Positions 1 to 64,000 of a stretch of DNA of 64,000 nucleotides are shown one piece after another (the first letter of the stretch is position 1; the number at the start of each line of letters is the position of its first letter). The stretch is from the NCBI RefSeq assembly GCF_002741035.1, contig NZ_CP016808.1, positions 6,682,501-6,746,500 on the forward strand, given 5' to 3'. Source of the stretch: Paenibacillus sp. BIHB 4019 (lineage in GTDB: Bacteria; Bacillota; Bacilli; Paenibacillales; Paenibacillaceae). Below the pieces are notes generated by a model that ran no database searches, was not told the DNA's origin, and worked only from the letters and a program-made list of their open reading frames with translations. A program made the translations under genes and the position numbers.

Positions 1-1
1 C

Positions 2-484
2 CAAGTATTGATTGCAACAGAGGCGGGCGGCGAAGGCATCAACTTGCAGTTTTGCCACCATATGATCAACTTCGATCTGCCGTGGAACCCGATGCGCGTA
101 GAGCAGCGGATTGGCCGCGTCCACCGGCTCGGACAAACCGAGGATGTCAAAATTTACAACCTATGCACCCTCGGGACGATAGAAGAGCATATTGTGCATT
201 TGCTGCATGAAAAAATTAATATGTTTGAGCTTGTTATTGGCGAGCTGGATCATATTTTGGAGCGTTTTGAGAAAAAGGATGGCTCGCTGGAGCAGCAGCT
301 TGCCCGCATGCTGCTTGAATCAGGCGGCAGTGAAACGGAGCTGCGCGAGAAAATCAGCGATCTCGCCTCCTCGATTACGCAAATTCGCGAAGAGGTGCAG
401 CAAGGCCCTGAGCTTCAGGCAAGCGCGCAAATAGTGTCACAAATGACGGCCCTCGGGCAGACGGTGGAGATTAGACATGAATGA
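2..484 (+). CDS. SNF2/DEAD-type helicase, C-terminal part (YqhH-like), 5' truncated by window edge
   Basis: The reading frame is open from base 2, so this is the 3' end of a larger gene. It carries the last motifs of a superfamily 2 SNF2/RapA-type ATPase: IATEAGGEGINLQ (motif V) and the arginine-finger motif VEQRIGRVHRLGQ (motif VI), then a helical tail. The next gene starts inside its 3' end (8-bp overlap) and belongs to the YqhG family. In Bacillus subtilis the SNF2 helicase YqhH also neighbours YqhG, which supports the name. The cellular role of YqhH is not established; it is presumably an ATP-driven nucleic-acid translocase. Confidence 0.88.
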   Translation, partial: QVLIATEAGGEGINLQFCHHMINFDLPWNPMRVEQRIGRVHRLGQTEDVKIYNLCTLGTIEEHIVHLLHEKINMFELVIGELDHILERFEKKDGSLEQQLARMLLESGGSETELREKISDLASSITQIREEVQQGPELQASAQIVSQMTALGQTVEIRHE

Positions 485-1676
485 GAAGCAGGTACACAAG
501 TTTGTCCAGCGATATTTGGAGGCGACGCAGTGCCAGGTTTTGGAGAAATCGCCCTGCCATTTCACCGTAAAACTGTCTCCTGATGCGGATCGGGAGCTGA
601 CGAACCGCCCCTACTACTGGAGCTTCGTTGACCGTACGAATGCTGCTCCCGAGACGATGACCTACCTGCTCGTAACCGACCGCGAAAAATATGACGCCGC
701 TCAAGCCGGGACATTGCCCGCGCAGCAGCGCTTGCCAGGCGGCGCCGTTGGAGCGGCGGACATAGTAGCGGGCGCACAAGGAAACGCAGGTGCAGCAGCG
801 CTTCCCGGTGCAGCAAGCAGCGTGAGGCCTGATTCGGGCATTGGCAGCGTCTCCGCCAAAGCAAGCCCAAGCCCAGCCGCACCCGCACACGGAAACGCGG
901 CTGGTTCAGCATCGGCGTCGCCAGCCGTCTCTTCATCTGGCGCTGCCGAAAGTGCCGATAGCAGCGCAAATCCAGCTGCTGCTGGAACGGGCCAAGCGGC
1001 AGCAGCTGATGCTGCGCTTGGCCGCTCGCTCGGCTTCGTGCACGGCAATATCAATCAGACGGGGCTGCGCATTCCGCGCGAGGAAATGTATTTTGGCTCG
1101 CGCAAGCTGGATCAGCTGTTTGGTGCGGCAAAATCGAAGGGCAGCTACGTCTTTCTTTTTCAAGAACCGGAACGTGGTGCCGCCTCGCCCTACAGCTCTA
1201 CCCCTTACACCGCCTGGCTCGGCATCAATATGCGCGTGGAGTTCGCCTGCGACCGCAAGCGCGAGGAAATACACAGCTACGGCATTTCGCTGGCAACGGG
1301 GCATTGCACCGAGCAGTTCCATGATCGGCTTCAGCGCCTCAGGCTCACGCCGCGCCTGCCCGCGAACATTCATTTGGCGAAAAACGGCCTTTCCTTTAAC
1401 AAGGCGCTGTCTATTATGGAGCAGGCGCTCGAACGCAAGCTGAGAAGCTACGATTATGAATGGGCAGGCGCCGCAACCGAGCGGCTGGAAGAGGAGCTGG
1501 AACGCATCCGGCTGTATTATGAGCCGTTAATTGAGCATGCGGCTGACGATGAGCTGAAGCAAAGCGTACGCGAGCAGTACGAACAGCGCCAATCGGAAAT
1601 CCGCTGGCAATATGAGCCTCGCGTGACGGCTTCCGCCATTAACTGCGGTATTTTCCACCTGGAAGGTATCGAATAG
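477..1676 (+). CDS. yqhG: YqhG family protein with a large low-complexity insertion
   Basis: The N-terminal part (about residues 1-70, with NRPYYWSFVDRT) and the part from about residue 184 (LGFVHGNI, SKGSYVFLFQEPE, AWLGINMRVEFACDRK, and the end TASAINCGIFHLEGIE) match the YqhG family of unknown function. Family members such as the B. subtilis protein are about 260 residues; this one is 399. The excess is an Ala/Gly/Ser/Pro-rich stretch at about residues 71-183 that interrupts the family fold. The start ATG overlaps the upstream helicase gene by 8 bp, so the two are probably translationally coupled. Function is unknown. Confidence 0.85.
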   Translation: MNEKQVHKFVQRYLEATQCQVLEKSPCHFTVKLSPDADRELTNRPYYWSFVDRTNAAPETMTYLLVTDREKYDAAQAGTLPAQQRLPGGAVGAADIVAGAQGNAGAAALPGAASSVRPDSGIGSVSAKASPSPAAPAHGNAAGSASASPAVSSSGAAESADSSANPAAAGTGQAAAADAALGRSLGFVHGNINQTGLRIPREEMYFGSRKLDQLFGAAKSKGSYVFLFQEPERGAASPYSSTPYTAWLGINMRVEFACDRKREEIHSYGISLATGHCTEQFHDRLQRLRLTPRLPANIHLAKNGLSFNKALSIMEQALERKLRSYDYEWAGAATERLEEELERIRLYYEPLIEHAADDELKQSVREQYEQRQSEIRWQYEPRVTASAINCGIFHLEGIE

Positions 1677-1716
1677 ACGAAGATCAGACCCGATCCGCAC
1701 CATTGTGGCAAAAAAA

Positions 1717-1776
1717 GAACGGGACAGGCTGCTGCATGCCTGACACATTCCAACAGCCTTCTCCCGCTCTGCCTTT
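1717..1776 (+). terminator. Imperfect hairpin after yqhG, possible terminator
   Basis: Stem arms ACGGGACAGGCTG and CAGCCTTCTCCCG pair with one small internal mismatch; the loop is about 20 nt. The U-tract after it is weak (CCTTTTATA). Confidence 0.45.
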
Positions 1777-1833
1777 TATAATGAAGCTGCGAGTTAATAA
1801 TAGGCAGCATTCGCCACTTTAGCGATCTGCCTC

Positions 1834-2751
1834 ATGAAGAAAAGGGTGAATTTATTGCTGAGCCAAATTCGGAAGCTAATGATCGGCGCATTATTATTAA
1901 GCGCTTTATTATGGACAAGCAGCCTCCAGCCCCCGCAAGCTGCCGCCATGCCAGAGCAGGAACAAGCAGGCCAATCGTCCCTCCTCGCCCATGTTCAAGC
2001 TTGGACCGAGCAGCTCGCAGTTCAGCCTGCTTTCAAAAGCTGGCAAGGGGCAACGCTCAGCATTTCCGCGCTTGGCCCTGGCACACACAGCTGGATGGCC
2101 AGCGTTATTCAGCACAAAAAAACCGTCGGCTACCTCGTTGTCCATGCAACGGAGAGCGGCGGGTTTGTTTTAGGCGAATATGGGCTTGGCGACTACCTAT
2201 ATAATTTAACGACGCTGCAGCAATCGCTTCAGCGGCTCGAACTCATACCTTCTGCCATTACGAGTACGCCGCTATATGTTCATCCACTGCTGTCCGTATG
2301 GAAAATTTCCGGCAAGTCCACTGCATTTACCGATGCCATGAGCGGTGAAGCGCTCCCGCTGACTGCTTCTCTCTGGAGCGCCGAGGCAAGTCAGGAGCTT
2401 AAGCTTATTCAAGTACAAACGCCCATGGCCGCCACTGCAGGCATTGCCAAAGCGGTATCCAATGCCTCATTCAGCCCTTACGAGAGGCTGCAATGGCTGA
2501 CAGATGCTCCTGTAGACAAGGCTGAATCCAAAGGCTCTATAAAGCTGCTGAACATTTTGGACAAAAAGAAACACCTTACCTATACTGCGGCAAGGTTTAA
2601 TGGCGACATGCTGTATGTGTGGTCGGCAACGGGCTATCACAGCTGGAATAACGGCGCTGTCTACATTGCCCTTGAAACAGATGAGCTGGGCGAAAGCCAG
2701 CGTTATGTGCCGCTCACCCTGCTTGTTGAGCTAGGCGACTTTTACCGCTGA
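1834..2751 (+). CDS. Secreted protein of unknown function
   Basis: 305 residues. The N-terminus is a Sec signal peptide: basic MKKR, a hydrophobic stretch at about residues 16-28, and a likely cleavage after an Ala-rich AAA segment near residue 38. The rest is soluble and mildly polar; I recognise no domain or catalytic motif. No convincing Shine-Dalgarno sequence precedes the ATG, but the signal peptide fits it. It lies between yqhG and yqzE and its end overlaps yqzE on the other strand by 10 bp. An extracellular or cell-wall role is inferred only from the signal peptide. Confidence 0.7.
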   Translation: MKKRVNLLLSQIRKLMIGALLLSALLWTSSLQPPQAAAMPEQEQAGQSSLLAHVQAWTEQLAVQPAFKSWQGATLSISALGPGTHSWMASVIQHKKTVGYLVVHATESGGFVLGEYGLGDYLYNLTTLQQSLQRLELIPSAITSTPLYVHPLLSVWKISGKSTAFTDAMSGEALPLTASLWSAEASQELKLIQVQTPMAATAGIAKAVSNASFSPYERLQWLTDAPVDKAESKGSIKLLNILDKKKHLTYTAARFNGDMLYVWSATGYHSWNNGAVYIALETDELGESQRYVPLTLLVELGDFYR

Positions 2752-2936
2752 CGCTCGCTTTTTCCGCGCCACCACATCATTAGACTGACAGGTCCCCAGC
2801 CGAACCAGCGCGTCAGCCATGGCTCCCTAATCGCCTTCGCTGACGCTTTCATTTGCTTGCGTTCCCCTTTTGGTTTCTCCATATATTCCACAACCTGAAC
2901 GGTCACATATTTGATTAAATCATCCCCGCTGGCCAT
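2742..2936 (-). CDS. yqzE: YqzE family protein
   Basis: A 64-residue protein with the YqzE pattern: a short acidic/aromatic start (GDDLIKYVTVQVVEYME), a basic segment KGERKQMKASAKAIREP, and a Trp-rich end LTRWFGWGPVSLMMWW. The function is unknown. In Bacillus it lies at the end of the comG operon and close to yqhG, the same neighbourhood as here. The ribosome-binding site AAAGGAG precedes the ATG. Confidence 0.82.
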   Translation of the reverse strand: MASGDDLIKYVTVQVVEYMEKPKGERKQMKASAKAIREPWLTRWFGWGPVSLMMWWRGKSERQR

Positions 2937-3130
2937 TTGTGTCGCACTCCTTTTTGCTTAAGAATTAAGACATTCGCTTGTGCAGACAAATGCTTCTTGA
3001 GCCTGTTGCTTCCCAGAACAATTGATGATATCAGTTTGCCCTGTCATCTCCAAACATAAACATGCATGAGATATCCTCCATTGAGCCACGATATAGCTAA
3101 GACCAAAGCCTTTCAAAAGGAGGATGGCAT

Positions 3131-3868
3131 GTGCTTGCTTGCTTTCGATGTTTGATCATTACACTGCTTTTCTGCCTTCCTGCCCACTCCGCATCAATGG
3201 CAGCAGGAGAAGATAACGCTTCAAAAGATGAAGCATCTCCCCCCTCCCAACAATCCGCCCCGCATGCTGGGCATTGGACCATGCCCTCTTCCGTCGTACT
3301 CATTGATGCAGGACATGGCGGCATAGATGGCGGGGCAACAGCTGGAGGCGTAGTGGAAAAAGACATTAACCTTGCTGTAGCCAAAAAGCTTTATTTGCTT
3401 CTTAACAGCCAAGGCATTACCGCCGTGCTGAATCGCACGGACGATTATGCGCTTAGCGACGATAATCGCTGGCATGTTAGCGGTTCCCGGCATAGGCGCG
3501 ATCTGTCGCAAAGACGGCAGCTGACCGAGGAAATTCCTACGCAGCTGCTCGTCAGCCTGCACGTCAATTCGACACCCGACCGCTCGGAACGCGGACCGCT
3601 GGTGCTGCATCAGAGCAGCGGAGAAAGCGCGCTGCTTGCTTTCTGCATTCAGGATACGCTTAATCGCCAGCAGCGTACGCGCTTTCTTCCAAGGGAGGGC
3701 AAGCCGTTTTATTTACTTAGACGCGTATACCAACCAGCCGTTATTGTAGAAATGGGCTTTGTCAGCAATAGCGATGATCGAACGATGCTGACCGACCCCC
3801 GCGAGCAGCTTCATATCGCATCAGCAATCGCTTCAGGGATTCGGCAATACAAGCTGATCACCAAATGA
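3131..3868 (+). CDS. Secreted N-acetylmuramoyl-L-alanine amidase (Amidase_3, CwlD-like)
   Basis: Cuts the bond between MurNAc and the L-Ala of the peptide stem in peptidoglycan. An N-terminal signal peptide (to about residue 22) is followed by a short linker and the zinc amidase domain. The zinc ligands are visible: His62 in IDAGHGG, Glu76 in VVEKDIN and His144 in SLHVNS; the catalytic Glu207 lies in VIVEMGF. At 245 residues with no SPOR, LysM or SH3 domain it resembles CwlD, which forms muramic lactam in spore cortex, but a vegetative amidase is equally possible. Start is GTG, chosen because AAAAGGAGG lies 7 nt upstream. The 3' end overlaps the opposite gene by 36 bp. Confidence 0.88.
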   Translation: MLACFRCLIITLLFCLPAHSASMAAGEDNASKDEASPPSQQSAPHAGHWTMPSSVVLIDAGHGGIDGGATAGGVVEKDINLAVAKKLYLLLNSQGITAVLNRTDDYALSDDNRWHVSGSRHRRDLSQRRQLTEEIPTQLLVSLHVNSTPDRSERGPLVLHQSSGESALLAFCIQDTLNRQQRTRFLPREGKPFYLLRRVYQPAVIVEMGFVSNSDDRTMLTDPREQLHIASAIASGIRQYKLITK

Positions 3869-4765
3869 TTGCAGCACCATATCCGATAGCTTGACGAAGG
3901 AAACAGCGGCGTTCATGGCAGGTATCGACTGTCTAAGAACAGCCGCTGTTTTTTTGCCTGGAGGCCCCACATGACCGATTACGACGCAGGTAACATGCGT
4001 AGCAAGATGCTTTTGCACTTCATTCATCTGCTTGCTAATATGCTGCATCGTATACACATCATCGAGAAAAACATCGTTGGACAGCAGCGGTACGCCAACC
4101 TCCTTGGATACCTTCGGTACAACCGTCTTATAGGTCGTCCGGCTATCGAGGAAAAACAACCCGCGCTGCTTGCAAACGTCAAGCACGATACGCATAATCC
4201 GCTCATCCGCAGTCACCTTGGACCCCATATGATTATTCATGCCAATCGCATGCGGCACATTGTCAATGGCCGCATTGATCCGCTTGCGGACTTCGTCATC
4301 GCTTAGATCTGCCGTAATGGCTCCGGGACCGAGCCATTTTTTCAGACCCTTATTTGGCTCCATTGGCATATGCACAATGACATCATGCCCAAGCCGGTGC
4401 GCCTCCTCTGCATCTTTTTGCGTAGAGGGCATAAACGGCATCACTGCCGCAGTAAACTTGATCGGGAGCTTCAGCATTTCCTCCGTCCCATCCATATCAT
4501 TGCCGAAATCGTCAATGACGATGGCAAGGTGCCGCTGCTCCTGTGCAGGAGACTGTGCTTCATTCGATGGTTTTTGCGGAACGGGCTGCGTCTCCAAGAC
4601 CATTTGCTGCTGGGTCTGCTGTTGTTGCTGCAATGCAGGCGAATGCTGCTCGGCAGCAACAACAGAAGCCGTTCCTGTCCCATTACTCATAGACAAAACC
4701 AGCATCGTAAGTCCGAGCAGTTTAACCGCCTTCTTTTTCCATAAATAGCTTCTCTTCACGTTCAC
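3833..4765 (-). CDS. Divergent polysaccharide deacetylase family protein (YibQ-like), secreted
   Basis: 310 residues. An N-terminal hydrophobic signal/anchor (about residues 12-35) is followed by a Gln/Pro-rich linker and a domain of the divergent polysaccharide deacetylase family: LAIVIDDFGND, AVMPFMPST, DVIVHMPMEP, GMNNHMGSKVT and FFLDSRTTYKT. The acidic IDDFG motif and the His residues of VHMPMEP and NNHMGS are the likely metal/active-site positions, by analogy with NodB-type enzymes. The substrate is unknown, probably a cell-wall or exopolysaccharide glycan. Start GTG has GAGGAG 9 nt upstream. The coding sequence runs through the intrinsic terminator of the convergent amidase. Confidence 0.85.
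   Translation of the reverse strand: MNVKRSYLWKKKAVKLLGLTMLVLSMSNGTGTASVVAAEQHSPALQQQQQTQQQMVLETQPVPQKPSNEAQSPAQEQRHLAIVIDDFGNDMDGTEEMLKLPIKFTAAVMPFMPSTQKDAEEAHRLGHDVIVHMPMEPNKGLKKWLGPGAITADLSDDEVRKRINAAIDNVPHAIGMNNHMGSKVTADERIMRIVLDVCKQRGLFFLDSRTTYKTVVPKVSKEVGVPLLSNDVFLDDVYTMQHISKQMNEVQKHLATHVTCVVIGHVGPPGKKTAAVLRQSIPAMNAAVSFVKLSDMVLQSFGDQLVLPNP
3901..3955 (+). terminator. Intrinsic terminator of the amidase gene, embedded in the antisense deacetylase gene
   Basis: Arms AAACAGCGGC (3901-3910) and GCCGCTGTTT (3942-3951) are extended inside by GTTC/GAAC and followed by a run of T. It begins 32 bp after the amidase stop codon and lies wholly inside the coding sequence of the opposite gene. Confidence 0.85.
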
Positions 4766-4968
4766 ACTTCCACACTCCTCATTCGCTATCTACGCGTCAT
4801 CACTCATTCCCTTTCATTGTTTGTGAACTTGCGCCAAAATATGCTGAATGCTGGAAATTAATTCGCCGTTATTCTGCTTCCTTTGTCACATATCGCCAAA
4901 ATCACCAATTCCATAGTAAAATAGCTAGGAAGGATGCTGGATATTCATTTATGAGGAGGCGATTCGTT

Positions 4969-5799
4969 ATGCTCGCTTTAAATAGCTTGATTTGGTCGGA
5001 ACTGGAAGGTCCTTATGGCTTCGCCGATGCTGTACCGGAAATGCTGCAGCAGCTAGCGCAAAATTATGGCTCAGAGGTCAAGGACGAGCTTTACTGGGAA
5101 CAGCTTTATCATCAAAATACGATTTATTCGTGCACTTACGCTGCGGTGCCTTATTTGGCGGAAATCGCCCTGCGCTCGAACGACCCGGAGGTGAAGCTGG
5201 ATATTTACATGACCTGCGGCTTATTTGAAGCAAACAATAGTTGCGAGTTTACATCGGAAATGCCTGCAGAATTTGAGCAATTAGTACCCTCTATTGATGC
5301 AAAGGCACGGGCTGATATTTATCTTTCTTATTATGATGCTATCAATAAGCTTGGTGAAATGTCCGAGCAGCTTGCCGCCTACGCCGAGCCCAATAAAGAT
5401 GATTCCGAGAAACGTTATATCGCAATCGCCGATGCTGCCTTTCACGGAGAACGAGCCGCAGCAAATATGCTGCAAACCCATAGCATCGGTGATGAATATG
5501 TCGCTTCATGCCCTTCTTGCGAGCATGAAACATTCATTTGGCCGGATGAGAGCGGGGAGAAGCTTGTCGCGTACAAGGCAGATCCCGTTTTCAATGGCAA
5601 GGATGCGCCTGTGAATATTACCCCTGCTGATCCTGCAAGCTCGGAGGAATCCAGCCTTCGTTATGTATACAGCCGAGCTGAGCGTTTGGGGGATGAGCAG
5701 CTTAAGGCACAGCTGCCCTATATGGCCGGACATACGAATTGCCCTGCCTGCGGCGAGAAATTTCATATTTGGAAACAGCTGCTTGCCCTCTATAACTAA
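4969..5799 (+). CDS. Unknown protein with a C-terminal pair of CxxC motifs
   Basis: 276 residues when read from the ATG at 4969. That start is preferred because AGGAGG (4954-4959) sits 9 nt upstream, whereas an in-frame ATG at 4951 overlaps this ribosome-binding site. There is no signal peptide or membrane segment. The N-terminal two thirds is helical and acidic (SCTYAAVPYLAEIALRS may be a HEAT-like helix pair). The C-terminal part has CPSCEHE and CPACGEKFHIW about 75 residues apart, which could form one zinc-ribbon-like site. I do not recognise the family. Confidence 0.7.
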   Translation: MLALNSLIWSELEGPYGFADAVPEMLQQLAQNYGSEVKDELYWEQLYHQNTIYSCTYAAVPYLAEIALRSNDPEVKLDIYMTCGLFEANNSCEFTSEMPAEFEQLVPSIDAKARADIYLSYYDAINKLGEMSEQLAAYAEPNKDDSEKRYIAIADAAFHGERAAANMLQTHSIGDEYVASCPSCEHETFIWPDESGEKLVAYKADPVFNGKDAPVNITPADPASSEESSLRYVYSRAERLGDEQLKAQLPYMAGHTNCPACGEKFHIWKQLLALYN

Positions 5800-5859
5800 A
5801 AATAAAGCTCTTTCTATTTCATTTTTCCACCTCATTCTACATAAAGGCAGCGTGATCTT

Positions 5860-6618
5860 TTGCATAAATCATTTTATATTATTTGGACGATCATCCTATT
5901 ATTGATTGGCTCTATTTTACTTGGCTATTTAATAAACAAAACGTTGCTAGGCTACTTCTCGCCAATGAGGACTTTTCCGACCGAGCATGCCGCGAATACA
6001 GAAGTAAGTATAGAAGCAACTCCAGCATTTGAAGAGGAAGCTTCCGCTTTCGAAGATGAAACTCACTCCCCATTGTCTGAAAAAGAGTATTGGGACAATG
6101 AAGCAGAAGAAGAAGAACTGCCCGAACAAATAGCGGAAATGGAGGGCGAAACAGGAACCTTCAAAATTTGGGATGACTTGGATGATTTGCAAGCGACATT
6201 TAATGAGGCCGCTTTGCTGATGTATCCTTCGATTCAATTAGGTGAAATAACCGTTAAAAAGGGCAGCGCTGGAAGCTTATTTTATAATTATTATTTCTCG
6301 GATACTCATAAGCTAGACGGAATAATTAATCCAGTAGACGGTAGTATCGGAAGATTAACTATCCATATCCCTATCGATGCAACACCTGAAACGTTAGATT
6401 ATTTTCTAAATACTATACACATTGCTATAGCGGCCGCTAATCCGCTTTCGAAAATTAATACGAATGTTGAGGACATATTAATTTCTCTTTTATATGAGGA
6501 TTCCGATTTTGATTACTACAATATGGATAATTGGGTTGAAGAAGAAGGAATAACCTACTCCATTAGCAGCGTAGACGGTCATGGTATTTGGTTTAACATA
6601 TATGAGAGCCCGAAGTAA
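5860..6618 (+). CDS. Membrane-anchored acidic protein of unknown function
   Basis: 252 residues from a TTG start. One N-terminal transmembrane segment (FYIIWTIILLLIGSILLGYL) is followed by a very acidic linker (about residues 45-95, Glu-rich) and a globular domain. The topology suggests an extracytoplasmic domain on a single anchor. No known domain is recognised. The start is uncertain: AAAGG lies about 12 nt before the TTG. The gene follows the CxxC protein by 60 bp on the same strand and may share its transcript. It is more AT-rich than its neighbours. Confidence 0.6.
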   Translation: MHKSFYIIWTIILLLIGSILLGYLINKTLLGYFSPMRTFPTEHAANTEVSIEATPAFEEEASAFEDETHSPLSEKEYWDNEAEEEELPEQIAEMEGETGTFKIWDDLDDLQATFNEAALLMYPSIQLGEITVKKGSAGSLFYNYYFSDTHKLDGIINPVDGSIGRLTIHIPIDATPETLDYFLNTIHIAIAAANPLSKINTNVEDILISLLYEDSDFDYYNMDNWVEEEGITYSISSVDGHGIWFNIYESPK

Positions 6619-6681
6619 TGGGATACACGCCAGTGATTACGCAGTTCATTAATCTGAAAATTTCAAATTCTTAAAGCCAAC

Positions 6682-6710
6682 TTGACTTCCCCCATGACAA
6701 CATGCTAAAT
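6682..6710 (+). promoter_or_regulatory. Sigma-A promoter of the tRNA-Leu gene
   Basis: TTGACT (6682-6687) and CTAAAT (6705-6710) are separated by 17 bp; the tRNA begins 22 bp after the -10 box. Confidence 0.65.
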
Positions 6711-6732
6711 TAAAAATGTAAATTTTGCATGT

Positions 6733-6816
6733 GCGGTCGTGGCGGAATTGGCAGACGCGCTAGATTCAGGTTCTAGTGGTGTAACAGCCGTGGAGGTTCG
6801 AGTCCTCTCGACCGCA
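6733..6816 (+). tRNA. tRNA-Leu (anticodon CAG)
   Basis: The acceptor arms GCGGTCG and CGACCGC pair, with discriminator A at 6816. The anticodon stem CTAGA/TCTAG encloses the loop TTCAGGT, giving anticodon CAG. A long variable arm, typical of class II tRNAs, and the T arm GAGGTTCGAGTCCTC are present. CCA is not encoded. Confidence 0.95.
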
Positions 6817-6830
6817 TTAAATTTTCAACT

Positions 6831-6879
6831 AACAGGTTCGTGAAATGGCTCTTAGAGCGATTCACGAACCTGTTTTTAT
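6831..6879 (+). terminator. Intrinsic terminator after tRNA-Leu
   Basis: Perfect 14-bp arms AACAGGTTCGTGAA (6831-6844) and TTCACGAACCTGTT (6861-6874), followed by TTTATA. Confidence 0.88.
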
Positions 6880-6897
6880 ATGCTTTTGAAATTCAAG

Positions 6898-7911
6898 CTA
6901 TTGCACGCTCATCCCAAATGCATCTGCAATGAGCCTATAGGAATGGATTCGCGCTTTCTCATCATAAATCGGGCTATTAATGAGAATCTCGCCAGCATTG
7001 TATTCCTTGCCCATCTGAAGCAGTTGTTTCTTTACCTGTTCCGGCGTACCGATAACCCGCCGCTGGCGGGTTTGCACAATATGAAGCCGATCCTGCTCCG
7101 TATACGGATAATCGGCTGCCGTCTTCACAGAGGGCAGAAATGGCACCTCCAGACCTGTTTGAATACCGAGGAATAACAAATCGCTGCTCATCGCCAAGCG
7201 ATTCGCTTCTTCTTCCGTTTCAGCGCAAATCACAATAGTTGCAATTATTGAACGTGGATGATTTATTAATACGTTGTTAGATTTAAAATGCTCGTTATAA
7301 TGCTGCATCGCCTCTTCTCCGCCAGGCGTGCCGAAAAACTCCGCGAACGCATAAGAAGTGCCCAGCCTTGCCGCTATTCTTGCACTCTCACCACTGGAAC
7401 CAAGCAGCCATATTTCAGGTGCCGTCGAAATAGCAGGTGCAGCGAGCAGCTTCTCAAACGGATGCCCAGCAGGTATTGAACCATGCAAATAGCCGATAAT
7501 ATCCTGCACCTGCTGAGGGTATTTATTCACATCAACGAATTTATCCTGTTGTAGCGCTCTGGTCGCAAGCGGCATGCCGCCCGGTGCCCGACCCAAACCT
7601 AAGTCGATACGGTTTGGATGAAGCGCCTCCAGCAGCCGAAAATTTTCAGCAACTTTGTAGGCACTGTAATGAGGAAGCATGATACCGCCAGAACCGACCC
7701 GAATACGGGAGGTAGCAGCTGCCAAATGGGCGATCAGCACCTCCGGACTTGAGAAAGCAAGCGCACGCATGGAATGATGCTCGGACACCCAAAAACGGGA
7801 GTAGCCTAGTTCCTCCGCCGCTTGTATGAGACGAGTCGATTGCTGCAGTCCTTCTGTGGCTGTTTGGCCTTCAGGGACAAGTACTTGGTCAAGCACACCT
7901 AATTTAATCAT
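6898..7911 (-). CDS. LLM class flavin-dependent oxidoreductase (luciferase-like)
   Basis: A bacterial luciferase-family TIM-barrel flavoprotein, 337 residues. It shows the family signatures LGVLDQV near the start, RFWVSEHHSM, TSRIRVGSGGIMLPHYS, EALHPNRIDLGLGRAPG and EIWLLGSSGESA. It probably uses FMNH2 to oxidise a small molecule; the substrate cannot be told. It belongs to the subgroup often annotated as MsnO8 family. The ATG at 7911 is chosen because AGGAGG lies 10 nt upstream; the ATG at 7920 is only 1 nt from that site. A divergent MarR gene lies across a 366-bp gap and may regulate it. Confidence 0.88.
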   Translation of the reverse strand: MIKLGVLDQVLVPEGQTATEGLQQSTRLIQAAEELGYSRFWVSEHHSMRALAFSSPEVLIAHLAAATSRIRVGSGGIMLPHYSAYKVAENFRLLEALHPNRIDLGLGRAPGGMPLATRALQQDKFVDVNKYPQQVQDIIGYLHGSIPAGHPFEKLLAAPAISTAPEIWLLGSSGESARIAARLGTSYAFAEFFGTPGGEEAMQHYNEHFKSNNVLINHPRSIIATIVICAETEEEANRLAMSSDLLFLGIQTGLEVPFLPSVKTAADYPYTEQDRLHIVQTRQRRVIGTPEQVKKQLLQMGKEYNAGEILINSPIYDEKARIHSYRLIADAFGMSVQ

Positions 7912-8277
7912 ATTGATCATTCCTCCTATTCCCTGTGGGCTTACGGGTAAGATCCAAGACAGAAACGGGTATATTTATATTTCCATTACTATCCACTCGA
8001 CGATCCGCCACGATGACAAAAAAATAAATGCATTCGCACGCATATATTATTGCACGCCAAATATTGCATGTCAATATCATGTAACTCTCTTAAAAAACTA
8101 CCTATTACAGGTTACACGGTCTCCATGAGCCCTAATTTCTTATTATGTCCTTTTCAAATTAAAACAAAATGGACTTGAAACAAAACAAACGTTATCATAG
8201 ATTAAATGGATTTATGTATAACCCCTTACCATACGATAATCACAGGGCTTCATTTTATAGAATAGGAGAATCTTATT
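7912..8277. promoter_or_regulatory. Divergent intergenic region between the LLM oxidoreductase and marR
   Basis: No gene is visible in these 366 bp. A 17-bp palindrome with arms ATATTG/CAATAT lies at 8061-8077 and is a candidate MarR operator. TTGAAA (8175-8180) and TAGATT (8198-8203), 17 bp apart, are a weak candidate promoter for marR. Confidence 0.4.
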
Positions 8278-8694
8278 ATGAATAACGAACTTTTAGATAA
8301 TTGGTTATCCCTTTCGCATATTCAAATGAAAATAAATAATAAACTCGAAATTGCATTTCAAGATAAACATAATATAACCTTGAAAGAGTTTTATGTGCTC
8401 TATCATTTATTACTAGCAGATGATAAAAAATTGAGACTACAAGACCTACCTGATTTGGTTGGGCTAAGTCAAAGTGCTGTATCCAGACTTGTGACCCGGC
8501 TAGAAGCAAAAAATTGTAAGGGCCTTGAACGGGATGTTTGTGAGGGCGATCGCCGCGGTGTTTACACTCGTCTATCTGCAAGAGGTGAAGAAGAAGTAAG
8601 GAAATGTATCGATACCTTTCATCAAATTTATGTCTCTGCTGCTTCTGAACAGAACATTAAACAAGAATTACAAATACTCATTAAAAAAATATAA
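8278..8694 (+). CDS. MarR family transcriptional regulator
   Basis: 138 residues with a winged helix-turn-helix of the MarR type: TLKEFYVLYHLLLADDKKLRLQDL, recognition region LVGLSQSAVSRLVTRLEAK, and the wing with CEGDRRGVYTRLSARGEEE (the family DxR motif). AGGAGA precedes the ATG. It is most likely a local repressor; the divergent flavin oxidoreductase is the nearest candidate target. Confidence 0.9.
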   Translation: MNNELLDNWLSLSHIQMKINNKLEIAFQDKHNITLKEFYVLYHLLLADDKKLRLQDLPDLVGLSQSAVSRLVTRLEAKNCKGLERDVCEGDRRGVYTRLSARGEEEVRKCIDTFHQIYVSAASEQNIKQELQILIKKI

Positions 8695-8777
8695 CCTTAT
8701 CCGTAACTATTCAAAGCCTATTACTATGGTGGCAGATCATGCACCCTAAATCATTTAAGTCCAGATTAGTATTATTA

Positions 8778-8806
8778 CCTCCCTCTTCATTAGAGGGAGG
8801 CTTTTT
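8778..8806 (+). terminator. Intrinsic terminator after marR
   Basis: Perfect 9-bp arms CCTCCCTCT (8778-8786) and AGAGGGAGG (8792-8800) followed by CTTTTT. Confidence 0.9.
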
Positions 8807-8875
8807 CATGACCTTCATTCACTATGAATGAACCGCTTTTTATCGTTTGTATATACGCCCTAACTGGGCATAAGG

Positions 8876-10066
8876 TTATTTCGTCGAAGAACCAAAATCA
8901 GTAATCTTCAATTTTATTTCAAAGGTTACGGGAACCTGGCTGAACACTTCGTCCCAGTTGTCCTTAACCTTTTTCCATTTATGCGGATATTTAATAGCGA
9001 GAGATTTCCCAAATCCAGCTACGTCTACTTTGTATTTCGACTGCATTTTCTCCATCACATGATCAATCATCGTCGTTAATCTTTTTTCAAAAACCTTCTC
9101 TGTTTCCTTTAAATAAGTTAGCTTGGATGGATTTTCTTCCGTATCCCAATTTTCAATCAATCTCCCGTCTGATTCAATCGCAACGTGAAAGGAAATATCA
9201 TCCCCCTGTAGTTTTGCAGTCATTTTACTTTTCATGGATTTAATCTCATAGGTAATGATTTCATTTCTCCAATTATAACTTTTGATTACTCCTCCTTGGC
9301 CTGTTCCTTGAATCCAGGATAAACTTTCCACATTTTCTTGATTCAAATCGCCAATCCATTTGCTTGAATCGCCCTTAATGATACCTGCACCTGAGAATTC
9401 TATCTCCCCCTTAGAACTAACGATATTTTGCAGCAAGAAGCTTTGTTTGGAATGAATCAATCCATCAATCCGAGTCAGATTGACCTCTTTCATTACCTTA
9501 TTGGTTCTAAAACTATTATTGATCATCGAGTTTATCCGAAAAGCGGGAACTTCTTCCGGTTGATTACTAATAAAGGTGTCATAAGCCCTCTCCTTGCTAA
9601 AAAATACCCGGCAGCTTGGACGAATATCATTATCACGCAGCACGAAATCCATTAATTGGTCCATCTTTTGCTGTTGTGCCAATTTTGTCGATACTACAAT
9701 GACCTTGAGATGATGCCCGATGACTGGACGCTCCCTTCTTGTTGAGTATTGGCGCATAATTTCAAAGACAGAATCCCCTGTCAGGCGCAAATTTGAATAT
9801 TTCAATAGCTGCTTCTCTTTTGACTTTTCTTGCCGTTCGAACGATTTTATCGGCACAATTTGTATCGTAGCTGTAATCAGATTTTTTTTATTATAATTGG
9901 CGCCTTGTCTTTCCAAATCGCGTTCAACTTTAGGCCGTTCACCTACATCTAGAGCCAGGCCTGCATAGACGCTTAAATCCTCAATTTCTTTACTGCTCCA
10001 GCAGCCTAGAGTGAAAATAAGCGACGATAATAGAAGGAGAGCTAGCCATTTTTTAACTCTATACAT
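8876..10066 (-). CDS. Ger(x)C family spore germination lipoprotein (GerAC-type)
   Basis: The C subunit of a gerA-type nutrient germinant receptor, anchored in the inner spore membrane by a lipid. The signal peptide ends in the lipobox TLGCW, with Cys at residue 22, followed by SSKEIEDLSVYAGLALDVGE, typical of the family. The body carries the conserved GHHLKVIVVS and RDNDIRPSC segments and a C-terminal (x)C domain. Its start lies inside the 3' end of the permease gene (8-bp overlap). It is the last gene of an A-B-C operon. Length 396 is normal for the family. Confidence 0.93.
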   Translation of the reverse strand: MYRVKKWLALLLLSSLIFTLGCWSSKEIEDLSVYAGLALDVGERPKVERDLERQGANYNKKNLITATIQIVPIKSFERQEKSKEKQLLKYSNLRLTGDSVFEIMRQYSTRRERPVIGHHLKVIVVSTKLAQQQKMDQLMDFVLRDNDIRPSCRVFFSKERAYDTFISNQPEEVPAFRINSMINNSFRTNKVMKEVNLTRIDGLIHSKQSFLLQNIVSSKGEIEFSGAGIIKGDSSKWIGDLNQENVESLSWIQGTGQGGVIKSYNWRNEIITYEIKSMKSKMTAKLQGDDISFHVAIESDGRLIENWDTEENPSKLTYLKETEKVFEKRLTTMIDHVMEKMQSKYKVDVAGFGKSLAIKYPHKWKKVKDNWDEVFSQVPVTFEIKLKITDFGSSTK

Positions 10067-11162
10067 GATGATTCAAAACCTTCTTCCTAAAGAACAATAT
10101 GACAGTAAGCAAGACAGGCACGAGAAAAAATAAAAAGATCCCTATTTTGCCTATCGAATCTCCCAGCTTAAACACTTCATTTATTCGCTTAGGCAGCATC
10201 GTAGTGATAAATATAACGGGTATTAATCCAAATATCACCGGGTGAATTTTAAGGTTAAAGACCTGAGAGATCCCTAACGAAGCATTAAAATAAAAGCTGG
10301 TGAAATTGCAAAATAACTGCATCATCCAGATGACCAAAAACGGAAACTCAAAACGTTCAAAAATTAACCCGGTAATTTCAAAGCTTCGCAAAAGGTCGAT
10401 GGTAGGCCATGTGCTATTCATTACCGAATCTACAGACATTCCTCCTATGACGACAACTACGGTCATAAGATACAGCACAAAAGGAACGCCTATGCCTGCG
10501 AAGGTCGCTCTGACTGCCCGCTCAGGATGCTGCATATGGGCAACGAGAGTCATAATGACTTCACATCCTGTAAAAATAAGTACAGTTGATTTCAACCCCT
10601 TAAATACGGGAACGACGCCTTCACTCAAAACAGGGCGCAAATTGTTAATATCAAACAAGCGGATACTCAGGAAATATGAAAACACCAATATTAGAATGCT
10701 GATCGGGAAAATAATTTGAAAAACCCGTGCAATGGAATTAATCCCTCCAAAACAAATATAGGTACCCACCCAAATAAAGGGAATGACAATGGCCCAAATC
10801 GGAGTTCCTTCCAGCAAATAATACAAGGTTACCTCTGCAAGTACCCTTATTTCAAAACCAGCAATAATAATATAATAAATAATTAAGCAGATGCTTAAAA
10901 CTCCGCCAGGCACTGAGCCTACAATTCGTTTAGAGTATTGATATACCGTATCATTAGGAAATTTCTGACTTAATTTTACCATGATCATCGTTACTAAAAT
11001 AACGATAATGCCGCCTAGCAGCACAGATAGCCAGACATCCGGTGTTTGTGCAGCTTCGATTACACCTCGGGGCAAGGTCAAAATACCAGCCCCCAGCACT
11101 GAATCCGTAATAAAGATCGAGGTTTGTGTGGTGGTGATTTTATCATCGTTGCGAATAAACAC
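10059..11162 (-). CDS. Spore germination permease (GerAB-type, APC superfamily)
   Basis: The B subunit of the germinant receptor: an amino-acid-permease-like membrane protein of 367 residues with about ten hydrophobic segments. It opens with TTQTSIFITDSVLGAGILTLPRG, the usual GerAB start with the unwound first helix. In the family this subunit binds the germinant, often an amino acid; the ligand here cannot be read from sequence. Start GTG with AGAGGAGG 7 nt upstream. It follows the A subunit by 26 bp. Confidence 0.93.
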   Translation of the reverse strand: MFIRNDDKITTTQTSIFITDSVLGAGILTLPRGVIEAAQTPDVWLSVLLGGIIVILVTMIMVKLSQKFPNDTVYQYSKRIVGSVPGGVLSICLIIYYIIIAGFEIRVLAEVTLYYLLEGTPIWAIVIPFIWVGTYICFGGINSIARVFQIIFPISILILVFSYFLSIRLFDINNLRPVLSEGVVPVFKGLKSTVLIFTGCEVIMTLVAHMQHPERAVRATFAGIGVPFVLYLMTVVVVIGGMSVDSVMNSTWPTIDLLRSFEITGLIFERFEFPFLVIWMMQLFCNFTSFYFNASLGISQVFNLKIHPVIFGLIPVIFITTMLPKRINEVFKLGDSIGKIGIFLFFLVPVLLTVILFFRKKVLNHHV

Positions 11163-11188
11163 GTCTGCGCCTCCTCTCTAAGCCGTTA

Positions 11189-12871
11189 CTATCTTCGCTT
11201 CTTGTCTTGCGTCTTCATCATGTCCGGTCGTTTATTCATAAATGGCAGCGGGGCACGCAGAAATAAATCCTTCCAGTCGTTAAAGCGAAACGGCGAGATC
11301 GGTGTTACATAAGGAACTCCAAAGCTTTTCAGCTTGCTTAAATGACCGCAAATAATCAAAAAAAACAATATAGTTCCAAACATCCCTAGCACTGCTGCAC
11401 ATAACATCCCAGCGAAACGTAAAATACGTAATGTAATGCCTGCGCTATATACGGGGATCGAAAAAGAGGAAATAGCCGTCACAGCTACTACGATTACTAA
11501 GAAAGGGCTGACAATGCCTGCCTGTACCGCGGCCTCGCCAATGATCAAACCGCCAACAATGCCCATTGCCGGTCCAATAGGCTTGGGCAATCGAATGCCC
11601 GCCTCACGCAATATTTCGATCGATATTTCCAAAATCATCACTTCTATTAATGAAGGAAAGGGGACGCCCTGCCTTGTTTCTATGATCGTAACGGCAAGCT
11701 CGGTCGGGATTAAGCCCGGATGAAAGGAAATAAACGAAATATATAAAGCTGGTGCCATTAATGCCAAGAACGCTGCGAAAAATCGCAGCATGCGCAAAAG
11801 GGTCCCCGGCAGCCAACGATCATAATAATCCTCAGGCGATTGCAGCAGCATGCTAAACGTTACTGGAACAATTAGAGCAAAAGGAGTGCCATCTAATAGA
11901 ATGGCTATCCTGCCTTCCAATAATCCGCTAATGACCCGATCCGGGCGTTCGGTATTTTGAGCTTGCTGAAATGGGCTTAGGTAATCATCTTCAATGAGCT
12001 GTTCCACATAACCAGATTCAGCGATGAAATCCATATTGATTTTACCAACTCGATCTCTTACCTCCTGAAGCAGGTCTGGATTAACAATTTCCTTCATGTA
12101 AGCAATAACCAGCTTCTTCTTAATTCGAGTTCCTACCTCGTACATATTTATTTCCAGATCTTCACTAAAGCCTTGTCTGCGCAGCATTGATGTATTCTCA
12201 CTTAATAACTCGGTAAAACCGATTCGAGGACCACGAAGCAAAGCCTCAGAGCTCGGTTCATTGATTGCCCTGGTCTTCATGCCTGATGTTCCCATAAGTA
12301 GCGCTTGAGGCATGCCTTCAATGAACAAGGCTGTAAACCCCATCAAAATGGATTGTTTTAAATCATGAAATTCAGCAGCTTCGTAAACTTCGCAAACAGG
12401 CAGTACTTTATTTTGAAAATAAGAGGAGAACTCCAATGGATTAACTAAATGGCTCCCGTCTGTCATATCCTGCTTAACATCTGCCATCAAAATTTTCATT
12501 ATATGCTTACTGATCAGTTCTTCATTTTGCATCCCATCTATAAAAACGAGCGTAGCCCGAGCATGAAATTCTGTTATTTGAAATTCACGAAAATGGACAT
12601 CACTGTTACTGCCAATGGCTTGTTTAATTGCATTCAAATTTTCTTCATAATCTTCGGACAAATTCGAAGGAGCGGCATGGTGTTGATTCTTTCGTTCTTT
12701 TTGAATAGGAGCATTCTTATTTATAACTAATGACCGCAAATATGTATTCAGATAATAAAGAGCAATGGCAATGATCAGGCTTAAAATAGCCTGCGCACAA
12801 ATTTTCCAATCAGGAAGGTGCGAGATTATAACAGACCACACGCTATTCCATCCTTTCTTAATAAAGCTCAA
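11189..12871 (-). CDS. Spore germination protein GerAA-type (A subunit), with an extra N-terminal membrane segment
   Basis: The A subunit of the germinant receptor, thought to form the oligomeric ion channel. The N-terminal soluble domain (about residues 75-290; SDVHFREFQI, EGRIAILLDGTPFALIVPVTF at its end) precedes five or six membrane helices. At 560 residues it is longer than usual; the extra part includes a hydrophobic segment at about residues 22-45 ahead of the soluble domain. The listed start is TTG with AAAGGGA about 10 nt upstream; a GTG 10 codons later, behind AAAGGA, is an alternative. First gene of the A-B-C operon. Confidence 0.92.
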   Translation of the reverse strand: MSFIKKGWNSVWSVIISHLPDWKICAQAILSLIIAIALYYLNTYLRSLVINKNAPIQKERKNQHHAAPSNLSEDYEENLNAIKQAIGSNSDVHFREFQITEFHARATLVFIDGMQNEELISKHIMKILMADVKQDMTDGSHLVNPLEFSSYFQNKVLPVCEVYEAAEFHDLKQSILMGFTALFIEGMPQALLMGTSGMKTRAINEPSSEALLRGPRIGFTELLSENTSMLRRQGFSEDLEINMYEVGTRIKKKLVIAYMKEIVNPDLLQEVRDRVGKINMDFIAESGYVEQLIEDDYLSPFQQAQNTERPDRVISGLLEGRIAILLDGTPFALIVPVTFSMLLQSPEDYYDRWLPGTLLRMLRFFAAFLALMAPALYISFISFHPGLIPTELAVTIIETRQGVPFPSLIEVMILEISIEILREAGIRLPKPIGPAMGIVGGLIIGEAAVQAGIVSPFLVIVVAVTAISSFSIPVYSAGITLRILRFAGMLCAAVLGMFGTILFFLIICGHLSKLKSFGVPYVTPISPFRFNDWKDLFLRAPLPFMNKRPDMMKTQDKKRR

Positions 12872-12925
12872 TTTTAACTTGTCCCTTTATTTTCTTTTCA
12901 TGCACCATTTTTTAGAAAATCAAAA

Positions 12926-12964
12926 AGCCCGATTTAGATCAAAGTTGACGATCTAAATCGGGCT
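12926..12964 (-). terminator. Intrinsic terminator of the small coiled-coil gene
   Basis: Perfect 15-bp arms AGCCCGATTTAGATC (12926-12940) and GATCTAAATCGGGCT (12950-12964). Read on the minus strand it is followed by TTTTTGATTTT. It insulates the gerA operon from the gene upstream. Confidence 0.9.
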
Positions 12965-12991
12965 AGCGTTCATTTTTTTTACAAATTCAGA

Positions 12992-13174
12992 CTAATGGTT
13001 GATATCACATTTGTTCAATATGAACGAAATTTGATTTTCAAGTCGATTGATCGCTTCTTGTGCTTCTTTGTCTTCCGCTTGCTGTTCACGAAGCGATTCA
13101 AGCTCCTGCTTGAGTTGATGCAGATCATCTCCCGCATTTGCACAATCATAATTGCTCTCGAGGCTGTCGAGCAT
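12992..13174 (-). CDS. Small coiled-coil protein of unknown function
   Basis: 60 residues, strongly acidic and helical: a heptad-like Leu pattern in LHQLKQELESLREQQ and AINRLENQISFIL. A good ribosome-binding site (GGGGGA, 6 nt before ATG) and its own terminator support a real gene. Length resembles small sporulation-associated peptides, but the SxxxD motif of Spo0E is absent. No function can be assigned. Confidence 0.65.
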   Translation of the reverse strand: MLDSLESNYDCANAGDDLHQLKQELESLREQQAEDKEAQEAINRLENQISFILNKCDINH

Positions 13175-13298
13175 GTTTGATCCCCCAATCCATAGGTAAG
13201 TGTACTTGAGTATTATGATTAATTTCCATTCATTTATTCATCTCCCTCAAATTTCACTATCGCCTACCGAGTCAAAGAAGCCTAATTCTATATAAATA

Positions 13299-13353
13299 AA
13301 GACCCGCAAGACGGTCGCTTGGCTCACCAAGCGGCTGTTCTTACGGGTCTTTG
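13299..13353. terminator. Bidirectional hairpin terminator next to the cotD-like gene
   Basis: Outer arms AAGACCCG (13299-13306) and CGGGTCTT (13344-13351), with an inner CGCTTGG/CCAAGCG hairpin. T-rich tails follow in both directions. On the minus strand it ends the CotD-type gene. Confidence 0.8.
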
Positions 13354-13366
13354 TTTACTATTCAGC

Positions 13367-13675
13367 CTATTTTTTTGAACGTTTTTTTGCAGATGCTTTA
13401 GCCCGCTTCGCGCGTTTCATACTCGAAACCATAACATTTTTCTCCGTATGCGTGAAATGCTGTTGGTAGACAGGGCAACAATGATGCTGCTTCACCGTTT
13501 CAATGTTTTGAACGACATTCACAAGCTGCGGGTGGTAGTAGTTCTCGTATTGTACGATCGGAGGATCATAAATCGTCTGCGTTGGACAATCGGGACAAAA
13601 GTTCATGTCATTCATGCCGCCTACATTACCCATACTCATACCCATATTCATATTATAGTAATTATTTCGTTTCAA
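13367..13675 (-). CDS. CotD-type spore coat protein
   Basis: 102 residues. A Met/Asn/Gly-rich start is followed by FCPDCPTQTIYDPPIVQYENYYHPQ in two parts, then HHCCPVYQQHFTHTEKNV, the His/Cys/Tyr-rich pattern of CotD-family inner coat proteins, and ends in a Lys/Arg-rich tail (KRAKRAKASAKKRSKK). In Bacillus, CotD is a structural protein of the inner spore coat. Start is TTG with AAAGGGG 9 nt upstream. It is probably expressed in the mother cell late in sporulation; I did not identify the promoter. Confidence 0.8.
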   Translation of the reverse strand: MKRNNYYNMNMGMSMGNVGGMNDMNFCPDCPTQTIYDPPIVQYENYYHPQLVNVVQNIETVKQHHCCPVYQQHFTHTEKNVMVSSMKRAKRAKASAKKRSKK

Positions 13676-13841
13676 AATAATTATCCCCTTTCGGTTTTGG
13701 AATACACGTTATTGTATTCGCAGAAAGAGAATGCGGCTTGTATGTTTGACATGGAAGGCTATCGCCTCCCCTGTTTCTGCGGCTTGGAGTGCGTGATACG
13801 AGCTCAAGCCTTGCTTTTACGCAGCTGCTTTATTTTGATTC

Positions 13842-13903
13842 CAAGCGTACACGGCTGCCGCCTTCCACTGGCGGCAAAGCTGCCGTTTCGCGTTGAAATA
13901 TAA
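13842..13903 (+). repeat. Interspersed hairpin repeat, copy A
   Basis: Core from AAGCGTACACGGCTGCCGCC to GCTGCCGTTTCGCGTTG. Outer arms (AGCGT.CACG / CGTTTCGCG) and the inner arms around CTGGCGG form an imperfect stem-loop, followed by GAAATATA. The same element recurs at 21651, 21739 and 61450. Here it lies downstream of cntE. Confidence 0.8.
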
Positions 13904-13926
13904 ACCCATTATAAGGATCGTACTTA

Positions 13927-15126
13927 TCATTTCTTATATTTAACAAAAATTTCACGTCGCTCATAAGAAAAAACAATCATCGACACGCCTAAAATCGCGC
14001 AAAGCATATACATAAAGGAATAAGAGAAAATATCCGCTACCGGCCCCATAATAACTCCGCCAAGCGAAACGCCCAAATCCGCCGTAGCAATAAATAAGCC
14101 AATTAGTACATTACGATTCAATTGCGGCAAAACAAAAGTTAAGTACGTCGTTAATGTTGGATAGAGCAGTGCTTGAGCAATCCCCATCAAACCTGCGCCA
14201 GCATAGAAAAAGACGGCTCCGCCCATTGCAGAAAAACTGACACATAACGCTGCTGCAGCTAGCATCAGCATAATGACCATGACAAAAGCAGAATGCCATT
14301 TGCCATCCGAAGGAATTTTCTTTCGTAAGGTAAATCGGGCCACTACTACGGCTCCCGCCTGCAGCATGAGATAAATCGCCGCATTTCCGCCTTCGATTTG
14401 TGAAGCATATAGCGGTATGAAGGTGGTCACCGCTCCAAATACAAGGGAAGCGATCAGCATCAGCACGCTGCATTTGAACAAATGCGGGTTTTTGAATAAC
14501 TGGCCAAAGGACTCGGACATCGTACTGCCCTGCCCTTTCTGACCCGTATCAGGCTCAGCCTCGGCCGCTTGTTTGTCCATTTTGGCGCTATAGCCTACAA
14601 TCCCAGTAAGGATAGCAATCGCGATCATAGCCACTGTGAAATGATTCATATTTCCTGCTTGCCAAATGCCTAAAGCCAATAAGGGACCGATTATACCCGG
14701 CATCGAAGCACATAAGGAATACATGGAAATCCCCTGTGAACGGTCCTTTTCTGGCAGTGCATCAATAATGCCCAGTTGCAAAGCCATGGAGAAAAAGGCC
14801 GTACATACACCTTGCAGCATACGGGCGACAAAATAACCCTCTAATCCTGTAAACGTGTATAGAACTAAAGCAAAGCCATTTATGATAAGAATCGTGCGCA
14901 GCACACGGATAGGGCCGTACTTTTGAATCATTTTGCCCGCCCATGGCCGAAAAAACATCGTAGTAAACAAATACGCCCCCATAATGATACCAATCGTTGT
15001 ATTGGTAGCGCCAAGCGATTCGCCCTTCAAGGGAATGATGACATTAAGTATGGAGTTTGCACTAAAATACAGCAGGGTCAAAATATATAATCGTACAAAA
15101 GGCCATGATAAAGCTCCTCTCACCAC
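13927..15126 (-). CDS. cntE: Staphylopine-type metallophore exporter CntE (MFS)
   Basis: A 12-helix major facilitator, 399 residues, with motif A-like RPWAGKMIQKYGP after helix 2. It is the last gene of a cntKLMABCDFE operon; in Staphylococcus aureus the MFS protein at this place, CntE, exports staphylopine. Substrate assignment rests on this position. The GTG start has AGGAAGGAG 5 nt upstream. The operon ends shortly before a hairpin repeat (copy A); no classical terminator is seen there. Confidence 0.85.
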   Translation of the reverse strand: MVRGALSWPFVRLYILTLLYFSANSILNVIIPLKGESLGATNTTIGIIMGAYLFTTMFFRPWAGKMIQKYGPIRVLRTILIINGFALVLYTFTGLEGYFVARMLQGVCTAFFSMALQLGIIDALPEKDRSQGISMYSLCASMPGIIGPLLALGIWQAGNMNHFTVAMIAIAILTGIVGYSAKMDKQAAEAEPDTGQKGQGSTMSESFGQLFKNPHLFKCSVLMLIASLVFGAVTTFIPLYASQIEGGNAAIYLMLQAGAVVVARFTLRKKIPSDGKWHSAFVMVIMLMLAAAALCVSFSAMGGAVFFYAGAGLMGIAQALLYPTLTTYLTFVLPQLNRNVLIGLFIATADLGVSLGGVIMGPVADIFSYSFMYMLCAILGVSMIVFSYERREIFVKYKK

Positions 15127-15185
15127 TTCTGCTCCTTCCTCTATTCTCCTTGTGACTGACTCTGGAACTCTCTTCGCTGCTAGCG

Positions 15186-15929
15186 TCAGGTAATAATCAT
15201 CTGCAGCAATCTCCTTGCATACGCTGACTGGACGTCTTTTATTTGTTCTATATGGACCATTTCTTCGATTCGGCCATTTCTCATCATCAAAACTTTATCG
15301 CAAATATAAGCGGCAGCCTGAATATCATGGGTGATGAAAATGTAGGCCATGTTGTAAATTTTCCTCAAGCTTTTTAGCAATTCAAGCACCTGCATTTGCA
15401 CGGAGCCGTCCAAAGAGCTAATCGCTTCATCAAATACGATGCATTTGGGTTCTGTTGCAACGGCTCTTGCGATGCATATGCGCTGAGCTTCCCCACCCGA
15501 TAGCTCATGCGGGTATTTTTTTCGATAGGACGGGTTTAAGCCCACCTGCTGCAGGAGCAAATCCATTTTGTCCTGAGCTTCAAATCGACCTCTTCTTTGC
15601 TGTTTTAAAGGCTCCATCAGTGCCTGTTCTACTGTATAAAAGGGGTTAATCGAGGAGGAATAGTCCTGAAATACGGCGCTAATCTGTCCCCTTCTCGCTC
15701 GTCGATCCTCTACGTTGTTCCCCTCAAATAAAATCGTTCCGCTATCAGGCTTTTCAAGCCCCAATAATAATCGTCCCAATGTCGATTTGCCGCTTCCGCT
15801 TTCCCCGATAATGCCCAGGCATTCACCCTGCCCGCATTCGAAGCTAATGTCTGTCAGCACCTGCTGTATTTCCTTTGAGAAAAATCCGCCTTTTATATAG
15901 AATTTATGAACATGGTCAACGCTGAGCAA
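15186..15929 (-). CDS. cntF: Metallophore ABC importer ATPase CntF
   Basis: An oligopeptide/nickel-type ABC ATPase, 247 residues: Walker A GESGSGKST (near residue 40), Q-loop VFQDYSSSINP, signature LSGGEAQR and Walker B CIVFDEAISSLD, in which the usual DEPTSALD reads DEAISSLD. It pairs with CntD to power uptake of metal-staphylopine through CntBC. TTG start with GGGAGG 8 nt upstream; it overlaps the end of cntD by 14 bp, so the two are probably translationally coupled. Confidence 0.9.
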   Translation of the reverse strand: MLSVDHVHKFYIKGGFFSKEIQQVLTDISFECGQGECLGIIGESGSGKSTLGRLLLGLEKPDSGTILFEGNNVEDRRARRGQISAVFQDYSSSINPFYTVEQALMEPLKQQRRGRFEAQDKMDLLLQQVGLNPSYRKKYPHELSGGEAQRICIARAVATEPKCIVFDEAISSLDGSVQMQVLELLKSLRKIYNMAYIFITHDIQAAAYICDKVLMMRNGRIEEMVHIEQIKDVQSAYARRLLQMIIT

Positions 15930-16737
15930 GGCTAACGCCTCCCATTAATCGCTTGAAATGATCATTCAGAGCTTGCTTCGAGGATACTAAATATCGGGTA
16001 TAGGCATGCGCAGACTCCGAGAAAATAAACGGGCTCGTCCCGTGATCCACAATTTCCCCTTCTTTCATAACCAGAACGTCATCCGCTATTTTTCGGACGA
16101 TGCCTAAATCATGAGAAATAAAAATCATCGAGCAGCCCATTTTCTCCCGCAATTGAATAAATTGTTCAACGACCTCGAACTGCGAGATCGTATCAAGAGC
16201 CGTCGTCGGCTCATCCGCGATAACGATAGCAGGCTCTAGCACCAGGGTGAGCGCAATCATAATCCGCTGCAGCATGCCGCCGGACAACTGATGCGGATAC
16301 ATATTCATCACCGCGATCGGATCTTTCAGCATCACGCTTTCCATAGCGCATTTCATTCTAGCCGTTATTTCTTCGCGGCCCCAACCGAAATGGCAGGCCA
16401 GCGTTTCCCGCAAATGAACGCCGACCACGCAAGAAGGATCAAAGGCACGCATCCCATTTTGCAAAATCATACACAGCTGCTTGCCTCGTTTTTTCCTCAT
16501 TTCCTTTTCCGAAAGCTCGCTGAGATTGACCCCGTTAAACAAAATGTCCCCGGCTTGACGGATGCCAGGCTTGTTTAATCTCATGATGGCTCTGCATGTG
16601 AGGGATTTCCCGCTTCCGCTTTCGCCGACAATAGCTAGGCATCGGCCTTGCTTGACATGAAAGGAGCTGCCCGGAACAATGACTTGCCCCGTCTGGCTGT
16701 CCCAAATTTTCAAATTCGCCACTTCTAAAATAGCCAT
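15916..16737 (-). CDS. cntD: Metallophore ABC importer ATPase CntD
   Basis: An oligopeptide/nickel-type ABC ATPase, 273 residues: Walker A GESGSGKSLT, signature LSGGMLQR, Walker B AIVIADEPTTALD and the H-loop FISHDLG. The ATG at 16737 is chosen because it follows the cntC stop codon by 4 bp and has AGGAGG upstream; an in-frame longer start would add a tail that is not ABC-like. Partner of CntF. In the cnt system this ATPase pair drives import of the nickel, cobalt, zinc or copper complex of the opine metallophore. Confidence 0.9.
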   Translation of the reverse strand: MAILEVANLKIWDSQTGQVIVPGSSFHVKQGRCLAIVGESGSGKSLTCRAIMRLNKPGIRQAGDILFNGVNLSELSEKEMRKKRGKQLCMILQNGMRAFDPSCVVGVHLRETLACHFGWGREEITARMKCAMESVMLKDPIAVMNMYPHQLSGGMLQRIMIALTLVLEPAIVIADEPTTALDTISQFEVVEQFIQLREKMGCSMIFISHDLGIVRKIADDVLVMKEGEIVDHGTSPFIFSESAHAYTRYLVSSKQALNDHFKRLMGGVSLAQR

Positions 16738-16741
16738 AAAA

Positions 16742-17635
16742 TCAAGCCACCTCCTTGCCTTGAAGTCTAGCAATGGAAGCAAGTCCCCGTGCTTGCTGCT
16801 TATATTTGGCGGCCGACAATTTAGGATCTAAAGCAATCTGAAGCGCATCTGACAAAAAGTTGATCGCCGATACGACTATAATAATCGTTAAACCGGGCGC
16901 GAGCATAAACGCCGGCTTCGAAAACATCACTTCCCTCGCCTCATTCAACATCATGCCCCACTCTGCATTCGGAGCCTGAATGCCTAAGCCCAGAAATGAA
17001 AAGCCTGATAATTGCAAGATCATGGAACCGAAGGAGCTGCTTGCAATGACCGCAATTTCTGGAAGCGATACTGGAACAATATGCTTGGCTATTATTTTGA
17101 AGTTGCTGACACCGAGCACTTTGGAAAACTTCACATAGTCGGATTCGGCATATTGCATCACAGAAGTTCTAATGATTCGCGCAAACCATGCCCATTTCAT
17201 CAAGACAAAAGCGAGCAAAATATTTTCAAGGCCTACCCCCAAAATACCGATCACGGCCAACGTCATGACATAACCAGGGAAAGAAAGCATCACATCACAA
17301 ATTCTCATCACAATAGCATCTATGATCCCTCTAAAATAACCTGCTATAAAACCTAAAACCGATCCAATTCCGACTGATACGGCCAATGCAGCAAGCACCC
17401 AAAGCACACTAGGACGGATTCCAAAAATTAATCTCGATAAAATGCAGCGCCCAAGATGATCGTTGCCTAACAAATACTCCCACGATGACGTTGCATATCG
17501 AAGCTCCATATGCACTTCTTCCGGATCATGCGGAGCAAACAAAGGAGCGAATATCCCGGCAGCCAGGGTCAAAACAAGAATCGATAAAGATGCTGCGGCC
17601 AGCTTATCTTTCAACAGAAATCGCAATCGTTTCAT
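16742..17635 (-). CDS. cntC: Metallophore ABC importer permease CntC
   Basis: A DppC/NikC-type permease, 297 residues with about six hydrophobic segments and the pattern LLGNDHLGRCILSRLIFG that marks the C-type subunit of dipeptide/nickel importers, plus the EAA-like loop KVLGVSNFKIIAKHIVP. The ATG follows the cntB stop codon directly; AAGGAAGGG precedes it. It forms the membrane channel together with CntB. Confidence 0.9.
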   Translation of the reverse strand: MKRLRFLLKDKLAAASLSILVLTLAAGIFAPLFAPHDPEEVHMELRYATSSWEYLLGNDHLGRCILSRLIFGIRPSVLWVLAALAVSVGIGSVLGFIAGYFRGIIDAIVMRICDVMLSFPGYVMTLAVIGILGVGLENILLAFVLMKWAWFARIIRTSVMQYAESDYVKFSKVLGVSNFKIIAKHIVPVSLPEIAVIASSSFGSMILQLSGFSFLGLGIQAPNAEWGMMLNEAREVMFSKPAFMLAPGLTIIIVVSAINFLSDALQIALDPKLSAAKYKQQARGLASIARLQGKEVA

Positions 17636-18568
17636 TTAGTGTCCCTTCCTTAATTTAGGGTTCATCGCCGCATTCATAATGTCAGAAACGGTGTTGAACA
17701 GCACAAAAGCCATGGCGAGTACAAGGACATACGCCTGAATGATCGGGAAATCCCTGCTAAGAATGGCTTTAACACTCAGCGTTCCTAACCCCGGCCAGGC
17801 AAAAATATTTTCCACAACGACCGTGCTGCCTAAAATAATCGGGATCGCCATACAAAACACAGATACAGCAACCTGCAACGAATTTCTCAATATATGCATC
17901 GTTATTTTCTTCTCTGGCAAACCGCTTGCCCTGCCATACAGCACGTAGTCTTCATTCATATTACTTAACATGGAGCTTCGAACGATTCGAAAATAAATGC
18001 CTGTATAACTGATCGTGATTACAAGGACAGGTAAAATATAGCTTTCGTACGAGTCCATCCCGCTTGTCGGCAGCAAATCCAATTGCACGGAAAAATACCA
18101 CACCATGAGCGCCGCGAGCCAATAAGGCGGCATGGAGGTTAGAAAAAAGGAAACGCCTCTGATCGATTTATCGGTCATTTTCCCTTCTCTAAGGGCACTA
18201 ATTACCCCTAATCCAATGGACAGCGCAATAATGGCAGCCGCCGACACCAACGTCAGCTTTAACGTATTTAGAAAAGCGGGAGCCAGCAAGGACCACACGG
18301 TTTTGCCGGTAACATACGAGTTCCCGAAATCAAGCTGCAGGCATGACACAAACCAGCTCAAATAGCGGATTAGAAATGGCCGATCCATCCCAAGTGCTGC
18401 TTTCGTTTCCGCTATTAATTCATCTGTTATAGCCGGCACGCCTTGCGCATGCAATATGACTTCAGCCGGATCTAACGGGGACAGATTGTTCAAGCCAAAC
18501 GTTAAAAAAGATATGATAACAAGCAAAGGAATCGAAAGGAGTGACCGTTTGATAATATAGCTGACCAT
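17636..18568 (-). CDS. cntB: Metallophore ABC importer permease CntB
   Basis: A DppB/NikB-type permease, 310 residues. It starts with YIIKRSLLSIPLLVIISFLTF and has the large periplasm-side loop (DPAEVILHAQGVP) and the EAA loop RASGLPEKKITMHILRNS typical of the B subunit. AAGGAG lies 6 nt before the ATG. It lies between the binding protein gene cntA and cntC, the standard order of the family. Confidence 0.9.
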   Translation of the reverse strand: MVSYIIKRSLLSIPLLVIISFLTFGLNNLSPLDPAEVILHAQGVPAITDELIAETKAALGMDRPFLIRYLSWFVSCLQLDFGNSYVTGKTVWSLLAPAFLNTLKLTLVSAAAIIALSIGLGVISALREGKMTDKSIRGVSFFLTSMPPYWLAALMVWYFSVQLDLLPTSGMDSYESYILPVLVITISYTGIYFRIVRSSMLSNMNEDYVLYGRASGLPEKKITMHILRNSLQVAVSVFCMAIPIILGSTVVVENIFAWPGLGTLSVKAILSRDFPIIQAYVLVLAMAFVLFNTVSDIMNAAMNPKLRKGH

Positions 18569-18591
18569 AGCAAGCTCCTTGTTTTGGTTAT

Positions 18592-20226
18592 CTATTCAAA
18601 ATGCATTTGCTCAAAGGGCAGTTCAAATTGGGTTTGCTTAAATGAAATACCCTGCAAGTCTTTGGGAGCTACAATCGTAACGCTGCCATTGGTAATGGGA
18701 ATAAAGACGGCTTCATCATGAACGATCGTTAAAATATCCGCATACAACGATTTCCGTTTTTCCTCATCTTGCGTGACCATTACTTCATCTATTTTCTTGT
18801 ACAGCTCATCCGCTTGGGTGATGCCGCTTGTCGTGTGGTAATAAGCCGACTCGGAAGTAAAAGCAGAAATGGTGCTTTGCGGGTCGTAGGCGAGTCCCCA
18901 TGTTTGATTGAACAGCAAATCATAGTCTCCCGTCGCTCTTCTGCTTGCAATGGAGGAAGATTCTTCGCCGATAAGCTCCAACTGGACCCCGATCTTTTTT
19001 ACTGTGTTTTGAATGAACTCGGCCTCTGTTTTTTGCGAGGAGGAGCTGACGTCATAATAAAGCTTCATCGCTAATGGCTTGCCGTCCTTCATTCTAATCT
19101 CGCTGCCATTCTCCTGCATCCAGCCTGCTTTCTCCAGTAGCTGCTTCGCTTTATCCAAATCAAAGCCGCGTTGCTTTAGCTCGACATTTGCATAATTGAC
19201 GTTAGCGGAAAATAGCGTATGGGCTGCTGTTTCCGTACCGCTAAAAATTTGCTTGCTGATCGTTTCTCTGTCAATCGAATACCAAATGGCTTCACGAACA
19301 GCCGTTTCAAGGGCGGGATTATCCGCTTTGCTGCTGTTGGCAACGATCATCTTCGTATTCATCGCTTTGCTTCTGACAAGCTGGAAGTCGCCCGAATCCA
19401 TTAACTGATTCATCGCATCCACATCAATGCTGTCTGAGCCCCGATCATCCGTAAATATAAAGTTGACCTCTCCCTTTTTCAGCGCCAAAAAGGTCGTCTC
19501 CCCTGCCGGAAGCACCTTCGCTGTAATGCTCTTCACCTTTGGCGCACCGCCCCAATAGCTATCATTCGCTTTGAATGCCGCATATTGATCGGTTTTATGT
19601 TCGGTTAACTTATAGGGCCCCGTGCCGTTATGGCCGCTTACGCCATCTTTCGTTTCCCCATTAACAAAATCTTTGGGCGAGATGAATACATAGGGCCTAG
19701 TCATTGATAATTCAAGCAATGCCGGGTAATACGGCTCGGACAGCACCATTTCAAACGTATACTCATCGAGTACGCTTACGCTCACAATTTTCGTCGAAAG
19801 CTTGATCCAGGCATGCTTGCTTGCATTGCTTTGCACCGCTTCTATATTCTTCTTTACCGCATCGGCGTTAAATGGCTCGCCATCGTGGAATTTCACATCT
19901 TTTCTTAAATGAAAGGTGTATACTTTGCCATCGTCAGACACGTTCCATGATTCGGCAAGCAATGGCTTAATACCATCCTCCGTGTTTTCAACTAATGATT
20001 CGTACACCATCCCTTGCGCTGGCAATGAGCCGGGATACAAATGGGGGTTCATATCATTAATATCCTTTGCTGTGGCGTATACCAGCACCTTGGCTTGATC
20101 CGCTGCTTCTTTTTTTGCAGCATTTCCAACATTTCCAGCATTACGTTCATTACCGCCACTGCAGCCTGCCAATAATACAATTGAAACGAGTAATGCCGAT
20201 AATAAAACAACGATTTTTCTTGTCAT
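18592..20226 (-). CDS. cntA: Metallophore-binding lipoprotein CntA (ABC solute-binding protein)
   Basis: A SBP_bac_5 (peptide/nickel) lipoprotein of 544 residues. The lipobox is LLAGC with Cys22. Body motifs include LAESWNVSDDGKVYTFHLRK, VKFHDGEPFNADAVKKNIE and NGTGPYKL, typical of NikA/OppA-type proteins. In S. aureus CntA captures the staphylopine-metal complex at the membrane surface. The ATG at 20226 is chosen (GGAGG 7 nt upstream); an in-frame GTG 27 bp earlier would place that site inside the gene. It follows cntM by about 30 bp. Confidence 0.9.
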   Translation of the reverse strand: MTRKIVVLLSALLVSIVLLAGCSGGNERNAGNVGNAAKKEAADQAKVLVYATAKDINDMNPHLYPGSLPAQGMVYESLVENTEDGIKPLLAESWNVSDDGKVYTFHLRKDVKFHDGEPFNADAVKKNIEAVQSNASKHAWIKLSTKIVSVSVLDEYTFEMVLSEPYYPALLELSMTRPYVFISPKDFVNGETKDGVSGHNGTGPYKLTEHKTDQYAAFKANDSYWGGAPKVKSITAKVLPAGETTFLALKKGEVNFIFTDDRGSDSIDVDAMNQLMDSGDFQLVRSKAMNTKMIVANSSKADNPALETAVREAIWYSIDRETISKQIFSGTETAAHTLFSANVNYANVELKQRGFDLDKAKQLLEKAGWMQENGSEIRMKDGKPLAMKLYYDVSSSSQKTEAEFIQNTVKKIGVQLELIGEESSSIASRRATGDYDLLFNQTWGLAYDPQSTISAFTSESAYYHTTSGITQADELYKKIDEVMVTQDEEKRKSLYADILTIVHDEAVFIPITNGSVTIVAPKDLQGISFKQTQFELPFEQMHFE

Positions 20227-20257
20227 GTCATATCCTCCTGTATAAGTGCGCACTCCA

Positions 20258-21571
20258 TCACCTGTGTCCTATACTGCTGCTAATTTCACTACAAATCATC
20301 TTCAAATCTTCTTCAAAGCTTTGGACAACGAAGGCATCCGATATTTTTTCGCCTTTAAGCGCTTGGGCAGCTTCCTCGATTTTATGCTCATAGGCTGCAA
20401 TGAATTTATCAAGGGTTGGGCAGCTTGAGCCTGCGAATCTCGCAATGCCCTGAATGATTTTTATCCGATAATAATCCTCCTTGGGCATTCGCGGAATATC
20501 CCAATATTGCTCTTGGTTGACGAAGATTTGACGAATGGGGACGGCGGAAAAATCGAAATATTTCCCGTCCTGATCCGGCTCCGAGAATGGATCGATTAAC
20601 AGCGACGTATAACGTATGTACAATAAATACTCTTGATGAATCGTCTCCAGCTGATTAAAATAATCGATATCATGACGCGATAAGCTCTCTAATCTAACCG
20701 GATAATTGTCATCGGTCATGAACTTGAGCAGATTTACACCATTCAAATTCAGCTTTTCGATCACATTCGTCATCTCTTTCCACCCGGCCAGCATATCGCG
20801 AATTAAATATTGCGTAATAGGTCCTTCGGGAAACATTTTATATACATATTTCCTTACAGCTGAATGGCCGAATATAACGTTGAGTGAAAAAGGGTTCATA
20901 AACAATGGCGGATGGACATAGAGAGAGATGTTTCTCGTCTCCGCCTCTATGGGACTGCCCATGGCTTCAAGCCTAATGCCCAATCGTTCAAATAGTGCAC
21001 AGAGCCTTTCTACATTCGGTGATGCATCGTTCGAGGAGCCAATGAAAACCTTTTTCTTAACTCCTGTCGTCAACACATGATTGGTTGGCTCGCCGCTCTT
21101 CCAGCGTGTATCGCCAAGGTAGGTAGAAAAGCTGATGATGTCCACATTTACATTTGGCAAAATCGTATTCATATAATGGCGTACTAAGCTGTTGGAGCCG
21201 AAGGTGGGCGAAATTAATACGATGCACCTTACTTGTTGGAGCAGTTGATCACTAAGCTGCTTCAAAACCTCCATATACGCATCGGTTGTGACAGAAAAGA
21301 TCAGCGTATCCCATTCTCCCGTTATGCTGCCATATCCATCATAAACATGATCGATAATACAGCTGCCTTCCATCGGCTGATGCTTTTTATTTTGAACGTC
21401 TACCCTCACTTGATTTTGGCTGTGCTTAAGTGCCGTAAAAAACCGTTCCGAACGGGCCGACTTTCTGCCAACAATGCCAATGCGGCTGTTCAAATCCTTT
21501 TTTAGCGTGACGGCAAGCTGAATAGCAGCGGGCCCCGTGCCTACGATTAACACGCGTTGGAATTCACTCAT
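20258..21571 (-). CDS. cntM: Staphylopine dehydrogenase CntM (opine dehydrogenase)
   Basis: Catalyses the last biosynthetic step: NADPH-dependent reductive condensation of the xNA intermediate with a 2-oxo acid. The Rossmann motif VGTGPAAIQLA is at the N-terminus. Compared with S. aureus CntM the match is strong throughout (ILISPTFGS, FSTYLGDTR, NHVLTTGVKKK, ETRNxSLYVHPPLFMN, PVR, DYYR). The residue equivalent to Arg33 (NADPH preference) is Arg36 in VGRKS; the residue equivalent to Asp150 (pyruvate selectivity) is Asp154 in YLGDTR. Start ATG 21571 has AAAAGGAGG just upstream; an earlier in-frame ATG lacks one. Confidence 0.95.
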   Translation of the reverse strand: MSEFQRVLIVGTGPAAIQLAVTLKKDLNSRIGIVGRKSARSERFFTALKHSQNQVRVDVQNKKHQPMEGSCIIDHVYDGYGSITGEWDTLIFSVTTDAYMEVLKQLSDQLLQQVRCIVLISPTFGSNSLVRHYMNTILPNVNVDIISFSTYLGDTRWKSGEPTNHVLTTGVKKKVFIGSSNDASPNVERLCALFERLGIRLEAMGSPIEAETRNISLYVHPPLFMNPFSLNVIFGHSAVRKYVYKMFPEGPITQYLIRDMLAGWKEMTNVIEKLNLNGVNLLKFMTDDNYPVRLESLSRHDIDYFNQLETIHQEYLLYIRYTSLLIDPFSEPDQDGKYFDFSAVPIRQIFVNQEQYWDIPRMPKEDYYRIKIIQGIARFAGSSCPTLDKFIAAYEHKIEEAAQALKGEKISDAFVVQSFEEDLKMICSEISSSIGHR

Positions 21572-21650
21572 ATAAACCTCCTTTTGATTCATGATGAAGC
21601 CTGTGCTTTTTTTAAAATCTAAGAATTTAGTAGTTTCACTCTTATATCAT

Positions 21651-21709
21651 CGCGAAACGGCAGCTTGGCCGCCAGAGGATGGCGAAAGCGGTTTACGCTT
21701 GAAATATAG
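21651..21709 (-). repeat. Interspersed hairpin repeat, copy B
   Basis: Core on the plus strand runs from CGCGAAACGGCAGCTTGGCC to AAGCGGTTTACGCTTGAAAT. It is in the opposite orientation to copies A and D and in tandem with copy C, from which it is separated by an AT-rich inverted repeat (GAAATATAG...CTATATTTC). Lies between cntL and cntM. Confidence 0.85.
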
Positions 21710-21737
21710 GAAAGTATATGTTTATTTTATCCTTTCT

Positions 21738-22580
21738 CTATATTTCTACGCGAAACGTAGCTTTACCGCCAGAGGATGGCGAAAGCGGTTTACGCTTGTA
21801 CAAAGCTATATCAAACACATGGTCAGGACGCAATATGGTGTCAACCAGCCTCCACCTTCCTTCTTTCACCGCTTGCATAGGGTAATTGAATAAGGACTTC
21901 AGTTGATCGCCGTATCTCATCGCCACGACCACTTGCTCGTTCGTTAAGTCATATAATTGCTCCAGCAGCTCGTACTTATTGGAAACGGTTGAGCTGAAAA
22001 TGATATGGGTCACATCCTTGATGACATCAAGCTGCTCTATGAACGCTTTTTCTAACCGAATGTTTAATTCGCTTCCTAATTTATGTATGACTTTTCGTCC
22101 TAGCTCGATAGCTTCCTCATCGATATCAATGCCGACTACTTGTGCGCCCGTCCGCTTTGCGATAAATAATGGCGTCATGGGGAACGAGCCTGAGCCAATC
22201 AACAATACGGTGGAATCCGCCGTGACTTGAAAGCTGCCAAATTCTTGTTCAATGCAGGACTCGATATTTTTAAAATAATCGGTATTGTCCACTTCTCCAT
22301 CCAGCAGCTTCAAGGCGCGATATTTTTCCATAATAGCGACGCATAACGAAGACATCTTCCTTAGGTCAGCGAGAAGCAGAGGAAGCTCATTACCGGCTTG
22401 CTGCTCAAAGGTTTCCCATGATGCTTTGTTCCCCTCGTCTAGAATGAAAGCGGAATAGTCATCTATGACCCGCTCTAGGTCCGAGCTATTATGAGACGTG
22501 CCGTCATATCGCTTTACTAAATCCGTAAACCGATCTAGAAACAAGGTCAAGCTTTGTTCAAATGTTGTTAACTGATTCAT
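21738..22580 (-). CDS. cntL: Nicotianamine synthase-like enzyme CntL, with a repeat-derived C-terminus
   Basis: Transfers an aminobutyrate group from S-adenosylmethionine to D-histidine in staphylopine synthesis. The methyltransferase-like SAM site is visible: VLLIGSGSFPMTPLFIAK, then VVGIDIDEEAIELG. It sits between the cntK and cntM genes as in S. aureus. ATG 22580 is chosen (GGAGGAGAAGGGA just upstream). The last 19 residues (from KRKPLSPSSGG to the end FRVEI) and the TAG stop are encoded by hairpin repeat copy C; without them the protein is about 261 residues. Confidence 0.92.
   Translation of the reverse strand: MNQLTTFEQSLTLFLDRFTDLVKRYDGTSHNSSDLERVIDDYSAFILDEGNKASWETFEQQAGNELPLLLADLRKMSSLCVAIMEKYRALKLLDGEVDNTDYFKNIESCIEQEFGSFQVTADSTVLLIGSGSFPMTPLFIAKRTGAQVVGIDIDEEAIELGRKVIHKLGSELNIRLEKAFIEQLDVIKDVTHIIFSSTVSNKYELLEQLYDLTNEQVVVAMRYGDQLKSLFNYPMQAVKEGRWRLVDTILRPDHVFDIALYKRKPLSPSSGGKATFRVEI
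21739..21798 (-). repeat. Interspersed hairpin repeat, copy C, overlapping the 3' end of cntL
   Basis: Tandem to copy B in the same orientation. Plus strand: CTACGCGAAACGTAGCTTTA, CCGCCAGAGGATGGCGAAAG, CGGTTTACGCTTG. It provides the last codons and the stop codon of cntL. Confidence 0.85.
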
Positions 22581-22607
22581 TCCCTTCTCCTCCATACCCA
22601 TTAATCG

Positions 22608-23444
22608 TTATACAGAAATAAATGCTTTGCCTTGTGCTACGATTCCAACAGATCCTTCAATTTTCAAGCTTGTTACCTCATCTTTATAGCAATCAGCCGT
22701 TACATGAATCGTGCCGCCGGGCTGCTTAACTGGCGCAGCAATAGCCCCTTTGTTTTTCCATGACAGATAGGCGCCAAGTGAAGCCGTCCCTGATCCGCAG
22801 CCTCGCTCCCATATCATGCTGTCTAAAGGAGGAACGTAAATGAGCGGAGCCATTTCATTAGAGTCAGATTTAAACAATAATATGCCGATCAAGTTGGCTC
22901 CTAACGTTATGCCGAGCAGCTTGGCTAATGATTGGGCTCTCGCCTTCTCAGCCCTGTCGAACTGCTCTACTTCAATGACAATATGAAAAAAATCATCATA
23001 GCGCACAATGACCATATTCAAATCGTCGCCTTCATACACAACGGTCTTCTGCTCGATTTTTCGAGGCATAGGCATCGCCACTTGGCAAAAATACTCTTCT
23101 TGTATTTTTTTCACTTGGCATGTCACTAATTGATCGGTTCCCGACGCTTCTAATACGATTTCCATTAAATCGCTTTGCTTGATTCCTTGTTCAGAAGCAA
23201 TAAAAGCAGCCAGCGCCATACACGCATTTCCGCAAAACTCACCTCCCGCCATTTGCAAATAGGCAGCAGCTCCGTGTTTGCTGGGCTGTTTGATAAAGCC
23301 TACTTGTTCAGCATAAACATTGTCATAAGACATCATCTTTGAAGCAATGTGCTTGTACTCGGAAGCCGCATGATTGGTTTTCACAAGAATGGTCATATTT
23401 TGCGTGGGGTTGAACTTTACAAAATCGATTTCTCGTTTCATCAT
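22608..23444 (-). CDS. cntK: Histidine racemase CntK (DapF-like)
   Basis: First gene of the metallophore operon; makes D-histidine from L-histidine, the substrate of CntL. It has the diaminopimelate-epimerase fold with two catalytic cysteines of the cofactor-independent racemase: Cys71 in GGEFCGNACMA and Cys216 in WERGCGSGTAS. In the known family, presence of CntK separates staphylopine and bacillopaline (D-His) from pseudopaline (L-His). AGAGGG lies upstream of two adjacent ATG codons (23444 and 23441); either may be used. A strong promoter and a palindromic operator precede it. Confidence 0.93.
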   Translation of the reverse strand: MMKREIDFVKFNPTQNMTILVKTNHAASEYKHIASKMMSYDNVYAEQVGFIKQPSKHGAAAYLQMAGGEFCGNACMALAAFIASEQGIKQSDLMEIVLEASGTDQLVTCQVKKIQEEYFCQVAMPMPRKIEQKTVVYEGDDLNMVIVRYDDFFHIVIEVEQFDRAEKARAQSLAKLLGITLGANLIGILLFKSDSNEMAPLIYVPPLDSMIWERGCGSGTASLGAYLSWKNKGAIAAPVKQPGGTIHVTADCYKDEVTSLKIEGSVGIVAQGKAFISV

Positions 23445-23499
23445 AACTACCCTCTAATTCATTTTTTTTGATCCAGCGCTCCTCCTGCTTTATCTCCAC

Positions 23500-23522
23500 T
23501 TAATAGTAATGATTACTATTAA
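23500..23522. promoter_or_regulatory. 23-bp perfect palindrome, Zur/Fur-type operator of the cnt operon
   Basis: Arms TTAATAGTAAT and ATTACTATTAA around a central G. The form NNAATNATTNN with AT-rich arms resembles Zur and Fur boxes of Bacillota. It begins right after the transcription start predicted from the promoter at 23534-23562 and ends 56 bp before cntK. In S. aureus the cnt operon responds to both Zur and Fur. Confidence 0.75.
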
Positions 23523-23533
23523 CATTCGAGTAC

Positions 23534-23562
23534 ATCATAACCATAATTTGGAGCACTGTCAA
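23534..23562 (-). promoter_or_regulatory. Consensus sigma-A promoter of the cnt operon
   Basis: On the minus strand TTGACA (23562-23557) and TATGAT (23539-23534) are separated by exactly 17 bp. The palindromic operator lies immediately downstream. Confidence 0.85.
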
Positions 23563-23620
23563 TGATGAAAATAGACAGATTGTGCCCGGACTAGCAGGCT
23601 TCAAAATGGAACAATCAAAA

Positions 23621-23666
23621 AAAACCCGTCAAGAGCCTTGATCTTACAAGGCTCTTGACGGGTTTT
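23621..23666 (-). terminator. Strong intrinsic terminator between the EamA gene and the cnt operon
   Basis: 20-bp perfect arms (23621-23640 and 23647-23666; inner part CAAGAGCCTTG/CAAGGCTCTTG) with a 6-nt loop, then a run of eight T on the minus strand. Confidence 0.93.
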
Positions 23667-23735
23667 AACTCCTGATGCATTTGCGTATTTTACGCTGAAG
23701 CATCGACTATTAACGACTACTATTAGCGGCTGCTA

Positions 23736-24755
23736 TCAACGACTGCTTCGCAAGGCTTCTGAGCCTTGCGGGACTATGGCCTCTTTCCGCGTCCGATTGA
23801 CCATGTAAATGCCAAAAGATACGAACAGCAGGGCCACGAGATTTTTAAACTCCATAATCTGTTCACCGAGAAACAACGCGGACAGCAAGGTCCCGAACAC
23901 AGGAATAAGGAAGTTATAAACGGACACCTGCCCGACTTTGTTATATTTAAGCAGCAAATTCCACAGGCAAAACGCGGCTGAGGACAGCAGCGCCAAATAA
24001 ATAAGGTTGCCTGTCGACTCCGGTGTAAAATGCGTCACACGGCCCCCAAGTCCAAGACCCAGCAAGGTTAGAGCCAAGCCGCCAATGAGCAAGCTGTAGC
24101 CTGTCACTAGCAAAACATCAATGGTCGCTGTCAGCTTTTTGGCATAAATGGCCGTGATAGAGAAGATGAGGGCTGCCACAATGACGAACCCCTCCCCTTT
24201 AAAGGAGAAGGAAAACTCCAGCAAATCCGTATGGAAATTCACAACAATAACGCCGATAAACCCGAGCAGGCAGCCGAAAATTTTATTTTTGCCCAGCTTG
24301 TCATTTTTATAAAGGTAATGGGCCAAAATGACGCTGAAAAAGGTCGTCGTTGCATTCATAATCGAGCCTTTGACGCCTGTTGTATTGCCTACTCCCACAT
24401 AAAAAAATATATATTGGAGACCTGTCTGCAGCAGGCCCAGAACGAGCAAGCTTGTTAGCTGGTTTCTCGATAAGGAAAGCACCTGCTTGCCCGTTGCCCG
24501 GAATAACACGAGCAGCACCAGCCCTGCCAGCACAAAGCGATAGCCGGCAAAAACATATTTTGAAGCGATGTCCTCCGGCATAATGTCAAAGGCGAGATAG
24601 CCCAGCTTAATAGTCGGATAGGCACTCCCCCACAATAAGCAGCACAAAGTAGCAATTAACGCTACAAATTTCGGATCGCTAAACCTGCTCCGATTACTTT
24701 GCAGCATTTCATTGCGTTGTTTCTGTTGATTCTTTTGTTCCTTCTGTTCCTTCAC
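23736..24755 (-). CDS. EamA family (DMT superfamily) transporter
   Basis: A ten-helix drug/metabolite transporter with two EamA repeats: first ALIATLCCLLWGSAYPTIKLG, second starting near GFVIVAALIFSITAIYAKKL. Both repeats begin with the usual inward helix. The cargo is unknown; members of the family export amino acids, metabolites or drugs. The GTG at 24755 is preferred (AGGAGAAGG upstream), though the ATG 18 bp earlier is possible. The N-terminus is Lys/Gln-rich (KEQKEQKNQQKQRN). It is separated from the cnt operon by a strong terminator, so it is not part of it. Confidence 0.85.
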   Translation of the reverse strand: MKEQKEQKNQQKQRNEMLQSNRSRFSDPKFVALIATLCCLLWGSAYPTIKLGYLAFDIMPEDIASKYVFAGYRFVLAGLVLLVLFRATGKQVLSLSRNQLTSLLVLGLLQTGLQYIFFYVGVGNTTGVKGSIMNATTTFFSVILAHYLYKNDKLGKNKIFGCLLGFIGVIVVNFHTDLLEFSFSFKGEGFVIVAALIFSITAIYAKKLTATIDVLLVTGYSLLIGGLALTLLGLGLGGRVTHFTPESTGNLIYLALLSSAAFCLWNLLLKYNKVGQVSVYNFLIPVFGTLLSALFLGEQIMEFKNLVALLFVSFGIYMVNRTRKEAIVPQGSEALRSSR

Positions 24756-24857
24756 AGCCAACCTTCTCCTCATCCTTTATATCTCAAGCGGCAGCTCCAA
24801 TGGCGCGCCTCCAACGACCATATCATAATTCGGCACAGCTTGTAAGGAGAAAAATCG

Positions 24858-24904
24858 AATAAGCCCGGAAAAACCTTTTATAATCAAGGTCTTCCGGGCT
24901 TATT
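24858..24904 (-). terminator. Hairpin after the first pectate lyase gene
   Basis: Perfect 13-bp arms AATAAGCCCGGAA (24858-24870) and TTCCGGGCTTATT (24892-24904). On the minus strand it is followed only by CGATTTT, a modest U-tract. Confidence 0.75.
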
Positions 24905-24913
24905 GAACAAACA

Positions 24914-24928
24914 AGAAAGCGCTTTCAA
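24914..24928. promoter_or_regulatory. cre-like palindrome (CcpA site) downstream of the pectate lyase gene
   Basis: On the minus strand TTGAAAGCGCTTTCT fits the catabolite-response consensus WTGNAANCGNWNNCW. It lies between the stop codon at 24972 and the terminator, an unusual place for a repressor site. Confidence 0.4.
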
Positions 24929-24971
24929 TTTAGATCTCCACATTAGCCATTTCGAAAGAGCATTACTCTAA

Positions 24972-25922
24972 TTACTTGGATGGCCAGTTGCCATACCAGG
25001 CGTAGCCTGTTCTTCTTTCCTGGTCGATATCGCTGAGCTTGTACTTCACTATACCGTCGCGGCCCACAAAGATTGGCTTGTTGGTACCAATCTCATAGAA
25101 CCGCGCCCAGATTGGGGTAGTGGCGCTCGGACCGCTGATTACAACAACATCATTGCTCGTTTTCTCGACCCGGATTCCCGTAATTTGTACCGCTTTGAAC
25201 CAATCTTCAGCCCCTTTAATCGCAGCGGCGATTTTCGTAGTGGACGATCTCGTTTTCAAAAACTTCACAATGTTTACGCTCTCTTGCGCAGTGAGTGACG
25301 GCACTTCATAAATTCTTGCCCCCGCCGGCTTCAACGTGCTGGTGTCATGCTGCTGGCCCCATGCTGTCAATTTGCCGCTAACTGTAACTTGCGTGTTCAA
25401 AATGCAGTCAACTCCTCTGTCTACCGCCTGCTTGCTTTTGGCAGCAAGCGTGCTGTCGATAAAGGAGAAATCCTCTTTTTTATTCGCAATCTCATCCAAT
25501 AAAATCAGGACATTAACCATTGCATTATCATTATAGGTAATATGTTGATGATAGCCAGAGCTTTGATAAACTTGCGGGAATCCCCCATTCGCATATTGCA
25601 TATTGATTAGAAAATTAATGCCCTTGATCGCTGCTGTAGAATATTTGCTGTCCTTCGTTTTCTGATATTCGGTCGCCAATCTGCGAATTTCCGAGTAAGT
25701 TGCCTTATTGTCGATTGTTGACTTGGACCACTCGCCACTAGTTTCTGAGTAATCCTTTCTCCAGCCTCCATCCGCTTGCTGGTTTTTCAAAACATCGGAG
25801 AGGCTTGCTGTCGTGCCCGAAGCATCTGCCGCTATCACCATTGTAAGCGGTTGCATGATTACGGCTGGAACAGAGAGAAGCATGCTAAGAGCTAAAGCTG
25901 CGGATACTGTACTTCTTTTCAT
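24972..25922 (-). CDS. Secreted pectate lyase, polysaccharide lyase family 10 (paralogue 1)
   Basis: Cleaves polygalacturonate by beta-elimination outside the cell. 316 residues: signal peptide (to about residue 33, ...VIAADA), then an alpha/alpha PL10 domain with NQQADGGWRKDY, NMQYANGGFPQVY, ITYNDNAMVNVLILLD, GARIYEVPSLTAQES and the terminal VGRDGIVKYKLSDIDQERR and GYAWYGNW. In studied PL10 enzymes the Asp of the YNDNAM region and an Arg of the ARxYExPSL region are catalytic; both are present here. AAAGGGG lies 10 nt before the ATG. A close paralogue follows at 28146. A cre site lies in the 5' coding region. Confidence 0.92.
   Translation of the reverse strand: MKRSTVSAALALSMLLSVPAVIMQPLTMVIAADASGTTASLSDVLKNQQADGGWRKDYSETSGEWSKSTIDNKATYSEIRRLATEYQKTKDSKYSTAAIKGINFLINMQYANGGFPQVYQSSGYHQHITYNDNAMVNVLILLDEIANKKEDFSFIDSTLAAKSKQAVDRGVDCILNTQVTVSGKLTAWGQQHDTSTLKPAGARIYEVPSLTAQESVNIVKFLKTRSSTTKIAAAIKGAEDWFKAVQITGIRVEKTSNDVVVISGPSATTPIWARFYEIGTNKPIFVGRDGIVKYKLSDIDQERRTGYAWYGNWPSK
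25842..25856 (-). promoter_or_regulatory. cre site (CcpA) inside the 5' coding region of pectate lyase 1
   Basis: On the coding strand ATGCAACCGCTTACA fits WTGNAANCGNWNNCW completely. It lies 66-80 bp after the start codon, a common place for repressing cre sites in Bacillota. The equivalent stretch in the second lyase gene lacks the central CG. Confidence 0.55.
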
Positions 25923-25985
25923 TGAACAAAATCCCCTTTCGTCTTTTTGAAATAATTGTAATTATTGATATTTAATTACTTTTTC

Positions 25986-26014
25986 AGTTTACTGATCCTC
26001 GATTCAATTGTCAA
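25986..26014 (-). promoter_or_regulatory. Sigma-A promoter of pectate lyase 1
   Basis: TTGACA (26014-26009) and TAAACT (25991-25986) on the minus strand, spacer 17 bp. The sequence just upstream of -35 (TTTTTTACAAGAATATTA) is nearly identical in the promoter of the second lyase gene. Confidence 0.75.
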
Positions 26015-26115
26015 TAATATTCTTGTAAAAAAATGTATTTTTATGCAGAAAGCTGTCTGTCGCTGGCGATTTTCTAACCATCCATATGCCAAATGAAAAT
26101 AAATGGAGCACAGGC

Positions 26116-26146
26116 TTGACCTTAGGACTGACCTAAGGTATATAGT
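26116..26146 (+). promoter_or_regulatory. MerR-type promoter/operator of the merR-hydrolase pair
   Basis: A palindrome with 8-bp arms ACCTTAGG/CCTAAGGT around ACTGA (26119-26139) lies between -35 TTGACC (26116-26121) and -10 TATAGT (26141-26146). The 19-bp spacer and the position of the dyad are typical of MerR-activated promoters; a TATATA at 17 bp is an alternative -10. Confidence 0.75.
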
Positions 26147-26191
26147 GAAGCTAATGACGGTGTTCCCCCACAAAATAGTAGGAGCGGCATA

Positions 26192-26983
26192 ATGAAAAAT
26201 GATATTACAATTAGCAATCTCGCAAAACTCATGCATGTATCTGTTCATCAAATTCGTTATTTTGAAGAAAAAGGAATTCTTCAGCCTGCGTATATCGATA
26301 ACAACCAGTATAGAATGTACGGAATAGATCAGATATATCGGTTGTCCCATATTTTGCTGCTGCGGAGGTTCGGTGTACCTGTCTCGTCTATTAAGGACTG
26401 CTTCTCTACCTTTTCTGCCGAGCAATATGAGCAATTGCTGCATACGTCTTTGCTCGAAACCGATCAGGAGATTGCCAGGCTTCAGGAGCTCCAACTTTTA
26501 ATTCGCAAAGTGCTGCATGAACAGCAAGCATTTAGCACACAGAACAAGCCCTATCAAATCAAGTGGCAAAAATCAGTTCATTTGAAGTGCTGGTTCGCCA
26601 AGGCGGAACAAACTAAGCTTCATGCTAGGCTGCTGGCTGAGCAGCCTGCCCCTGTTCCGGACTTGTTCGAGTCAGATATTTATTATGTGTATGAACAATT
26701 ATCTACTCTTAAGCTATGCACCGAAACAACCGAACCCAGCGACCTTGTGCTGTCTTCAGGAGACTATCTTTCCGCCCATTTTCAGGTAAACGACGAGGAG
26801 GAGCTTGATCAACGAATTGAACAGCTATACGGTCATGCAGCAGCACAAGCTTATGATACGAAGGGACCGTTAATTCTTATTGAAAAATCCTATTTATCTT
26901 TGTTTAGCCACGACAAGCTCCATTATGAGCTGCTCATTCAAGTTGACACAGCCTTGCCTGCCGAACAGGAGGCGAATCTATGA
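26192..26983 (+). CDS. MerR family transcriptional regulator
   Basis: 263 residues. N-terminal MerR winged helix: ISNLAKLMHVSVHQIRYFEEKGILQP and the wing region MYGIDQIYRLSHILLLRRFGVP, followed by the dimerisation helix and a C-terminal effector domain of about 150 residues (about residues 115-263) resembling GyrI/BmrR-type ligand pockets in length. It probably binds the dyad at 26119-26139 and controls itself and the hydrolase, whose start overlaps its end by 4 bp. The inducer is unknown. AGGAGCGG precedes the ATG. Confidence 0.88.
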   Translation: MKNDITISNLAKLMHVSVHQIRYFEEKGILQPAYIDNNQYRMYGIDQIYRLSHILLLRRFGVPVSSIKDCFSTFSAEQYEQLLHTSLLETDQEIARLQELQLLIRKVLHEQQAFSTQNKPYQIKWQKSVHLKCWFAKAEQTKLHARLLAEQPAPVPDLFESDIYYVYEQLSTLKLCTETTEPSDLVLSSGDYLSAHFQVNDEEELDQRIEQLYGHAAAQAYDTKGPLILIEKSYLSLFSHDKLHYELLIQVDTALPAEQEANL

Positions 26984-28038
26984 AGGCTTCTCCTATCACA
27001 ATTGAGCCGATGCAGGCCAAATATAATGGAGCTATGAAAAAGAAAATGGGCATTGTCCTTATCGTTATTTTATTGATTATAAGCAGTTCGAGTTTCTATG
27101 TATTGCAGCAATATAGCTTTGACATTGTAGAGCAAACGATCCAGATTGCCAGCCCAGAAGGCCAATTAACAGGCATACTCGCCATGCCCAAACACGCTTC
27201 AGGAAAGCTTGGGCTTGTATTGTTCGTGCATGGTGACGGCCCGATTAATGCCTCTCATAATGACGGATACAAGCCGCTTTGGGAGCGGCTTGCTGCCCAA
27301 GGCTACGCTTCTTTGTCGCTCAATAAGCGGGGAATTGACGGCTCTGCCGGCAATTGGCTCGATCAGAGCATCGATGACCGGGTAGAAGAGGCGCGGCAAG
27401 CTTTAGCCTGGGCCAGAACACAGCCCATGATTGATCATACAAGAATCGGTGTATGGGGTGCCAGCCAAGCCGGATGGGTCATTCCAAAGCTTGCAGGGGA
27501 AGAACAGCTTGCTTTCAGCATTTTGGTATCCCCTGCCATCAATTGGCTGTCTCAGGGTCAATATCATACACGCGAACAAATGAAAAAGGATGGGTACTCA
27601 GAGGACGATATTACAGCCCGCCTAGCCTATGAGCAACAAGTCAATGCGCTGTTAAAAAACAATGCCCCTTATGAGGAATATGTAAAAACAGCGCATCAAG
27701 GCGATATGATGTCACAGGAAAGATGGGCCTTCGTTAGCAAAAACTTTTTATCCGACGCTGCGGGCGATCTGGCTCATTTCCGTTCCCCCGTGCTTCTGCT
27801 GCTTGGAGAGGACGATATTCACGTAGATGTAAAAGAGACTGAACAGGTGTACCGCGAGAACGCGGCCCCTTCGCTGCTCACTGTCGCGGTCTTCCCGAAT
27901 ACAGAGCATTCGATGCTGAGAACGAGCACGGCAAATTCGGAGCTCAAAGCAACTTTTATTAGTCTGTTTGCGCCAAGAAAAATAACCGTCAGCGAATATA
28001 TGAATCAAATCGAGCTTTTTATAAAACAGCTCCCCTGA
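26980..28038 (+). CDS. Membrane-anchored alpha/beta hydrolase
   Basis: 352 residues. One N-terminal transmembrane helix (GIVLIVILLIISSSSFYVL, about residues 24-42) anchors an alpha/beta hydrolase domain. Nucleophile elbow GASQAG, acid in LLLGEDDIHVD and catalytic His in NTEHSML give a complete triad; the oxyanion stretch is FVHGDGP. It is of the dienelactone-hydrolase/esterase type. The substrate is unknown. It shares an operon with the MerR gene (ATGA overlap), so it may remove a toxic ester or xenobiotic sensed by that regulator. A second in-frame ATG 54 bp in is possible. Confidence 0.85.
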   Translation: MKASPITIEPMQAKYNGAMKKKMGIVLIVILLIISSSSFYVLQQYSFDIVEQTIQIASPEGQLTGILAMPKHASGKLGLVLFVHGDGPINASHNDGYKPLWERLAAQGYASLSLNKRGIDGSAGNWLDQSIDDRVEEARQALAWARTQPMIDHTRIGVWGASQAGWVIPKLAGEEQLAFSILVSPAINWLSQGQYHTREQMKKDGYSEDDITARLAYEQQVNALLKNNAPYEEYVKTAHQGDMMSQERWAFVSKNFLSDAAGDLAHFRSPVLLLLGEDDIHVDVKETEQVYRENAAPSLLTVAVFPNTEHSMLRTSTANSELKATFISLFAPRKITVSEYMNQIELFIKQLP

Positions 28039-28086
28039 CTTGAACTGAATATCAGGAACGAAACCAAAAGGATACAGCAGTAAAAT

Positions 28087-28120
28087 AGGAACCAGTTGCG
28101 CAATCTCGCGGCTGGTTCCT
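28087..28120. terminator. Hairpin between the convergent hydrolase and pectate lyase 2 genes
   Basis: Arms AGGAACCAG (28087-28095) and CTGGTTCCT (28112-28120). T-rich on both outer sides only weakly. Confidence 0.6.
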
Positions 28121-28145
28121 ATTCCTATGCCAAGACAATTGCCCT

Positions 28146-29096
28146 TTACTTAGCCGGCCAGTTGCCATACCAGGCGTATCCTGTTCTTCTTTCTTTCTCG
28201 ATGTCGCTAAGCTTGTACTTCACTATGCCGTCACGTCCTACAAAAATCGGCTTGTTGCTGCCTATTTCGTAAAAACGTGCCCAGATCGGCGTCTTCACAT
28301 TCGGATCGTTAATGACAACGACATCGCCGCTCTTTTTCTCGACCCGGATTCCCGTAATCTGCGACGCTTTGAACCAGTCTTCAGCGCCCTTGATGGCCGC
28401 AGCGATTTTAGCATTGGATGCTCTTGTTTTTAGAAATTTTACAATGTTTACACTCTCCTGAGCGGTGAGAGAAGGCACTTCATAGATTCTAGCTCCGGCT
28501 GGCTTCAGCGTGCTGGAATCATGCTGCTGTCCCCATGCCGTCAATTTGCCATTGACTGTAACCTGTGTTTTCAGGATGCAGTCTACTCCTTTGTCTACCG
28601 CTTGCTTGCTTTTGCTAGCCAAAGTGCTGTCGATAAAGGAGAAATCGCCTTTCTTGTTCGCAACCTCATCCAGCAAAACCAGCACATTAATCATCGCATT
28701 ATCATTATAAGTAATATGTTTATGATAGCCGGAGCTTTGATACACTTGCGGAAATCCGCCATTGGCATATTGCATATTGAGCAGAAAGTTAATGCCCTTG
28801 ACCGCTGCTGCCGAATACTTGCTGTCCTTCGTTTTCTTATATTCGGTCGCCAATCTGCGAATTTCCGAATAAGTTGCCTTATTATCAATTGTAGACTTCG
28901 CCCACTCGCCACTATCCTCTGAATAATCTTTTTCCCAACCACCATCGCTTTGCTGGTTCTTCAGAATAGTAGAGATGCTTGCTGTCGTACCCGACGCATC
29001 TGCCGCCATAACGGTTGCAACTGGCTGCAGCAGCACCGCTGGCCCCGAGAGCAGCATAGTAAAAGCTAGAGCTGCGGATACCGTACTTTTTTTCAT
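28146..29096 (-). CDS. Secreted pectate lyase, polysaccharide lyase family 10 (paralogue 2)
   Basis: 316 residues, the same length as paralogue 1 and nearly identical over most of its length (for example YANGGFPQVYQSSGYH and the last 60 residues). Signal peptide to about residue 33 (VMAADA), then the PL10 domain with the same catalytic motifs (YNDNAM, GARIYEVPSL). Start ATG 29096 is chosen because it aligns with the paralogue; the AGGAGG lies 12 nt upstream and longer in-frame starts would run into it. It has its own promoter. Confidence 0.92.
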   Translation of the reverse strand: MKKSTVSAALAFTMLLSGPAVLLQPVATVMAADASGTTASISTILKNQQSDGGWEKDYSEDSGEWAKSTIDNKATYSEIRRLATEYKKTKDSKYSAAAVKGINFLLNMQYANGGFPQVYQSSGYHKHITYNDNAMINVLVLLDEVANKKGDFSFIDSTLASKSKQAVDKGVDCILKTQVTVNGKLTAWGQQHDSSTLKPAGARIYEVPSLTAQESVNIVKFLKTRASNAKIAAAIKGAEDWFKASQITGIRVEKKSGDVVVINDPNVKTPIWARFYEIGSNKPIFVGRDGIVKYKLSDIEKERRTGYAWYGNWPAK

Positions 29097-29158
29097 GGAA
29101 CAAATCATCCTCCTAATTTTCAAATAGTTGTAATTTTTGTATCATAATTACCTTTCGA

Positions 29159-29187
29159 ATTATACTTAGACCTTAAAAATTTGTCAA
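29159..29187 (-). promoter_or_regulatory. Sigma-A promoter of pectate lyase 2
   Basis: TTGACA (29187-29182) and TATAAT (29164-29159) on the minus strand, spacer 17 bp; the stretch upstream of -35 matches that of the first lyase promoter. Confidence 0.8.
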
Positions 29188-29257
29188 TAATATCCTTGTA
29201 AAAAATTGTCGTCCGATGTAGAAGGATGTCTAAACATGGCGTTATATGACTTTCGCT

Positions 29258-29857
29258 TTACACCTGTAAAGCATGCAGCTCTTCCTCTATGCTTTCCCCT
29301 AGCATTTTTATGGCAATCTTCAAAAAATCCGCCTCGCTAATTTTAAATTGTCCGAAGCGAAAGCAGTAGCCCCAGTTGCGCTTGCCACTGGTAAACGTCA
29401 AGTCGTCCAACAGACCCGCGATTTTCACGGTCCGGCAAGGGAGAAAACGAACGGCCCGCCGAAAAGGAATGAACGATTCCGTCATTTGATGCGGATAAAT
29501 CCGGTCATCCATCATCTGCCCAATGGCGGTAAACGCCTGCAGCGATTCTCCTCCATTCATCTCCGTCCGCGGCGAATAATAAATGAGCCAATCTCCCGCC
29601 CGCATCCGCTTCAGCGCAGCTTCTTTACCGTTGCAAAGCTGGGCAACGCCCTCCTCCACACCGATCCGCACATGCGCTTCCGAAACGACGCCTATCCAAT
29701 AGCGGCGTTGCTCCAGCGAATCGCTTGCTACCACGTCTAAACTGTCCTGCTCCATGGACAATGCAAGCTGCGCCGGCTGCTGGGTATGGCCCATTTGCGT
29801 CAATTGCTCTAACTTCCTCATAATAGCCTTCGCATCATATGCTTCATTCCGTGACAT
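29258..29857 (-). CDS. EVE domain-containing protein
   Basis: 199 residues. A short N-terminal helical part (about residues 1-50) precedes an EVE domain (PUA-like fold): YWIGVVSEAHVRIGVEEG, MRAGDWLIYYSPRTEM, QAFTAIGQMMDD, FIPFRRAVRFLP and NWGYCFRFGQFKI. EVE domains bind modified bases in DNA or RNA and occur in defence and RNA-processing proteins; the ligand is not known here. It is transcribed alone, separated from the pentapeptide operon upstream by a strong terminator. Confidence 0.85.
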   Translation of the reverse strand: MSRNEAYDAKAIMRKLEQLTQMGHTQQPAQLALSMEQDSLDVVASDSLEQRRYWIGVVSEAHVRIGVEEGVAQLCNGKEAALKRMRAGDWLIYYSPRTEMNGGESLQAFTAIGQMMDDRIYPHQMTESFIPFRRAVRFLPCRTVKIAGLLDDLTFTSGKRNWGYCFRFGQFKISEADFLKIAIKMLGESIEEELHALQV

Positions 29858-29899
29858 GTTTGTTCTCTCCTCAGCCTTTTATTAAGCTAACTATACAAA

Positions 29900-29931
29900 A
29901 ACACTACTGACAACAGGTTGTCAGTAGTGTT
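29900..29931 (-). terminator. Intrinsic terminator of the uvrA2-pentapeptide operon
   Basis: Perfect 15-bp arms AACACTACTGACAAC (29900-29914) and GTTGTCAGTAGTGTT (29917-29931) with a 2-nt spacer, then TTTTG on the minus strand. Confidence 0.9.
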
Positions 29932-29964
29932 GATCCCCTTCTCAAGCTCGCCTTTTCCTTCAAA

Positions 29965-30570
29965 TTAATTGATGATGGCTCCATAGGATCGCAAAAAAAT
30001 AACGGCCTGTTCGCTATCCATACGTACCCCTTTCAAATCAAGGCCCTTTAAATCAATCCCATCCAGCTTGGCACCTCTTAAATCCGCTCCTTTAAGTCTA
30101 GCTTTGCTTAAAGAAATTCGGGTCAGATCGGCATCTCTTAAATCCGCCTTCTCCAAATTAGCATCCGTAAAGTCAGCCTCCAAAAAACGAACGCCTCTTA
30201 AATCTTGTTTGGAAAATCGGGCATGCCTTAAGTTCGTGTAAGCCCAGTCTCCTTGAGCAATCGTAATGCCGTCCATTTGGGCACTCGAAAAGTCGGAGCC
30301 TGTCATTTTGCAAGCGTTGAATGTGGAAACAAATAGGTTTGCATCGTTGAAATTGCAATTTTCAAAGGCTGTCCCCGTATGAACGGAGCCGTTTAAGGAT
30401 GTTCCGCGAAAGCTGCATTCGACAAAACGACAGTTAGTCGTAACTACTTCCTCCATAGAAGTGTTCGTAAACGTGCATTTAGTAAATGTACAGCGAAATA
30501 ATTCGCCATAACGCAAATCACGCCCATCAAACTCAACCTCATTATAGGACTGCTCCTTGTATTGGTACAT
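29965..30570 (-). CDS. Pentapeptide repeat protein (Qnr/McbG-like)
   Basis: 201 residues, almost entirely A(D/N)LXX pentapeptide repeats from about residue 10 to 185 (for example CTFTKCTFTNTS, CRFVECSFRGTSL, ADLRDADLTRISLSKARL, ADLRGAKLDGIDLKGLDLKG). Such right-handed quadrilateral helices mimic DNA; Qnr and McbG proteins shield DNA gyrase from quinolones or microcin B17. A gyrase role here is inferred. It is the last gene of an operon with a UvrA2-like protein. AGGAGG lies 8 nt before the ATG. Confidence 0.88.
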   Translation of the reverse strand: MYQYKEQSYNEVEFDGRDLRYGELFRCTFTKCTFTNTSMEEVVTTNCRFVECSFRGTSLNGSVHTGTAFENCNFNDANLFVSTFNACKMTGSDFSSAQMDGITIAQGDWAYTNLRHARFSKQDLRGVRFLEADFTDANLEKADLRDADLTRISLSKARLKGADLRGAKLDGIDLKGLDLKGVRMDSEQAVIFLRSYGAIIN

Positions 30571-30591
30571 AAATAATCCTCCTGCCCTATT

Positions 30592-30912
30592 TTATCGCTT
30601 CTTTTTGGACTCAGTCTTTTTCTTCGATGACTTTACTGGTTTTTCTGGCGTTTTTCGCTCGGCTAGTATAACAGCCAATTGCTCCGCCTCTTCTCTGAGC
30701 AGCTGTTCTTGCTTCGATTGATATTCCGATACAATCAAGTCTTGGAGATCGGGGCTGTCCATTTGCAGAAATTGAGCAAAGGCTTCGGGATATTGGAACG
30801 ATTTTTCCCCAATCTCACTTGAAAACAAAACGTTGATTTTCCCATCCTCCTTGCCTACTACACGCCCGCTGCCAAATTTAATATGGGTAACTTGTTGATC
30901 CATCACATTCAT
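30592..30912 (-). CDS. Small basic-tailed protein with an SH3/Tudor-like N-terminal motif
   Basis: 106 residues. The N-terminal part VTHIKFGSGRVVGKEDGKINVLF and FQYPEAFAQFLQM looks like the small beta-barrel often found in UvrD/PcrA tails and in conserved small proteins; the C-terminal part is a helix followed by a Lys-rich tail (VKSSKKKTESKKKR), suggesting nucleic-acid contact. It starts 4 bp after the UvrA-like gene and lies 21 bp before the pentapeptide gene, so it is clearly part of that operon. Function unknown. Confidence 0.7.
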   Translation of the reverse strand: MNVMDQQVTHIKFGSGRVVGKEDGKINVLFSSEIGEKSFQYPEAFAQFLQMDSPDLQDLIVSEYQSKQEQLLREEAEQLAVILAERKTPEKPVKSSKKKTESKKKR

Positions 30913-30916
30913 AGGT

Positions 30917-33454
30917 TTAGTTTCCTTTCAGCTCAGCTCGCAAATATTGGCCGGTATAGCTTGCTTCGCAATCGGCTACCTCCTCTGGCGTACCTGTGCA
31001 AACGATGCTGCCGCCATGTGTGCCACCTTCGGGGCCTAAATCGATAATATAATCAGCATTTTTAATCAAATCCAAATTGTGCTCAATAACAACTACCGTA
31101 TTCCCGCCATCGACGAGCGCATGCAAAATATGAACCAATTGATGCACATCCGCCACATGCAGCCCTGTCGTAGGTTCATCCATAACATATAGGGTTGAGC
31201 CTGTAGCCGGCTTCTGCAGCTCTGCTGCAAGCTTTACTCGCTGCGCTTCCCCTCCTGACAACGTCGTGGAGGATTGCCCCAGCTGCACATACCCCAGTCC
31301 TACCTGGCAAAGCGCTTCGATCTTTTTGCGAATTTTAGGAACGTTGCCGAAAAACGCGGCCGCTTCATCCGCTGTCATTTCTAAAACGTCGGCAATGCTT
31401 TTACCTTTATAGTGAACCTCCAGCGTTTCACGATTGTAGCGTTTCCCTTTGCATACATCACAGGCTACAAATACGCTAGGAAGAAAATGCATCTCCAGCT
31501 TCATCATTCCGTCGCCGGCACATGCCTCACAGCGGCCCCCCGATATATTGAACGAAAATCTTCCCGGACCGTAGCCACGAACTTTCGCTTCATTCGTCAG
31601 GGCGTATAGCGACCTGATTTGGTCAAAAAGTCCAGTGTACGTAGCCGGGTTGGAGCGCGGGGTACGCCCTATCGGGCTTTGGTCAATGTGAATGATTTTA
31701 TCCAGAAAATCGATTCCCTGCATTTGCTGATGATTTCCCGCACTCGTGTGGGCACGGTTGAGCTCCGCAGCCAGCCTTTTATAGACGATTTCATTGATTA
31801 AGCTTGATTTTCCAGAGCCGGAAACGCCTGTCACACATGTCAATGTGCCCAGTGGGATGGAAACATCAATGTCTTGCAAATTATTTTCTGCCGCTCCTAT
31901 AATCGTTAAAGCTTTCCCATTGCCTTTGCGCCTGTATTCCGGGACGGCAATTTGTTTTTTGCGAGATAAATATTGACCGGTTACCGAGCTTGGCTCCTTC
32001 GCAATATCGTCGAGCCTTCCTTGCGCAACAACATAACCGCCATTTTTCCCGGCGCCGGGACCAATATCTACAATCCAATCTGCCTGTCTGATCGTTTCTT
32101 CATCATGCTCAACGACAATGAGCGTATTCCCCATTTCACGCATGTCCCCTAATGCCGACAACAGTCGCGCATTGTCCCGTTGATGAAGGCCAATGGAGGG
32201 CTCATCTAAAATATATAATACGCCTGTTAAGCCCGAACCGATTTGCGAAGCTAATCTAATGCGCTGGCTCTCGCCCCCGGAAAGGGTGCCGGATGTCCTT
32301 GACAGCTGTAAATACTCCAAGCCTACATTGTTCATAAACTGAAGCCGGGAACCAATTTCCGCAACGATCAATTCAGCAATCGCCGCCTTCGCTCCAGGCA
32401 GCCTCAAATTCGCAATAAAATCAAGGGCAGCAGCAACAGATAACCTGCAAAATTCAGCGATGTTCATACCGCCAACCGTGACAGCAAGCAGCATGGGCGC
32501 AAGACGGTCTCCGTGGCAATCTGGGCATGGCGGCGCAAGCGTTTCATCCACAGCCTCCTGCTGCATTGCAGCAGCTCCCTTAAAAGAGGGCGCTTTGACT
32601 TGAAAACCTAGCCCCGAGCAGGTCCGGCATGCCCCTTCTTGGTTATTGAATGAAAACATGCGCGGCGTTAACTCGGCTAATGACACCTCGCAGCGTGGAC
32701 AGCTGTAGCTTTGTGAGAAGGAAGTCTCTTCCCCGCTGCCATATTGATAAATAAGGACGATATCACCAGCTAGCGAAAACGCAGTTTCAAGGGAATCGGT
32801 CAGCCGCTGTGAATCATCTGCTTTCACCGTAAGCCGATCAACGACAATTTCTACCGTATGCTTCTCGTTTTTATGAAACGGAATATCATCATCCAGCTGA
32901 TAAAAGGAACCGTCCACCCGGACACGCGCATAACCGCTAGCCTTGGCGTGCTCCAGTATTTTATGGTGCTCGCCTTGCTGATTTTGGACGATAGGGGCAA
33001 GCACTGCAAACCTCGTTCCTTGCGGCAAACTATAAATTTGGTCAACGATTTCATCAACAGATTGCCGGCTAATTTCATCGTTGCAAACGGGGCAATGCGG
33101 CGTTCCGACTCTGGCCCATAGCAAACGCAAATAATCATAAACTTTCGTTAGCGTCCCGACGGTAGAACGCGGGTTGTTGGAGGTCGTTTTTTGCTGAATG
33201 GCAATGGCTGGCGAAAGCCCTTCTATGGCGTCAACATCCGGCTTGCCGACTTGTCCCAAAAAATGCCGGGCATACGCAGATAATGACTCTACATAACGTT
33301 TTTGGCCCTCCGCATATAGGGTATCAAACGCCAAGCTGGATTTGCCAGAGCCGCTCACTCCAGTAAATACGACGATTTGATCACGGGGAATTTGAATACT
33401 AATGTTTTTTAAATTATTTTCTCGCGCACCGCTAACCTGTATAAAATGGTCCAT
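30917..33454 (-). CDS. UvrA2-like excinuclease ATPase (short UvrA paralogue)
   Basis: 845 residues, against about 940-960 for UvrA. Two ABC modules: Walker A GVSGSGKSS at about residues 32-40 and again in the second half; signatures LSGGESQRIRLA and LSGGEAQRVKLA; Walker B LYILDEPSIGLH and LYVMDEPTTGLH. Zinc-binding CPRC...CRTC and CEAC...CDVCKG clusters are kept, as is the UvrB-binding-type region (KGEHHKILEHA-like). The roughly 100-residue insertion domain between GLGF and CPDCHGDRL is reduced to a short linker. Class II UvrA proteins often give resistance to DNA-targeting antibiotics. AGGAGG before the ATG. Confidence 0.9.
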   Translation of the reverse strand: MDHFIQVSGARENNLKNISIQIPRDQIVVFTGVSGSGKSSLAFDTLYAEGQKRYVESLSAYARHFLGQVGKPDVDAIEGLSPAIAIQQKTTSNNPRSTVGTLTKVYDYLRLLWARVGTPHCPVCNDEISRQSVDEIVDQIYSLPQGTRFAVLAPIVQNQQGEHHKILEHAKASGYARVRVDGSFYQLDDDIPFHKNEKHTVEIVVDRLTVKADDSQRLTDSLETAFSLAGDIVLIYQYGSGEETSFSQSYSCPRCEVSLAELTPRMFSFNNQEGACRTCSGLGFQVKAPSFKGAAAMQQEAVDETLAPPCPDCHGDRLAPMLLAVTVGGMNIAEFCRLSVAAALDFIANLRLPGAKAAIAELIVAEIGSRLQFMNNVGLEYLQLSRTSGTLSGGESQRIRLASQIGSGLTGVLYILDEPSIGLHQRDNARLLSALGDMREMGNTLIVVEHDEETIRQADWIVDIGPGAGKNGGYVVAQGRLDDIAKEPSSVTGQYLSRKKQIAVPEYRRKGNGKALTIIGAAENNLQDIDVSIPLGTLTCVTGVSGSGKSSLINEIVYKRLAAELNRAHTSAGNHQQMQGIDFLDKIIHIDQSPIGRTPRSNPATYTGLFDQIRSLYALTNEAKVRGYGPGRFSFNISGGRCEACAGDGMMKLEMHFLPSVFVACDVCKGKRYNRETLEVHYKGKSIADVLEMTADEAAAFFGNVPKIRKKIEALCQVGLGYVQLGQSSTTLSGGEAQRVKLAAELQKPATGSTLYVMDEPTTGLHVADVHQLVHILHALVDGGNTVVVIEHNLDLIKNADYIIDLGPEGGTHGGSIVCTGTPEEVADCEASYTGQYLRAELKGN

Positions 33455-33538
33455 CTGCTAACCTCCTAAACGAATCAAGCAGGTTGTAACAAGCTCAAAT
33501 AACCGTTTCCCGCCTGCGGCATCTGTTCATGAAAAAAA

Positions 33539-33574
33539 TCAACGGATAGCTCATTACAGCTGGATATCCGTTGA
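33539..33574 (-). terminator. Intrinsic terminator of the DHA2 efflux gene
   Basis: Arms TCAACGGATA (33539-33548) and TATCCGTTGA (33565-33574); on the minus strand followed by TTTTTTTC. Confidence 0.85.
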
Positions 33575-33607
33575 TTAAGTCTCTATTTCATTTTTAACTA
33601 GAATGTA

Positions 33608-35062
33608 CTAGGCAGCTTTTACACGTTTTATAAAGAGTCCAACGATGGCCCCCGCTACTGCAACGAAGAGGACAAATACAAAGGCATCCTGAATGCCTGC
33701 CGTAAGCGCGGCTGGCGTAAATGGCGAACCGCTTCCCCCAGCTGCATGATGCATATAGCGATTGGCGCCGGAAGCCATGACGCTGACCGCGACGGCCATG
33801 CCGATCGCGCCTGCAATCTGGATGAGCGTATTCATAATAGCTGTTCCATCTGGATGCATATGGCGCGGTAGCTGATTCATCCCATTCGTCTGGGCAGGCA
33901 TCCACACTAATAAAACACCGATCATGAGACAAATATGCAGCATGACAATAAATGCAATTGTGGATACAGCCGTTACAGCCGAGAAGAACCAAATCGTAAC
34001 CGCCGCTAAAAGGATGCCCGGTATCACGAGCCATCGAGGGCCGAATTGGTCAAACAGACGGCCAATAACAGGAGAAAATACCCCCAATATAATACCGCCC
34101 GGGAGCAGCGTGATCGCCGCCGATAATGTACTCATTTCAAATACCCGAATTAAAAGCATCGGCAATACTAACATGGAGGAGAGATTTACGATCATGCATA
34201 CAAAAATTAATAAGGAACCGACAACGAACATCGGGTGCTTGAATGCTCTTAAATTCATTAATGGCTGCTTCATCATCAATTGCCGAATGACGAACAATAC
34301 GAGTGAAAGCCCACCAACAGCTAGTGGCACAATGACGTTCATGCTGCTCCAGCCAGCCTCACTTTCACCGGCATTGCCAAAGCCAAACACAATGCCGCCG
34401 AACCCGGCAGTCGACAATACAAGAGATAACAAGTCGATGCGCGGTTTGGTAATGGCAGATACATTTTGCATATATATGAACCCAACGAGCGATGCAATTA
34501 GCATAAGAACGAGGGATAGCCAGAAAATCCAGTGCCAGCTTAAATGGGCAATCAACAAACCGGAGACGGTTGGACCTACAGCAGGTGCAGCCGTAAATAC
34601 GAGTGTCACAAGTCCCATGGCAAAGCCACGCTTATGGGGCGGAAATATAATAAGCACCGTATTGAACATAAGCGGGAGCAGAAGTCCTGTTCCGATCGCC
34701 TGAAAAATACGGGCTGTCATCAGCACCTCGAAGCTGCCTGCCATTCCCCCAATACCAGCACCAATAACAGAAAAGATGACCGCGGTTAAAAACAGCTGCC
34801 TTGTAGTAAACCACTGCATGAGCAGTCCCGACAAAGGCACTAAAATGCCCAGCGTCAGCAAGTAGCCGGTTGTTAGCCACTGAACCGTCGTTTCAGTAAC
34901 TTGAAACACTTGAATGAAGTTGCTTAGTGCGATATTAAGCGCCGTTTCGTTAAAGGCTCCGACAAAGCCGGCCAAAATCAACGAAATGACGATCGGAATT
35001 AATTTAATGCTTGGATTTGCTTGTTGTTGACCCATTGCCATGCCTGCTTGCAAATTGCTCAC
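33608..35062 (-). CDS. DHA2 family multidrug efflux MFS transporter
   Basis: 484 residues with about 14 hydrophobic segments, the size and shape of the EmrB/QacA (DHA2) drug:proton antiporters. Motif C-like GTGLLLPLMFNTVL and the helix 1 start FVGAFNETALNIALSNF are present. It exports lipophilic drugs or metabolites; the substrate is not evident. The start is uncertain: a GTG with AGGAGT only 1 nt away, or ATG codons 21 and 27 bp later. It follows an NmrA-type reductase by 36 bp and is probably under the same WYL regulator. Confidence 0.88.
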   Translation of the reverse strand: MSNLQAGMAMGQQQANPSIKLIPIVISLILAGFVGAFNETALNIALSNFIQVFQVTETTVQWLTTGYLLTLGILVPLSGLLMQWFTTRQLFLTAVIFSVIGAGIGGMAGSFEVLMTARIFQAIGTGLLLPLMFNTVLIIFPPHKRGFAMGLVTLVFTAAPAVGPTVSGLLIAHLSWHWIFWLSLVLMLIASLVGFIYMQNVSAITKPRIDLLSLVLSTAGFGGIVFGFGNAGESEAGWSSMNVIVPLAVGGLSLVLFVIRQLMMKQPLMNLRAFKHPMFVVGSLLIFVCMIVNLSSMLVLPMLLIRVFEMSTLSAAITLLPGGIILGVFSPVIGRLFDQFGPRWLVIPGILLAAVTIWFFSAVTAVSTIAFIVMLHICLMIGVLLVWMPAQTNGMNQLPRHMHPDGTAIMNTLIQIAGAIGMAVAVSVMASGANRYMHHAAGGSGSPFTPAALTAGIQDAFVFVLFVAVAGAIVGLFIKRVKAA

Positions 35063-35098
35063 ACTCCTGTTTATAAATACACGTTACTTTATCTTTAT

Positions 35099-35950
35099 CT
35101 AGGAAATCAGTTTGCGAATCACTTCATGGAGCGGTGTCATGCTGCGGCCAAGCAGCTTGGGCAGGTCGTCGCTCTTCATCTCCAATAGTCCTTCGCGTAT
35201 TCCGCTTTGAATCGCAACAAGAAACGGAATCACTGGTTCAGGAACACCAGCAGCATTCATAACGTTCCCATAGGTCTCGTCATCAACTTGCTGCACATTT
35301 ACATCGTTTTGGATCACTTCGGCGACAATCGCCGCCAGCTCTTCCTGCTGCAGAGGCGTGCCTGACAGCTCATAAATCGTATGCTCGTGCCCTTCGCCAG
35401 ACAGCACGCGGGCGGCTGCCTCTGCATAATCGCGGCAGCCGGCCCATCCGACTTTGCCATTTCCGGCTGATGTTACCCATGGGGCTCCATTTGCTGCAGC
35501 CTTGATCATGTCAGACTCATTTTCCAAGTACCAGTTGTTGCGCAAAATAGAATAGGGAATTCCGGCATTCACTATGGCCTCCTCTGTCTTGCCATGGTCT
35601 AACGCCACTATGAATTTGCTTTCTGCTGCGTTCGTTGAGCTCGTATAAACGAGGAAGCCAACCCCTGCTTGTTGTGCAGCTTTTATAGCGGTGTTATGCT
35701 GCTGAACACGATTGGCAATATCCGCTGTAGATACAATCAACAGCCTGTCGATGCCATCAAATGCCGAGACCAGCGATTCAGGCTTGTCAAAATCCCCATA
35801 ACGGACATCTACCCCAAGAGCGCTCCATGCTTCCGCCTTCTTTGGACTACGCACGCTTACAGCCAAGCTATTTGCAGGAACTAGCTGCAGCAATGATTCG
35901 ACGATCAATGATCCAAGTTGTCCCGTTGCTCCGGTTACCATTAACTTCAT
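35099..35950 (-). CDS. NmrA/QorB-type NAD(P)-binding oxidoreductase
   Basis: An atypical short-chain dehydrogenase, 283 residues. The N-terminal nucleotide-binding motif VTGATGQLGSLIV and RSPKKAEAW are followed by GDFDKPESLVSAFDGIDRLLIVST, typical of the QorB/NmrA subgroup of quinone reductases and redox sensors. The usual Tyr-xxx-Lys active site is not obvious, as in other members of this subgroup. It is divergent to a WYL regulator with a palindrome in between and precedes an efflux pump, which suggests a stress-detoxification unit. Confidence 0.87.
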   Translation of the reverse strand: MKLMVTGATGQLGSLIVESLLQLVPANSLAVSVRSPKKAEAWSALGVDVRYGDFDKPESLVSAFDGIDRLLIVSTADIANRVQQHNTAIKAAQQAGVGFLVYTSSTNAAESKFIVALDHGKTEEAIVNAGIPYSILRNNWYLENESDMIKAAANGAPWVTSAGNGKVGWAGCRDYAEAAARVLSGEGHEHTIYELSGTPLQQEELAAIVAEVIQNDVNVQQVDDETYGNVMNAAGVPEPVIPFLVAIQSGIREGLLEMKSDDLPKLLGRSMTPLHEVIRKLIS

Positions 35951-36031
35951 TTTTTAATACCTCCATATCCTTTTTAAATTTGGATTTGTTCGTTTATGTC
36001 CATCGACATATTTAAAGTTATCATATAGAAT

Positions 36032-36051
36032 TATGACAACTGTATGTCATA
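36032..36051. promoter_or_regulatory. Palindrome in the divergent NmrA/WYL promoter region
   Basis: Arms TATGACA (36032-36038) and TGTCATA (36045-36051) separated by ACTGTA. It lies between the divergent regulator and reductase genes and is a candidate operator of the WYL regulator. Confidence 0.5.
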
Positions 36052-36091
36052 GTTTTTTTCGCAAAAAAAATAAAAAAGAAGGATGGATCCC

Positions 36092-37036
36092 TTGAAGATT
36101 GATCGATTATTATCTATCGTTATGCTGCTGCTTGAGCGTGATAAGGTCAGTACTTCTACCCTTGCGAAAATGTTTGAAGTTACCCCTCGCACGATTTTTC
36201 GAGACATAGAAGCGATAAACCGGGCCGGCATTCCCATTATTTCTTATCCGGGTGTCCATGGCGGTATAAGCATTATGGAAGCCTACAAAATAGAAAAAAA
36301 GCTTTTTACCGTTTCGGATATAACAGCCTTATTAATTGGGCTTAACAGCATTCAATCGTCAATGTCCAGCGAAGAAATTTTAAATACGATTGCGAAAGTA
36401 AAGGGGCTCGTTTCCGAAGAGCAAATGAAGGATTTTGAAAGTCAAATTTCTATTGACCATACGCCTTGGCTAGGCAACCGGAACGTAAAGCCGAACTTCG
36501 AGGAAATGAAAAATGCGATTCATGAGAAGAAGCTATTGTCGTTTAAATATTCTGACCATAACAGCAAGCGGACGCTGAGAAAAATCGAGCCCTACCGTTT
36601 GGTGCTGAAAAATTCAAACTGGTATTTACAGGGCTATTGTATGGCCAAACAGGATTTTCGCACATTTAAATTATCTCGTATTTCAGCACTAAAACCATTA
36701 AATGAAAGCTTTGTGCCTAGGGAAATTGGGCCAGAGCTGTTCGAGATGGCCGAAAATCATACGATTACCATTAAACTTCTAATTGATGAATCGCTTCACG
36801 ACTTTATGGCGGAATACTGCGGGGAGCAAAACGTCAAGCCTCATGACGGAAATAAATTTCTCGTTTCCTTTCCATTCAAAGAAAATGATCTTGGATATGG
36901 TTATTTGCTTGGCTTTGGCAATAAATGCGAGTGCCTGGAGCCTGAACATGTGCGGTTAGAGCTTATTAAGAGAATTAATCATTTAATGGATACTTACAAG
37001 CTGCGTACATTCCCGCAGGTGGACCATGAGAAATAA
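36092..37036 (+). CDS. YafY/DeoR-type transcriptional regulator with HTH and WYL domains
   Basis: An N-terminal winged helix (KIDRLLSIVMLLLERDKVST, TPRTIFRDIEAINRAGIPI) and a C-terminal WYL domain (KNSNWYLQGYC, FRTFKLSRI) that usually binds a small ligand or nucleic acid. The TTG start at 36092 is preferred: GAAGG lies 9 nt upstream, and MKIDRLLSI is the common start of the family; the ATG 9 bp before it lies inside the spacing region. It is divergent to the reductase/efflux pair and probably controls it. Confidence 0.88.
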   Translation: MKIDRLLSIVMLLLERDKVSTSTLAKMFEVTPRTIFRDIEAINRAGIPIISYPGVHGGISIMEAYKIEKKLFTVSDITALLIGLNSIQSSMSSEEILNTIAKVKGLVSEEQMKDFESQISIDHTPWLGNRNVKPNFEEMKNAIHEKKLLSFKYSDHNSKRTLRKIEPYRLVLKNSNWYLQGYCMAKQDFRTFKLSRISALKPLNESFVPREIGPELFEMAENHTITIKLLIDESLHDFMAEYCGEQNVKPHDGNKFLVSFPFKENDLGYGYLLGFGNKCECLEPEHVRLELIKRINHLMDTYKLRTFPQVDHEK

Positions 37037-37089
37037 GCTTGTAACAGCTTTTCAAAGCAACATAACCTAATGAACCTTAAGCAAAAAAA

Positions 37090-37132
37090 AGCGTGAAGCT
37101 TGGACGAACTACGAATGTCCAAGCTTCACGCT
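37090..37132 (-). terminator. Intrinsic terminator of the ogt gene
   Basis: Perfect 16-bp arms AGCGTGAAGCTTGGAC (37090-37105) and GTCCAAGCTTCACGCT (37117-37132), then TTTTTTTT on the minus strand. The ogt stop codon lies at the foot of the stem. It may also serve the plus-strand WYL gene. Confidence 0.93.
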
Positions 37133-37682
37133 AAAATTGAAATCTTGCATGCCCGCCGTCTGCTATGCCTTCAATGCGCTCCAGCTCCAGCAGCTTGCGC
37201 TTCATCTCCAGACCTCCGCGAAAGCCTGTCAGCTTGCGGTCCGCTCCAACAATTCGGTGGCAGGGCAGCAAAATCGGAATCGGGTTGGCGCCATTCGCAG
37301 CACCGACAGCCCGTACTGCCGTAGGCCGCCCGATGGCAGCCGCAATGTCGCCATAGGTTCGAGTTTCACCGTAAGGCACCTGGCCAAGCGCGGTCCATAC
37401 TTGCTGCTGAAAGGACGTCCCGATTAAATCGAGCGGTATGTCAGCAAACGAGCTGCGTTCCCCGGCAAAATAACGCTCCAGCCATTCCACAATGCCTGTC
37501 CGTCTAATCGCCTCTGCATCTTCCCGCGGCTCCTTGCCAGGCGCTGCTTTGTTCATCCAATTGCGCCAGCCTTCCAGCTCCTCATGCGGGAATATTACAC
37601 GGCACAGCCCCCGCTCGGTTGCAAGCAATAGCCACCTTTGATTGGCAAGCTCCAGCTCCATCCACATCATATCCGTTCTCAT
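37131..37682 (-). CDS. ogt: Methylated-DNA--protein-cysteine methyltransferase (Ogt/AGT)
   Basis: Repairs O6-alkylguanine by transferring the alkyl group to its own cysteine. The active-site motif ILLPCHRIV and the DNA-binding part FQQQVWTALGQVPYGETRTYGDIAAAIG with RAVGAANGANPIP are complete. The ATG at 37682 (AAAGGA 9 nt upstream) gives 183 residues; a 15-codon longer start is less likely. It is a monocistronic gene with its own terminator. Confidence 0.93.
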   Translation of the reverse strand: MRTDMMWMELELANQRWLLLATERGLCRVIFPHEELEGWRNWMNKAAPGKEPREDAEAIRRTGIVEWLERYFAGERSSFADIPLDLIGTSFQQQVWTALGQVPYGETRTYGDIAAAIGRPTAVRAVGAANGANPIPILLPCHRIVGADRKLTGFRGGLEMKRKLLELERIEGIADGGHARFQF

Positions 37683-37772
37683 CAGCTCTCGTCCTTTCCT
37701 ATCCCCTGTTATGAAAAAGAAACCCACAGCCTAAACGCTCCTAATCCAAGCGTCCAGTCTATGGGCATCCGT

Positions 37773-38177
37773 CTATGCTAAATGTACCGGCATTTTTTGA
37801 GCAAGCTCAAATATCGTTTGATTTCTTAGATGCTCCTCCATCTTCCCCTCAGCCGACACCATCACTTGTTGAATTAAACAAGTGGAACTATGATTCAGCG
37901 AGCAATCAAACAAGGAGGCGGTGCCTTCGATGGCATGAATAATATCCAGAAACGATATTTGTTCCCAATTGCGCTTTAGCTTGTAGCCTCCATTGGCGCC
38001 TGAAGCGGATTCAATCATGCCCGCCTTAACGAGCTTGGTCAATATTTTGGACAAATAGGTAGGCGATACTTGCTGCCTCTCTGCCAATTGCTGAACGCCA
38101 ACCGGCTTATCCGGGCTGGTCGCCACAAGAAACAGCATCGTATGCAGAGCATAGTTAGTAGCTTTTGAATATTTCAT
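37773..38177 (-). CDS. Rrf2 family transcriptional regulator
   Basis: 134 residues with the Rrf2 winged helix: YSKATNYALHTMLFLV, QQLAERQQVSPTYLSKILTKLVKAGMI, SGANGGYKL. Only two cysteines (FDCSLNHSSTC) lie where Fe-S members have three, so it may bind no cluster or a different effector; NsrR/IscR-type sensing is therefore not assumed. The ATG at 38177 has GAGGTGA 9 nt upstream. A promoter is visible just upstream. Confidence 0.87.
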   Translation of the reverse strand: MKYSKATNYALHTMLFLVATSPDKPVGVQQLAERQQVSPTYLSKILTKLVKAGMIESASGANGGYKLKRNWEQISFLDIIHAIEGTASLFDCSLNHSSTCLIQQVMVSAEGKMEEHLRNQTIFELAQKMPVHLA

Positions 38178-38214
38178 GCGGGTCATTCACCTCAATACAA
38201 GACTTCATTTATCT

Positions 38215-38244
38215 ATATTAGCGGTTATTAGCTTAGCTAGTCAA
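38215..38244 (-). promoter_or_regulatory. Sigma-A promoter of the Rrf2 gene
   Basis: TTGACT (38244-38239) and TAATAT (38220-38215) on the minus strand, spacer 18 bp. A GTCAAGCTTGAC palindrome overlaps -35. Confidence 0.6.
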
Positions 38245-38271
38245 GCTTGACGGGTGACTAAAAAGCAGGCA

Positions 38272-40038
38272 TCAGCCTTTAAAAATGACCGTGAATTTCA
38301 CGCCTTTCTCGGTATTTTCAACCTGGTACTCGCTTTCATGGAGCTCCAAGATCCGTTTCACAATAGAGAGTCCCAGTCCCGTGCCTCCTGTTCGCCGATT
38401 GCGCGAGCTTTCGACGCGGTAAAAACGCTGCCATATTTGCTCCAGTTTTTCTTCGGGAATCGTATCGCCAACATTTTCTATAGAGAACATCAACCTGCTC
38501 CCTCTGCCCTCAATCTGAATTGTAATGTCGCTGTTTTCCTGTGCGTGCTGAATCGCATTGCCTATGAAATTTGATAGCACATGCTTCATCCACCTCGCGT
38601 CGGCATGCAGCGGGAGCTCATTGCTCGTCATAACGGTAGCTTCAAGCTGCTTGTCTTGCAGCATATGGACATAGTTTCCCGTCACATCCTCAAGCAGCTC
38701 GCTAAGCATAAATGTGCTTTTTCTCAGCTTGAACGTATCGGATTGCAGCGTGGCCAAATTGAGCATGTCCTCCACAAGCATTTCCATGTTCTGCGCTTCC
38801 TCCACAATCACCTTTAAATAGTGATCCTGCTTACCGGCTCCTACGCCATCCTGCAGCCCTTCGCTGAAGCTTTTCACAATACTAAGCGGCGTTTTCAGCT
38901 CATGAGAAGCATTTGCGAAAAACTCCTGCTGAGCCTGTTCCATCCTTTGCTTCTCCGCAATATCTTTAACAAGCTGCTGATTCGCCTTCTTCAGATCTCC
39001 TAATGCAGTATCCAAGCTGCGTGAAAGCGTATGGAGGCTGCTTGATAAGCTTCCCAGCTCATCGTTTTGCCGTATCGGCTCATGCACGCTGAAATCAAGC
39101 TGCACCATTCTTTTGGCCGCATTGTTCATCGAAATAAGAGGACGGGTAACCATTTTTGAAAAAAAGAACGATAGAATGATGATGAGGATAAATCCCCCTA
39201 CACCTAAATAGACGTAAAACCAACGCAAAGCTTCATTCGTTTCGCCGATTTCCTGCAGAGAGGTGACGGAAAACAGCAAATCCACTTCCCCCGATTGCTG
39301 CTCAACGGGATAAATCATGATCGAATTGCGAACACCTGACCATGTTTGAGTCCACTTTTCCTCTACAACCTCCATGTTTTCGAGCTTTTCCTTCCGCTCG
39401 TCACTGAGTGGAAACCACTCGCTGATCGCATCCAGCAAAATGCCTTGCCGCGTCGTATACGTCCTCGAAACAGGTTGGATCAGTTCAGTGACCACGCCGG
39501 AAACCTTCTTATACTCGCCTCCAATCGTCACATTGGAGGTGTAGCCTACACTTGGGCGGCCCGTTTTGTGAATGCTTAACGGATACAGCACCTGATTCAT
39601 CGCTTCTGTCCCAGGCTCCATCTCTCCTTCCACCGTTACAACATTCCCGGACTGAATGCCGGCTGCCCGGAATTCCGTTTCATAGCTATTCAAGAACAAG
39701 GACAAGGGAACGACATATAAACTTTGATCATCCGTTTTTAATGTAATGTGATATGGATCATCCATTCTCACTTTGCCGTCCAGCGTTAAAATAGCGAGCT
39801 GGATTTTATTTTGAAGCATAAAACGGGCAGCCTCATTGGACGTTTTGCTGGAGCTCCAGCCGGTCTGGGCATAGTTCTGGGCAAATTTCGCCAGCTGCTT
39901 TTCATTGCCGCTTATTTTCTGATTTTCATAAAATTGATCAAACAGCAGCAGCTGACAGAGGATCACCATGCCGTAAAAACAAAGAAAAAAGACAACGGTC
40001 ATAATGAACAGCTTAAAAGTAACTCCCCGCTTTCTCAT
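38272..40038 (-). CDS. Sensor histidine kinase (HAMP-HisKA-HATPase)
   Basis: 588 residues. Transmembrane helix 1 (about 9-32), an extracytoplasmic sensor of about 240 residues, helix 2 (about 270-292), a HAMP linker, then the dimerisation domain with the phosphorylation site ANASHELKTPLSIV. ATPase boxes: N box FIGNAIQHAQ, G1-like ENVGDTIPEE and G2 TGGTGLGLSIVKRI. The signal is unknown. The gene overlaps the response regulator by 4 bp (ATGA), with AGGAGG in the end of that gene, so both are made together. Confidence 0.93.
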   Translation of the reverse strand: MRKRGVTFKLFIMTVVFFLCFYGMVILCQLLLFDQFYENQKISGNEKQLAKFAQNYAQTGWSSSKTSNEAARFMLQNKIQLAILTLDGKVRMDDPYHITLKTDDQSLYVVPLSLFLNSYETEFRAAGIQSGNVVTVEGEMEPGTEAMNQVLYPLSIHKTGRPSVGYTSNVTIGGEYKKVSGVVTELIQPVSRTYTTRQGILLDAISEWFPLSDERKEKLENMEVVEEKWTQTWSGVRNSIMIYPVEQQSGEVDLLFSVTSLQEIGETNEALRWFYVYLGVGGFILIIILSFFFSKMVTRPLISMNNAAKRMVQLDFSVHEPIRQNDELGSLSSSLHTLSRSLDTALGDLKKANQQLVKDIAEKQRMEQAQQEFFANASHELKTPLSIVKSFSEGLQDGVGAGKQDHYLKVIVEEAQNMEMLVEDMLNLATLQSDTFKLRKSTFMLSELLEDVTGNYVHMLQDKQLEATVMTSNELPLHADARWMKHVLSNFIGNAIQHAQENSDITIQIEGRGSRLMFSIENVGDTIPEEKLEQIWQRFYRVESSRNRRTGGTGLGLSIVKRILELHESEYQVENTEKGVKFTVIFKG

Positions 40039-40715
40039 GGCTCCTCCTCAAATTTATAGCCCGTACCAATAACGGTGCGAATATGCCGAGCCTCAAAGCC
40101 GAGCTTGCTCCGAAGCTTCTTAATATGGGAATCAACGACACGGGAATCCCCTTCAAAATCCATCCCCCAAATTTGGTTCAAAATGACGTCTCTGCGCAAA
40201 ACTATCCCTTTATTTTTAATTAAAAACAATAACAAATCGTATTCTTTAGGCGCAAGCACCACCTCAGTGCCGTTTACATCCAAGCGGTGAGCGGTCAAAT
40301 TAAGCATCGCATCGCCAAATGTTAAAATATTCGGCTGCAGCACGACGCTGCCCTCCACCCGTTTCATCAAGGCGGCTGCCCGCGCCAGCAGCACCTTAGG
40401 ACTGAAGGGCTTCGTTACATAATCGTCCGCCCCTAGCTCAAACCCCATAATTTTATCTTCATCGCTTGATTTAGCCGTCAATAAAATAATCGGAATAGCC
40501 AAGGTACTCCGTACTTGGCGGCATACCTCGAAGCCATCCAATTGCGGCATCATAATGTCGAGAATGATCAGATCGGGCTGCACAGTGCCCAGCCAAAGCA
40601 GCGCTTCCTTGCCATTTTCCGCCTCAAATACGCGCCAGCCGCTCATCTTGAAATAATCGGCTATCACTTCCCGAATCAAGCTTTCATCTTCAACTAGCAA
40701 TAACGTTTTATTCAT
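40035..40715 (-). CDS. Response regulator (OmpR/PhoB family)
   Basis: 226 residues. Receiver domain with the acidic pocket VEDE, phosphorylation site Asp in LIILDIMMPQLDG, Thr/Lys in LLTAKSSDEDK and VTKPFSPK; C-terminal OmpR winged helix with EYDLLLFLIKNKG and SRVVDSHIKKLRSKLG. The ATG at 40715 is chosen (AGAGGA 9 nt upstream); the longer reading would add eight non-homologous residues. First gene of the two-component operon with the kinase at 38272. Confidence 0.94.
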   Translation of the reverse strand: MNKTLLLVEDESLIREVIADYFKMSGWRVFEAENGKEALLWLGTVQPDLIILDIMMPQLDGFEVCRQVRSTLAIPIILLTAKSSDEDKIMGFELGADDYVTKPFSPKVLLARAAALMKRVEGSVVLQPNILTFGDAMLNLTAHRLDVNGTEVVLAPKEYDLLLFLIKNKGIVLRRDVILNQIWGMDFEGDSRVVDSHIKKLRSKLGFEARHIRTVIGTGYKFEEEP

Positions 40716-40865
40716 TATTTGAGTTCCTCTTCTATCCATAATGATCCTTACTTTAACAATCGACTATGGCTTTTATGTGCCCAATCCGCTCAGAGCAGAT
40801 CGATCATATCTATTATACCCAATCTATTTTGAGGAGATAGGGCATGCTGCATAACCTTATAGCAA

Positions 40866-40923
40866 AAAGAACGAAGCAAAGCTGCTCTTCCAAAGGGAAG
40901 AAGCGCCTTCGCCTCATTCTTTT
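40866..40923 (-). terminator. Long imperfect hairpin terminator of the membrane protein gene
   Basis: On the minus strand a stem of about 24 pairs (inner GCTTCTTCC/GGAAGAGC around CTTT) followed by TTTTT. It lies 27 bp after the stop codon at 40950. Confidence 0.8.
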
Positions 40924-40949
40924 TTGTCCACCCTTAACCTTCTTGCTAG

Positions 40950-41501
40950 TCAACTGGCTTTCTCATTAGCTGCTTTAGCCTTTCTTGGCCAGATCGTATA
41001 ACTAAAGCTGATCACAAAATCGATGCCGAGCACCCATGTCCACCACTCCATGACTTGCCTTAAAGCCGCTGTCTGGGACGGCTCGTTAACCATTATAATC
41101 ATGCCATACAGCACTGCACATCCAATAGCCCAAGCAACGAGATGGCGAAGCCAGCCTAACCGCTCATTGCGGGCATGCTCTTCACCCGTCTTCGCTTTCT
41201 TCTGTGGTGCAGGGCCTCCGGCAAAGCGATGGGCAAACTGCGCATCTGCCCAACGGATCATCGCATGCCCATATGCGATCGAACAGCCGATATATATGGC
41301 AGCAAGCCCGTGAACGAAGCTCGCCTCTGCCCCGCCACGAAGATGAATAACTGTAGCGGCAAGCAGCACCAGATCAATGACAGGGGTGCAGTACAGCAGA
41401 AACGCTCCCAGCTTAGGGGCGCGCAGCATATAGCGGCTAACCAGACCAGCGAGCACAAACACCCAGAAAGCCATTTCACAGCCAATAATAAACACGGCCA
41501 T
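40950..41501 (-). CDS. Integral membrane protein of unknown function
   Basis: 183 residues with five predicted membrane helices (VFIIGCEMAFWVFVLAGLV, FLLYCTPVIDLVLLAATVI, SFVHGLAAIYIGCSIAYG, HLVAWAIGCAVLYGMIIM, WTWVLGIDFVISFSYTIW). No transporter or enzyme motif is seen. The ATG at 41501 is chosen: GGAGG lies 5 nt upstream. It is divergent to a TetR regulator across 97 bp and is probably controlled by it, which is the only functional hint. Confidence 0.72.
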   Translation of the reverse strand: MAVFIIGCEMAFWVFVLAGLVSRYMLRAPKLGAFLLYCTPVIDLVLLAATVIHLRGGAEASFVHGLAAIYIGCSIAYGHAMIRWADAQFAHRFAGGPAPQKKAKTGEEHARNERLGWLRHLVAWAIGCAVLYGMIIMVNEPSQTAALRQVMEWWTWVLGIDFVISFSYTIWPRKAKAANEKAS

Positions 41502-41563
41502 TGTATCCTCCACCTTTTTTAGCACGAATGTATTATTTAAAATCCGTTGTTATTATAGCTCAA

Positions 41564-41592
41564 TTGTATTAAAAAAACAACTGCGCTATAAT
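41564..41592 (+). promoter_or_regulatory. Sigma-A promoter of the tetR gene giving a probably leaderless mRNA
   Basis: TTGTAT (41564-41569) and a perfect TATAAT (41587-41592) with a 17-bp spacer. The start ATG at 41599 is only 6 nt after the -10 box, where transcription should begin. There is no Shine-Dalgarno sequence. Confidence 0.7.
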
Positions 41593-41598
41593 ACACTC

Positions 41599-42195
41599 AT
41601 GCCAAAAATAGTCGATCACAACAAACGAAAAGAAAAAATCGCTGAAGCCGTGTGGCGCATTATTATGAGGGAAGGGCTGGACAGCGTCTCCGTACGCCGC
41701 GTTGCCGATGAGATGGCCATGTCGCTAGGAGCCATTAGACATTATTTTGTTTCGCAGGACGAGCTGCTGGTCTTTTCCATGCAGCTTGTTTCACAGCGTG
41801 TCAATGAGCGCATACAAGCGCTGCCTTTTACCGGAATGGTTCGCCACGATATGGAGCTGATCATCTGGGAGCTGATGCCGCTTGAGGAAGTGAGTATGCA
41901 AGAAGCGCTAATTTGGCTCGCCTTCGCAGGAAGGGCGTCCGTAAGCGAAGCGATACGAGCGATAAGCCTCAGCACCTATGAGGAAATATACAACGGCCTA
42001 AGAAGGTCGTTAGAGCATCTTATTCAGCAAGGCGTAACGATAGCAAATATAGATGCCGAATACGAAACGGCAAGGCTTCATGCCCTGGTGGACGGGCTTG
42101 TCGTGCATGGCGTCACCTATCCACAGCGGTTCAGCAAGGAAATGATGAAAAGCATCGTTAGCCGGCATCTCGATACACTGATGAAAATTCCCTGA
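41599..42195 (+). CDS. TetR/AcrR family transcriptional regulator
   Basis: 198 residues. The N-terminal HTH (KEKIAEAVWRIIMREGLDSVSVRRVADEM with MSLGAIRHYFVSQDELL) is a textbook TetR domain; the C-terminal domain resembles the BetI/PfmR-type ligand domain (ARLHALVDGLVVHGV). The ligand is unknown. It is divergent to a small membrane protein, its likely target. Translation appears to be leaderless (see the promoter entry). Confidence 0.92.
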   Translation: MPKIVDHNKRKEKIAEAVWRIIMREGLDSVSVRRVADEMAMSLGAIRHYFVSQDELLVFSMQLVSQRVNERIQALPFTGMVRHDMELIIWELMPLEEVSMQEALIWLAFAGRASVSEAIRAISLSTYEEIYNGLRRSLEHLIQQGVTIANIDAEYETARLHALVDGLVVHGVTYPQRFSKEMMKSIVSRHLDTLMKIP

Positions 42196-42199
42196 ATAT

Positions 42200-42622
42200 C
42201 TGGATGTTTTCAAAAAATAGGAGCTGGCCAGTTGGCGAGCGCCTTGTATAAAAAGCTCGTCCTCGGTTAATGTGTCAATTCATTCCAGCCAGCGCTGCTC
42301 CTCTTTCCGGAATAAATCTCTAAGCTCAGACAGGGAATAGGCACTGTACCTCTCGTAAAAAGATTGGTACAGGCCACCGAGCTGGTTCCATTTGTGATCT
42401 GGAGATGGCATAATGACACGGCGCCTGCTTGCTCAGCCCTATCCCAGCCCATAACCAGACCAAGCCAGCCCAGCTGGGAGGCGATTATTTCAGCCGGCGT
42501 TTTATCCACGTCCGGTATTCTGTCATCTTTTTGACCATTGCTGCTTTCATCAAACTCCTTGTCGAGCAGTAAATAATTGGAGTGGATAGCTTCCAACAAT
42601 TCCTTTTAGGATGTATATTCAT
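42200..42622 (-). pseudogene. Decayed ClbS/DfsB family four-helix bundle gene
   Basis: The minus strand contains a ClbS/DfsB (DUF1706) sequence broken into frames: an N-terminal LLEAIHSNY... IPDVDKTPAEIIASQLGWLG, then, after a frameshift near 42413-42424, PDHKWNQLGGLYQSFYERYS and LSELRDLFRKEEQRWLE, then an in-frame TGA (42280-42282, probably from TGG) followed by IDTLTEDELF. A second frameshift near 42595-42605 separates the ATG at 42622 from LLEAI. The C-terminus is missing. Intact relatives are small four-helix proteins; ClbS inactivates colibactin. The longest open stretch (42267-42599) is only part of this relic. Confidence 0.78.
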
Positions 42623-42686
42623 TGCTCGCCACACTAACATCCCTCTTTATCATTTCGGCTATATCACATCCGTGTACAATGATAAA

Positions 42687-43262
42687 TTAAAATTCATACC
42701 CTTTCACCTTCGCATAAACACAAGTATTAGCAAGCTCGCCTGTCTGCTCACGGGCGGACTTTCGCAAAATGCCCTCCAGCGTAAAACCGGCCCGCTCCGC
42801 TACCCGCGCACTGGCGTGATTCATCTCATTACAGCGAATTTCGATTCGGCTGGCTTTCAACTCTTGAATGGCAAAGGTGGTAATTCCATTTACCGCCTCC
42901 GTCATCAAACCTTGGCCGGAACGCGACGTTCTCAGCCAATAGCCGATTTCAAACCTCCGCACATCCCAGTCAAATCGGTGCAATCCGCTGCTGCCGACAA
43001 ATTCGCCCGTCCGCTTATCAAACAAATGCAGGGGCAAATCGGTTCGCTCCAAAAAATTCAACCTAGCCTTCCTTACATAAGCTTCCGATTGCTCTACAGT
43101 AGGCATGGTTTGTGCAAATGGCATCCACGGCTTCAACTGGTCCAGGCTTTCACCAATCGCCTCATTGCTAAAAACACCGTCCCCCCACTGCGGAGCCCGA
43201 ATGAGCAAGCGCTCGGTTTCAAACGATTCAGGGAAAGAAATTAAAATTGGATTTTCGCTCAT
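42687..43262 (-). CDS. GNAT family N-acetyltransferase (RimJ/RimL type)
   Basis: 191 residues. Acetyl-CoA-dependent transferase with the RimL pattern: FETERLLIRAPQWGDG, EFVGSSGLHRFDWDVRRFEIGYWL and the acetyl-CoA loop SRSGQGLMTEAV, then RIEIRCNEMNHASARVAERAGFTLEG. The family acetylates ribosomal protein N-termini, but many members have other small-molecule or protein targets; the substrate here is not known. It is transcribed alone. Confidence 0.9.
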   Translation of the reverse strand: MSENPILISFPESFETERLLIRAPQWGDGVFSNEAIGESLDQLKPWMPFAQTMPTVEQSEAYVRKARLNFLERTDLPLHLFDKRTGEFVGSSGLHRFDWDVRRFEIGYWLRTSRSGQGLMTEAVNGITTFAIQELKASRIEIRCNEMNHASARVAERAGFTLEGILRKSAREQTGELANTCVYAKVKGYEF

Positions 43263-43463
43263 TTCTTACAGCACCTCCTGAAGGATAATGAAATAAATTT
43301 TTTATAGTATAACGGTGATTCCATAATTTTACCAGCCTATTCTCGCCAGTGTTCCCCTCTATTCCTTTATGAGCCTATTAATCTATAAAACAATCAATTG
43401 TCTCGTTACAAACACTAGATTCGCCTCATATATTATCTTATGAAGTGGAAAGGGGAAATGCAT

Positions 43464-43712
43464 ATGCCTAACATCGAAAATTCACACCGTTCTGGTGGTA
43501 ACCGTAGTGGCGGCAACCGTACCGGTGGCAACCGTACTGGCGGCAACCGTACCGGTGGCAACCGTACTGGCGGCAATCGTACTGGAGGCAACCGCACTCG
43601 CGGTAACCGTTCCGGCGGCAACCGTACTGGCGGCAACCATACTGGCGGCAACCGTTCCGGCGGCAACCGTTCCGGAGGTCGTTCTGGAGGCCGTTCCCGC
43701 GGAATCCGTTAA
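43464..43712 (+). CDS. Glycine/arginine-rich GGNRT-repeat protein
   Basis: 82 residues from the ATG at 43464 (AAAGGGG 8 nt upstream; an in-frame ATG at 43440 lacks a site). After MPNIENSHRS come twelve pentapeptides GGNR(S/T), with single variants RGNRS and GGNHT, then GGRSGGRSRGIR. The DNA is a 15-bp tandem repeat. The protein is strongly basic and should be disordered, like RGG-type RNA-binding or phase-separating tails; exosporium-type or nucleic-acid roles are both speculative. The codons vary in the third base (ACC/ACT, GGT/GGC/GGA), so selection on the peptide is likely. Confidence 0.72.
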   Translation: MPNIENSHRSGGNRSGGNRTGGNRTGGNRTGGNRTGGNRTGGNRTRGNRSGGNRTGGNHTGGNRSGGNRSGGRSGGRSRGIR

Positions 43713-43752
43713 TCGCCAAACGGCTTTGCTCCCTTGAGCAAAGCAAAAAAGA

Positions 43753-43790
43753 CAAGAAGAGCTGCGCCTATGAAGGCCCAGCTCTTCTTG
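43753..43790. terminator. Hairpin terminator between the GGNRT gene and the Rrf2 gene
   Basis: Arms CAAGAAGAGCTG (43753-43764) and CAGCTCTTCTTG (43779-43790). It serves the convergent minus-strand Rrf2/xpt operon (followed by TTTTTTGCTTTG) and probably also the plus-strand gene. A smaller hairpin GCTTTGCTC/GAGCAAAGC lies at 43723-43744. Confidence 0.75.
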
Positions 43791-43794
43791 TTGA

Positions 43795-44217
43795 TTAAAT
43801 TTTACTCGCAATACTCTGTGTTACCTGCGACAGCCGTATGGATGCAAGCTTATCCTCCATCGCCTGCTGCGCTTCAGCAAACACCTCTTCCAGCGACGAC
43901 TGGATGTTTCGTCCAGTCGGACAAGCCGGATTCGGCTTATCATGAATCGCAAACAATTCCTCCTGCGTCTGCGATTGAACTGCCCGATAAATATCGAGCA
44001 GCGAAATTTCGTCCAGAGGACGGGTAATGCTCGCTCCAGCCACTCCCGGACTAGTCTGTACAAGACCCGCTTTCGCCAGCATCCCGATGATGCGGCGAAT
44101 GACAACCGGGTTCGTATTCACACTGCCTGCAATATGGTCGGACGTCAAACGCTCGTCCTTATCCAAATCCAGCAGGCTCATGATGTGTATGGCTACTGCA
44201 AACCGATTGCTAGTCAC
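43795..44217 (-). CDS. Rrf2 family transcriptional regulator (YwnA-like)
   Basis: 140 residues. Winged helix: TSNRFAVAIHIMSLLDLD, LTSDHIAGSVNTNPVVIRRIIGMLAKAGLV, SPGVAGASITRPLDEISLLDIYRAV. Only one cysteine (NPACPTG), so it cannot hold the usual three-Cys cluster; it resembles the YwnA/CymR-like branch. The GTG at 44217 is preferred because GGGTGG lies 5 nt upstream. It is the third gene of a tight operon with a small beta-rich protein and xpt (gap 17 bp). Confidence 0.87.
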   Translation of the reverse strand: MTSNRFAVAIHIMSLLDLDKDERLTSDHIAGSVNTNPVVIRRIIGMLAKAGLVQTSPGVAGASITRPLDEISLLDIYRAVQSQTQEELFAIHDKPNPACPTGRNIQSSLEEVFAEAQQAMEDKLASIRLSQVTQSIASKI

Positions 44218-44234
44218 GATGACCACCCTGCTTT

Positions 44235-44810
<576 letters not shown>

Positions 44811-45035
44811 TCATACTTCCCCTTCCAAAATGCTGCCACGTTCCTGAGAGGCCAGTTCATACAAATACGTCCTGCTCAGCTTGACGACCCGCCTGTTTGC
44901 CCTGCGAATGACGACGGAAGCATCATCCCATGCTACGACGATGCCAATGACGTCATTCATCTCCAGCCCATCGCGGACAACGCGCACTTTCTCTCCGCTG
45001 ATTCGGAACTGATCCAGCAATTCCTCACTAACCAT
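44811..45035 (-). CDS. Small beta-rich protein of unknown function in the xpt operon
   Basis: 74 residues. The middle, KVRVVRDGLEMNDVIGIVVAWDD then VVIRRANRRVVKLSRTYLYE, reads as alternating strands, like a small Sm/SH3-type barrel. The ATG is followed by a helical start. It lies 3 bp before xpt, so the two are co-transcribed and may be co-translated. No family is recognised. Confidence 0.62.
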   Translation of the reverse strand: MVSEELLDQFRISGEKVRVVRDGLEMNDVIGIVVAWDDASVVIRRANRRVVKLSRTYLYELASQERGSILEGEV

Positions 45036-45087
45036 GCACGAACGCTCCTTCCCTTAAGCCGCACTCCCCGTATATGGTGAAAAAAAA

Positions 45088-45120
45088 CCTCAATAAACTG
45101 TAGAAACGTTTATTGAGGCT
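45088..45120 (-). terminator. Intrinsic terminator after the 106-residue gene
   Basis: Arms CCTCAATAAAC (45088-45098) and GTTTATTGAGG (45108-45118), followed by TTTTTTT on the minus strand. Confidence 0.88.
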
Positions 45121-45147
45121 GATATATGCTATTGATCTGCGTATGCC

Positions 45148-45468
45148 TTAGCCAACATGTTCCTTGGAATCATTCGTTTCATACCACTCATCCAATACGC
45201 GCGAGGACATGACACGCTTGCCAATGTACTCGGCTTGACGCTCGCTAAACGGCTCACGCCATTCCAGATCCAGCTCTTCAAACAGCTTCACGATCGTAAG
45301 CAGCTCTGACCATGCTACATATCTTTTGTACCAGAAAAATTGCGGATGCTCAATCATATAAGGGTACAAATCATCAAATTCCGTATGTTTGCAATCTAAT
45401 GCACGCTCAAAATGATTTTTCGCATCGGATAATTTGACATCCATGAATTCTGCTGACCAATTTCCCAT
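45148..45468 (-). CDS. Conserved-looking small acidic protein, unknown function
   Basis: 106 residues, no membrane segment, rich in Trp, Tyr and Glu (FFWYKRYVAWSELLTIVKLFEELDLEW). Probably helical and cytosolic. It lies between the two xpt genes but has its own terminator and about 80 bp of free sequence upstream. No homologous family comes to mind. Confidence 0.6.
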   Translation of the reverse strand: MGNWSAEFMDVKLSDAKNHFERALDCKHTEFDDLYPYMIEHPQFFWYKRYVAWSELLTIVKLFEELDLEWREPFSERQAEYIGKRVMSSRVLDEWYETNDSKEHVG

Positions 45469-45550
45469 TATTTCTGCCTCCCCTCGATCACTTACGTTTT
45501 ATTATAAGCCAATTTCACTTGCGGGGAAAGAGCAATTGTTCTGGAACATC

Positions 45551-46120
45551 TTACTCAAATGTAATTTGGCCGCCTTCAAGCGACGAAATGCTGACGAGCG
45601 ATTCCACTCGAACTCCTTGCTCCCGCAGCGTGCGCGAGCCTGCCTGAAACGATTTTTCCACGACAACACCCATGCCCACAAGCTTTGCGCCAGAGCGCTC
45701 AATAATTTTGAGAAGTCCTCGTGCTGCATCGCCATTGGCAATAATATCATCAATAAATAGCACCCTGTCTTCGCTTGTCAAATATTGCTTGGATACCATA
45801 ATATCGGTAACCATCCCTTTCGTAAAAGAAGGGACACGCTCGCAATAAGCGTCATTATCAGCGATTAGCGTCTTTTTGCGTCTTGCAAAAACAAGCGGTA
45901 CGCCAAGCACATAAGCAGCTGCAAAAGCAGACGGGATGCCTGAAGATTCTATTGTGATGACCTTCGTAATTTGCTCCCCAGCGAAGCGGTTTGCAAACTC
46001 ATGGCCCATTTCCATCGTTAATGCAGGATCGACCTGGTGGTTGATAATAGAATCCAGCCTAAGCACATCCGTTGACAGTACCGAAGCCTGTTCCAAAATT
46101 CGTTGTTTTAAAATATCCAT
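45551..46120 (-). CDS. xpt: Xanthine phosphoribosyltransferase (paralogue 2)
   Basis: 189 residues from the ATG at 46120 (GGGGG about 11 nt upstream); a 43-codon longer reading has no homology. Same motifs as paralogue 1: LRLDSIINHQVDPAL, VITIESSGIPSAFAAAYVL, FARRKKTL, PRPP loop VLFIDDIIANGDA and GMGVVVEKSFQAGS. The two copies differ at many positions, for example [16 protein letters not shown] and IAP/IPS after ESSG, so this is an old duplication and they may differ in substrate preference. It is a single-gene unit; no purine riboswitch pattern is visible in the 230 bp upstream. Confidence 0.92.
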   Translation of the reverse strand: MDILKQRILEQASVLSTDVLRLDSIINHQVDPALTMEMGHEFANRFAGEQITKVITIESSGIPSAFAAAYVLGVPLVFARRKKTLIADNDAYCERVPSFTKGMVTDIMVSKQYLTSEDRVLFIDDIIANGDAARGLLKIIERSGAKLVGMGVVVEKSFQAGSRTLREQGVRVESLVSISSLEGGQITFE

Positions 46121-46351
46121 CGTATGCCATTCCCCCCACCAAAAATTCCTTTTGGATAACTTACCATAGGTATAGCCAGCAGCGCAATAAGAAACGCATA
46201 ACTTGCCTCCTCGTTTCCGCCCATAGGAATTAATGGGGCATTTCCCCAACTTTTTTGCCCCTTAACAGAAACTTTTTCCCAATATCATCCGTTTTACCTT
46301 ATAGTAGAATAAAAGCATCATCCAATGATGACAAGCGAGGAGCGCTGCAAA

Positions 46352-47065
46352 GTGACGAACACGAAGAAATCACCTTATCAACTTGCAAAATATGCCGCAG
46401 TTATAGCCATTGCCGTTGCAACAGCAGGCTGTCAAAGCATGGCCGGGCCAAGCGAAACGGCTCAAAGCGCAAGTACTCCCTTGACAGCTGACCAGCTGCT
46501 CACTCAATCGGACAGCCCGCAAAAAACCTATTTGGAAAACGTTCTGGAGCAGATGCAAACGCCTGTGCAAAATCATGCCGTTGAAGATAATGTAGATGCC
46601 AGTACCGAAGTAAATGCTGCAAACGGCTTATCGAGCAATAAAACAACACCAGCCAAAACAACGGATGAAGGAAAATGGAATGCCGCCAAGCCGGCACTTC
46701 TCGGGCTGGCAATCGGCGATTCCAAAGCAGCCATGACGAAGCTTTTTGGCACCGCGCTTGATTCCTACACGCTGGAGGAAGAACATCAGGTTAAAATTGA
46801 AGTCCACGAATATGATGGCTTCGCTATTGGCCTGAGCGACAAAAATACGATTCAATACATCGAAGTGTATGATAAAAAAGTAAAAACCGGACTGAGCGGC
46901 GTTAAAATCGGCGACCATTCCAAAACAGCCGTTAAGGCGCTTGGCAAACCTACATCACAAAGCGGCTTTATTATTGCATACGAGGGAACAAAGACGCTGC
47001 TCAAGCTCGATCTTGATCCCGATTTAAGCGAGATTGTGTCCATCAAGCTGCTTGCCCGCAGCTAA
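46352..47065 (+). CDS. Putative lipoprotein with two tandem beta-domains (YjgB/DUF4309-like)
   Basis: 237 residues from a GTG start at 46352 (AGCGAGGAG 9 nt upstream). Signal peptide with lipobox VATAGC. A disordered Thr/Ser/Asn-rich part follows; the C-terminal half has two related segments, LLGLAIGDSKAAMTKLFGTALDSYTL and LSGVKIGDHSKTAVKALGKPTSQSG, like a BLIP/DUF4309-type repeat. Such lipoproteins are found on the surface of Bacillota. The function is unknown. Confidence 0.7.
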   Translation: MTNTKKSPYQLAKYAAVIAIAVATAGCQSMAGPSETAQSASTPLTADQLLTQSDSPQKTYLENVLEQMQTPVQNHAVEDNVDASTEVNAANGLSSNKTTPAKTTDEGKWNAAKPALLGLAIGDSKAAMTKLFGTALDSYTLEEEHQVKIEVHEYDGFAIGLSDKNTIQYIEVYDKKVKTGLSGVKIGDHSKTAVKALGKPTSQSGFIIAYEGTKTLLKLDLDPDLSEIVSIKLLARS

Positions 47066-47067
47066 TT

Positions 47068-48351
47068 TTAGTAATCCCCGGTCAGCCACAACACAATTAA
47101 AGCAACGAGCAAAATCGGAAACGTAAACAGCAGCCCATATTTTGTATACTCCCGCCATGAAACCTTTACGCCGCCCTGACTCAGCAGTTGCAGCCACAGC
47201 AGCGTAGCAAGCGAACCGATGGGCGTAAGCTTCGCCCCAATCGCCGTTCCTAGCAGGCTGGCGTAAGGCAAATAATCAGCCCCATTTACCTGAGTAATCG
47301 CAAGCGACGAAATGAGAACCGCGGGCAGGTTGTTAATAGCGGCCGCCAGCAGCGCAAACAACAGTCCCGAACCAAATATGCCAGCCATTGGCGAGCCGCT
47401 GGAAGCCGCAGCAATCAAGTCCGGAAACCACGCTACAGCCCCATGCACATGCAAACTGTACACAACCAAATTCATCGCCAGCGCAAATACGATGATGAGC
47501 CACGGTGCCCGCAGCACCGTCTGTTTGGCATCCACTTGTTTAAAAATAGCTGACGCCACCCCATGAAGCCCTGCACAACCAAGCGCAATCACACAAGCTG
47601 GAAGCCCGAAATGCTCCGACATCAAATAACCGGCCATCATAATGACGATAATGGCCCAGGAAAGCCTGAACAGCGTAACATGGCCCAGAACGGTTGCAGG
47701 CTGCGGAAATACGTTTGGCATGTCGCCCCTGCTCTTGTCATTTTTAATGATCCGGCCGAAATACGTTAAGGTAACTGCAATGGTCGCGGCAATTGCCGCA
47801 AGTCCAGGCAGCAGCATTTGCGAGGCATATTGATCAAAAGGAATATGAAAAAAATCGGCCGTCAATATATTCGTCAAGTTGCTCATCATCAGCGGAGCGC
47901 TTGCTGTATCCGCCATCAGCCCGATTCCGAGCAAGTAGGCGAGCCTTCCTTTACGGGACAGCTTCAGCAGCGCGGTTACTTCGAGCACAATCGGCACCAT
48001 AATCAAAATCGTTCCATCGTTGTTGAAAAAAATCGTAATTCCCGCAGCAAGCAGCGACAGCATCGTAAACAGCAGCAGCGGCAGTCGGTTAAAGCGATGA
48101 ACAATATGCAGCGCCGCCCAGCGGAAAAAGCCATTTTGATCCAGCAAAGACGTAAAAATCATTATGCCAATCAATGAAAAAGTCGCATTCCACACAAATC
48201 CCCAGATGTATACGACATCCTCCAGCTTTAGCAGCTGCAAAACAAATAAAATAATAGCTCCGGCAAGCGCAATTAAAGCTTCATTCATGCCTCTTGGCTT
48301 CACCAGTATAAGCGCCAGCGTGATAAGAAATACGATAATGGAAATAATCAT
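47068..48351 (-). CDS. ArsB/NhaD-type (arsenite or Na+/H+ antiporter superfamily) transporter
   Basis: About 427 residues and 11-12 membrane helices of the ion-transporter superfamily: NATFSLIGIMIFTSLLDQNG, ITIFFNNDGTILIMVPIVLE and NLPAVLISSLAITQVNG are the two re-entrant half-motifs. ArsB-type arsenite permeases and NhaD antiporters share this fold; without ars genes nearby the substrate is open. Start is uncertain: ATG at 48351 has AAAGG 8 nt upstream; 48357 and a far longer start (48507) are alternatives, the latter overlapping the divergent gene. Confidence 0.82.
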   Translation of the reverse strand: MIISIIVFLITLALILVKPRGMNEALIALAGAIILFVLQLLKLEDVVYIWGFVWNATFSLIGIMIFTSLLDQNGFFRWAALHIVHRFNRLPLLLFTMLSLLAAGITIFFNNDGTILIMVPIVLEVTALLKLSRKGRLAYLLGIGLMADTASAPLMMSNLTNILTADFFHIPFDQYASQMLLPGLAAIAATIAVTLTYFGRIIKNDKSRGDMPNVFPQPATVLGHVTLFRLSWAIIVIMMAGYLMSEHFGLPACVIALGCAGLHGVASAIFKQVDAKQTVLRAPWLIIVFALAMNLVVYSLHVHGAVAWFPDLIAAASSGSPMAGIFGSGLLFALLAAAINNLPAVLISSLAITQVNGADYLPYASLLGTAIGAKLTPIGSLATLLWLQLLSQGGVKVSWREYTKYGLLFTFPILLVALIVLWLTGDY

Positions 48352-48474
48352 AGTCATAGCCTTTATGCCAACCCGCCTTTGGTCAGATGAACTTGCAGTC
48401 ATGCCCGTCCCGTTTTGGACATACCTTCTATAAAGCATGTGCAGAAGAGTTCGGAAACGGGGGAAGGGCAAATC

Positions 48475-49524
48475 ATGATAATGAAACGAACAGGTAAGGT
48501 GCTGCAAATTGCATCTACCTATATGGGTACTGTTGTTGGAGCCGGCTTTGCGACAGGGCAGGAAATTTTACAATTTTTCACCCGTTTCGGCTATTGGGGG
48601 ACGCTGACGATCGCTTTAGCGACCTTCCTCTTCATATGGCTTGGTACCAAAATGATGCTAATTGCCAGCGATATTCGCGCCAAATCGTATGAAGATCTGA
48701 ATAAAGCGCTGTTTGGCGAGCAATATGGCCGTTGGATCAGCCACTTTATGTTCGTTATTTTGCTCGGTGTTACCGCCGTTATGCTAGCTGGAGCCGGAAC
48801 GATTTTTTATGAAAATTGGAATATCTCTTATCAAACCGGCCTGCTCATTACGATTGTCGGCTGTTATTTCCTGCTGCGCAAAGGGATGAAGTCGATTTTG
48901 ATGGTCAATGCGATCGTCGTTCCCGTCATGCTGCTGTTTACCATCCTCATCATTGTTGATACGTTTAATACACCAGGCGCCGGGCGCTTTATCTCGCTAG
49001 CCAGCGATCATTCGATCTGGGCCGCATGGGCCGCCCCTTTCCTTTATGCCGCCTTCAACCTCTCGATGTCCCAAGCGGTGCTTGTCCCGCTCGGGGCCGA
49101 AATCCGCGACCGCAAGGTAATCATCATCGGCTCGTGGCTTGGCGGCATTGGCATCGGTTTTATGCTGCTTGCCGGCCATATTGCTTTGTCCGTACATATG
49201 CCAGGCATTCAGCAATATGCCATTCCGATGGGAGGCATCGCCAAGCAACTTGGCCATAGCGTGCAATTTATTTATGTATTCCTGATTTTCGCCGAAATTT
49301 TCACCACCCTGATCGCCGACATTTACGGCCTTACCCTCCAGCTGCAGGAGCGGCTGAAATGGTCACGTTCCATTATTACAACGATCATCCTGCTGTTCTG
49401 CTATATGGCAAGCCAGATCGGATTCGGGCCGCTGCTATCCACTCTTTACCCGATATTCGGGCTGATCAGTCTCGGCTGGCTGTATTTAATTATCCGCAAG
49501 CGAATGGGCCGGAGCGAGGCTTAG
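48475..49524 (+). CDS. YkvI-type membrane transporter
   Basis: 349 residues, about ten helices. The start IASTYMGTVVGAGFATGQEILQFF is the signature of the YkvI family, a distant branch of the amino acid/LeuT-fold carriers; its cargo is unknown. GAAGGG lies 6 nt before the ATG at 48475; the earlier in-frame ATG (48415) has no site. It is divergent to the ArsB-type gene. Confidence 0.85.
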   Translation: MIMKRTGKVLQIASTYMGTVVGAGFATGQEILQFFTRFGYWGTLTIALATFLFIWLGTKMMLIASDIRAKSYEDLNKALFGEQYGRWISHFMFVILLGVTAVMLAGAGTIFYENWNISYQTGLLITIVGCYFLLRKGMKSILMVNAIVVPVMLLFTILIIVDTFNTPGAGRFISLASDHSIWAAWAAPFLYAAFNLSMSQAVLVPLGAEIRDRKVIIIGSWLGGIGIGFMLLAGHIALSVHMPGIQQYAIPMGGIAKQLGHSVQFIYVFLIFAEIFTTLIADIYGLTLQLQERLKWSRSIITTIILLFCYMASQIGFGPLLSTLYPIFGLISLGWLYLIIRKRMGRSEA

Positions 49525-49579
49525 GCAGCTTCTGCCCTTGGCCTTCTGCTCCAGCCCACTCCGAAATGACAGCATTTGA

Positions 49580-50713
49580 TTATTCCGCTTGACGCAGCGT
49601 ATTGACGTACACTTTTTTCAACTGCGCAATAACCCGTGTCAACGAATAAACCTGCTTTGCTTTATCCCAGCCTGAACGCGCCAAGTTGTAGCGATAAGAG
49701 GAATCCGTAACCAGCTTCTCCAGCGCCTCAGCCAGTGCAATCGGGTCCTCTGGCGGTACGAGCAATCCATTGACGCCATCGTCAATTTGCTCCGAAATGC
49801 CCCCGACATTCGTTCCGACAAGCGCCAACCAGCAGAGCGCGGCCTCGGCAAATACGGAACCGAACGCCTCCGCCCGCGAAGGCAGCACGAAAATATCAAA
49901 AAACGGCATAAATTCCTCAGGATGCAGCATGTAACCGTAAAAAATAATATCGTCATATAAATCCAGCTCGACTGCTAGCTGCTCCAGCTCAAGGCGAATC
50001 GGCCCATCCCCAATAATATGCAGGACGAAGGGATGTCCCCTGCGCTTCAGCTCGGCACAGCCATGAAGAAGAATGTCAATGCCTTTGGCCGGCACTAGGC
50101 GGCATACAGTAATGAGCTGCGGAACTTCATTTTCATGGGCAATCGGCTTAAAGCGCTTCTCATCAAATCCGTTCGGAATGACCTTAATCGCCGCTGCGTC
50201 CAACACATAAGGAGAAATATACGTGCGGAATGATTCCGACACCGTCAGCAGCTTGTCAACACGTGCTTCCAGCTCGCCGTAAATAGCAGTCAAAAATTGA
50301 TGCACCTTGCCATTCTCTTCGATCTTGCCATTCAATATTAGCTCGCGTTCATAGCTGGAGTGAATCGTCATCATGACGGGCGTGTCTGGATAAAGCTGCT
50401 TCATAACCAGCGCCGCAATCGGATGATGCGCATGAATAATATCATAGGACTTCTTCAGCCGCAGCTTCGTCCACCAGACGTAATCGCGGTACGTTTGAAT
50501 ATATTTATCGACAAGCGGATCCCCTTCAAAAGCATGGTAATCGAATGTTTCGAATACCACTTCCTCCTGCCCTTTTCCTCTTACTCGCTTCGGAATCGAG
50601 AATAGCTCCATTTCCCATCCCATTTGCTGAAAGCGGTCCTGAATATAAGGAATCATGGAAGAAACACCACCCGGCTGCTCCGGCGGGAAAAATAAAGCTT
50701 GTAAGATGTTCAT
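49580..50713 (-). CDS. Glycosyltransferase family 4 (GT-B)
   Basis: 377 residues. Retaining GT-B transferase: N-terminal ALFFPPEQPGGVSSM loop, HAHHPIAALV, then NGFDEKRF, LITVCRLVPAKGIDIL, LHIIGDGPIRLEL, and the nucleotide-binding LPSRAEAFGSVFAEAAL with the family E-x7-E motif, ending with GGISEQIDDGVNGLLVPPED. The donor and acceptor are unknown; a cell-surface glycan or lipid is typical. ATG 50713 is chosen (GGAGGAG 9 nt upstream). It lies alone. Confidence 0.9.
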   Translation of the reverse strand: MNILQALFFPPEQPGGVSSMIPYIQDRFQQMGWEMELFSIPKRVRGKGQEEVVFETFDYHAFEGDPLVDKYIQTYRDYVWWTKLRLKKSYDIIHAHHPIAALVMKQLYPDTPVMMTIHSSYERELILNGKIEENGKVHQFLTAIYGELEARVDKLLTVSESFRTYISPYVLDAAAIKVIPNGFDEKRFKPIAHENEVPQLITVCRLVPAKGIDILLHGCAELKRRGHPFVLHIIGDGPIRLELEQLAVELDLYDDIIFYGYMLHPEEFMPFFDIFVLPSRAEAFGSVFAEAALCWLALVGTNVGGISEQIDDGVNGLLVPPEDPIALAEALEKLVTDSSYRYNLARSGWDKAKQVYSLTRVIAQLKKVYVNTLRQAE

Positions 50714-50940
50714 AACTTCAATCTCCTCCAAATTTGCGCTCAAAGCCTCAATTACCCGTATTCGATTGCTTGCAACGGATTACACATTTTGGGCAACGAT
50801 GCCGATACTACTTATATTGGCGTTGTTCATCTGCCATCAAACATGATATAGTAGAACATATGTTTCTGTAAAGAAGACGAATGTTGACAAGCGCAATTGT
50901 TTTTCAAATTTTTATATTTTGAGCATATGGTGGTCTTACA

Positions 50941-52110
50941 ATGACAATCCTTTCCTGGTTAGCAGGACCTAATGGTCAACTGCTCGCATCTTCATGCGTT
51001 ATTCTCATCCTTATTCTTATGTTATTCATGTCTGTGCGCCTTAGCGCCAGCTACAAGAACAATCGAACGTATGGGCTGCTCAATGCAACGCTGCCCTTCT
51101 TCATGATTCAACAGGCGCTGCTGGCCATGCTTGCTTATGCAGGCACCGCTATTCCGCCATGGATTCATCTGCTGGCTACAACACTGCAAATCATTTCTTT
51201 TATCATTATAAACCTTGTTTTCATGAAATTATATACTCATCGGGGAACCCGCCTGAAAGTGACGCCTTTTGTCGTCATGCTCGTTCTTACTTTTGTGATT
51301 GCTGGGCTGCACATTACGTATATGTCCTTTGCTGGAGCAGAGGCTGCCTCAGGCAGAGCAGGCAACTTTATCGGCCTTGATTTTTATGCCTTGATCGTTA
51401 CGTTTCTGGTTTTGCTCGATACGAAGGGTATCGATATGAATACGAAATATTTCGCCAGCCTCGTCACCTATTTCATCTACGAGCTCGCTCATCTTGCTGA
51501 TGCTTACGCTTTTCACGGCACGATGCCCGGGATGCAAATTTTCGCCTATTTGCTGTCGGTCGTCTATTTTGTCCAGCTGTTTCTGCTGTTGTTTGATTGG
51601 GTTATTGAGCGGCTTATTGCAACCTATCAATCGTCGATTACCGATGGTTTGACGGGGCTGTATAATCGCCGTACCTTCAATATGAAGGCGGGCCAGCTGA
51701 TGAAGCGCGGCAAAGGCGTGGCCGTTATTTTCTGCGACATTGACAACTTCAAGCAGCTTAATGATACGCAAGGCCATCACAAGGCGGATATTGTGCTAAA
51801 GCAGGTGTCGGAAATTTTGAAAGAGGAATCGGCGGGAATTGGAACGGCCGGAAGATATGGCGGCGAGGAGCTGCTCACCTGCATTACCCTCGACAAGGTG
51901 AAGCCGGAGCGGGTAGCTGAATCGATCCGCAAGCGCGTAGAGCTGGAGACGATCGTGACGATCAGCGTCGGCGTATGCATCGCGAAGAAAAACGCAGACA
52001 TTCAGGAGCTGGTGAAAGCCGCTGATGAAGCGATGTATACATCCAAAAAAAGCGGTAAAAACCGCGTCACCGTAGCTCCCGCCTCTGCGGCTATGAAGCA
52101 GTCGCTTTAG
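50941..52110 (+). CDS. Membrane diguanylate cyclase (GGDEF domain)
   Basis: 389 residues. Six or seven N-terminal helices form a membrane sensor (about residues 1-220), followed by a GGDEF domain: DGLTGLYNRRTF, FCDIDNFKQLND, and RYGGEELLTC, where the catalytic signature reads GGEEL, with Leu in place of the usual Phe. The metal/substrate Asp residues are kept, so c-di-GMP synthesis is likely. No RxxD inhibitory site is seen before the motif. GGTGG lies 7 nt before the ATG. Confidence 0.88.
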   Translation: MTILSWLAGPNGQLLASSCVILILILMLFMSVRLSASYKNNRTYGLLNATLPFFMIQQALLAMLAYAGTAIPPWIHLLATTLQIISFIIINLVFMKLYTHRGTRLKVTPFVVMLVLTFVIAGLHITYMSFAGAEAASGRAGNFIGLDFYALIVTFLVLLDTKGIDMNTKYFASLVTYFIYELAHLADAYAFHGTMPGMQIFAYLLSVVYFVQLFLLLFDWVIERLIATYQSSITDGLTGLYNRRTFNMKAGQLMKRGKGVAVIFCDIDNFKQLNDTQGHHKADIVLKQVSEILKEESAGIGTAGRYGGEELLTCITLDKVKPERVAESIRKRVELETIVTISVGVCIAKKNADIQELVKAADEAMYTSKKSGKNRVTVAPASAAMKQSL

Positions 52111-52150
52111 CTTTAGCAGCCATCCCCTTTGGAGCATAAAGGGAATTAAT

Positions 52151-52197
52151 AAAGACGCATTAGCGGAAGGTTCATCTTATCGCTAATGCGTCTTTTT
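52151..52197 (+). terminator. Intrinsic terminator after the GGDEF gene
   Basis: Perfect 15-bp arms AAAGACGCATTAGCG (52151-52165) and CGCTAATGCGTCTTT (52181-52195), then TTG. Confidence 0.92.
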
Positions 52198-52285
52198 GTG
52201 TGCAGCTGTACAATCCATAAAAAATCATTACAATTGAACCTATGTGATGCAAATACGAAATAAGCGAAGAAAAGAGTGTGCCTTG

Positions 52286-52879
52286 ATGACAGAACGTGCG
52301 ATGAATGCTAAGGTGGATGCATTTTTGAGCAAAGCTAAAAAGTGGAAGGAAGAATATGAGAAGCTCAGAACGATCGTTCTTGACTGTGAGCTGACCGAAG
52401 ATTTTAAGTGGATGCATCCTTGTTACACGCTTGATAATAAAAACATCGTTTTAATACATGGCTTTAAAGAATATTGTGCGCTGCTGTTTCATAAAGGCGC
52501 CTTGCTGCAGGATACCGATGGCCTTCTCATTCAACAAACGGAAAATGTACAGGCTGCGCGCCAAATTCGGTTTACCAATGTTCAACAAATCGTTGAAATG
52601 GAAACGATTTTGAAAGCCTATATTTATGAAGCTATTGAAGTTGAAAAGGCTGGTCTGGAAGTGGCATTTAAAAAGACTACAGAATACGCCATGCCTGAAG
52701 AGCTTCAAAATAAACTCGATGAAATTCCTGCCTTGAAGACGGCTTTTGAAGCATTGACGCCCGGACGGCAAAGAGCGTACATTTTTTATTTTTCTGAACC
52801 CAAGCAATCTAAAACGCGGCAATCACGGGTTGAAAAATATATGCAGCAAATTTTGAATGGTCAAGGATTAAAGGATTAA
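52286..52879 (+). CDS. YdeI/DUF1801 family protein
   Basis: 197 residues from the ATG at 52286. It has the YdeI pattern: VDAFLSKAKKW, EDFKWMHPCYTLDNKNIVLIHGFKEYCALLFHKGALLQ, RFTNVQQI and the C-terminal MPEELQNKLDEIPALKTAFEALTPGRQRAYIFYF, in which the repeated helix marks the family. B. subtilis YdeI is linked to resistance to antimicrobial peptides; the family's molecular activity is unclear. Only a weak ribosome-binding site is present. Confidence 0.87.
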   Translation: MTERAMNAKVDAFLSKAKKWKEEYEKLRTIVLDCELTEDFKWMHPCYTLDNKNIVLIHGFKEYCALLFHKGALLQDTDGLLIQQTENVQAARQIRFTNVQQIVEMETILKAYIYEAIEVEKAGLEVAFKKTTEYAMPEELQNKLDEIPALKTAFEALTPGRQRAYIFYFSEPKQSKTRQSRVEKYMQQILNGQGLKD

Positions 52880-52980
52880 TAGATTAAATAGAAGGAACCT
52901 CTAAGTAGCAGAAGCTCCTTCTCTCTTAACATGCAGTATAATCTTGGAGTAAAGCCTAATCTAAAGAAAAAGGATAATGG

Positions 52981-54255
52981 CTATGCTTCAAAAGGAACCT
53001 CTCCGCCGGGATACAGCGTCGAGCTGTACAGCCGCTTAGGCTGTGCAAGCGCTCCGCCCTGCCCCGCCGTCCGCTCAAGCTCCTTCGGCTTGCTCGCATA
53101 GATCGTCGCCAGCTCATCATTATAAATAACTACCTGCTCCGTCCCGCTTCCTAGCAAATCCGCATGTACCGCGTAGCCTTCCATAGGAAACTCTGCAACG
53201 ACTTCTCCATAACCGTCATACAGGGCAGGAAATACGCCGCCCCCACGGCGGTAGCCAAGAATATAGTCAGGCGCCTGCTCGCGCCAGCCGCTCACCGTCT
53301 CAATGATCGTCAGCCAGCCAGCCGTACTGCGTTCCTCCTTCCACAGCTCTTGTCCTGTGGCATCAAGCAAGAACAGCGCGTCTTTCCCTTTCAGGCCTTT
53401 GCCATCATCCTCGCGAACGAGCCGGTCGAGCCCGGCCACTTGCAGACCAGGCGAGTCGCTGCGAAAACGTCCTAGTGCGATGTGCTGCGATTCAATGGAG
53501 CCTTCATAACGCCATAACTCCTCGCCGCTGCGGCTGTACATGACCGTAACGCTGCCGCCAATGACGAGCTCCGGCTCTCCGTCGCCATTCACATCGCCGA
53601 CCCATATACAGTCGGCATGGTCATCCAGATCCGCGCAGCTCCAGCGGAGCTTGCCCGCCGCATCCAGCAAATCATAGCCCGCCATTACTTCATCCTTGCC
53701 GTCGCCATCCAAATCGTACACCCATGGATAATGCCCCGGATTGCCTTCATGCGTCCACAACAGCTCGAAATGCCGATTAAGCGCCCACAGCTTATGGTAG
53801 CGGTCTTTCAAAATAATGTCGGAGGCGTGCTCGCCGCCTGATAAGTTCGCAATAATGATGCAGTCATGGGCATGCGGATCCGGCAGGTCATAGCTTTCCT
53901 TAACCGTCCCGGTCGCGCCATCGAGCAGCAAAAAACGGTCCTCCATAATGCATAGCACCTCCAGCCTGCCATCCCCATCCAAATCATAAATTTGCACGGG
54001 ATAATCCGAGCCTTGTTTGCCTGCGTCTGGATCTGGCCTGCCATGCTGCCACAGCAGCTTGCCCTGCAAATCATAGGCGGTCAGGCACTGTACCTGATGG
54101 GGAATATAGCGAACATCCTGCCGATTGTCCGGCTGTACGAGCAGCAGCTCCATGCGGCCATCACCATCCAAATCGCCGATCAGCATTTTGCAGCGCGGCC
54201 CTGCCTCCCTAATATCGATGCTTCCGAGCGTATATACCGATTCCGTTCCTGACAT
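52981..54255 (-). CDS. FG-GAP/VCBS-type beta-propeller protein (PL11-like), cytoplasmic
   Basis: 424 residues, no signal peptide. Repeated calcium-binding DxDGDGxxE loops (IGDLDGDGRMELLLV, IYDLDGDGRLEVLCI, VYDLDGDGKDEVMAG, VGDVNGDGEPELVIG) about 60-100 residues apart form a beta-propeller, as in rhamnogalacturonan lyases of family 11, but the length is shorter. It is the last gene of an operon with YetA- and YesU-type genes, so a role in rhamnogalacturonan or glycan binding or cleavage inside the cell is inferred. Gap to the deacetylase gene 5 bp. Confidence 0.78.
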   Translation of the reverse strand: MSGTESVYTLGSIDIREAGPRCKMLIGDLDGDGRMELLLVQPDNRQDVRYIPHQVQCLTAYDLQGKLLWQHGRPDPDAGKQGSDYPVQIYDLDGDGRLEVLCIMEDRFLLLDGATGTVKESYDLPDPHAHDCIIIANLSGGEHASDIILKDRYHKLWALNRHFELLWTHEGNPGHYPWVYDLDGDGKDEVMAGYDLLDAAGKLRWSCADLDDHADCIWVGDVNGDGEPELVIGGSVTVMYSRSGEELWRYEGSIESQHIALGRFRSDSPGLQVAGLDRLVREDDGKGLKGKDALFLLDATGQELWKEERSTAGWLTIIETVSGWREQAPDYILGYRRGGGVFPALYDGYGEVVAEFPMEGYAVHADLLGSGTEQVVIYNDELATIYASKPKELERTAGQGGALAQPKRLYSSTLYPGGEVPFEA

Positions 54256-54260
54256 AATCG

Positions 54261-55082
54261 TTATTCCTCCTTGCTTCCTATAAGGGATACGCGGCTGCCG
54301 CCTGCAACTTCGAGCTTTACGCCATCTACGCTAAGCCAAATGCTTTGCGCATTCGGATTTTCCACAAACGTTAAAGCAGCTGAAAATTGCAGCCGCTCAT
54401 ACGCTTTTATATAATCGACAATCTCCTTATTCGTTGCGTACCAAATATCATCCCGGCCCCCGATGAACTCGCAAAACTGCTCCATCAGCTCCCAATTGCC
54501 TTGGTCATCAAACTCGTAGCTGTGCCCCCATACGTACATGAGATACAAATATTGCGTTTTGTGCAGTCCCGCAAACGTCTCCGCATGCTCCATCAGACGA
54601 TCATTATGGTGGCAGGTTGCCTTCCATTCATGCCAATCGTCTGGCAGGCCAAAGCCTCCTGTCGTCTGTACAACCCGCGCATATTCAATGCCTAGCGAGG
54701 GCAGCATCGTCTTAATCGCTGGACTGAACGAACCATTCGGATAAGACATCCCTCTAACGGCATACCCGAACAATTGCTCCAGCCGTTTGCGGTCCTCCAT
54801 CACCTCATGCACAATCTGCTCAGCCGGGCACCGGGCAATCGTCGGATGGGTCAGCGTATGAGCGGAAACCTCGTGCCCGTCGTAAAGCTTCACCGCCTCC
54901 TGCTCCGTCAGCCTGCGCCCCGTGCCGAACAGCCCGCCATTGATATGAAACGTGCCTTTAATGCCATGCTGGTTAAAAATATTGACGAGGCGCTTATCCG
55001 CGCTCACGCCATCGTCATAGCTCATTGTCAATGCTTTATGCTTGCCCTGTGGAAAACAAAGCAGTATAGACGGCATCGTCAT
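54261..55082 (-). CDS. Polysaccharide deacetylase (NodB/CE4 type), cytoplasmic
   Basis: 273 residues, no signal peptide. CE4 motifs: TMSYDDGVSA (motif 1, catalytic Asp-Asp), GHEVSAHTLTHP (motif 2, zinc ligands), MSYPNGSFSP (motif 3), MYVWGHSYEF late. It probably removes acetyl groups from imported rhamnogalacturonan oligomers, since it overlaps the YesU gene by 4 bp in an operon with a YetA-type lyase; this substrate is inferred. A C-terminal beta-rich piece (TFVENPNAQSIWLSVDGVKL) extends the fold. Confidence 0.85.
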   Translation of the reverse strand: MTMPSILLCFPQGKHKALTMSYDDGVSADKRLVNIFNQHGIKGTFHINGGLFGTGRRLTEQEAVKLYDGHEVSAHTLTHPTIARCPAEQIVHEVMEDRKRLEQLFGYAVRGMSYPNGSFSPAIKTMLPSLGIEYARVVQTTGGFGLPDDWHEWKATCHHNDRLMEHAETFAGLHKTQYLYLMYVWGHSYEFDDQGNWELMEQFCEFIGGRDDIWYATNKEIVDYIKAYERLQFSAALTFVENPNAQSIWLSVDGVKLEVAGGSRVSLIGSKEE

Positions 55083-55753
55083 TCCTCCCCATATACTTTC
55101 AAATTGGTATATTCCGCAACGAGCGGCGCCATTTGCCGAAATCCGATTTTGCCAGCTCCGAGCAGCGGGCCATAAGCTACGCCGTCATCCTTCCATTCCA
55201 GAATAGGCAGCTCATTCATGGAAAAATAAATGCTCCCGCCCCGCTTCACAAGCAGCATGCGATAGCTTTCTGCGCAGTCTGCCGTCCCCGGCAGCGGATC
55301 AGCGCCTTGCGCCACGAGATGAAAGCCGTAGCTTTTGCGCAAATTGCAAGTATGGAACTGCCGTTCCTCCGGCCAGCGTCTGCGAAAATAAGCCAAATGC
55401 AGCGCATTTATATCGCCGTGATGATATTGCTCATAGGGGCCGTTTCGCGCGGCAAGCGCACAATCGAACAAATCCTCCCCGCTGCGCCCCTCCGCTGCAA
55501 AAAACAATATCGCCAGCCCCGGCTCCGCAATCGGGCGAAAATCCCAAGCAATCGCCACATCCGCCGGGAAATTATGCGGGCACCACAACACAAAGTTCGC
55601 CTGCTGGCCTTCTGCTGCATCCCGGGCGCTGGCTAGACGCAGCCGCTGCTGCGGAAAGGAGAGGACAGCATCCCCCTCCGCTCGGAAACCATTCATATCC
55701 TCCGCGCAGCTCAGCGGATTGTCATAGAGCAGCTTCCAGTGCGCTGGAATCAT
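55079..55753 (-). CDS. YesU family protein (DUF1961)
   Basis: 224 residues. It matches the YesU family (DUF1961; LamG-like jelly-roll): LLYDNPLSCAEDMNGFRAEGD, VAIAWDFRPIAEPGLAILFFAAEGR, EQYHHGDINALHLAYFRR, THCNLRKSYGFHLVAQGADPLP. In B. subtilis YesU belongs to the rhamnogalacturonan gene cluster; its exact activity is not established. It overlaps the YetA gene and the deacetylase gene by 4 bp each (ATGA), a tight operon. Confidence 0.83.
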   Translation of the reverse strand: MIPAHWKLLYDNPLSCAEDMNGFRAEGDAVLSFPQQRLRLASARDAAEGQQANFVLWCPHNFPADVAIAWDFRPIAEPGLAILFFAAEGRSGEDLFDCALAARNGPYEQYHHGDINALHLAYFRRRWPEERQFHTCNLRKSYGFHLVAQGADPLPGTADCAESYRMLLVKRGGSIYFSMNELPILEWKDDGVAYGPLLGAGKIGFRQMAPLVAEYTNLKVYGEE

Positions 55754-58575
55754 CGCCCGCTCAGCTCCTTCTGCTCTTGCGCCTGCGCTTCTGCCGCTGC
55801 ATCAACCTGCTGCTTTTGCTCCTGCTGTCCTTGCTTGGCCGCTGCGCCGATCTGATCGGCCTGGCCATCGCCGCCTGTTCCTGGAGGAGCCGACTCCATA
55901 GCAGGCAGCGCCTCCGGGATCAGCTCCAGGCTAATGATCGTATTCAGCGACCACTGCGACGCCTCATTCGTATTAATCCAATCGATTTCCTTCATGCTGC
56001 GGATGTTTTGGACAAGGGCAGCCTCGCCCAGCAAGTCCGTGCGGGCAAAAGCATTGCCCAGCAGCGTCTTCCAGGCAAAGGCTGCTGTTGCCGCATCTTG
56101 GCGGCGGAAAGCGCCGTAAGCGGTAATTGCAATGCTGAGGACCGGATGCTCAAAATGGCTGTCGCTGATTTCCCCGCCCGTCAGCTCATCCTTTTGCTCC
56201 TGCGTCCAGTTGTAATAAACGCCTAATTCACCCATCATATCTTCCCATTCCGGGTCCTTCAGCATCATCGCCAGCTCAAACCATACCTGCGGCGCACCCA
56301 TGCATATGGCCAAATGGCGGCCATAATTGTCCTCGCCAAACGGCGTAAGCACATTGGTCGCCGGGTCATAGCCATATGTCGGCCCTGAGATGAGCCGGTA
56401 TTTCGCCTGCTTGACGCTGTTAATGCCGGTGACTATTTTATCCCGGTACACCGTATCCTCGAAGCGCTCCCAGCGCGTCATCCAGTTTGAGCTGAACGCG
56501 GCCCAATCCGGCCCGACACGAATATGGGCCGGATGCTCGTCTTTCGGAAAATAAGCGCGCATCGGGTCCAGCACCACCGTGCTGAAATCGGCGTCCTTCA
56601 CCTCATCAAGCATATCGCCAATGCGCTCATCGGCGGTCAAATAATAGTAATAGCGGTGCAGCCCCGCCATCGCAATGCGCGCCTCCTTGCAGCCGCAGCC
56701 CCAATGGACCACGTTATGCCGCGAGCCAAGCCCGGCATACTCTCCAAAATGATACACATCCACCTCGCTCGTATGCCGCGTCATCGCCTCAGCCAAACGG
56801 AAAATATCCTCGCGCCCGCTGCGCATGAACATAAGCCACAGCCACATATTCGGCACCAGCTCTGAATTTTGCCATGCACAGCCGCCAAGATCATAGTTCC
56901 ACACATGACGGACCGGGTCATAGCTGTGCATGAAATCGCCAAAATCCCAAAAACCGTACCAACGGCGCTGCTCCACCTCAGCCTGGTAAAAGGAGACAAT
57001 GCCGTCCAGCCGCTCCTCTAGCTGCGCCTTTGCAGCGGTGCTGCGATCCGGCAAGCTCCAAATGCCGAAGGCGCGTGCCTCATGCAAATGCTCCGGCTCG
57101 CATACAAGCTGGGAAGGCGACTGAATTTCCGCCAGCATATGCGCCAGCTCCTCTTCATTTGGCGTTGCCGCCGTGCACCAAAGCGTCAGCTCGCTCGTAT
57201 TGGCAATGCCGTACGGCGTTGCCCGCAGCTCCTCCGAGCCCTCATAAGCCGATTCCACATACGTTTGGGTATCGTAATGCCGCAAATCCATCGCCGGCGC
57301 ATCCGGCGACCAGAACCACACCTTCAGCTCGGCCGAAGACGAAGCTGTATGGCGAAGCTCCAGCGAGGCCGGATGCTTTTTCCAAAAATTCCGCATACCT
57401 GCAGCCAGGCCGCCGCCCTCGCTTCCGATATAGGCAAGCCCCTCCGCACGGCTTCCCTCACCCGCCTTCAGCCAGCTGCACTCCGCCTTCGTCCGTTTCG
57501 TCGCCACATAGTGATCCGCTGAATGCTGCACCAGCTTGAAATCATCCCAGACCGCCGAATTTTCCAGCAGCCCGAGAAAATAAGCATCCTCGTTCGCATC
57601 AAAAGCAACAGCTTCCCCCGCTGCTTGCCGTTCAAACAGCTCGCGGTATTTGCCTTTCGTCCGCCGCGTATGCAGCGATTTCGGCGATTCCCGCAAAAAA
57701 CCGCCGTCATTGCCCGCCAACCGGACATGCCGATTGTAAAGCGGCCCCCGCATCGGTACAGCGAGCGACAGCCCGAGCCCTTTTATGTAATCTGCATGCG
57801 GATTGCCGTCATAGAAAAACGTATGGACGAGGCGAACGGCATCCAGCCCCGCATACAAATAAAAGCGCAGCGTAAACGGTATCCATTCTCTGCTTGGACT
57901 GACTCTGACTACATTTTGCTGATCGGGCTTGTTCGGGTCAGCCGTTTGGCTTAAATTGTAGCTCGCGCGATGCTTGCCCGTCAGCTTAATGACCGCCCTG
58001 ACCGGGCCCTCCTGCTCGACAGCCGCCGTATGAACAAAGCCTAGAAACGGCTCCTCGCGCAGCGTTAAAGCGCCGTGCAGCTGGTTGCGGCTTTCCTTCA
58101 AGCACACCAGATCTCCGCCGCTGCACAGCTCCTGCTCCCCGCGCTTAATGCTGCGGACGACTCCCCTGCCGCTTCGCGCGAACGTACAAACGATAACACC
58201 TGTATCTACGATGATCGACTCATCGGTTGTCACGATTTTAAGGACGGGCTGCTTGCCTTCCGCAGCCGCATCAGCAGTCCTATCAAGCTCCTGCCTCGCT
58301 GGCGCTGCCAGCTTAGCCAGCTGAAAGCTGTCCGCGGCGCCTGAGCTGACCGCCGCATGGGCGGACCATTTGATGCTGCCATCCGGCCAAAAGGCGGTAG
58401 GCCAGCTTTGCATCGGCAGCGCTGAAGCGCTTGCCACCTTTTCCATGCCTGCTGCCTCGCTATGCAGAACAAGCGAATCGCCGCGCAGCAATTCGCCTTC
58501 CTTCCAAGGAACACCCCATGTTAAACCGACAGGCGCAGCCGCCTGTTTACCTAGCCATTTAAGCTTGACACTCAT
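55750..58575 (-). CDS. YetA-type exo-rhamnogalacturonan lyase family protein
   Basis: 941 residues, no signal peptide. It matches YetA (PCRGLX families): start GLTWGVPWKEGEL, SFQLAK, WIPFTLRFYLYAGLDAVRLVHTFFYDGNPHADYIKGLG, GFWDFGDFMHSYDPVRHVWNYD, LGSRHNVVHWGCGCKEARI. B. subtilis YetA acts on rhamnogalacturonan fragments in the cytoplasm. The C-terminal 50 residues are Gln/Ala-rich and disordered. Start ATG 58575 has GAGGTG 6 nt upstream. First gene of the operon, preceded by a candidate AraC-type operator. Confidence 0.86.
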   Translation of the reverse strand: MSVKLKWLGKQAAAPVGLTWGVPWKEGELLRGDSLVLHSEAAGMEKVASASALPMQSWPTAFWPDGSIKWSAHAAVSSGAADSFQLAKLAAPARQELDRTADAAAEGKQPVLKIVTTDESIIVDTGVIVCTFARSGRGVVRSIKRGEQELCSGGDLVCLKESRNQLHGALTLREEPFLGFVHTAAVEQEGPVRAVIKLTGKHRASYNLSQTADPNKPDQQNVVRVSPSREWIPFTLRFYLYAGLDAVRLVHTFFYDGNPHADYIKGLGLSLAVPMRGPLYNRHVRLAGNDGGFLRESPKSLHTRRTKGKYRELFERQAAGEAVAFDANEDAYFLGLLENSAVWDDFKLVQHSADHYVATKRTKAECSWLKAGEGSRAEGLAYIGSEGGGLAAGMRNFWKKHPASLELRHTASSSAELKVWFWSPDAPAMDLRHYDTQTYVESAYEGSEELRATPYGIANTSELTLWCTAATPNEEELAHMLAEIQSPSQLVCEPEHLHEARAFGIWSLPDRSTAAKAQLEERLDGIVSFYQAEVEQRRWYGFWDFGDFMHSYDPVRHVWNYDLGGCAWQNSELVPNMWLWLMFMRSGREDIFRLAEAMTRHTSEVDVYHFGEYAGLGSRHNVVHWGCGCKEARIAMAGLHRYYYYLTADERIGDMLDEVKDADFSTVVLDPMRAYFPKDEHPAHIRVGPDWAAFSSNWMTRWERFEDTVYRDKIVTGINSVKQAKYRLISGPTYGYDPATNVLTPFGEDNYGRHLAICMGAPQVWFELAMMLKDPEWEDMMGELGVYYNWTQEQKDELTGGEISDSHFEHPVLSIAITAYGAFRRQDAATAAFAWKTLLGNAFARTDLLGEAALVQNIRSMKEIDWINTNEASQWSLNTIISLELIPEALPAMESAPPGTGGDGQADQIGAAAKQGQQEQKQQVDAAAEAQAQEQKELSGR

Positions 58576-58880
58576 TGCCAGCACCTCTTTCTTCTAAGCT
58601 GCTTTCTATACTAGAAGGATGATCGTTTGCGGGCAATGGCACTTTTTTGCTCCGAGATTATTTTGCAGTAAACAACACTTAGCACCCCAGATCGGGCATC
58701 CAAAGCAGCCCTTTCAAGGCTTGCACTTTCTTGCAAAGGCTTGAACTTTATTGCTGCAGCTATAGGCAGCAGCTGATGCCCGTTCCAGCATTGCGGCCGC
58801 CACCTAACTAAATCTCTAGCTACGACTCTAGCTACGACTCTTGCTACTTCTCTTGCTGCTTTTTTACTGCTCCTACCAGG
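58576..58880. promoter_or_regulatory. Regulatory region between the AraC regulator and the yetA operon
   Basis: No gene is visible in these 305 bp. Two direct repeats AAGGCTTGCACTTT (58716-58729) and AAGGCTTGAACTTT (58736-58749) are spaced 20 bp apart, about two helical turns, as expected for an AraC-type dimer. They lie 141-174 bp upstream of yetA. No good -35 box is seen, consistent with activation. Near-perfect CTAGCTACGACT repeats lie at 58806-58834. Confidence 0.5.
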
Positions 58881-61232
58881 CTACTCCGCCTGGCTCAGCT
58901 CGCGATAGCGGCTTGGCGTCATGCCCTCCAGCTTTTTGAAGATGCGATTGAAATAGCTGTGCTGATAGCCGACGCGCTCAGCGACGTCATTAATTTTCAG
59001 CACGGACTCGCGCAGCAGCTCCTTCGCTTTGTCCATGCGCAGCCCAGTCAAATAGTCGATGAAATTTTTTCCCGTCACCTGTTTAAACGACTTGCTCAGG
59101 AAAAAAGGATTCATGCCGATATGCTCCGCGCAGCTGTCGAGCGATATATCGCTCATATAATGCTGCTGCAAATACAGCATTGCATGCTCGATCTGCCGCT
59201 TCACTTGGGCATTTGTCCGCTCGCCCAGCTCCCTGAGAAACGGAGCGGCAATCATGCCGCGGAACCAGTCCAGCAGCAGCTCCGGCTCGCGAATTTGCGA
59301 CAGCTGCTCGTAGCGGTTCGCACCCTTGAACAAGCGGTTCGGGGCGATGCCCGACACCATAATCGCATGCTGGACGGCGCCCAGCAAATGCAGCATGCCC
59401 TGCTGCACATCCATTTCCTTGGCCTCGGCGCTGGACAACGCTTGCAGAAACTGCTCCAGCAGCTCGTAAGCCTCCGCTTCACGCCCCGTCCGGAGCGCCT
59501 GTATAAACTCCCGCTCCAGCGTAAACGGATAGGCAGGCTCCGCTGCTGCGCTGCCCTGCTCCTCCAGCTGCTCCATATCAATGATTTGATTTTCCTGATC
59601 GTAGCGGCGGAAGCTGACCGCATGCTTCGTTTCTTCAAACAAATGCGGAATCTCTGTAATGCTCGCCGTATCCGGGCTGATCGCAATCGTCGCCCTCATA
59701 TTAAGAATTTGGTTGAACGCCTGCATCGCCGCTTCGCTGAATGCATGCAGCTCCTCGCGATACGAGCGCCCTTCCGGCACAATGATGAGCAAGCCCGCTG
59801 CTAAATTATGAAAGTTAATCGTATTGCTCTGCTCAAAATAGGTGGCCGCAAGCTCCTCCATCATATTGACCGCCGCAAACGTCGCCAGCCCCTCATCGCC
59901 GTATTTGAATTTGCCCTCCAAATTAGCGATGCCGGTCAGCTTCATATATAGCACCATATAATGTGTGCCCGGCTCTATCTGCCATTTGTAACGCTCCATT
60001 CGGCGAAGCAGCTCCCCTTCGGAGTAATCCGCCAAATAGCCTTGCAGCAGCTGATGCAGAAAGCTTTCCTTTACATGAGGCAGCTGCTCCGAAAGCTTCG
60101 CATGCAGCTCCTCGCTTTCCCGGTGCAAATGCTGCCACTCCCGCTCGATCCACGTAAACTCGCAATCCGGCTTGCCTGCTGGCGCGCTTCGCTCCCGCAG
60201 CACCGTCATCAGGCGATTGACCGGGGAATATATGCTGCGCGAGGCAAGCCACGCTAGAATGGCCGCAAGCAGCAGCGCGCCAAGGCTGGCCGCAACAATG
60301 CTTTTCGAGACGACCATAACCGGCTCTGTAATGCCTGTAATCGGCGAAGCAGAGACATAAGTCCAATTGTCTGAAATTCGTGACAGCTTGCCGTAGGAAA
60401 CTGCATACGTCATGCCGCTCTCGCTGAACCGAAACAAAAACGAACCTTTATTCGAGCTCTCAGCAGCAACCGCTTCATTTAAAGCGCTTACAAATTCAGA
60501 ATTCCTGTCATTCCCGCTTGTGGATGCGTACAGCTCTCCATTATCCTGCATTAAATACGTTTCTCCGCCTTCACCGGGCGTCATCGTCCGCAGCATATCG
60601 CTAACCTTGTCGTTATCAAGCCTAATAAGCAGCGCTCCGAACGGATGCAAGCTGCCTCCAGGAACGTAATGCACAAGGGTCAGCTCTTTCTGGGACGGAC
60701 GAGCCGTATCAAAGGCCACCTGTGTCCAATAAGCTACTTTATCCGATTGGAGCAGCCCTTCATAGGCTTCTGCCTGTCCATCCCCTTGCAGCACGCCATA
60801 TTCCGGCCCGAACAGCACATGCTGATCCCCGCCAAGATACAGCCCGACCTGCTTGTTCATCGTATTGGAGCCCTGCATGACCAGCAGCGTCTTCGTAATG
60901 TCACGCGCCTTCTCGAACTGCTGCACATAGTCCCGATTGCCGAGCGTATAATCAAATTTGGAATCGAATGCCCAGTGCGACAGCATCAGCTCCAAATTCG
61001 TCAGCTGCTCGTCAATGCTTTGCGCCCGCTGCTTAATTTGCTCATTATGCTGCTCCAGCAAGCGGTCCTCCAGTATGCCCCCAGCCAAAAAATAAACGAG
61101 CGCCCCGGTAATCAGTCCCGGAATGCTGCAAACGACGAGCAGCAAAATAAGATTTTTGCGATAAAATCTTCCTTTCGGACCCGCTGCTTTCCCCGTCCCC
61201 GGCATAAGCCTGGCTTTCATTCTTTTGATCAT
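58881..61232 (-). CDS. Membrane-bound AraC-type regulator (YesS-like)
   Basis: 783 residues from the ATG at 61232; a longer start would add a Cys-containing tail without a site. Two membrane helices (near residues 22-45 and 290-315) flank a Cache-like extracytoplasmic sensor of about 240 residues; the cytoplasmic part ends in an AraC/XylS DNA-binding domain with LDSCAEHIGMNPFFLSKSFKQVTG and ERVGYQHSYFNRIFKKLEGMTPSRYR. YesS in B. subtilis controls the pectin genes. Here it is flanked by lplA-type and yetA genes and probably activates both. Confidence 0.88.
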   Translation of the reverse strand: MIKRMKARLMPGTGKAAGPKGRFYRKNLILLLVVCSIPGLITGALVYFLAGGILEDRLLEQHNEQIKQRAQSIDEQLTNLELMLSHWAFDSKFDYTLGNRDYVQQFEKARDITKTLLVMQGSNTMNKQVGLYLGGDQHVLFGPEYGVLQGDGQAEAYEGLLQSDKVAYWTQVAFDTARPSQKELTLVHYVPGGSLHPFGALLIRLDNDKVSDMLRTMTPGEGGETYLMQDNGELYASTSGNDRNSEFVSALNEAVAAESSNKGSFLFRFSESGMTYAVSYGKLSRISDNWTYVSASPITGITEPVMVVSKSIVAASLGALLLAAILAWLASRSIYSPVNRLMTVLRERSAPAGKPDCEFTWIEREWQHLHRESEELHAKLSEQLPHVKESFLHQLLQGYLADYSEGELLRRMERYKWQIEPGTHYMVLYMKLTGIANLEGKFKYGDEGLATFAAVNMMEELAATYFEQSNTINFHNLAAGLLIIVPEGRSYREELHAFSEAAMQAFNQILNMRATIAISPDTASITEIPHLFEETKHAVSFRRYDQENQIIDMEQLEEQGSAAAEPAYPFTLEREFIQALRTGREAEAYELLEQFLQALSSAEAKEMDVQQGMLHLLGAVQHAIMVSGIAPNRLFKGANRYEQLSQIREPELLLDWFRGMIAAPFLRELGERTNAQVKRQIEHAMLYLQQHYMSDISLDSCAEHIGMNPFFLSKSFKQVTGKNFIDYLTGLRMDKAKELLRESVLKINDVAERVGYQHSYFNRIFKKLEGMTPSRYRELSQAE

Positions 61233-61559
61233 GAGCTCACCCACTAGCTGAAAATTTGGCGATTGCAACGAATCCCCTTTGTAAACGCATTCGCTAGGCA
61301 GGCTGAATTTCCTGCCAATCACGCTTCAATTTATTTATTTGTTACATATAATGGAATCGCATGGAACAGGAATAGACAGAAGACCGCTGTTATATGCGGT
61401 TCCTCTGCCTATTGCCCTGCCCGATCAGGCTATCAGCCTTGTTGCGCGGCAAGCGTAAACGGCTGTCGCCGTCCTCTGGCGGCAAAGCTAGCGTTTCGCG
61501 CTGAAATATAAGCCCGTTATAAGGGTGTAACTTATAAATGCTTATATTTCATAAAGCTC
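61233..61559. other. Intergenic region between the lplA-type gene and the AraC-type regulator
   Basis: These 327 bp hold a hairpin near 61373-61410 (AGACAGAAGACCGCT/ATGCGGTTCCTCTGCCT) and repeat copy D at 61450-61510. No gene is visible. A possible terminator for lplA lies in the hairpin, but its U-tract is poor. Confidence 0.4.
61450..61510 (+). repeat. Interspersed hairpin repeat, copy D
   Basis: AAGCGTAAACGGCTGTCGCC, then GTCCTCTGGCGGCAAAGCTA and GCGTTTCGCGCTG, followed by GAAATATA. Same orientation and strong identity to copy A, inverted relative to copies B and C. Confidence 0.88.
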
Positions 61560-63152
61560 TTATTTACTTGCTGCATACAGCTCGTTCATTTCCTTGCTCA
61601 GATCATCGCCGCCACTCGTTTTCCACAGCTTGATCGCGTCTTTAAAACCAGCCTCGTCGATTTGACCGACGATAAATTTAATCCGGGCATCATTCATAAT
61701 ATTGTCCAGCTGTGCGCCTTTTTGCGTATAAACGTCCGAGATGAAAGGCTCTGCCGGATTCGTCACGATAAGCTGTTCATTTTCCTTCTGCACCTCAGTC
61801 TGCTTAATGCGCAGCGGCGTCTGCTTCACTTTCGTCGACTTGTCCTCTGGAATAAAGCTGAGCATCTGATTGAGCCCCTCGACCTCGGATTCCAGCAGCG
61901 CTGCATCCTTGCTCGGCTCAAGCGCGCCATCCACGATCGTATGATGCTTGTTTTCAATGCCATACCCTAGCAGCGTCTGCATTTCCGGTTCGCTCAGTTG
62001 ATCCATAAACGTGAGGATTTGCTTCAGCTCCTCCTCGGTTTTAACGGACGATTTAGGGAAGGCCAGCAAGCCGGCAAAGCCGGACGTTGGCAGCGTATGA
62101 ACCTGTCCATCCGTTCCTTTCACCCCGCCAAATACATCCATATAATGCACATCCGGCTGGTCCTTGCCCGCTGCCGCAAGCGCAGCATGAATTTTATCAT
62201 CGGCCCGCGCCGCGCCGTCTACGACGTCCACAATGACGCCTGCCTGATTATTAACAAGCGGATCATTCCATTTCGCCGAATCCATAATGGCAAAATCCTG
62301 ATTAATCAGCTTTTCATCGTACAGCTTTTTCATGAATTTAAGCGCTTCCAAATACTCGGGCGTTTCATAATCGACAACGAGCTTGCCGTCCCGCTCGCCC
62401 CATTTGTTCGGTGACCCAAACCAAAGCTTGATCGTATCGAAGCCGCTTGCCCACTGCCCGGTCCACTTGACCATGACCATGCCGTACGTATCGTCCTTGC
62501 CATTTTTGTCCGGGTCCTTCTCCTTGAACGCCTTCAGCATATTGTAGAAATCATCAATCGTTTGCGGTGTTTGAAGGCCGACGGCATCGAGCCAGTCCTT
62601 GCGGTAAAATACGCCATTGCGACCAAGGGCGCGTCCGCGGTACAGACCGTAATTTTTGCCATCAACCGAGGAGTTGTTTAAAATGACCGGGTTCGCCTGG
62701 CTCAAATTTTTGTAATCCTTCAAATAAGGCCCGATTTCCCAAAACGCGCCGGACTTCGCAGCATTAACGAAGCTCGGTGACTTCACATCCGGCACATACA
62801 TAATATCCGGCAGCTTGCCCGAGGCGAGCGTAATATTAAATTTATCCGTATAAGAGGCGTTCGGCACCCACTCAAAATGAATGTCGGTATTTGTCCGTTT
62901 CTCGATTTCCGCTGCTACCGGACTGTCATCCTTCGGGAAATTCGTTTTAAAAATCGGCAGCATAATATTGAGCTGCAGCGCCTTCTCGGCTGCCGGGCTC
63001 TCACCTGCTGCAGTCGGTGCGGCAGACGAACCTCCCGTACTGCCTTCCGTGTTGCCTCCCTGCTGCGAGCAGCCTGCCATTACGGCTCCCGCCATTGAAC
63101 CAACGAGCAGCATAGGCAGCAAACGCTTTCTCTTTCCTTCTTTCTTTCTCAT
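61560..63152 (-). CDS. LplA-type extracellular solute-binding lipoprotein (rhamnogalacturonan-oligomer importer)
   Basis: 530 residues. Lipobox VMAGC at residues 23-27, then a Gly/Ser/Thr-rich linker and a family 1 sugar-binding protein fold: LQLNIMLPIFKTNFPKDDSPVAAEIEKRTNTDIHFEWVPNASYTDKFNITLASGKLPDIMYV and PQTIDDFYNMLKAFKEKDPDKNGKDDTYGM with an EF-hand-like DPDKNGKDD loop. Together with the LplB- and LplC-type permeases it forms an ABC importer for rhamnogalacturonan-derived sugars; the ligand is inferred from cluster context. GGGAGG lies 8 nt before the ATG. Confidence 0.9.
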   Translation of the reverse strand: MRKKEGKRKRLLPMLLVGSMAGAVMAGCSQQGGNTEGSTGGSSAAPTAAGESPAAEKALQLNIMLPIFKTNFPKDDSPVAAEIEKRTNTDIHFEWVPNASYTDKFNITLASGKLPDIMYVPDVKSPSFVNAAKSGAFWEIGPYLKDYKNLSQANPVILNNSSVDGKNYGLYRGRALGRNGVFYRKDWLDAVGLQTPQTIDDFYNMLKAFKEKDPDKNGKDDTYGMVMVKWTGQWASGFDTIKLWFGSPNKWGERDGKLVVDYETPEYLEALKFMKKLYDEKLINQDFAIMDSAKWNDPLVNNQAGVIVDVVDGAARADDKIHAALAAAGKDQPDVHYMDVFGGVKGTDGQVHTLPTSGFAGLLAFPKSSVKTEEELKQILTFMDQLSEPEMQTLLGYGIENKHHTIVDGALEPSKDAALLESEVEGLNQMLSFIPEDKSTKVKQTPLRIKQTEVQKENEQLIVTNPAEPFISDVYTQKGAQLDNIMNDARIKFIVGQIDEAGFKDAIKLWKTSGGDDLSKEMNELYAASK

Positions 63153-63272
63153 CGCTGACGCCTCCCTTAATCATTTATCATATATGGTAAAATACCAAAC
63201 CGCCAGCTGCTTGCGCGCTAAATCGGCTTGTTTGTGTTGCCTCACGGAAACAGCTCTCAGATGCCTTCTCCA

Positions 63273-64000
63273 TTAGCCCTTGATGGAGCCAATCAGCACG
63301 CCTTTGGCAAAATGCTTTTGCAAAAACGGATACACGAGCAAAATCGGTACGGTGCCGACGACGATAACTGCCATCTTGATCGATTGGTCGGGCGGCTTGA
63401 CGAAGGACGGGTCCATCGCATTAATATCGCCTGCCGCTGCCTGAGACAGCAGTACAATTTGGCGGAGCAGCACTTGAAGCGGCCATTTTTGCGGGTCATT
63501 AATATACAGCAGCGCCGCGAAAAAATCATTCCAATGCCCCACCGCATAAAACAGCGTGAAGGTCGCTAGCACCGGCTTTGACAGCGGCAAAACGATGCGC
63601 CACAGCAGCCCCAGCTCCGTACAGCCGTCTATGCGGGCCGCTTCCTCCAGCCCCGGCGGCAGCTCTTGGAAAAAGTTTTTAATAATGATCAGGTTGAAGG
63701 CGCTAATCGCCCCCGGTATAATGAGTGCCCAATAGGAATCGAGCATCCCCAGCTCGCGAATGACCAAATAGGTTGGGATCATGCCCCCGCTGAACAGCAT
63801 CGAGAAAATAACGAGATTCAGCACGGCATTGCGGCCCATCAAATTGCGGCGTGCCAGCGGATAAGCCATCGTGACCGTAAAGAACAGGTTCACCAGCGTC
63901 CCGAATGATGCGATAAACAAGGAAACGCCAATGCTTTTCATAATCGTATTCGTGGAAAAAATAAATTCATACGCCGCCAGCGAAAATGTCCTCGGGATAA
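63273..64000 (-). CDS. LplC-type carbohydrate ABC transporter permease, 5' truncated by window edge
   Basis: The frame is open to the last base of the window on the minus strand (upstream residues IPRTFSLAAYEFIFSTNTI precede the first ATG), so this is the C-terminal 240 or so residues of a permease of about 290. It is a MalG/LplC-type inner-membrane subunit: IKNFFQELPPGLEEAARIDGCTELGLLWRIVLPLSKPVLATF is the EAA loop. It lies 120 bp upstream of the lplA-type gene on the same strand and should be co-transcribed. Confidence 0.93.
   Translation of the reverse strand, partial: IPRTFSLAAYEFIFSTNTIMKSIGVSLFIASFGTLVNLFFTVTMAYPLARRNLMGRNAVLNLVIFSMLFSGGMIPTYLVIRELGMLDSYWALIIPGAISAFNLIIIKNFFQELPPGLEEAARIDGCTELGLLWRIVLPLSKPVLATFTLFYAVGHWNDFFAALLYINDPQKWPLQVLLRQIVLLSQAAAGDINAMDPSFVKPPDQSIKMAVIVVGTVPILLVYPFLQKHFAKGVLIGSIKG

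Follow-up and report, generated by a model that had tools for sequence, protein, structure and literature searches.

A predicted staphylopine operon in Paenibacillus sp. BIHB 4019, and the rarity of the bacillopaline-type CntM residue among related operons

Introduction

The genes of the staphylopine operon of Staphylococcus aureus lie in the order cntKLMABCDFE, and the rules that tie CntK and residues of CntM to the metallophore produced were reportedly set by Laffont and co-workers in 2019. As these rules are quoted by Morey and Kehl-Fie (2020; PMC7438024), the presence of CntK means that D-histidine is used, and at position 150 of CntM an aspartate leads to pyruvate and an alanine to alpha-ketoglutarate. 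Pseudopaline of P. aeruginosa and yersinopine of Yersinia arise from CntL and CntM reactions like those considered here, but both systems lack CntK and use L-histidine (PMC7438024). An opine-like metallophore (zincophore) operon is recognized in the same source by adjacent cntL and cntM with transport genes nearby, and its CntM cluster 1 comprises Paenibacillaceae systems with CntK, an MFS exporter and an oligopeptide-type importer, in which position 150 is predominantly aspartate, with some alanine, including that of P. mucilaginosus, the producer of bacillopaline. Both this type of operon and the predominance of aspartate in its CntM cluster were known beforehand (PMC7438024).

Here we describe such an operon in a 64,000 nt stretch of the genome of the soil bacterium Paenibacillus sp. 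BIHB 4019 (contig NZ_CP016808.1, positions 6,682,501 to 6,746,500), referred to as the window, in whose numbering coordinates are given. Its taxon and gene content place the operon in cluster 1 as described in PMC7438024, and no difference from that cluster was found.

Gene content and organization

Nine ORFs of 247–553 aa, all open and all on the minus strand, occupy positions 13927–23444 of the window. Identification with Pfam and NCBIfam gave the order cntK-L-M-A-B-C-D-F-E, which is that of S. aureus and confirms the gene order given in the original prediction, with cntF assigned by position. The first gene, cntK (22608–23444), is predicted to encode a histidine racemase; its product matched NF033599 (228.8 bits, cut-off 300) and S. 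aureus CntK (6l4l, E 3.8e-43), and aligned with chains from S. aureus that carry the name diaminopimelate epimerase in their deposits, as well as with a histidine racemase. The cntL product (21738–22601), a predicted aminobutyrate transferase resembling nicotianamine synthase, matched NF033601 (311.6 bits, cut-off 350) and the solved CntL 7c7m (E 4.5e-68), and that of cntM (20258–21571), a predicted opine dehydrogenase, matched PF10100, Staphylopine dehydrogenase (E 1.5e-204), and NF033600 (536.9 bits, cut-off 675), its nearest solved relatives being the staphylopine, pseudopaline and yersinopine dehydrogenases. Despite these strong matches, all three biosynthetic proteins miss the curated staphylopine cut-offs, and the operon is therefore classed as of opine-metallophore type with staphylopine as the predicted product, and its enzymes are not treated as proven equivalogs of those of Staphylococcus.

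The curated staphylopine cut-offs are passed by the products of four of the transport genes: cntA (18592–20226), for a predicted metallophore-binding lipoprotein (NF047575, 1008.4 bits, cut-off 800; solved 5yh8, E 5.5e-191, with 5yhe also aligning); cntC (16742–17635), for a permease (NF047573, 498.7 bits, cut-off 440); cntD (15916–16737), for an ABC ATPase (NF047578, 469.3 bits, cut-off 380); and cntE (13927–15126), for a predicted MFS exporter (NF047574, 717.8 bits, cut-off 235). The permease encoded by cntB (17636–18568) matched the nickel/cobalt permease model Opp1B (NF045469, 499.9 bits, cut-off 380), and no CntB-specific model was among its NCBIfam matches. The CntD protein also exceeds the cut-off of the CntF model (466.3/385). 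The second ABC ATPase gene (15186–15929) is called cntF by position, because its product scored 152.7/385 against the CntF model; its best match was nikE (248.3/332.55). Likely start codons are internal ATGs for cntM (21571, in an ORF opening at 21592), cntA (20226; 20253) and cntD (16737; 16782). With cntL directly upstream of cntM, and import and export genes close by, the locus has the arrangement of a zincophore operon, and it is both real and complete.

Residues linked to the predicted product

The residues of CntM were read from an alignment to the solved S. aureus and P. aeruginosa enzymes, which was redone with MAFFT. Column 33 (SaCntM numbering) is arginine (codon AGA at 21464–21466) and column 150 is aspartate (codon GAT at 21110–21112); the alignment is free of gaps around both, and the sequence surrounding column 150, STYLGDTR, is identical to that of S. 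aureus. In CntK, Cys71 and Cys216 match both cysteines of the S. aureus protein. The P. aeruginosa enzyme differs in having histidine at column 33 and alanine at column 150, and CntM of P. mucilaginosus KNP414 (P0030) has Arg33 and Ala150. The two cysteines and the two CntM residues, which the original prediction had called, were thus read correctly, and its proposal that D-histidine, aminobutyrate and pyruvate would be joined to give staphylopine is what the published rules, in the form given in PMC7438024, imply.

With CntK present and Asp150 in CntM, those rules make staphylopine the predicted product, and we put the probability that this is a zinc-repressed opine-metallophore operon, most likely producing staphylopine, at roughly 85%. 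The likeness to the S. aureus operon covers the nine genes and their order, Arg33, Asp150 and both CntK cysteines; the differences are the sub-threshold scores of CntK, CntL and CntM, the low score of the ninth product against the CntF model, and an upstream box and a repeat insertion (see below) that belong to the lineage of the window. It is unlikely that CntM accepts both keto acids, or a different one, with a mixture or a further variant as the product: residues besides 150 also influence the choice of keto acid (PMC7438024), but here residue 150 and its neighbors are as in S. aureus, and no additional modifying enzyme was found between cntK and cntE. We regard as distinctly improbable the production of bacillopaline, in which alpha-ketoglutarate replaces pyruvate, as annotation by similarity to the P. 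mucilaginosus cluster would imply. That operon (L210) shares the order KLMABCDFE with the window, has CntK and Arg33, and encodes a CntM 70% identical to that described here, and its product name has been applied to Paenibacillus clusters in several genome papers, as in those cited below; the CntM of the window, however, has Asp150 in place of Ala150, within the retained S. aureus-like context.

Promoter and upstream region

The original prediction had extended the locus to position 23562, and the segment 23445–23562 indeed contains both a promoter-like site and an operator-like palindrome. The former (TTGACA-17-TATGAT, 23534–23562, minus strand) agrees with the consensus at 11 of 12 positions and is the best such site in the scanned region 13300–25000, where the total number of promoter-like sites (21) is no higher than in shuffled sequences (22.2). 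Just downstream of the -10 element is a 23 bp palindrome, TTAATAGTAATCATTACTATTAA (23500–23522), symmetric except for its center base. It resembles the Zur box of B. subtilis and is a putative Zur operator.

Of 119 relatives, 116 have a box of this type with two or fewer mismatches ahead of cntK, compared to 6 of 595 shuffled upstream sequences, with four related forms permitted and with shuffles that preserve base composition only. Mismatches numbered zero in 68 relatives, one in 29, two in 19, three in two and five in one; three of the 122 loci gathered (see below) had no cntK match and were excluded. Across the BIHB 4019 genome itself, box-like sites are not enriched relative to a reversed control (10 vs 20, and 2 vs 6 for the core), and genome-wide enrichment was dropped as a proof of Zur. 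Among the genomic boxes with two or three mismatches, one lies next to an ABC importer that scores best against manganese and zinc importer models, below cut-off (L252); another lies next to a SO_0444-type Cu/Zn permease with a TIGR03943 match after it, both below their cut-offs (L251). These two are suggestive at most, since the total number of sites does not exceed that of the reversed control. By eye, no zinc gene was recognized among the genes surrounding the box-like site at genome position 4357105, and the site at 4123925 adjoins an apparent iron-siderophore uptake gene.

Further upstream, a strong terminator-like hairpin (23621–23666, minus strand), consisting of a 20-pair stem followed by a T run, separates the operon from an EamA gene (23736–24773). 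The EamA gene was considered as a member of the system and rejected because of this terminator; in addition, a tblastn search of 141 fetched cnt loci found EamA only in the three nearest relatives (L061–L063). An Rfam scan of 13000–25000 gave no match above the gathering score.

A repeat between cntL and cntM

At the junction of these two genes, a palindromic repeat that is common in the genus occurs twice in tandem (21640–21805, minus strand), and an inverted copy lies beyond cntE (13838–13900). The three nearest relatives (L061–L063) lack the repeat at this junction, and the spacing between the two genes is 166 bases in the window compared to 10, 13 and 29 in these relatives. The cntL frame continues into the repeat, which encodes the last 16 residues of CntL. 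The junction RNA with both copies is predicted to fold strongly (-52.5 kcal/mol, z -4.35), and this, with the much shorter spacing in the relatives and the replaced CntL tail, could suggest that the insertion has damaged expression or CntL and that this strain is losing the function of the operon, but such an outcome is highly improbable given that all nine frames are open, that cntM carries its own Shine-Dalgarno sequence and that the new tail falls outside the region of CntL that aligns to the solved protein.

Frequency of the operon and of Asp150 among relatives

Three overlapping sets of genomes were searched. Within the genus, 30 of 51 genomes had a match at E 1e-3, many of these being weak; within the family, 114 of 394 had one at E 1e-40, and within the taxonomic order, 101 of 392 had one at E 1e-120. 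The surroundings of nearly all strong matches were fetched. This gave 122 operons from the same taxonomic order with a CntM at least 48% identical to that of the window, which is itself not included. The split or partial cntM genes of G330 and G206 were left out. Gene presence in the relatives refers to tblastn matches (E 1e-8), whether or not the individual frames are open. The arrangement KLMABCDFE is found in 108 of the 122 operons; the others have cntABC inverted (six), lack cntE (five), or lack cntK or more within the fetched span (three). Since such cnt sets are common among relatives, the operon of the window is an ordinary example.

At CntM column 150, 115 of the 122 operons encode aspartate and five alanine, with two unreadable (L159 and L160). 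Similarly, 117 of the 120 CntM proteins listed, out of 623 homologues found and with that of the window included, have Asp150, and three have Ala150 (P0030, P0041 and P0084). On these counts Asp150 is the usual state in the group and P. mucilaginosus is the exception. The original prediction had presented Asp150 as notable for a Paenibacillus, a claim that does not survive these numbers or the description of the cluster as 'predominantly aspartate' in PMC7438024. Its contrast with bacillopaline holds as a prediction (Asp150 against Ala150), but the element of surprise is lost, since it is P. mucilaginosus that departs from the rest. Arg33, which had been offered as a second product-linked residue, was rejected as a marker: it occurs in each of the 119 CntM sequences readable at this column (the other three of the 122 being unreadable), that of the bacillopaline producer P. 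mucilaginosus among them, and so cannot discriminate between the two products. At 19 loci lacking cntK, which represent 18 genes because L162 and L179 gave the same gene, column 150 is alanine in 15 and serine in four; second copies in G311 and G312 are outside this count.

Origin of Ala150

In a tree of 32 rows, a group with a support of 99/99 contains P. mucilaginosus, P. methanolicus (L069, P0084) and P0041, all with alanine, together with P. caseinilyticus (L211), which has aspartate; L227 represents a separate alanine on a long branch. The tree requires at least three Asp/Ala changes. A single clade of the four alanine rows within the P. mucilaginosus group was not rejected (p-AU 0.327), and two of these changes may therefore be one; for this reason the counting of independent switches was set aside. 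A FastTree of 151 rows, five of them CntK-less sequences, gave five changes among D, A and S. The codon at column 150 is GCT in P. mucilaginosus and GAT in its near relative P. caseinilyticus, a difference compatible with one base change, and as alanine is rare we infer that the direction was from aspartate to alanine. Elsewhere, the importers at the alanine loci L158 and L231 are only weakly related (23–31% identity), and at L227 no cntK or cntABC was recognized.

Discussion

By analogy with characterized relatives, zinc scarcity would cause a Zur-type repressor to leave the palindrome at 23500–23522, allowing transcription of the operon. CntK would convert L-histidine to D-histidine, CntL would add an aminobutyrate from S-adenosylmethionine, and CntM, with its Asp150, would carry out the reductive condensation of the CntL product with pyruvate. 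The metallophore would then be exported by CntE, and its metal complex would be bound outside the cell by CntA and imported by CntBCDF. Points that sit less comfortably with a staphylopine operon are the sub-threshold CntK, CntL and CntM scores, the CntF model score, the lack of genome-wide enrichment of the box and the repeat between cntL and cntM.

The name bacillopaline is in wide use for clusters of this kind. It was reported at 100% in P. vandeheii (PMC10628120) and as the commonest well-matched cluster, with 24 cases, in PMC12926252, where P. peoriae is among the species whose clusters match those of fusaricidin B, bacillopaline and tridecaptin at 100%. It has also been reported from Brevibacillus brevis (PMC12654256) and used for Paenibacillus strains (PMC11233627) and for 'P. 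jepli' (PMC12067966), and in some papers iron-siderophore or antimicrobial roles are attributed to a bacillopaline named by similarity. The proteins named P. vandeheii (P0096), P. peoriae (P0078) and B. brevis (P0013 and P0014) in our set all have Asp150, in strains that may differ from those of the respective papers. The only open-licence paper found to use both 'bacillopaline' and 'staphylopine' was PMC7438024, and no published correction of the label toward staphylopine was found in the open-licence literature. For most such clusters the similarity-based name is probably wrong, and staphylopine would be their more likely product.

The P. mucilaginosus reference is atypical of its group at column 150, and this one column of CntM separates the predicted staphylopine operons from the predicted bacillopaline operons, so that bacillopaline calls made by similarity can be checked with one alignment and the correction is a simple one. 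The closely related P. mucilaginosus (Ala) and P. caseinilyticus (Asp) form a natural pair on which the keto-acid rule could be tested. We lean towards the view that the usual zinc metallophore in Paenibacillus and related bacteria is staphylopine, that bacillopaline is a rare, P. mucilaginosus-like offshoot which arose by an apparent single-codon change from GAT to GCT, and that most clusters called bacillopaline in Paenibacillus and Brevibacillus may be misnamed.

Genes and repeats around the cnt operon

Upstream of cntK lies a gene for an EamA-family transporter (23736-24773, minus strand), which has its own terminator between itself and cntK and which, among the 141 cnt loci fetched, adjoins cntK in the three nearest loci only. 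Farther downstream of the cnt operon is a spore-germination operon (8876-12871, minus strand) encoding a GerXA-like protein, a germination permease and Ger(x)C.

The junction between cntL and cntM contains a palindromic repeat (21640-21805, minus strand), and the cntL frame ends within it. Other copies were found in the window at 13838-13900 and 61460-61482 (plus strand), and elsewhere in the genome of this strain at loci L243-L245 and L247-L249. Tandem arrangement is frequent, with a period of 98 bases. One copy gave at least 54 matches in the strain's own genome, and the repeat was matched in 38 of the 51 genomes searched across the genus Paenibacillus. An Rfam scan of 13000-25000 at the gathering score returned no match for the repeat of the cnt region, and nothing relevant-looking on palindromic repeats in Paenibacillus appeared among the literature matches listed.

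Variant cnt loci in other genomes

Two loci (L158 and L231) carry cntKLM with Ala at column 150 of CntM; their importer genes are weakly related to cntABCDF (23–31% identity), and cntE was not recognised at either. Their predicted product would be built from D-His and alpha-ketoglutarate and served by another importer. In Paenibacillus harenae DSM 16969 (L160, the same place as L060), cntA to cntE were matched at 80–88% identity, cntK had no match, and cntL and cntM were present as fragments only, possibly reflecting metallophore uptake without synthesis, or else a faulty assembly. In four genomes an operon of the same type as the one in the window, with Asp150, is accompanied by a second, distant cntM having Ala or Ser at column 150: G131 (L086 and L169), G163 (L099 and L173), G324 (L067 and L172) and G332 (L123 and L178). 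No cntK was recognised at the second locus in these genomes. One cell may perhaps have two metallophores in these four cases.
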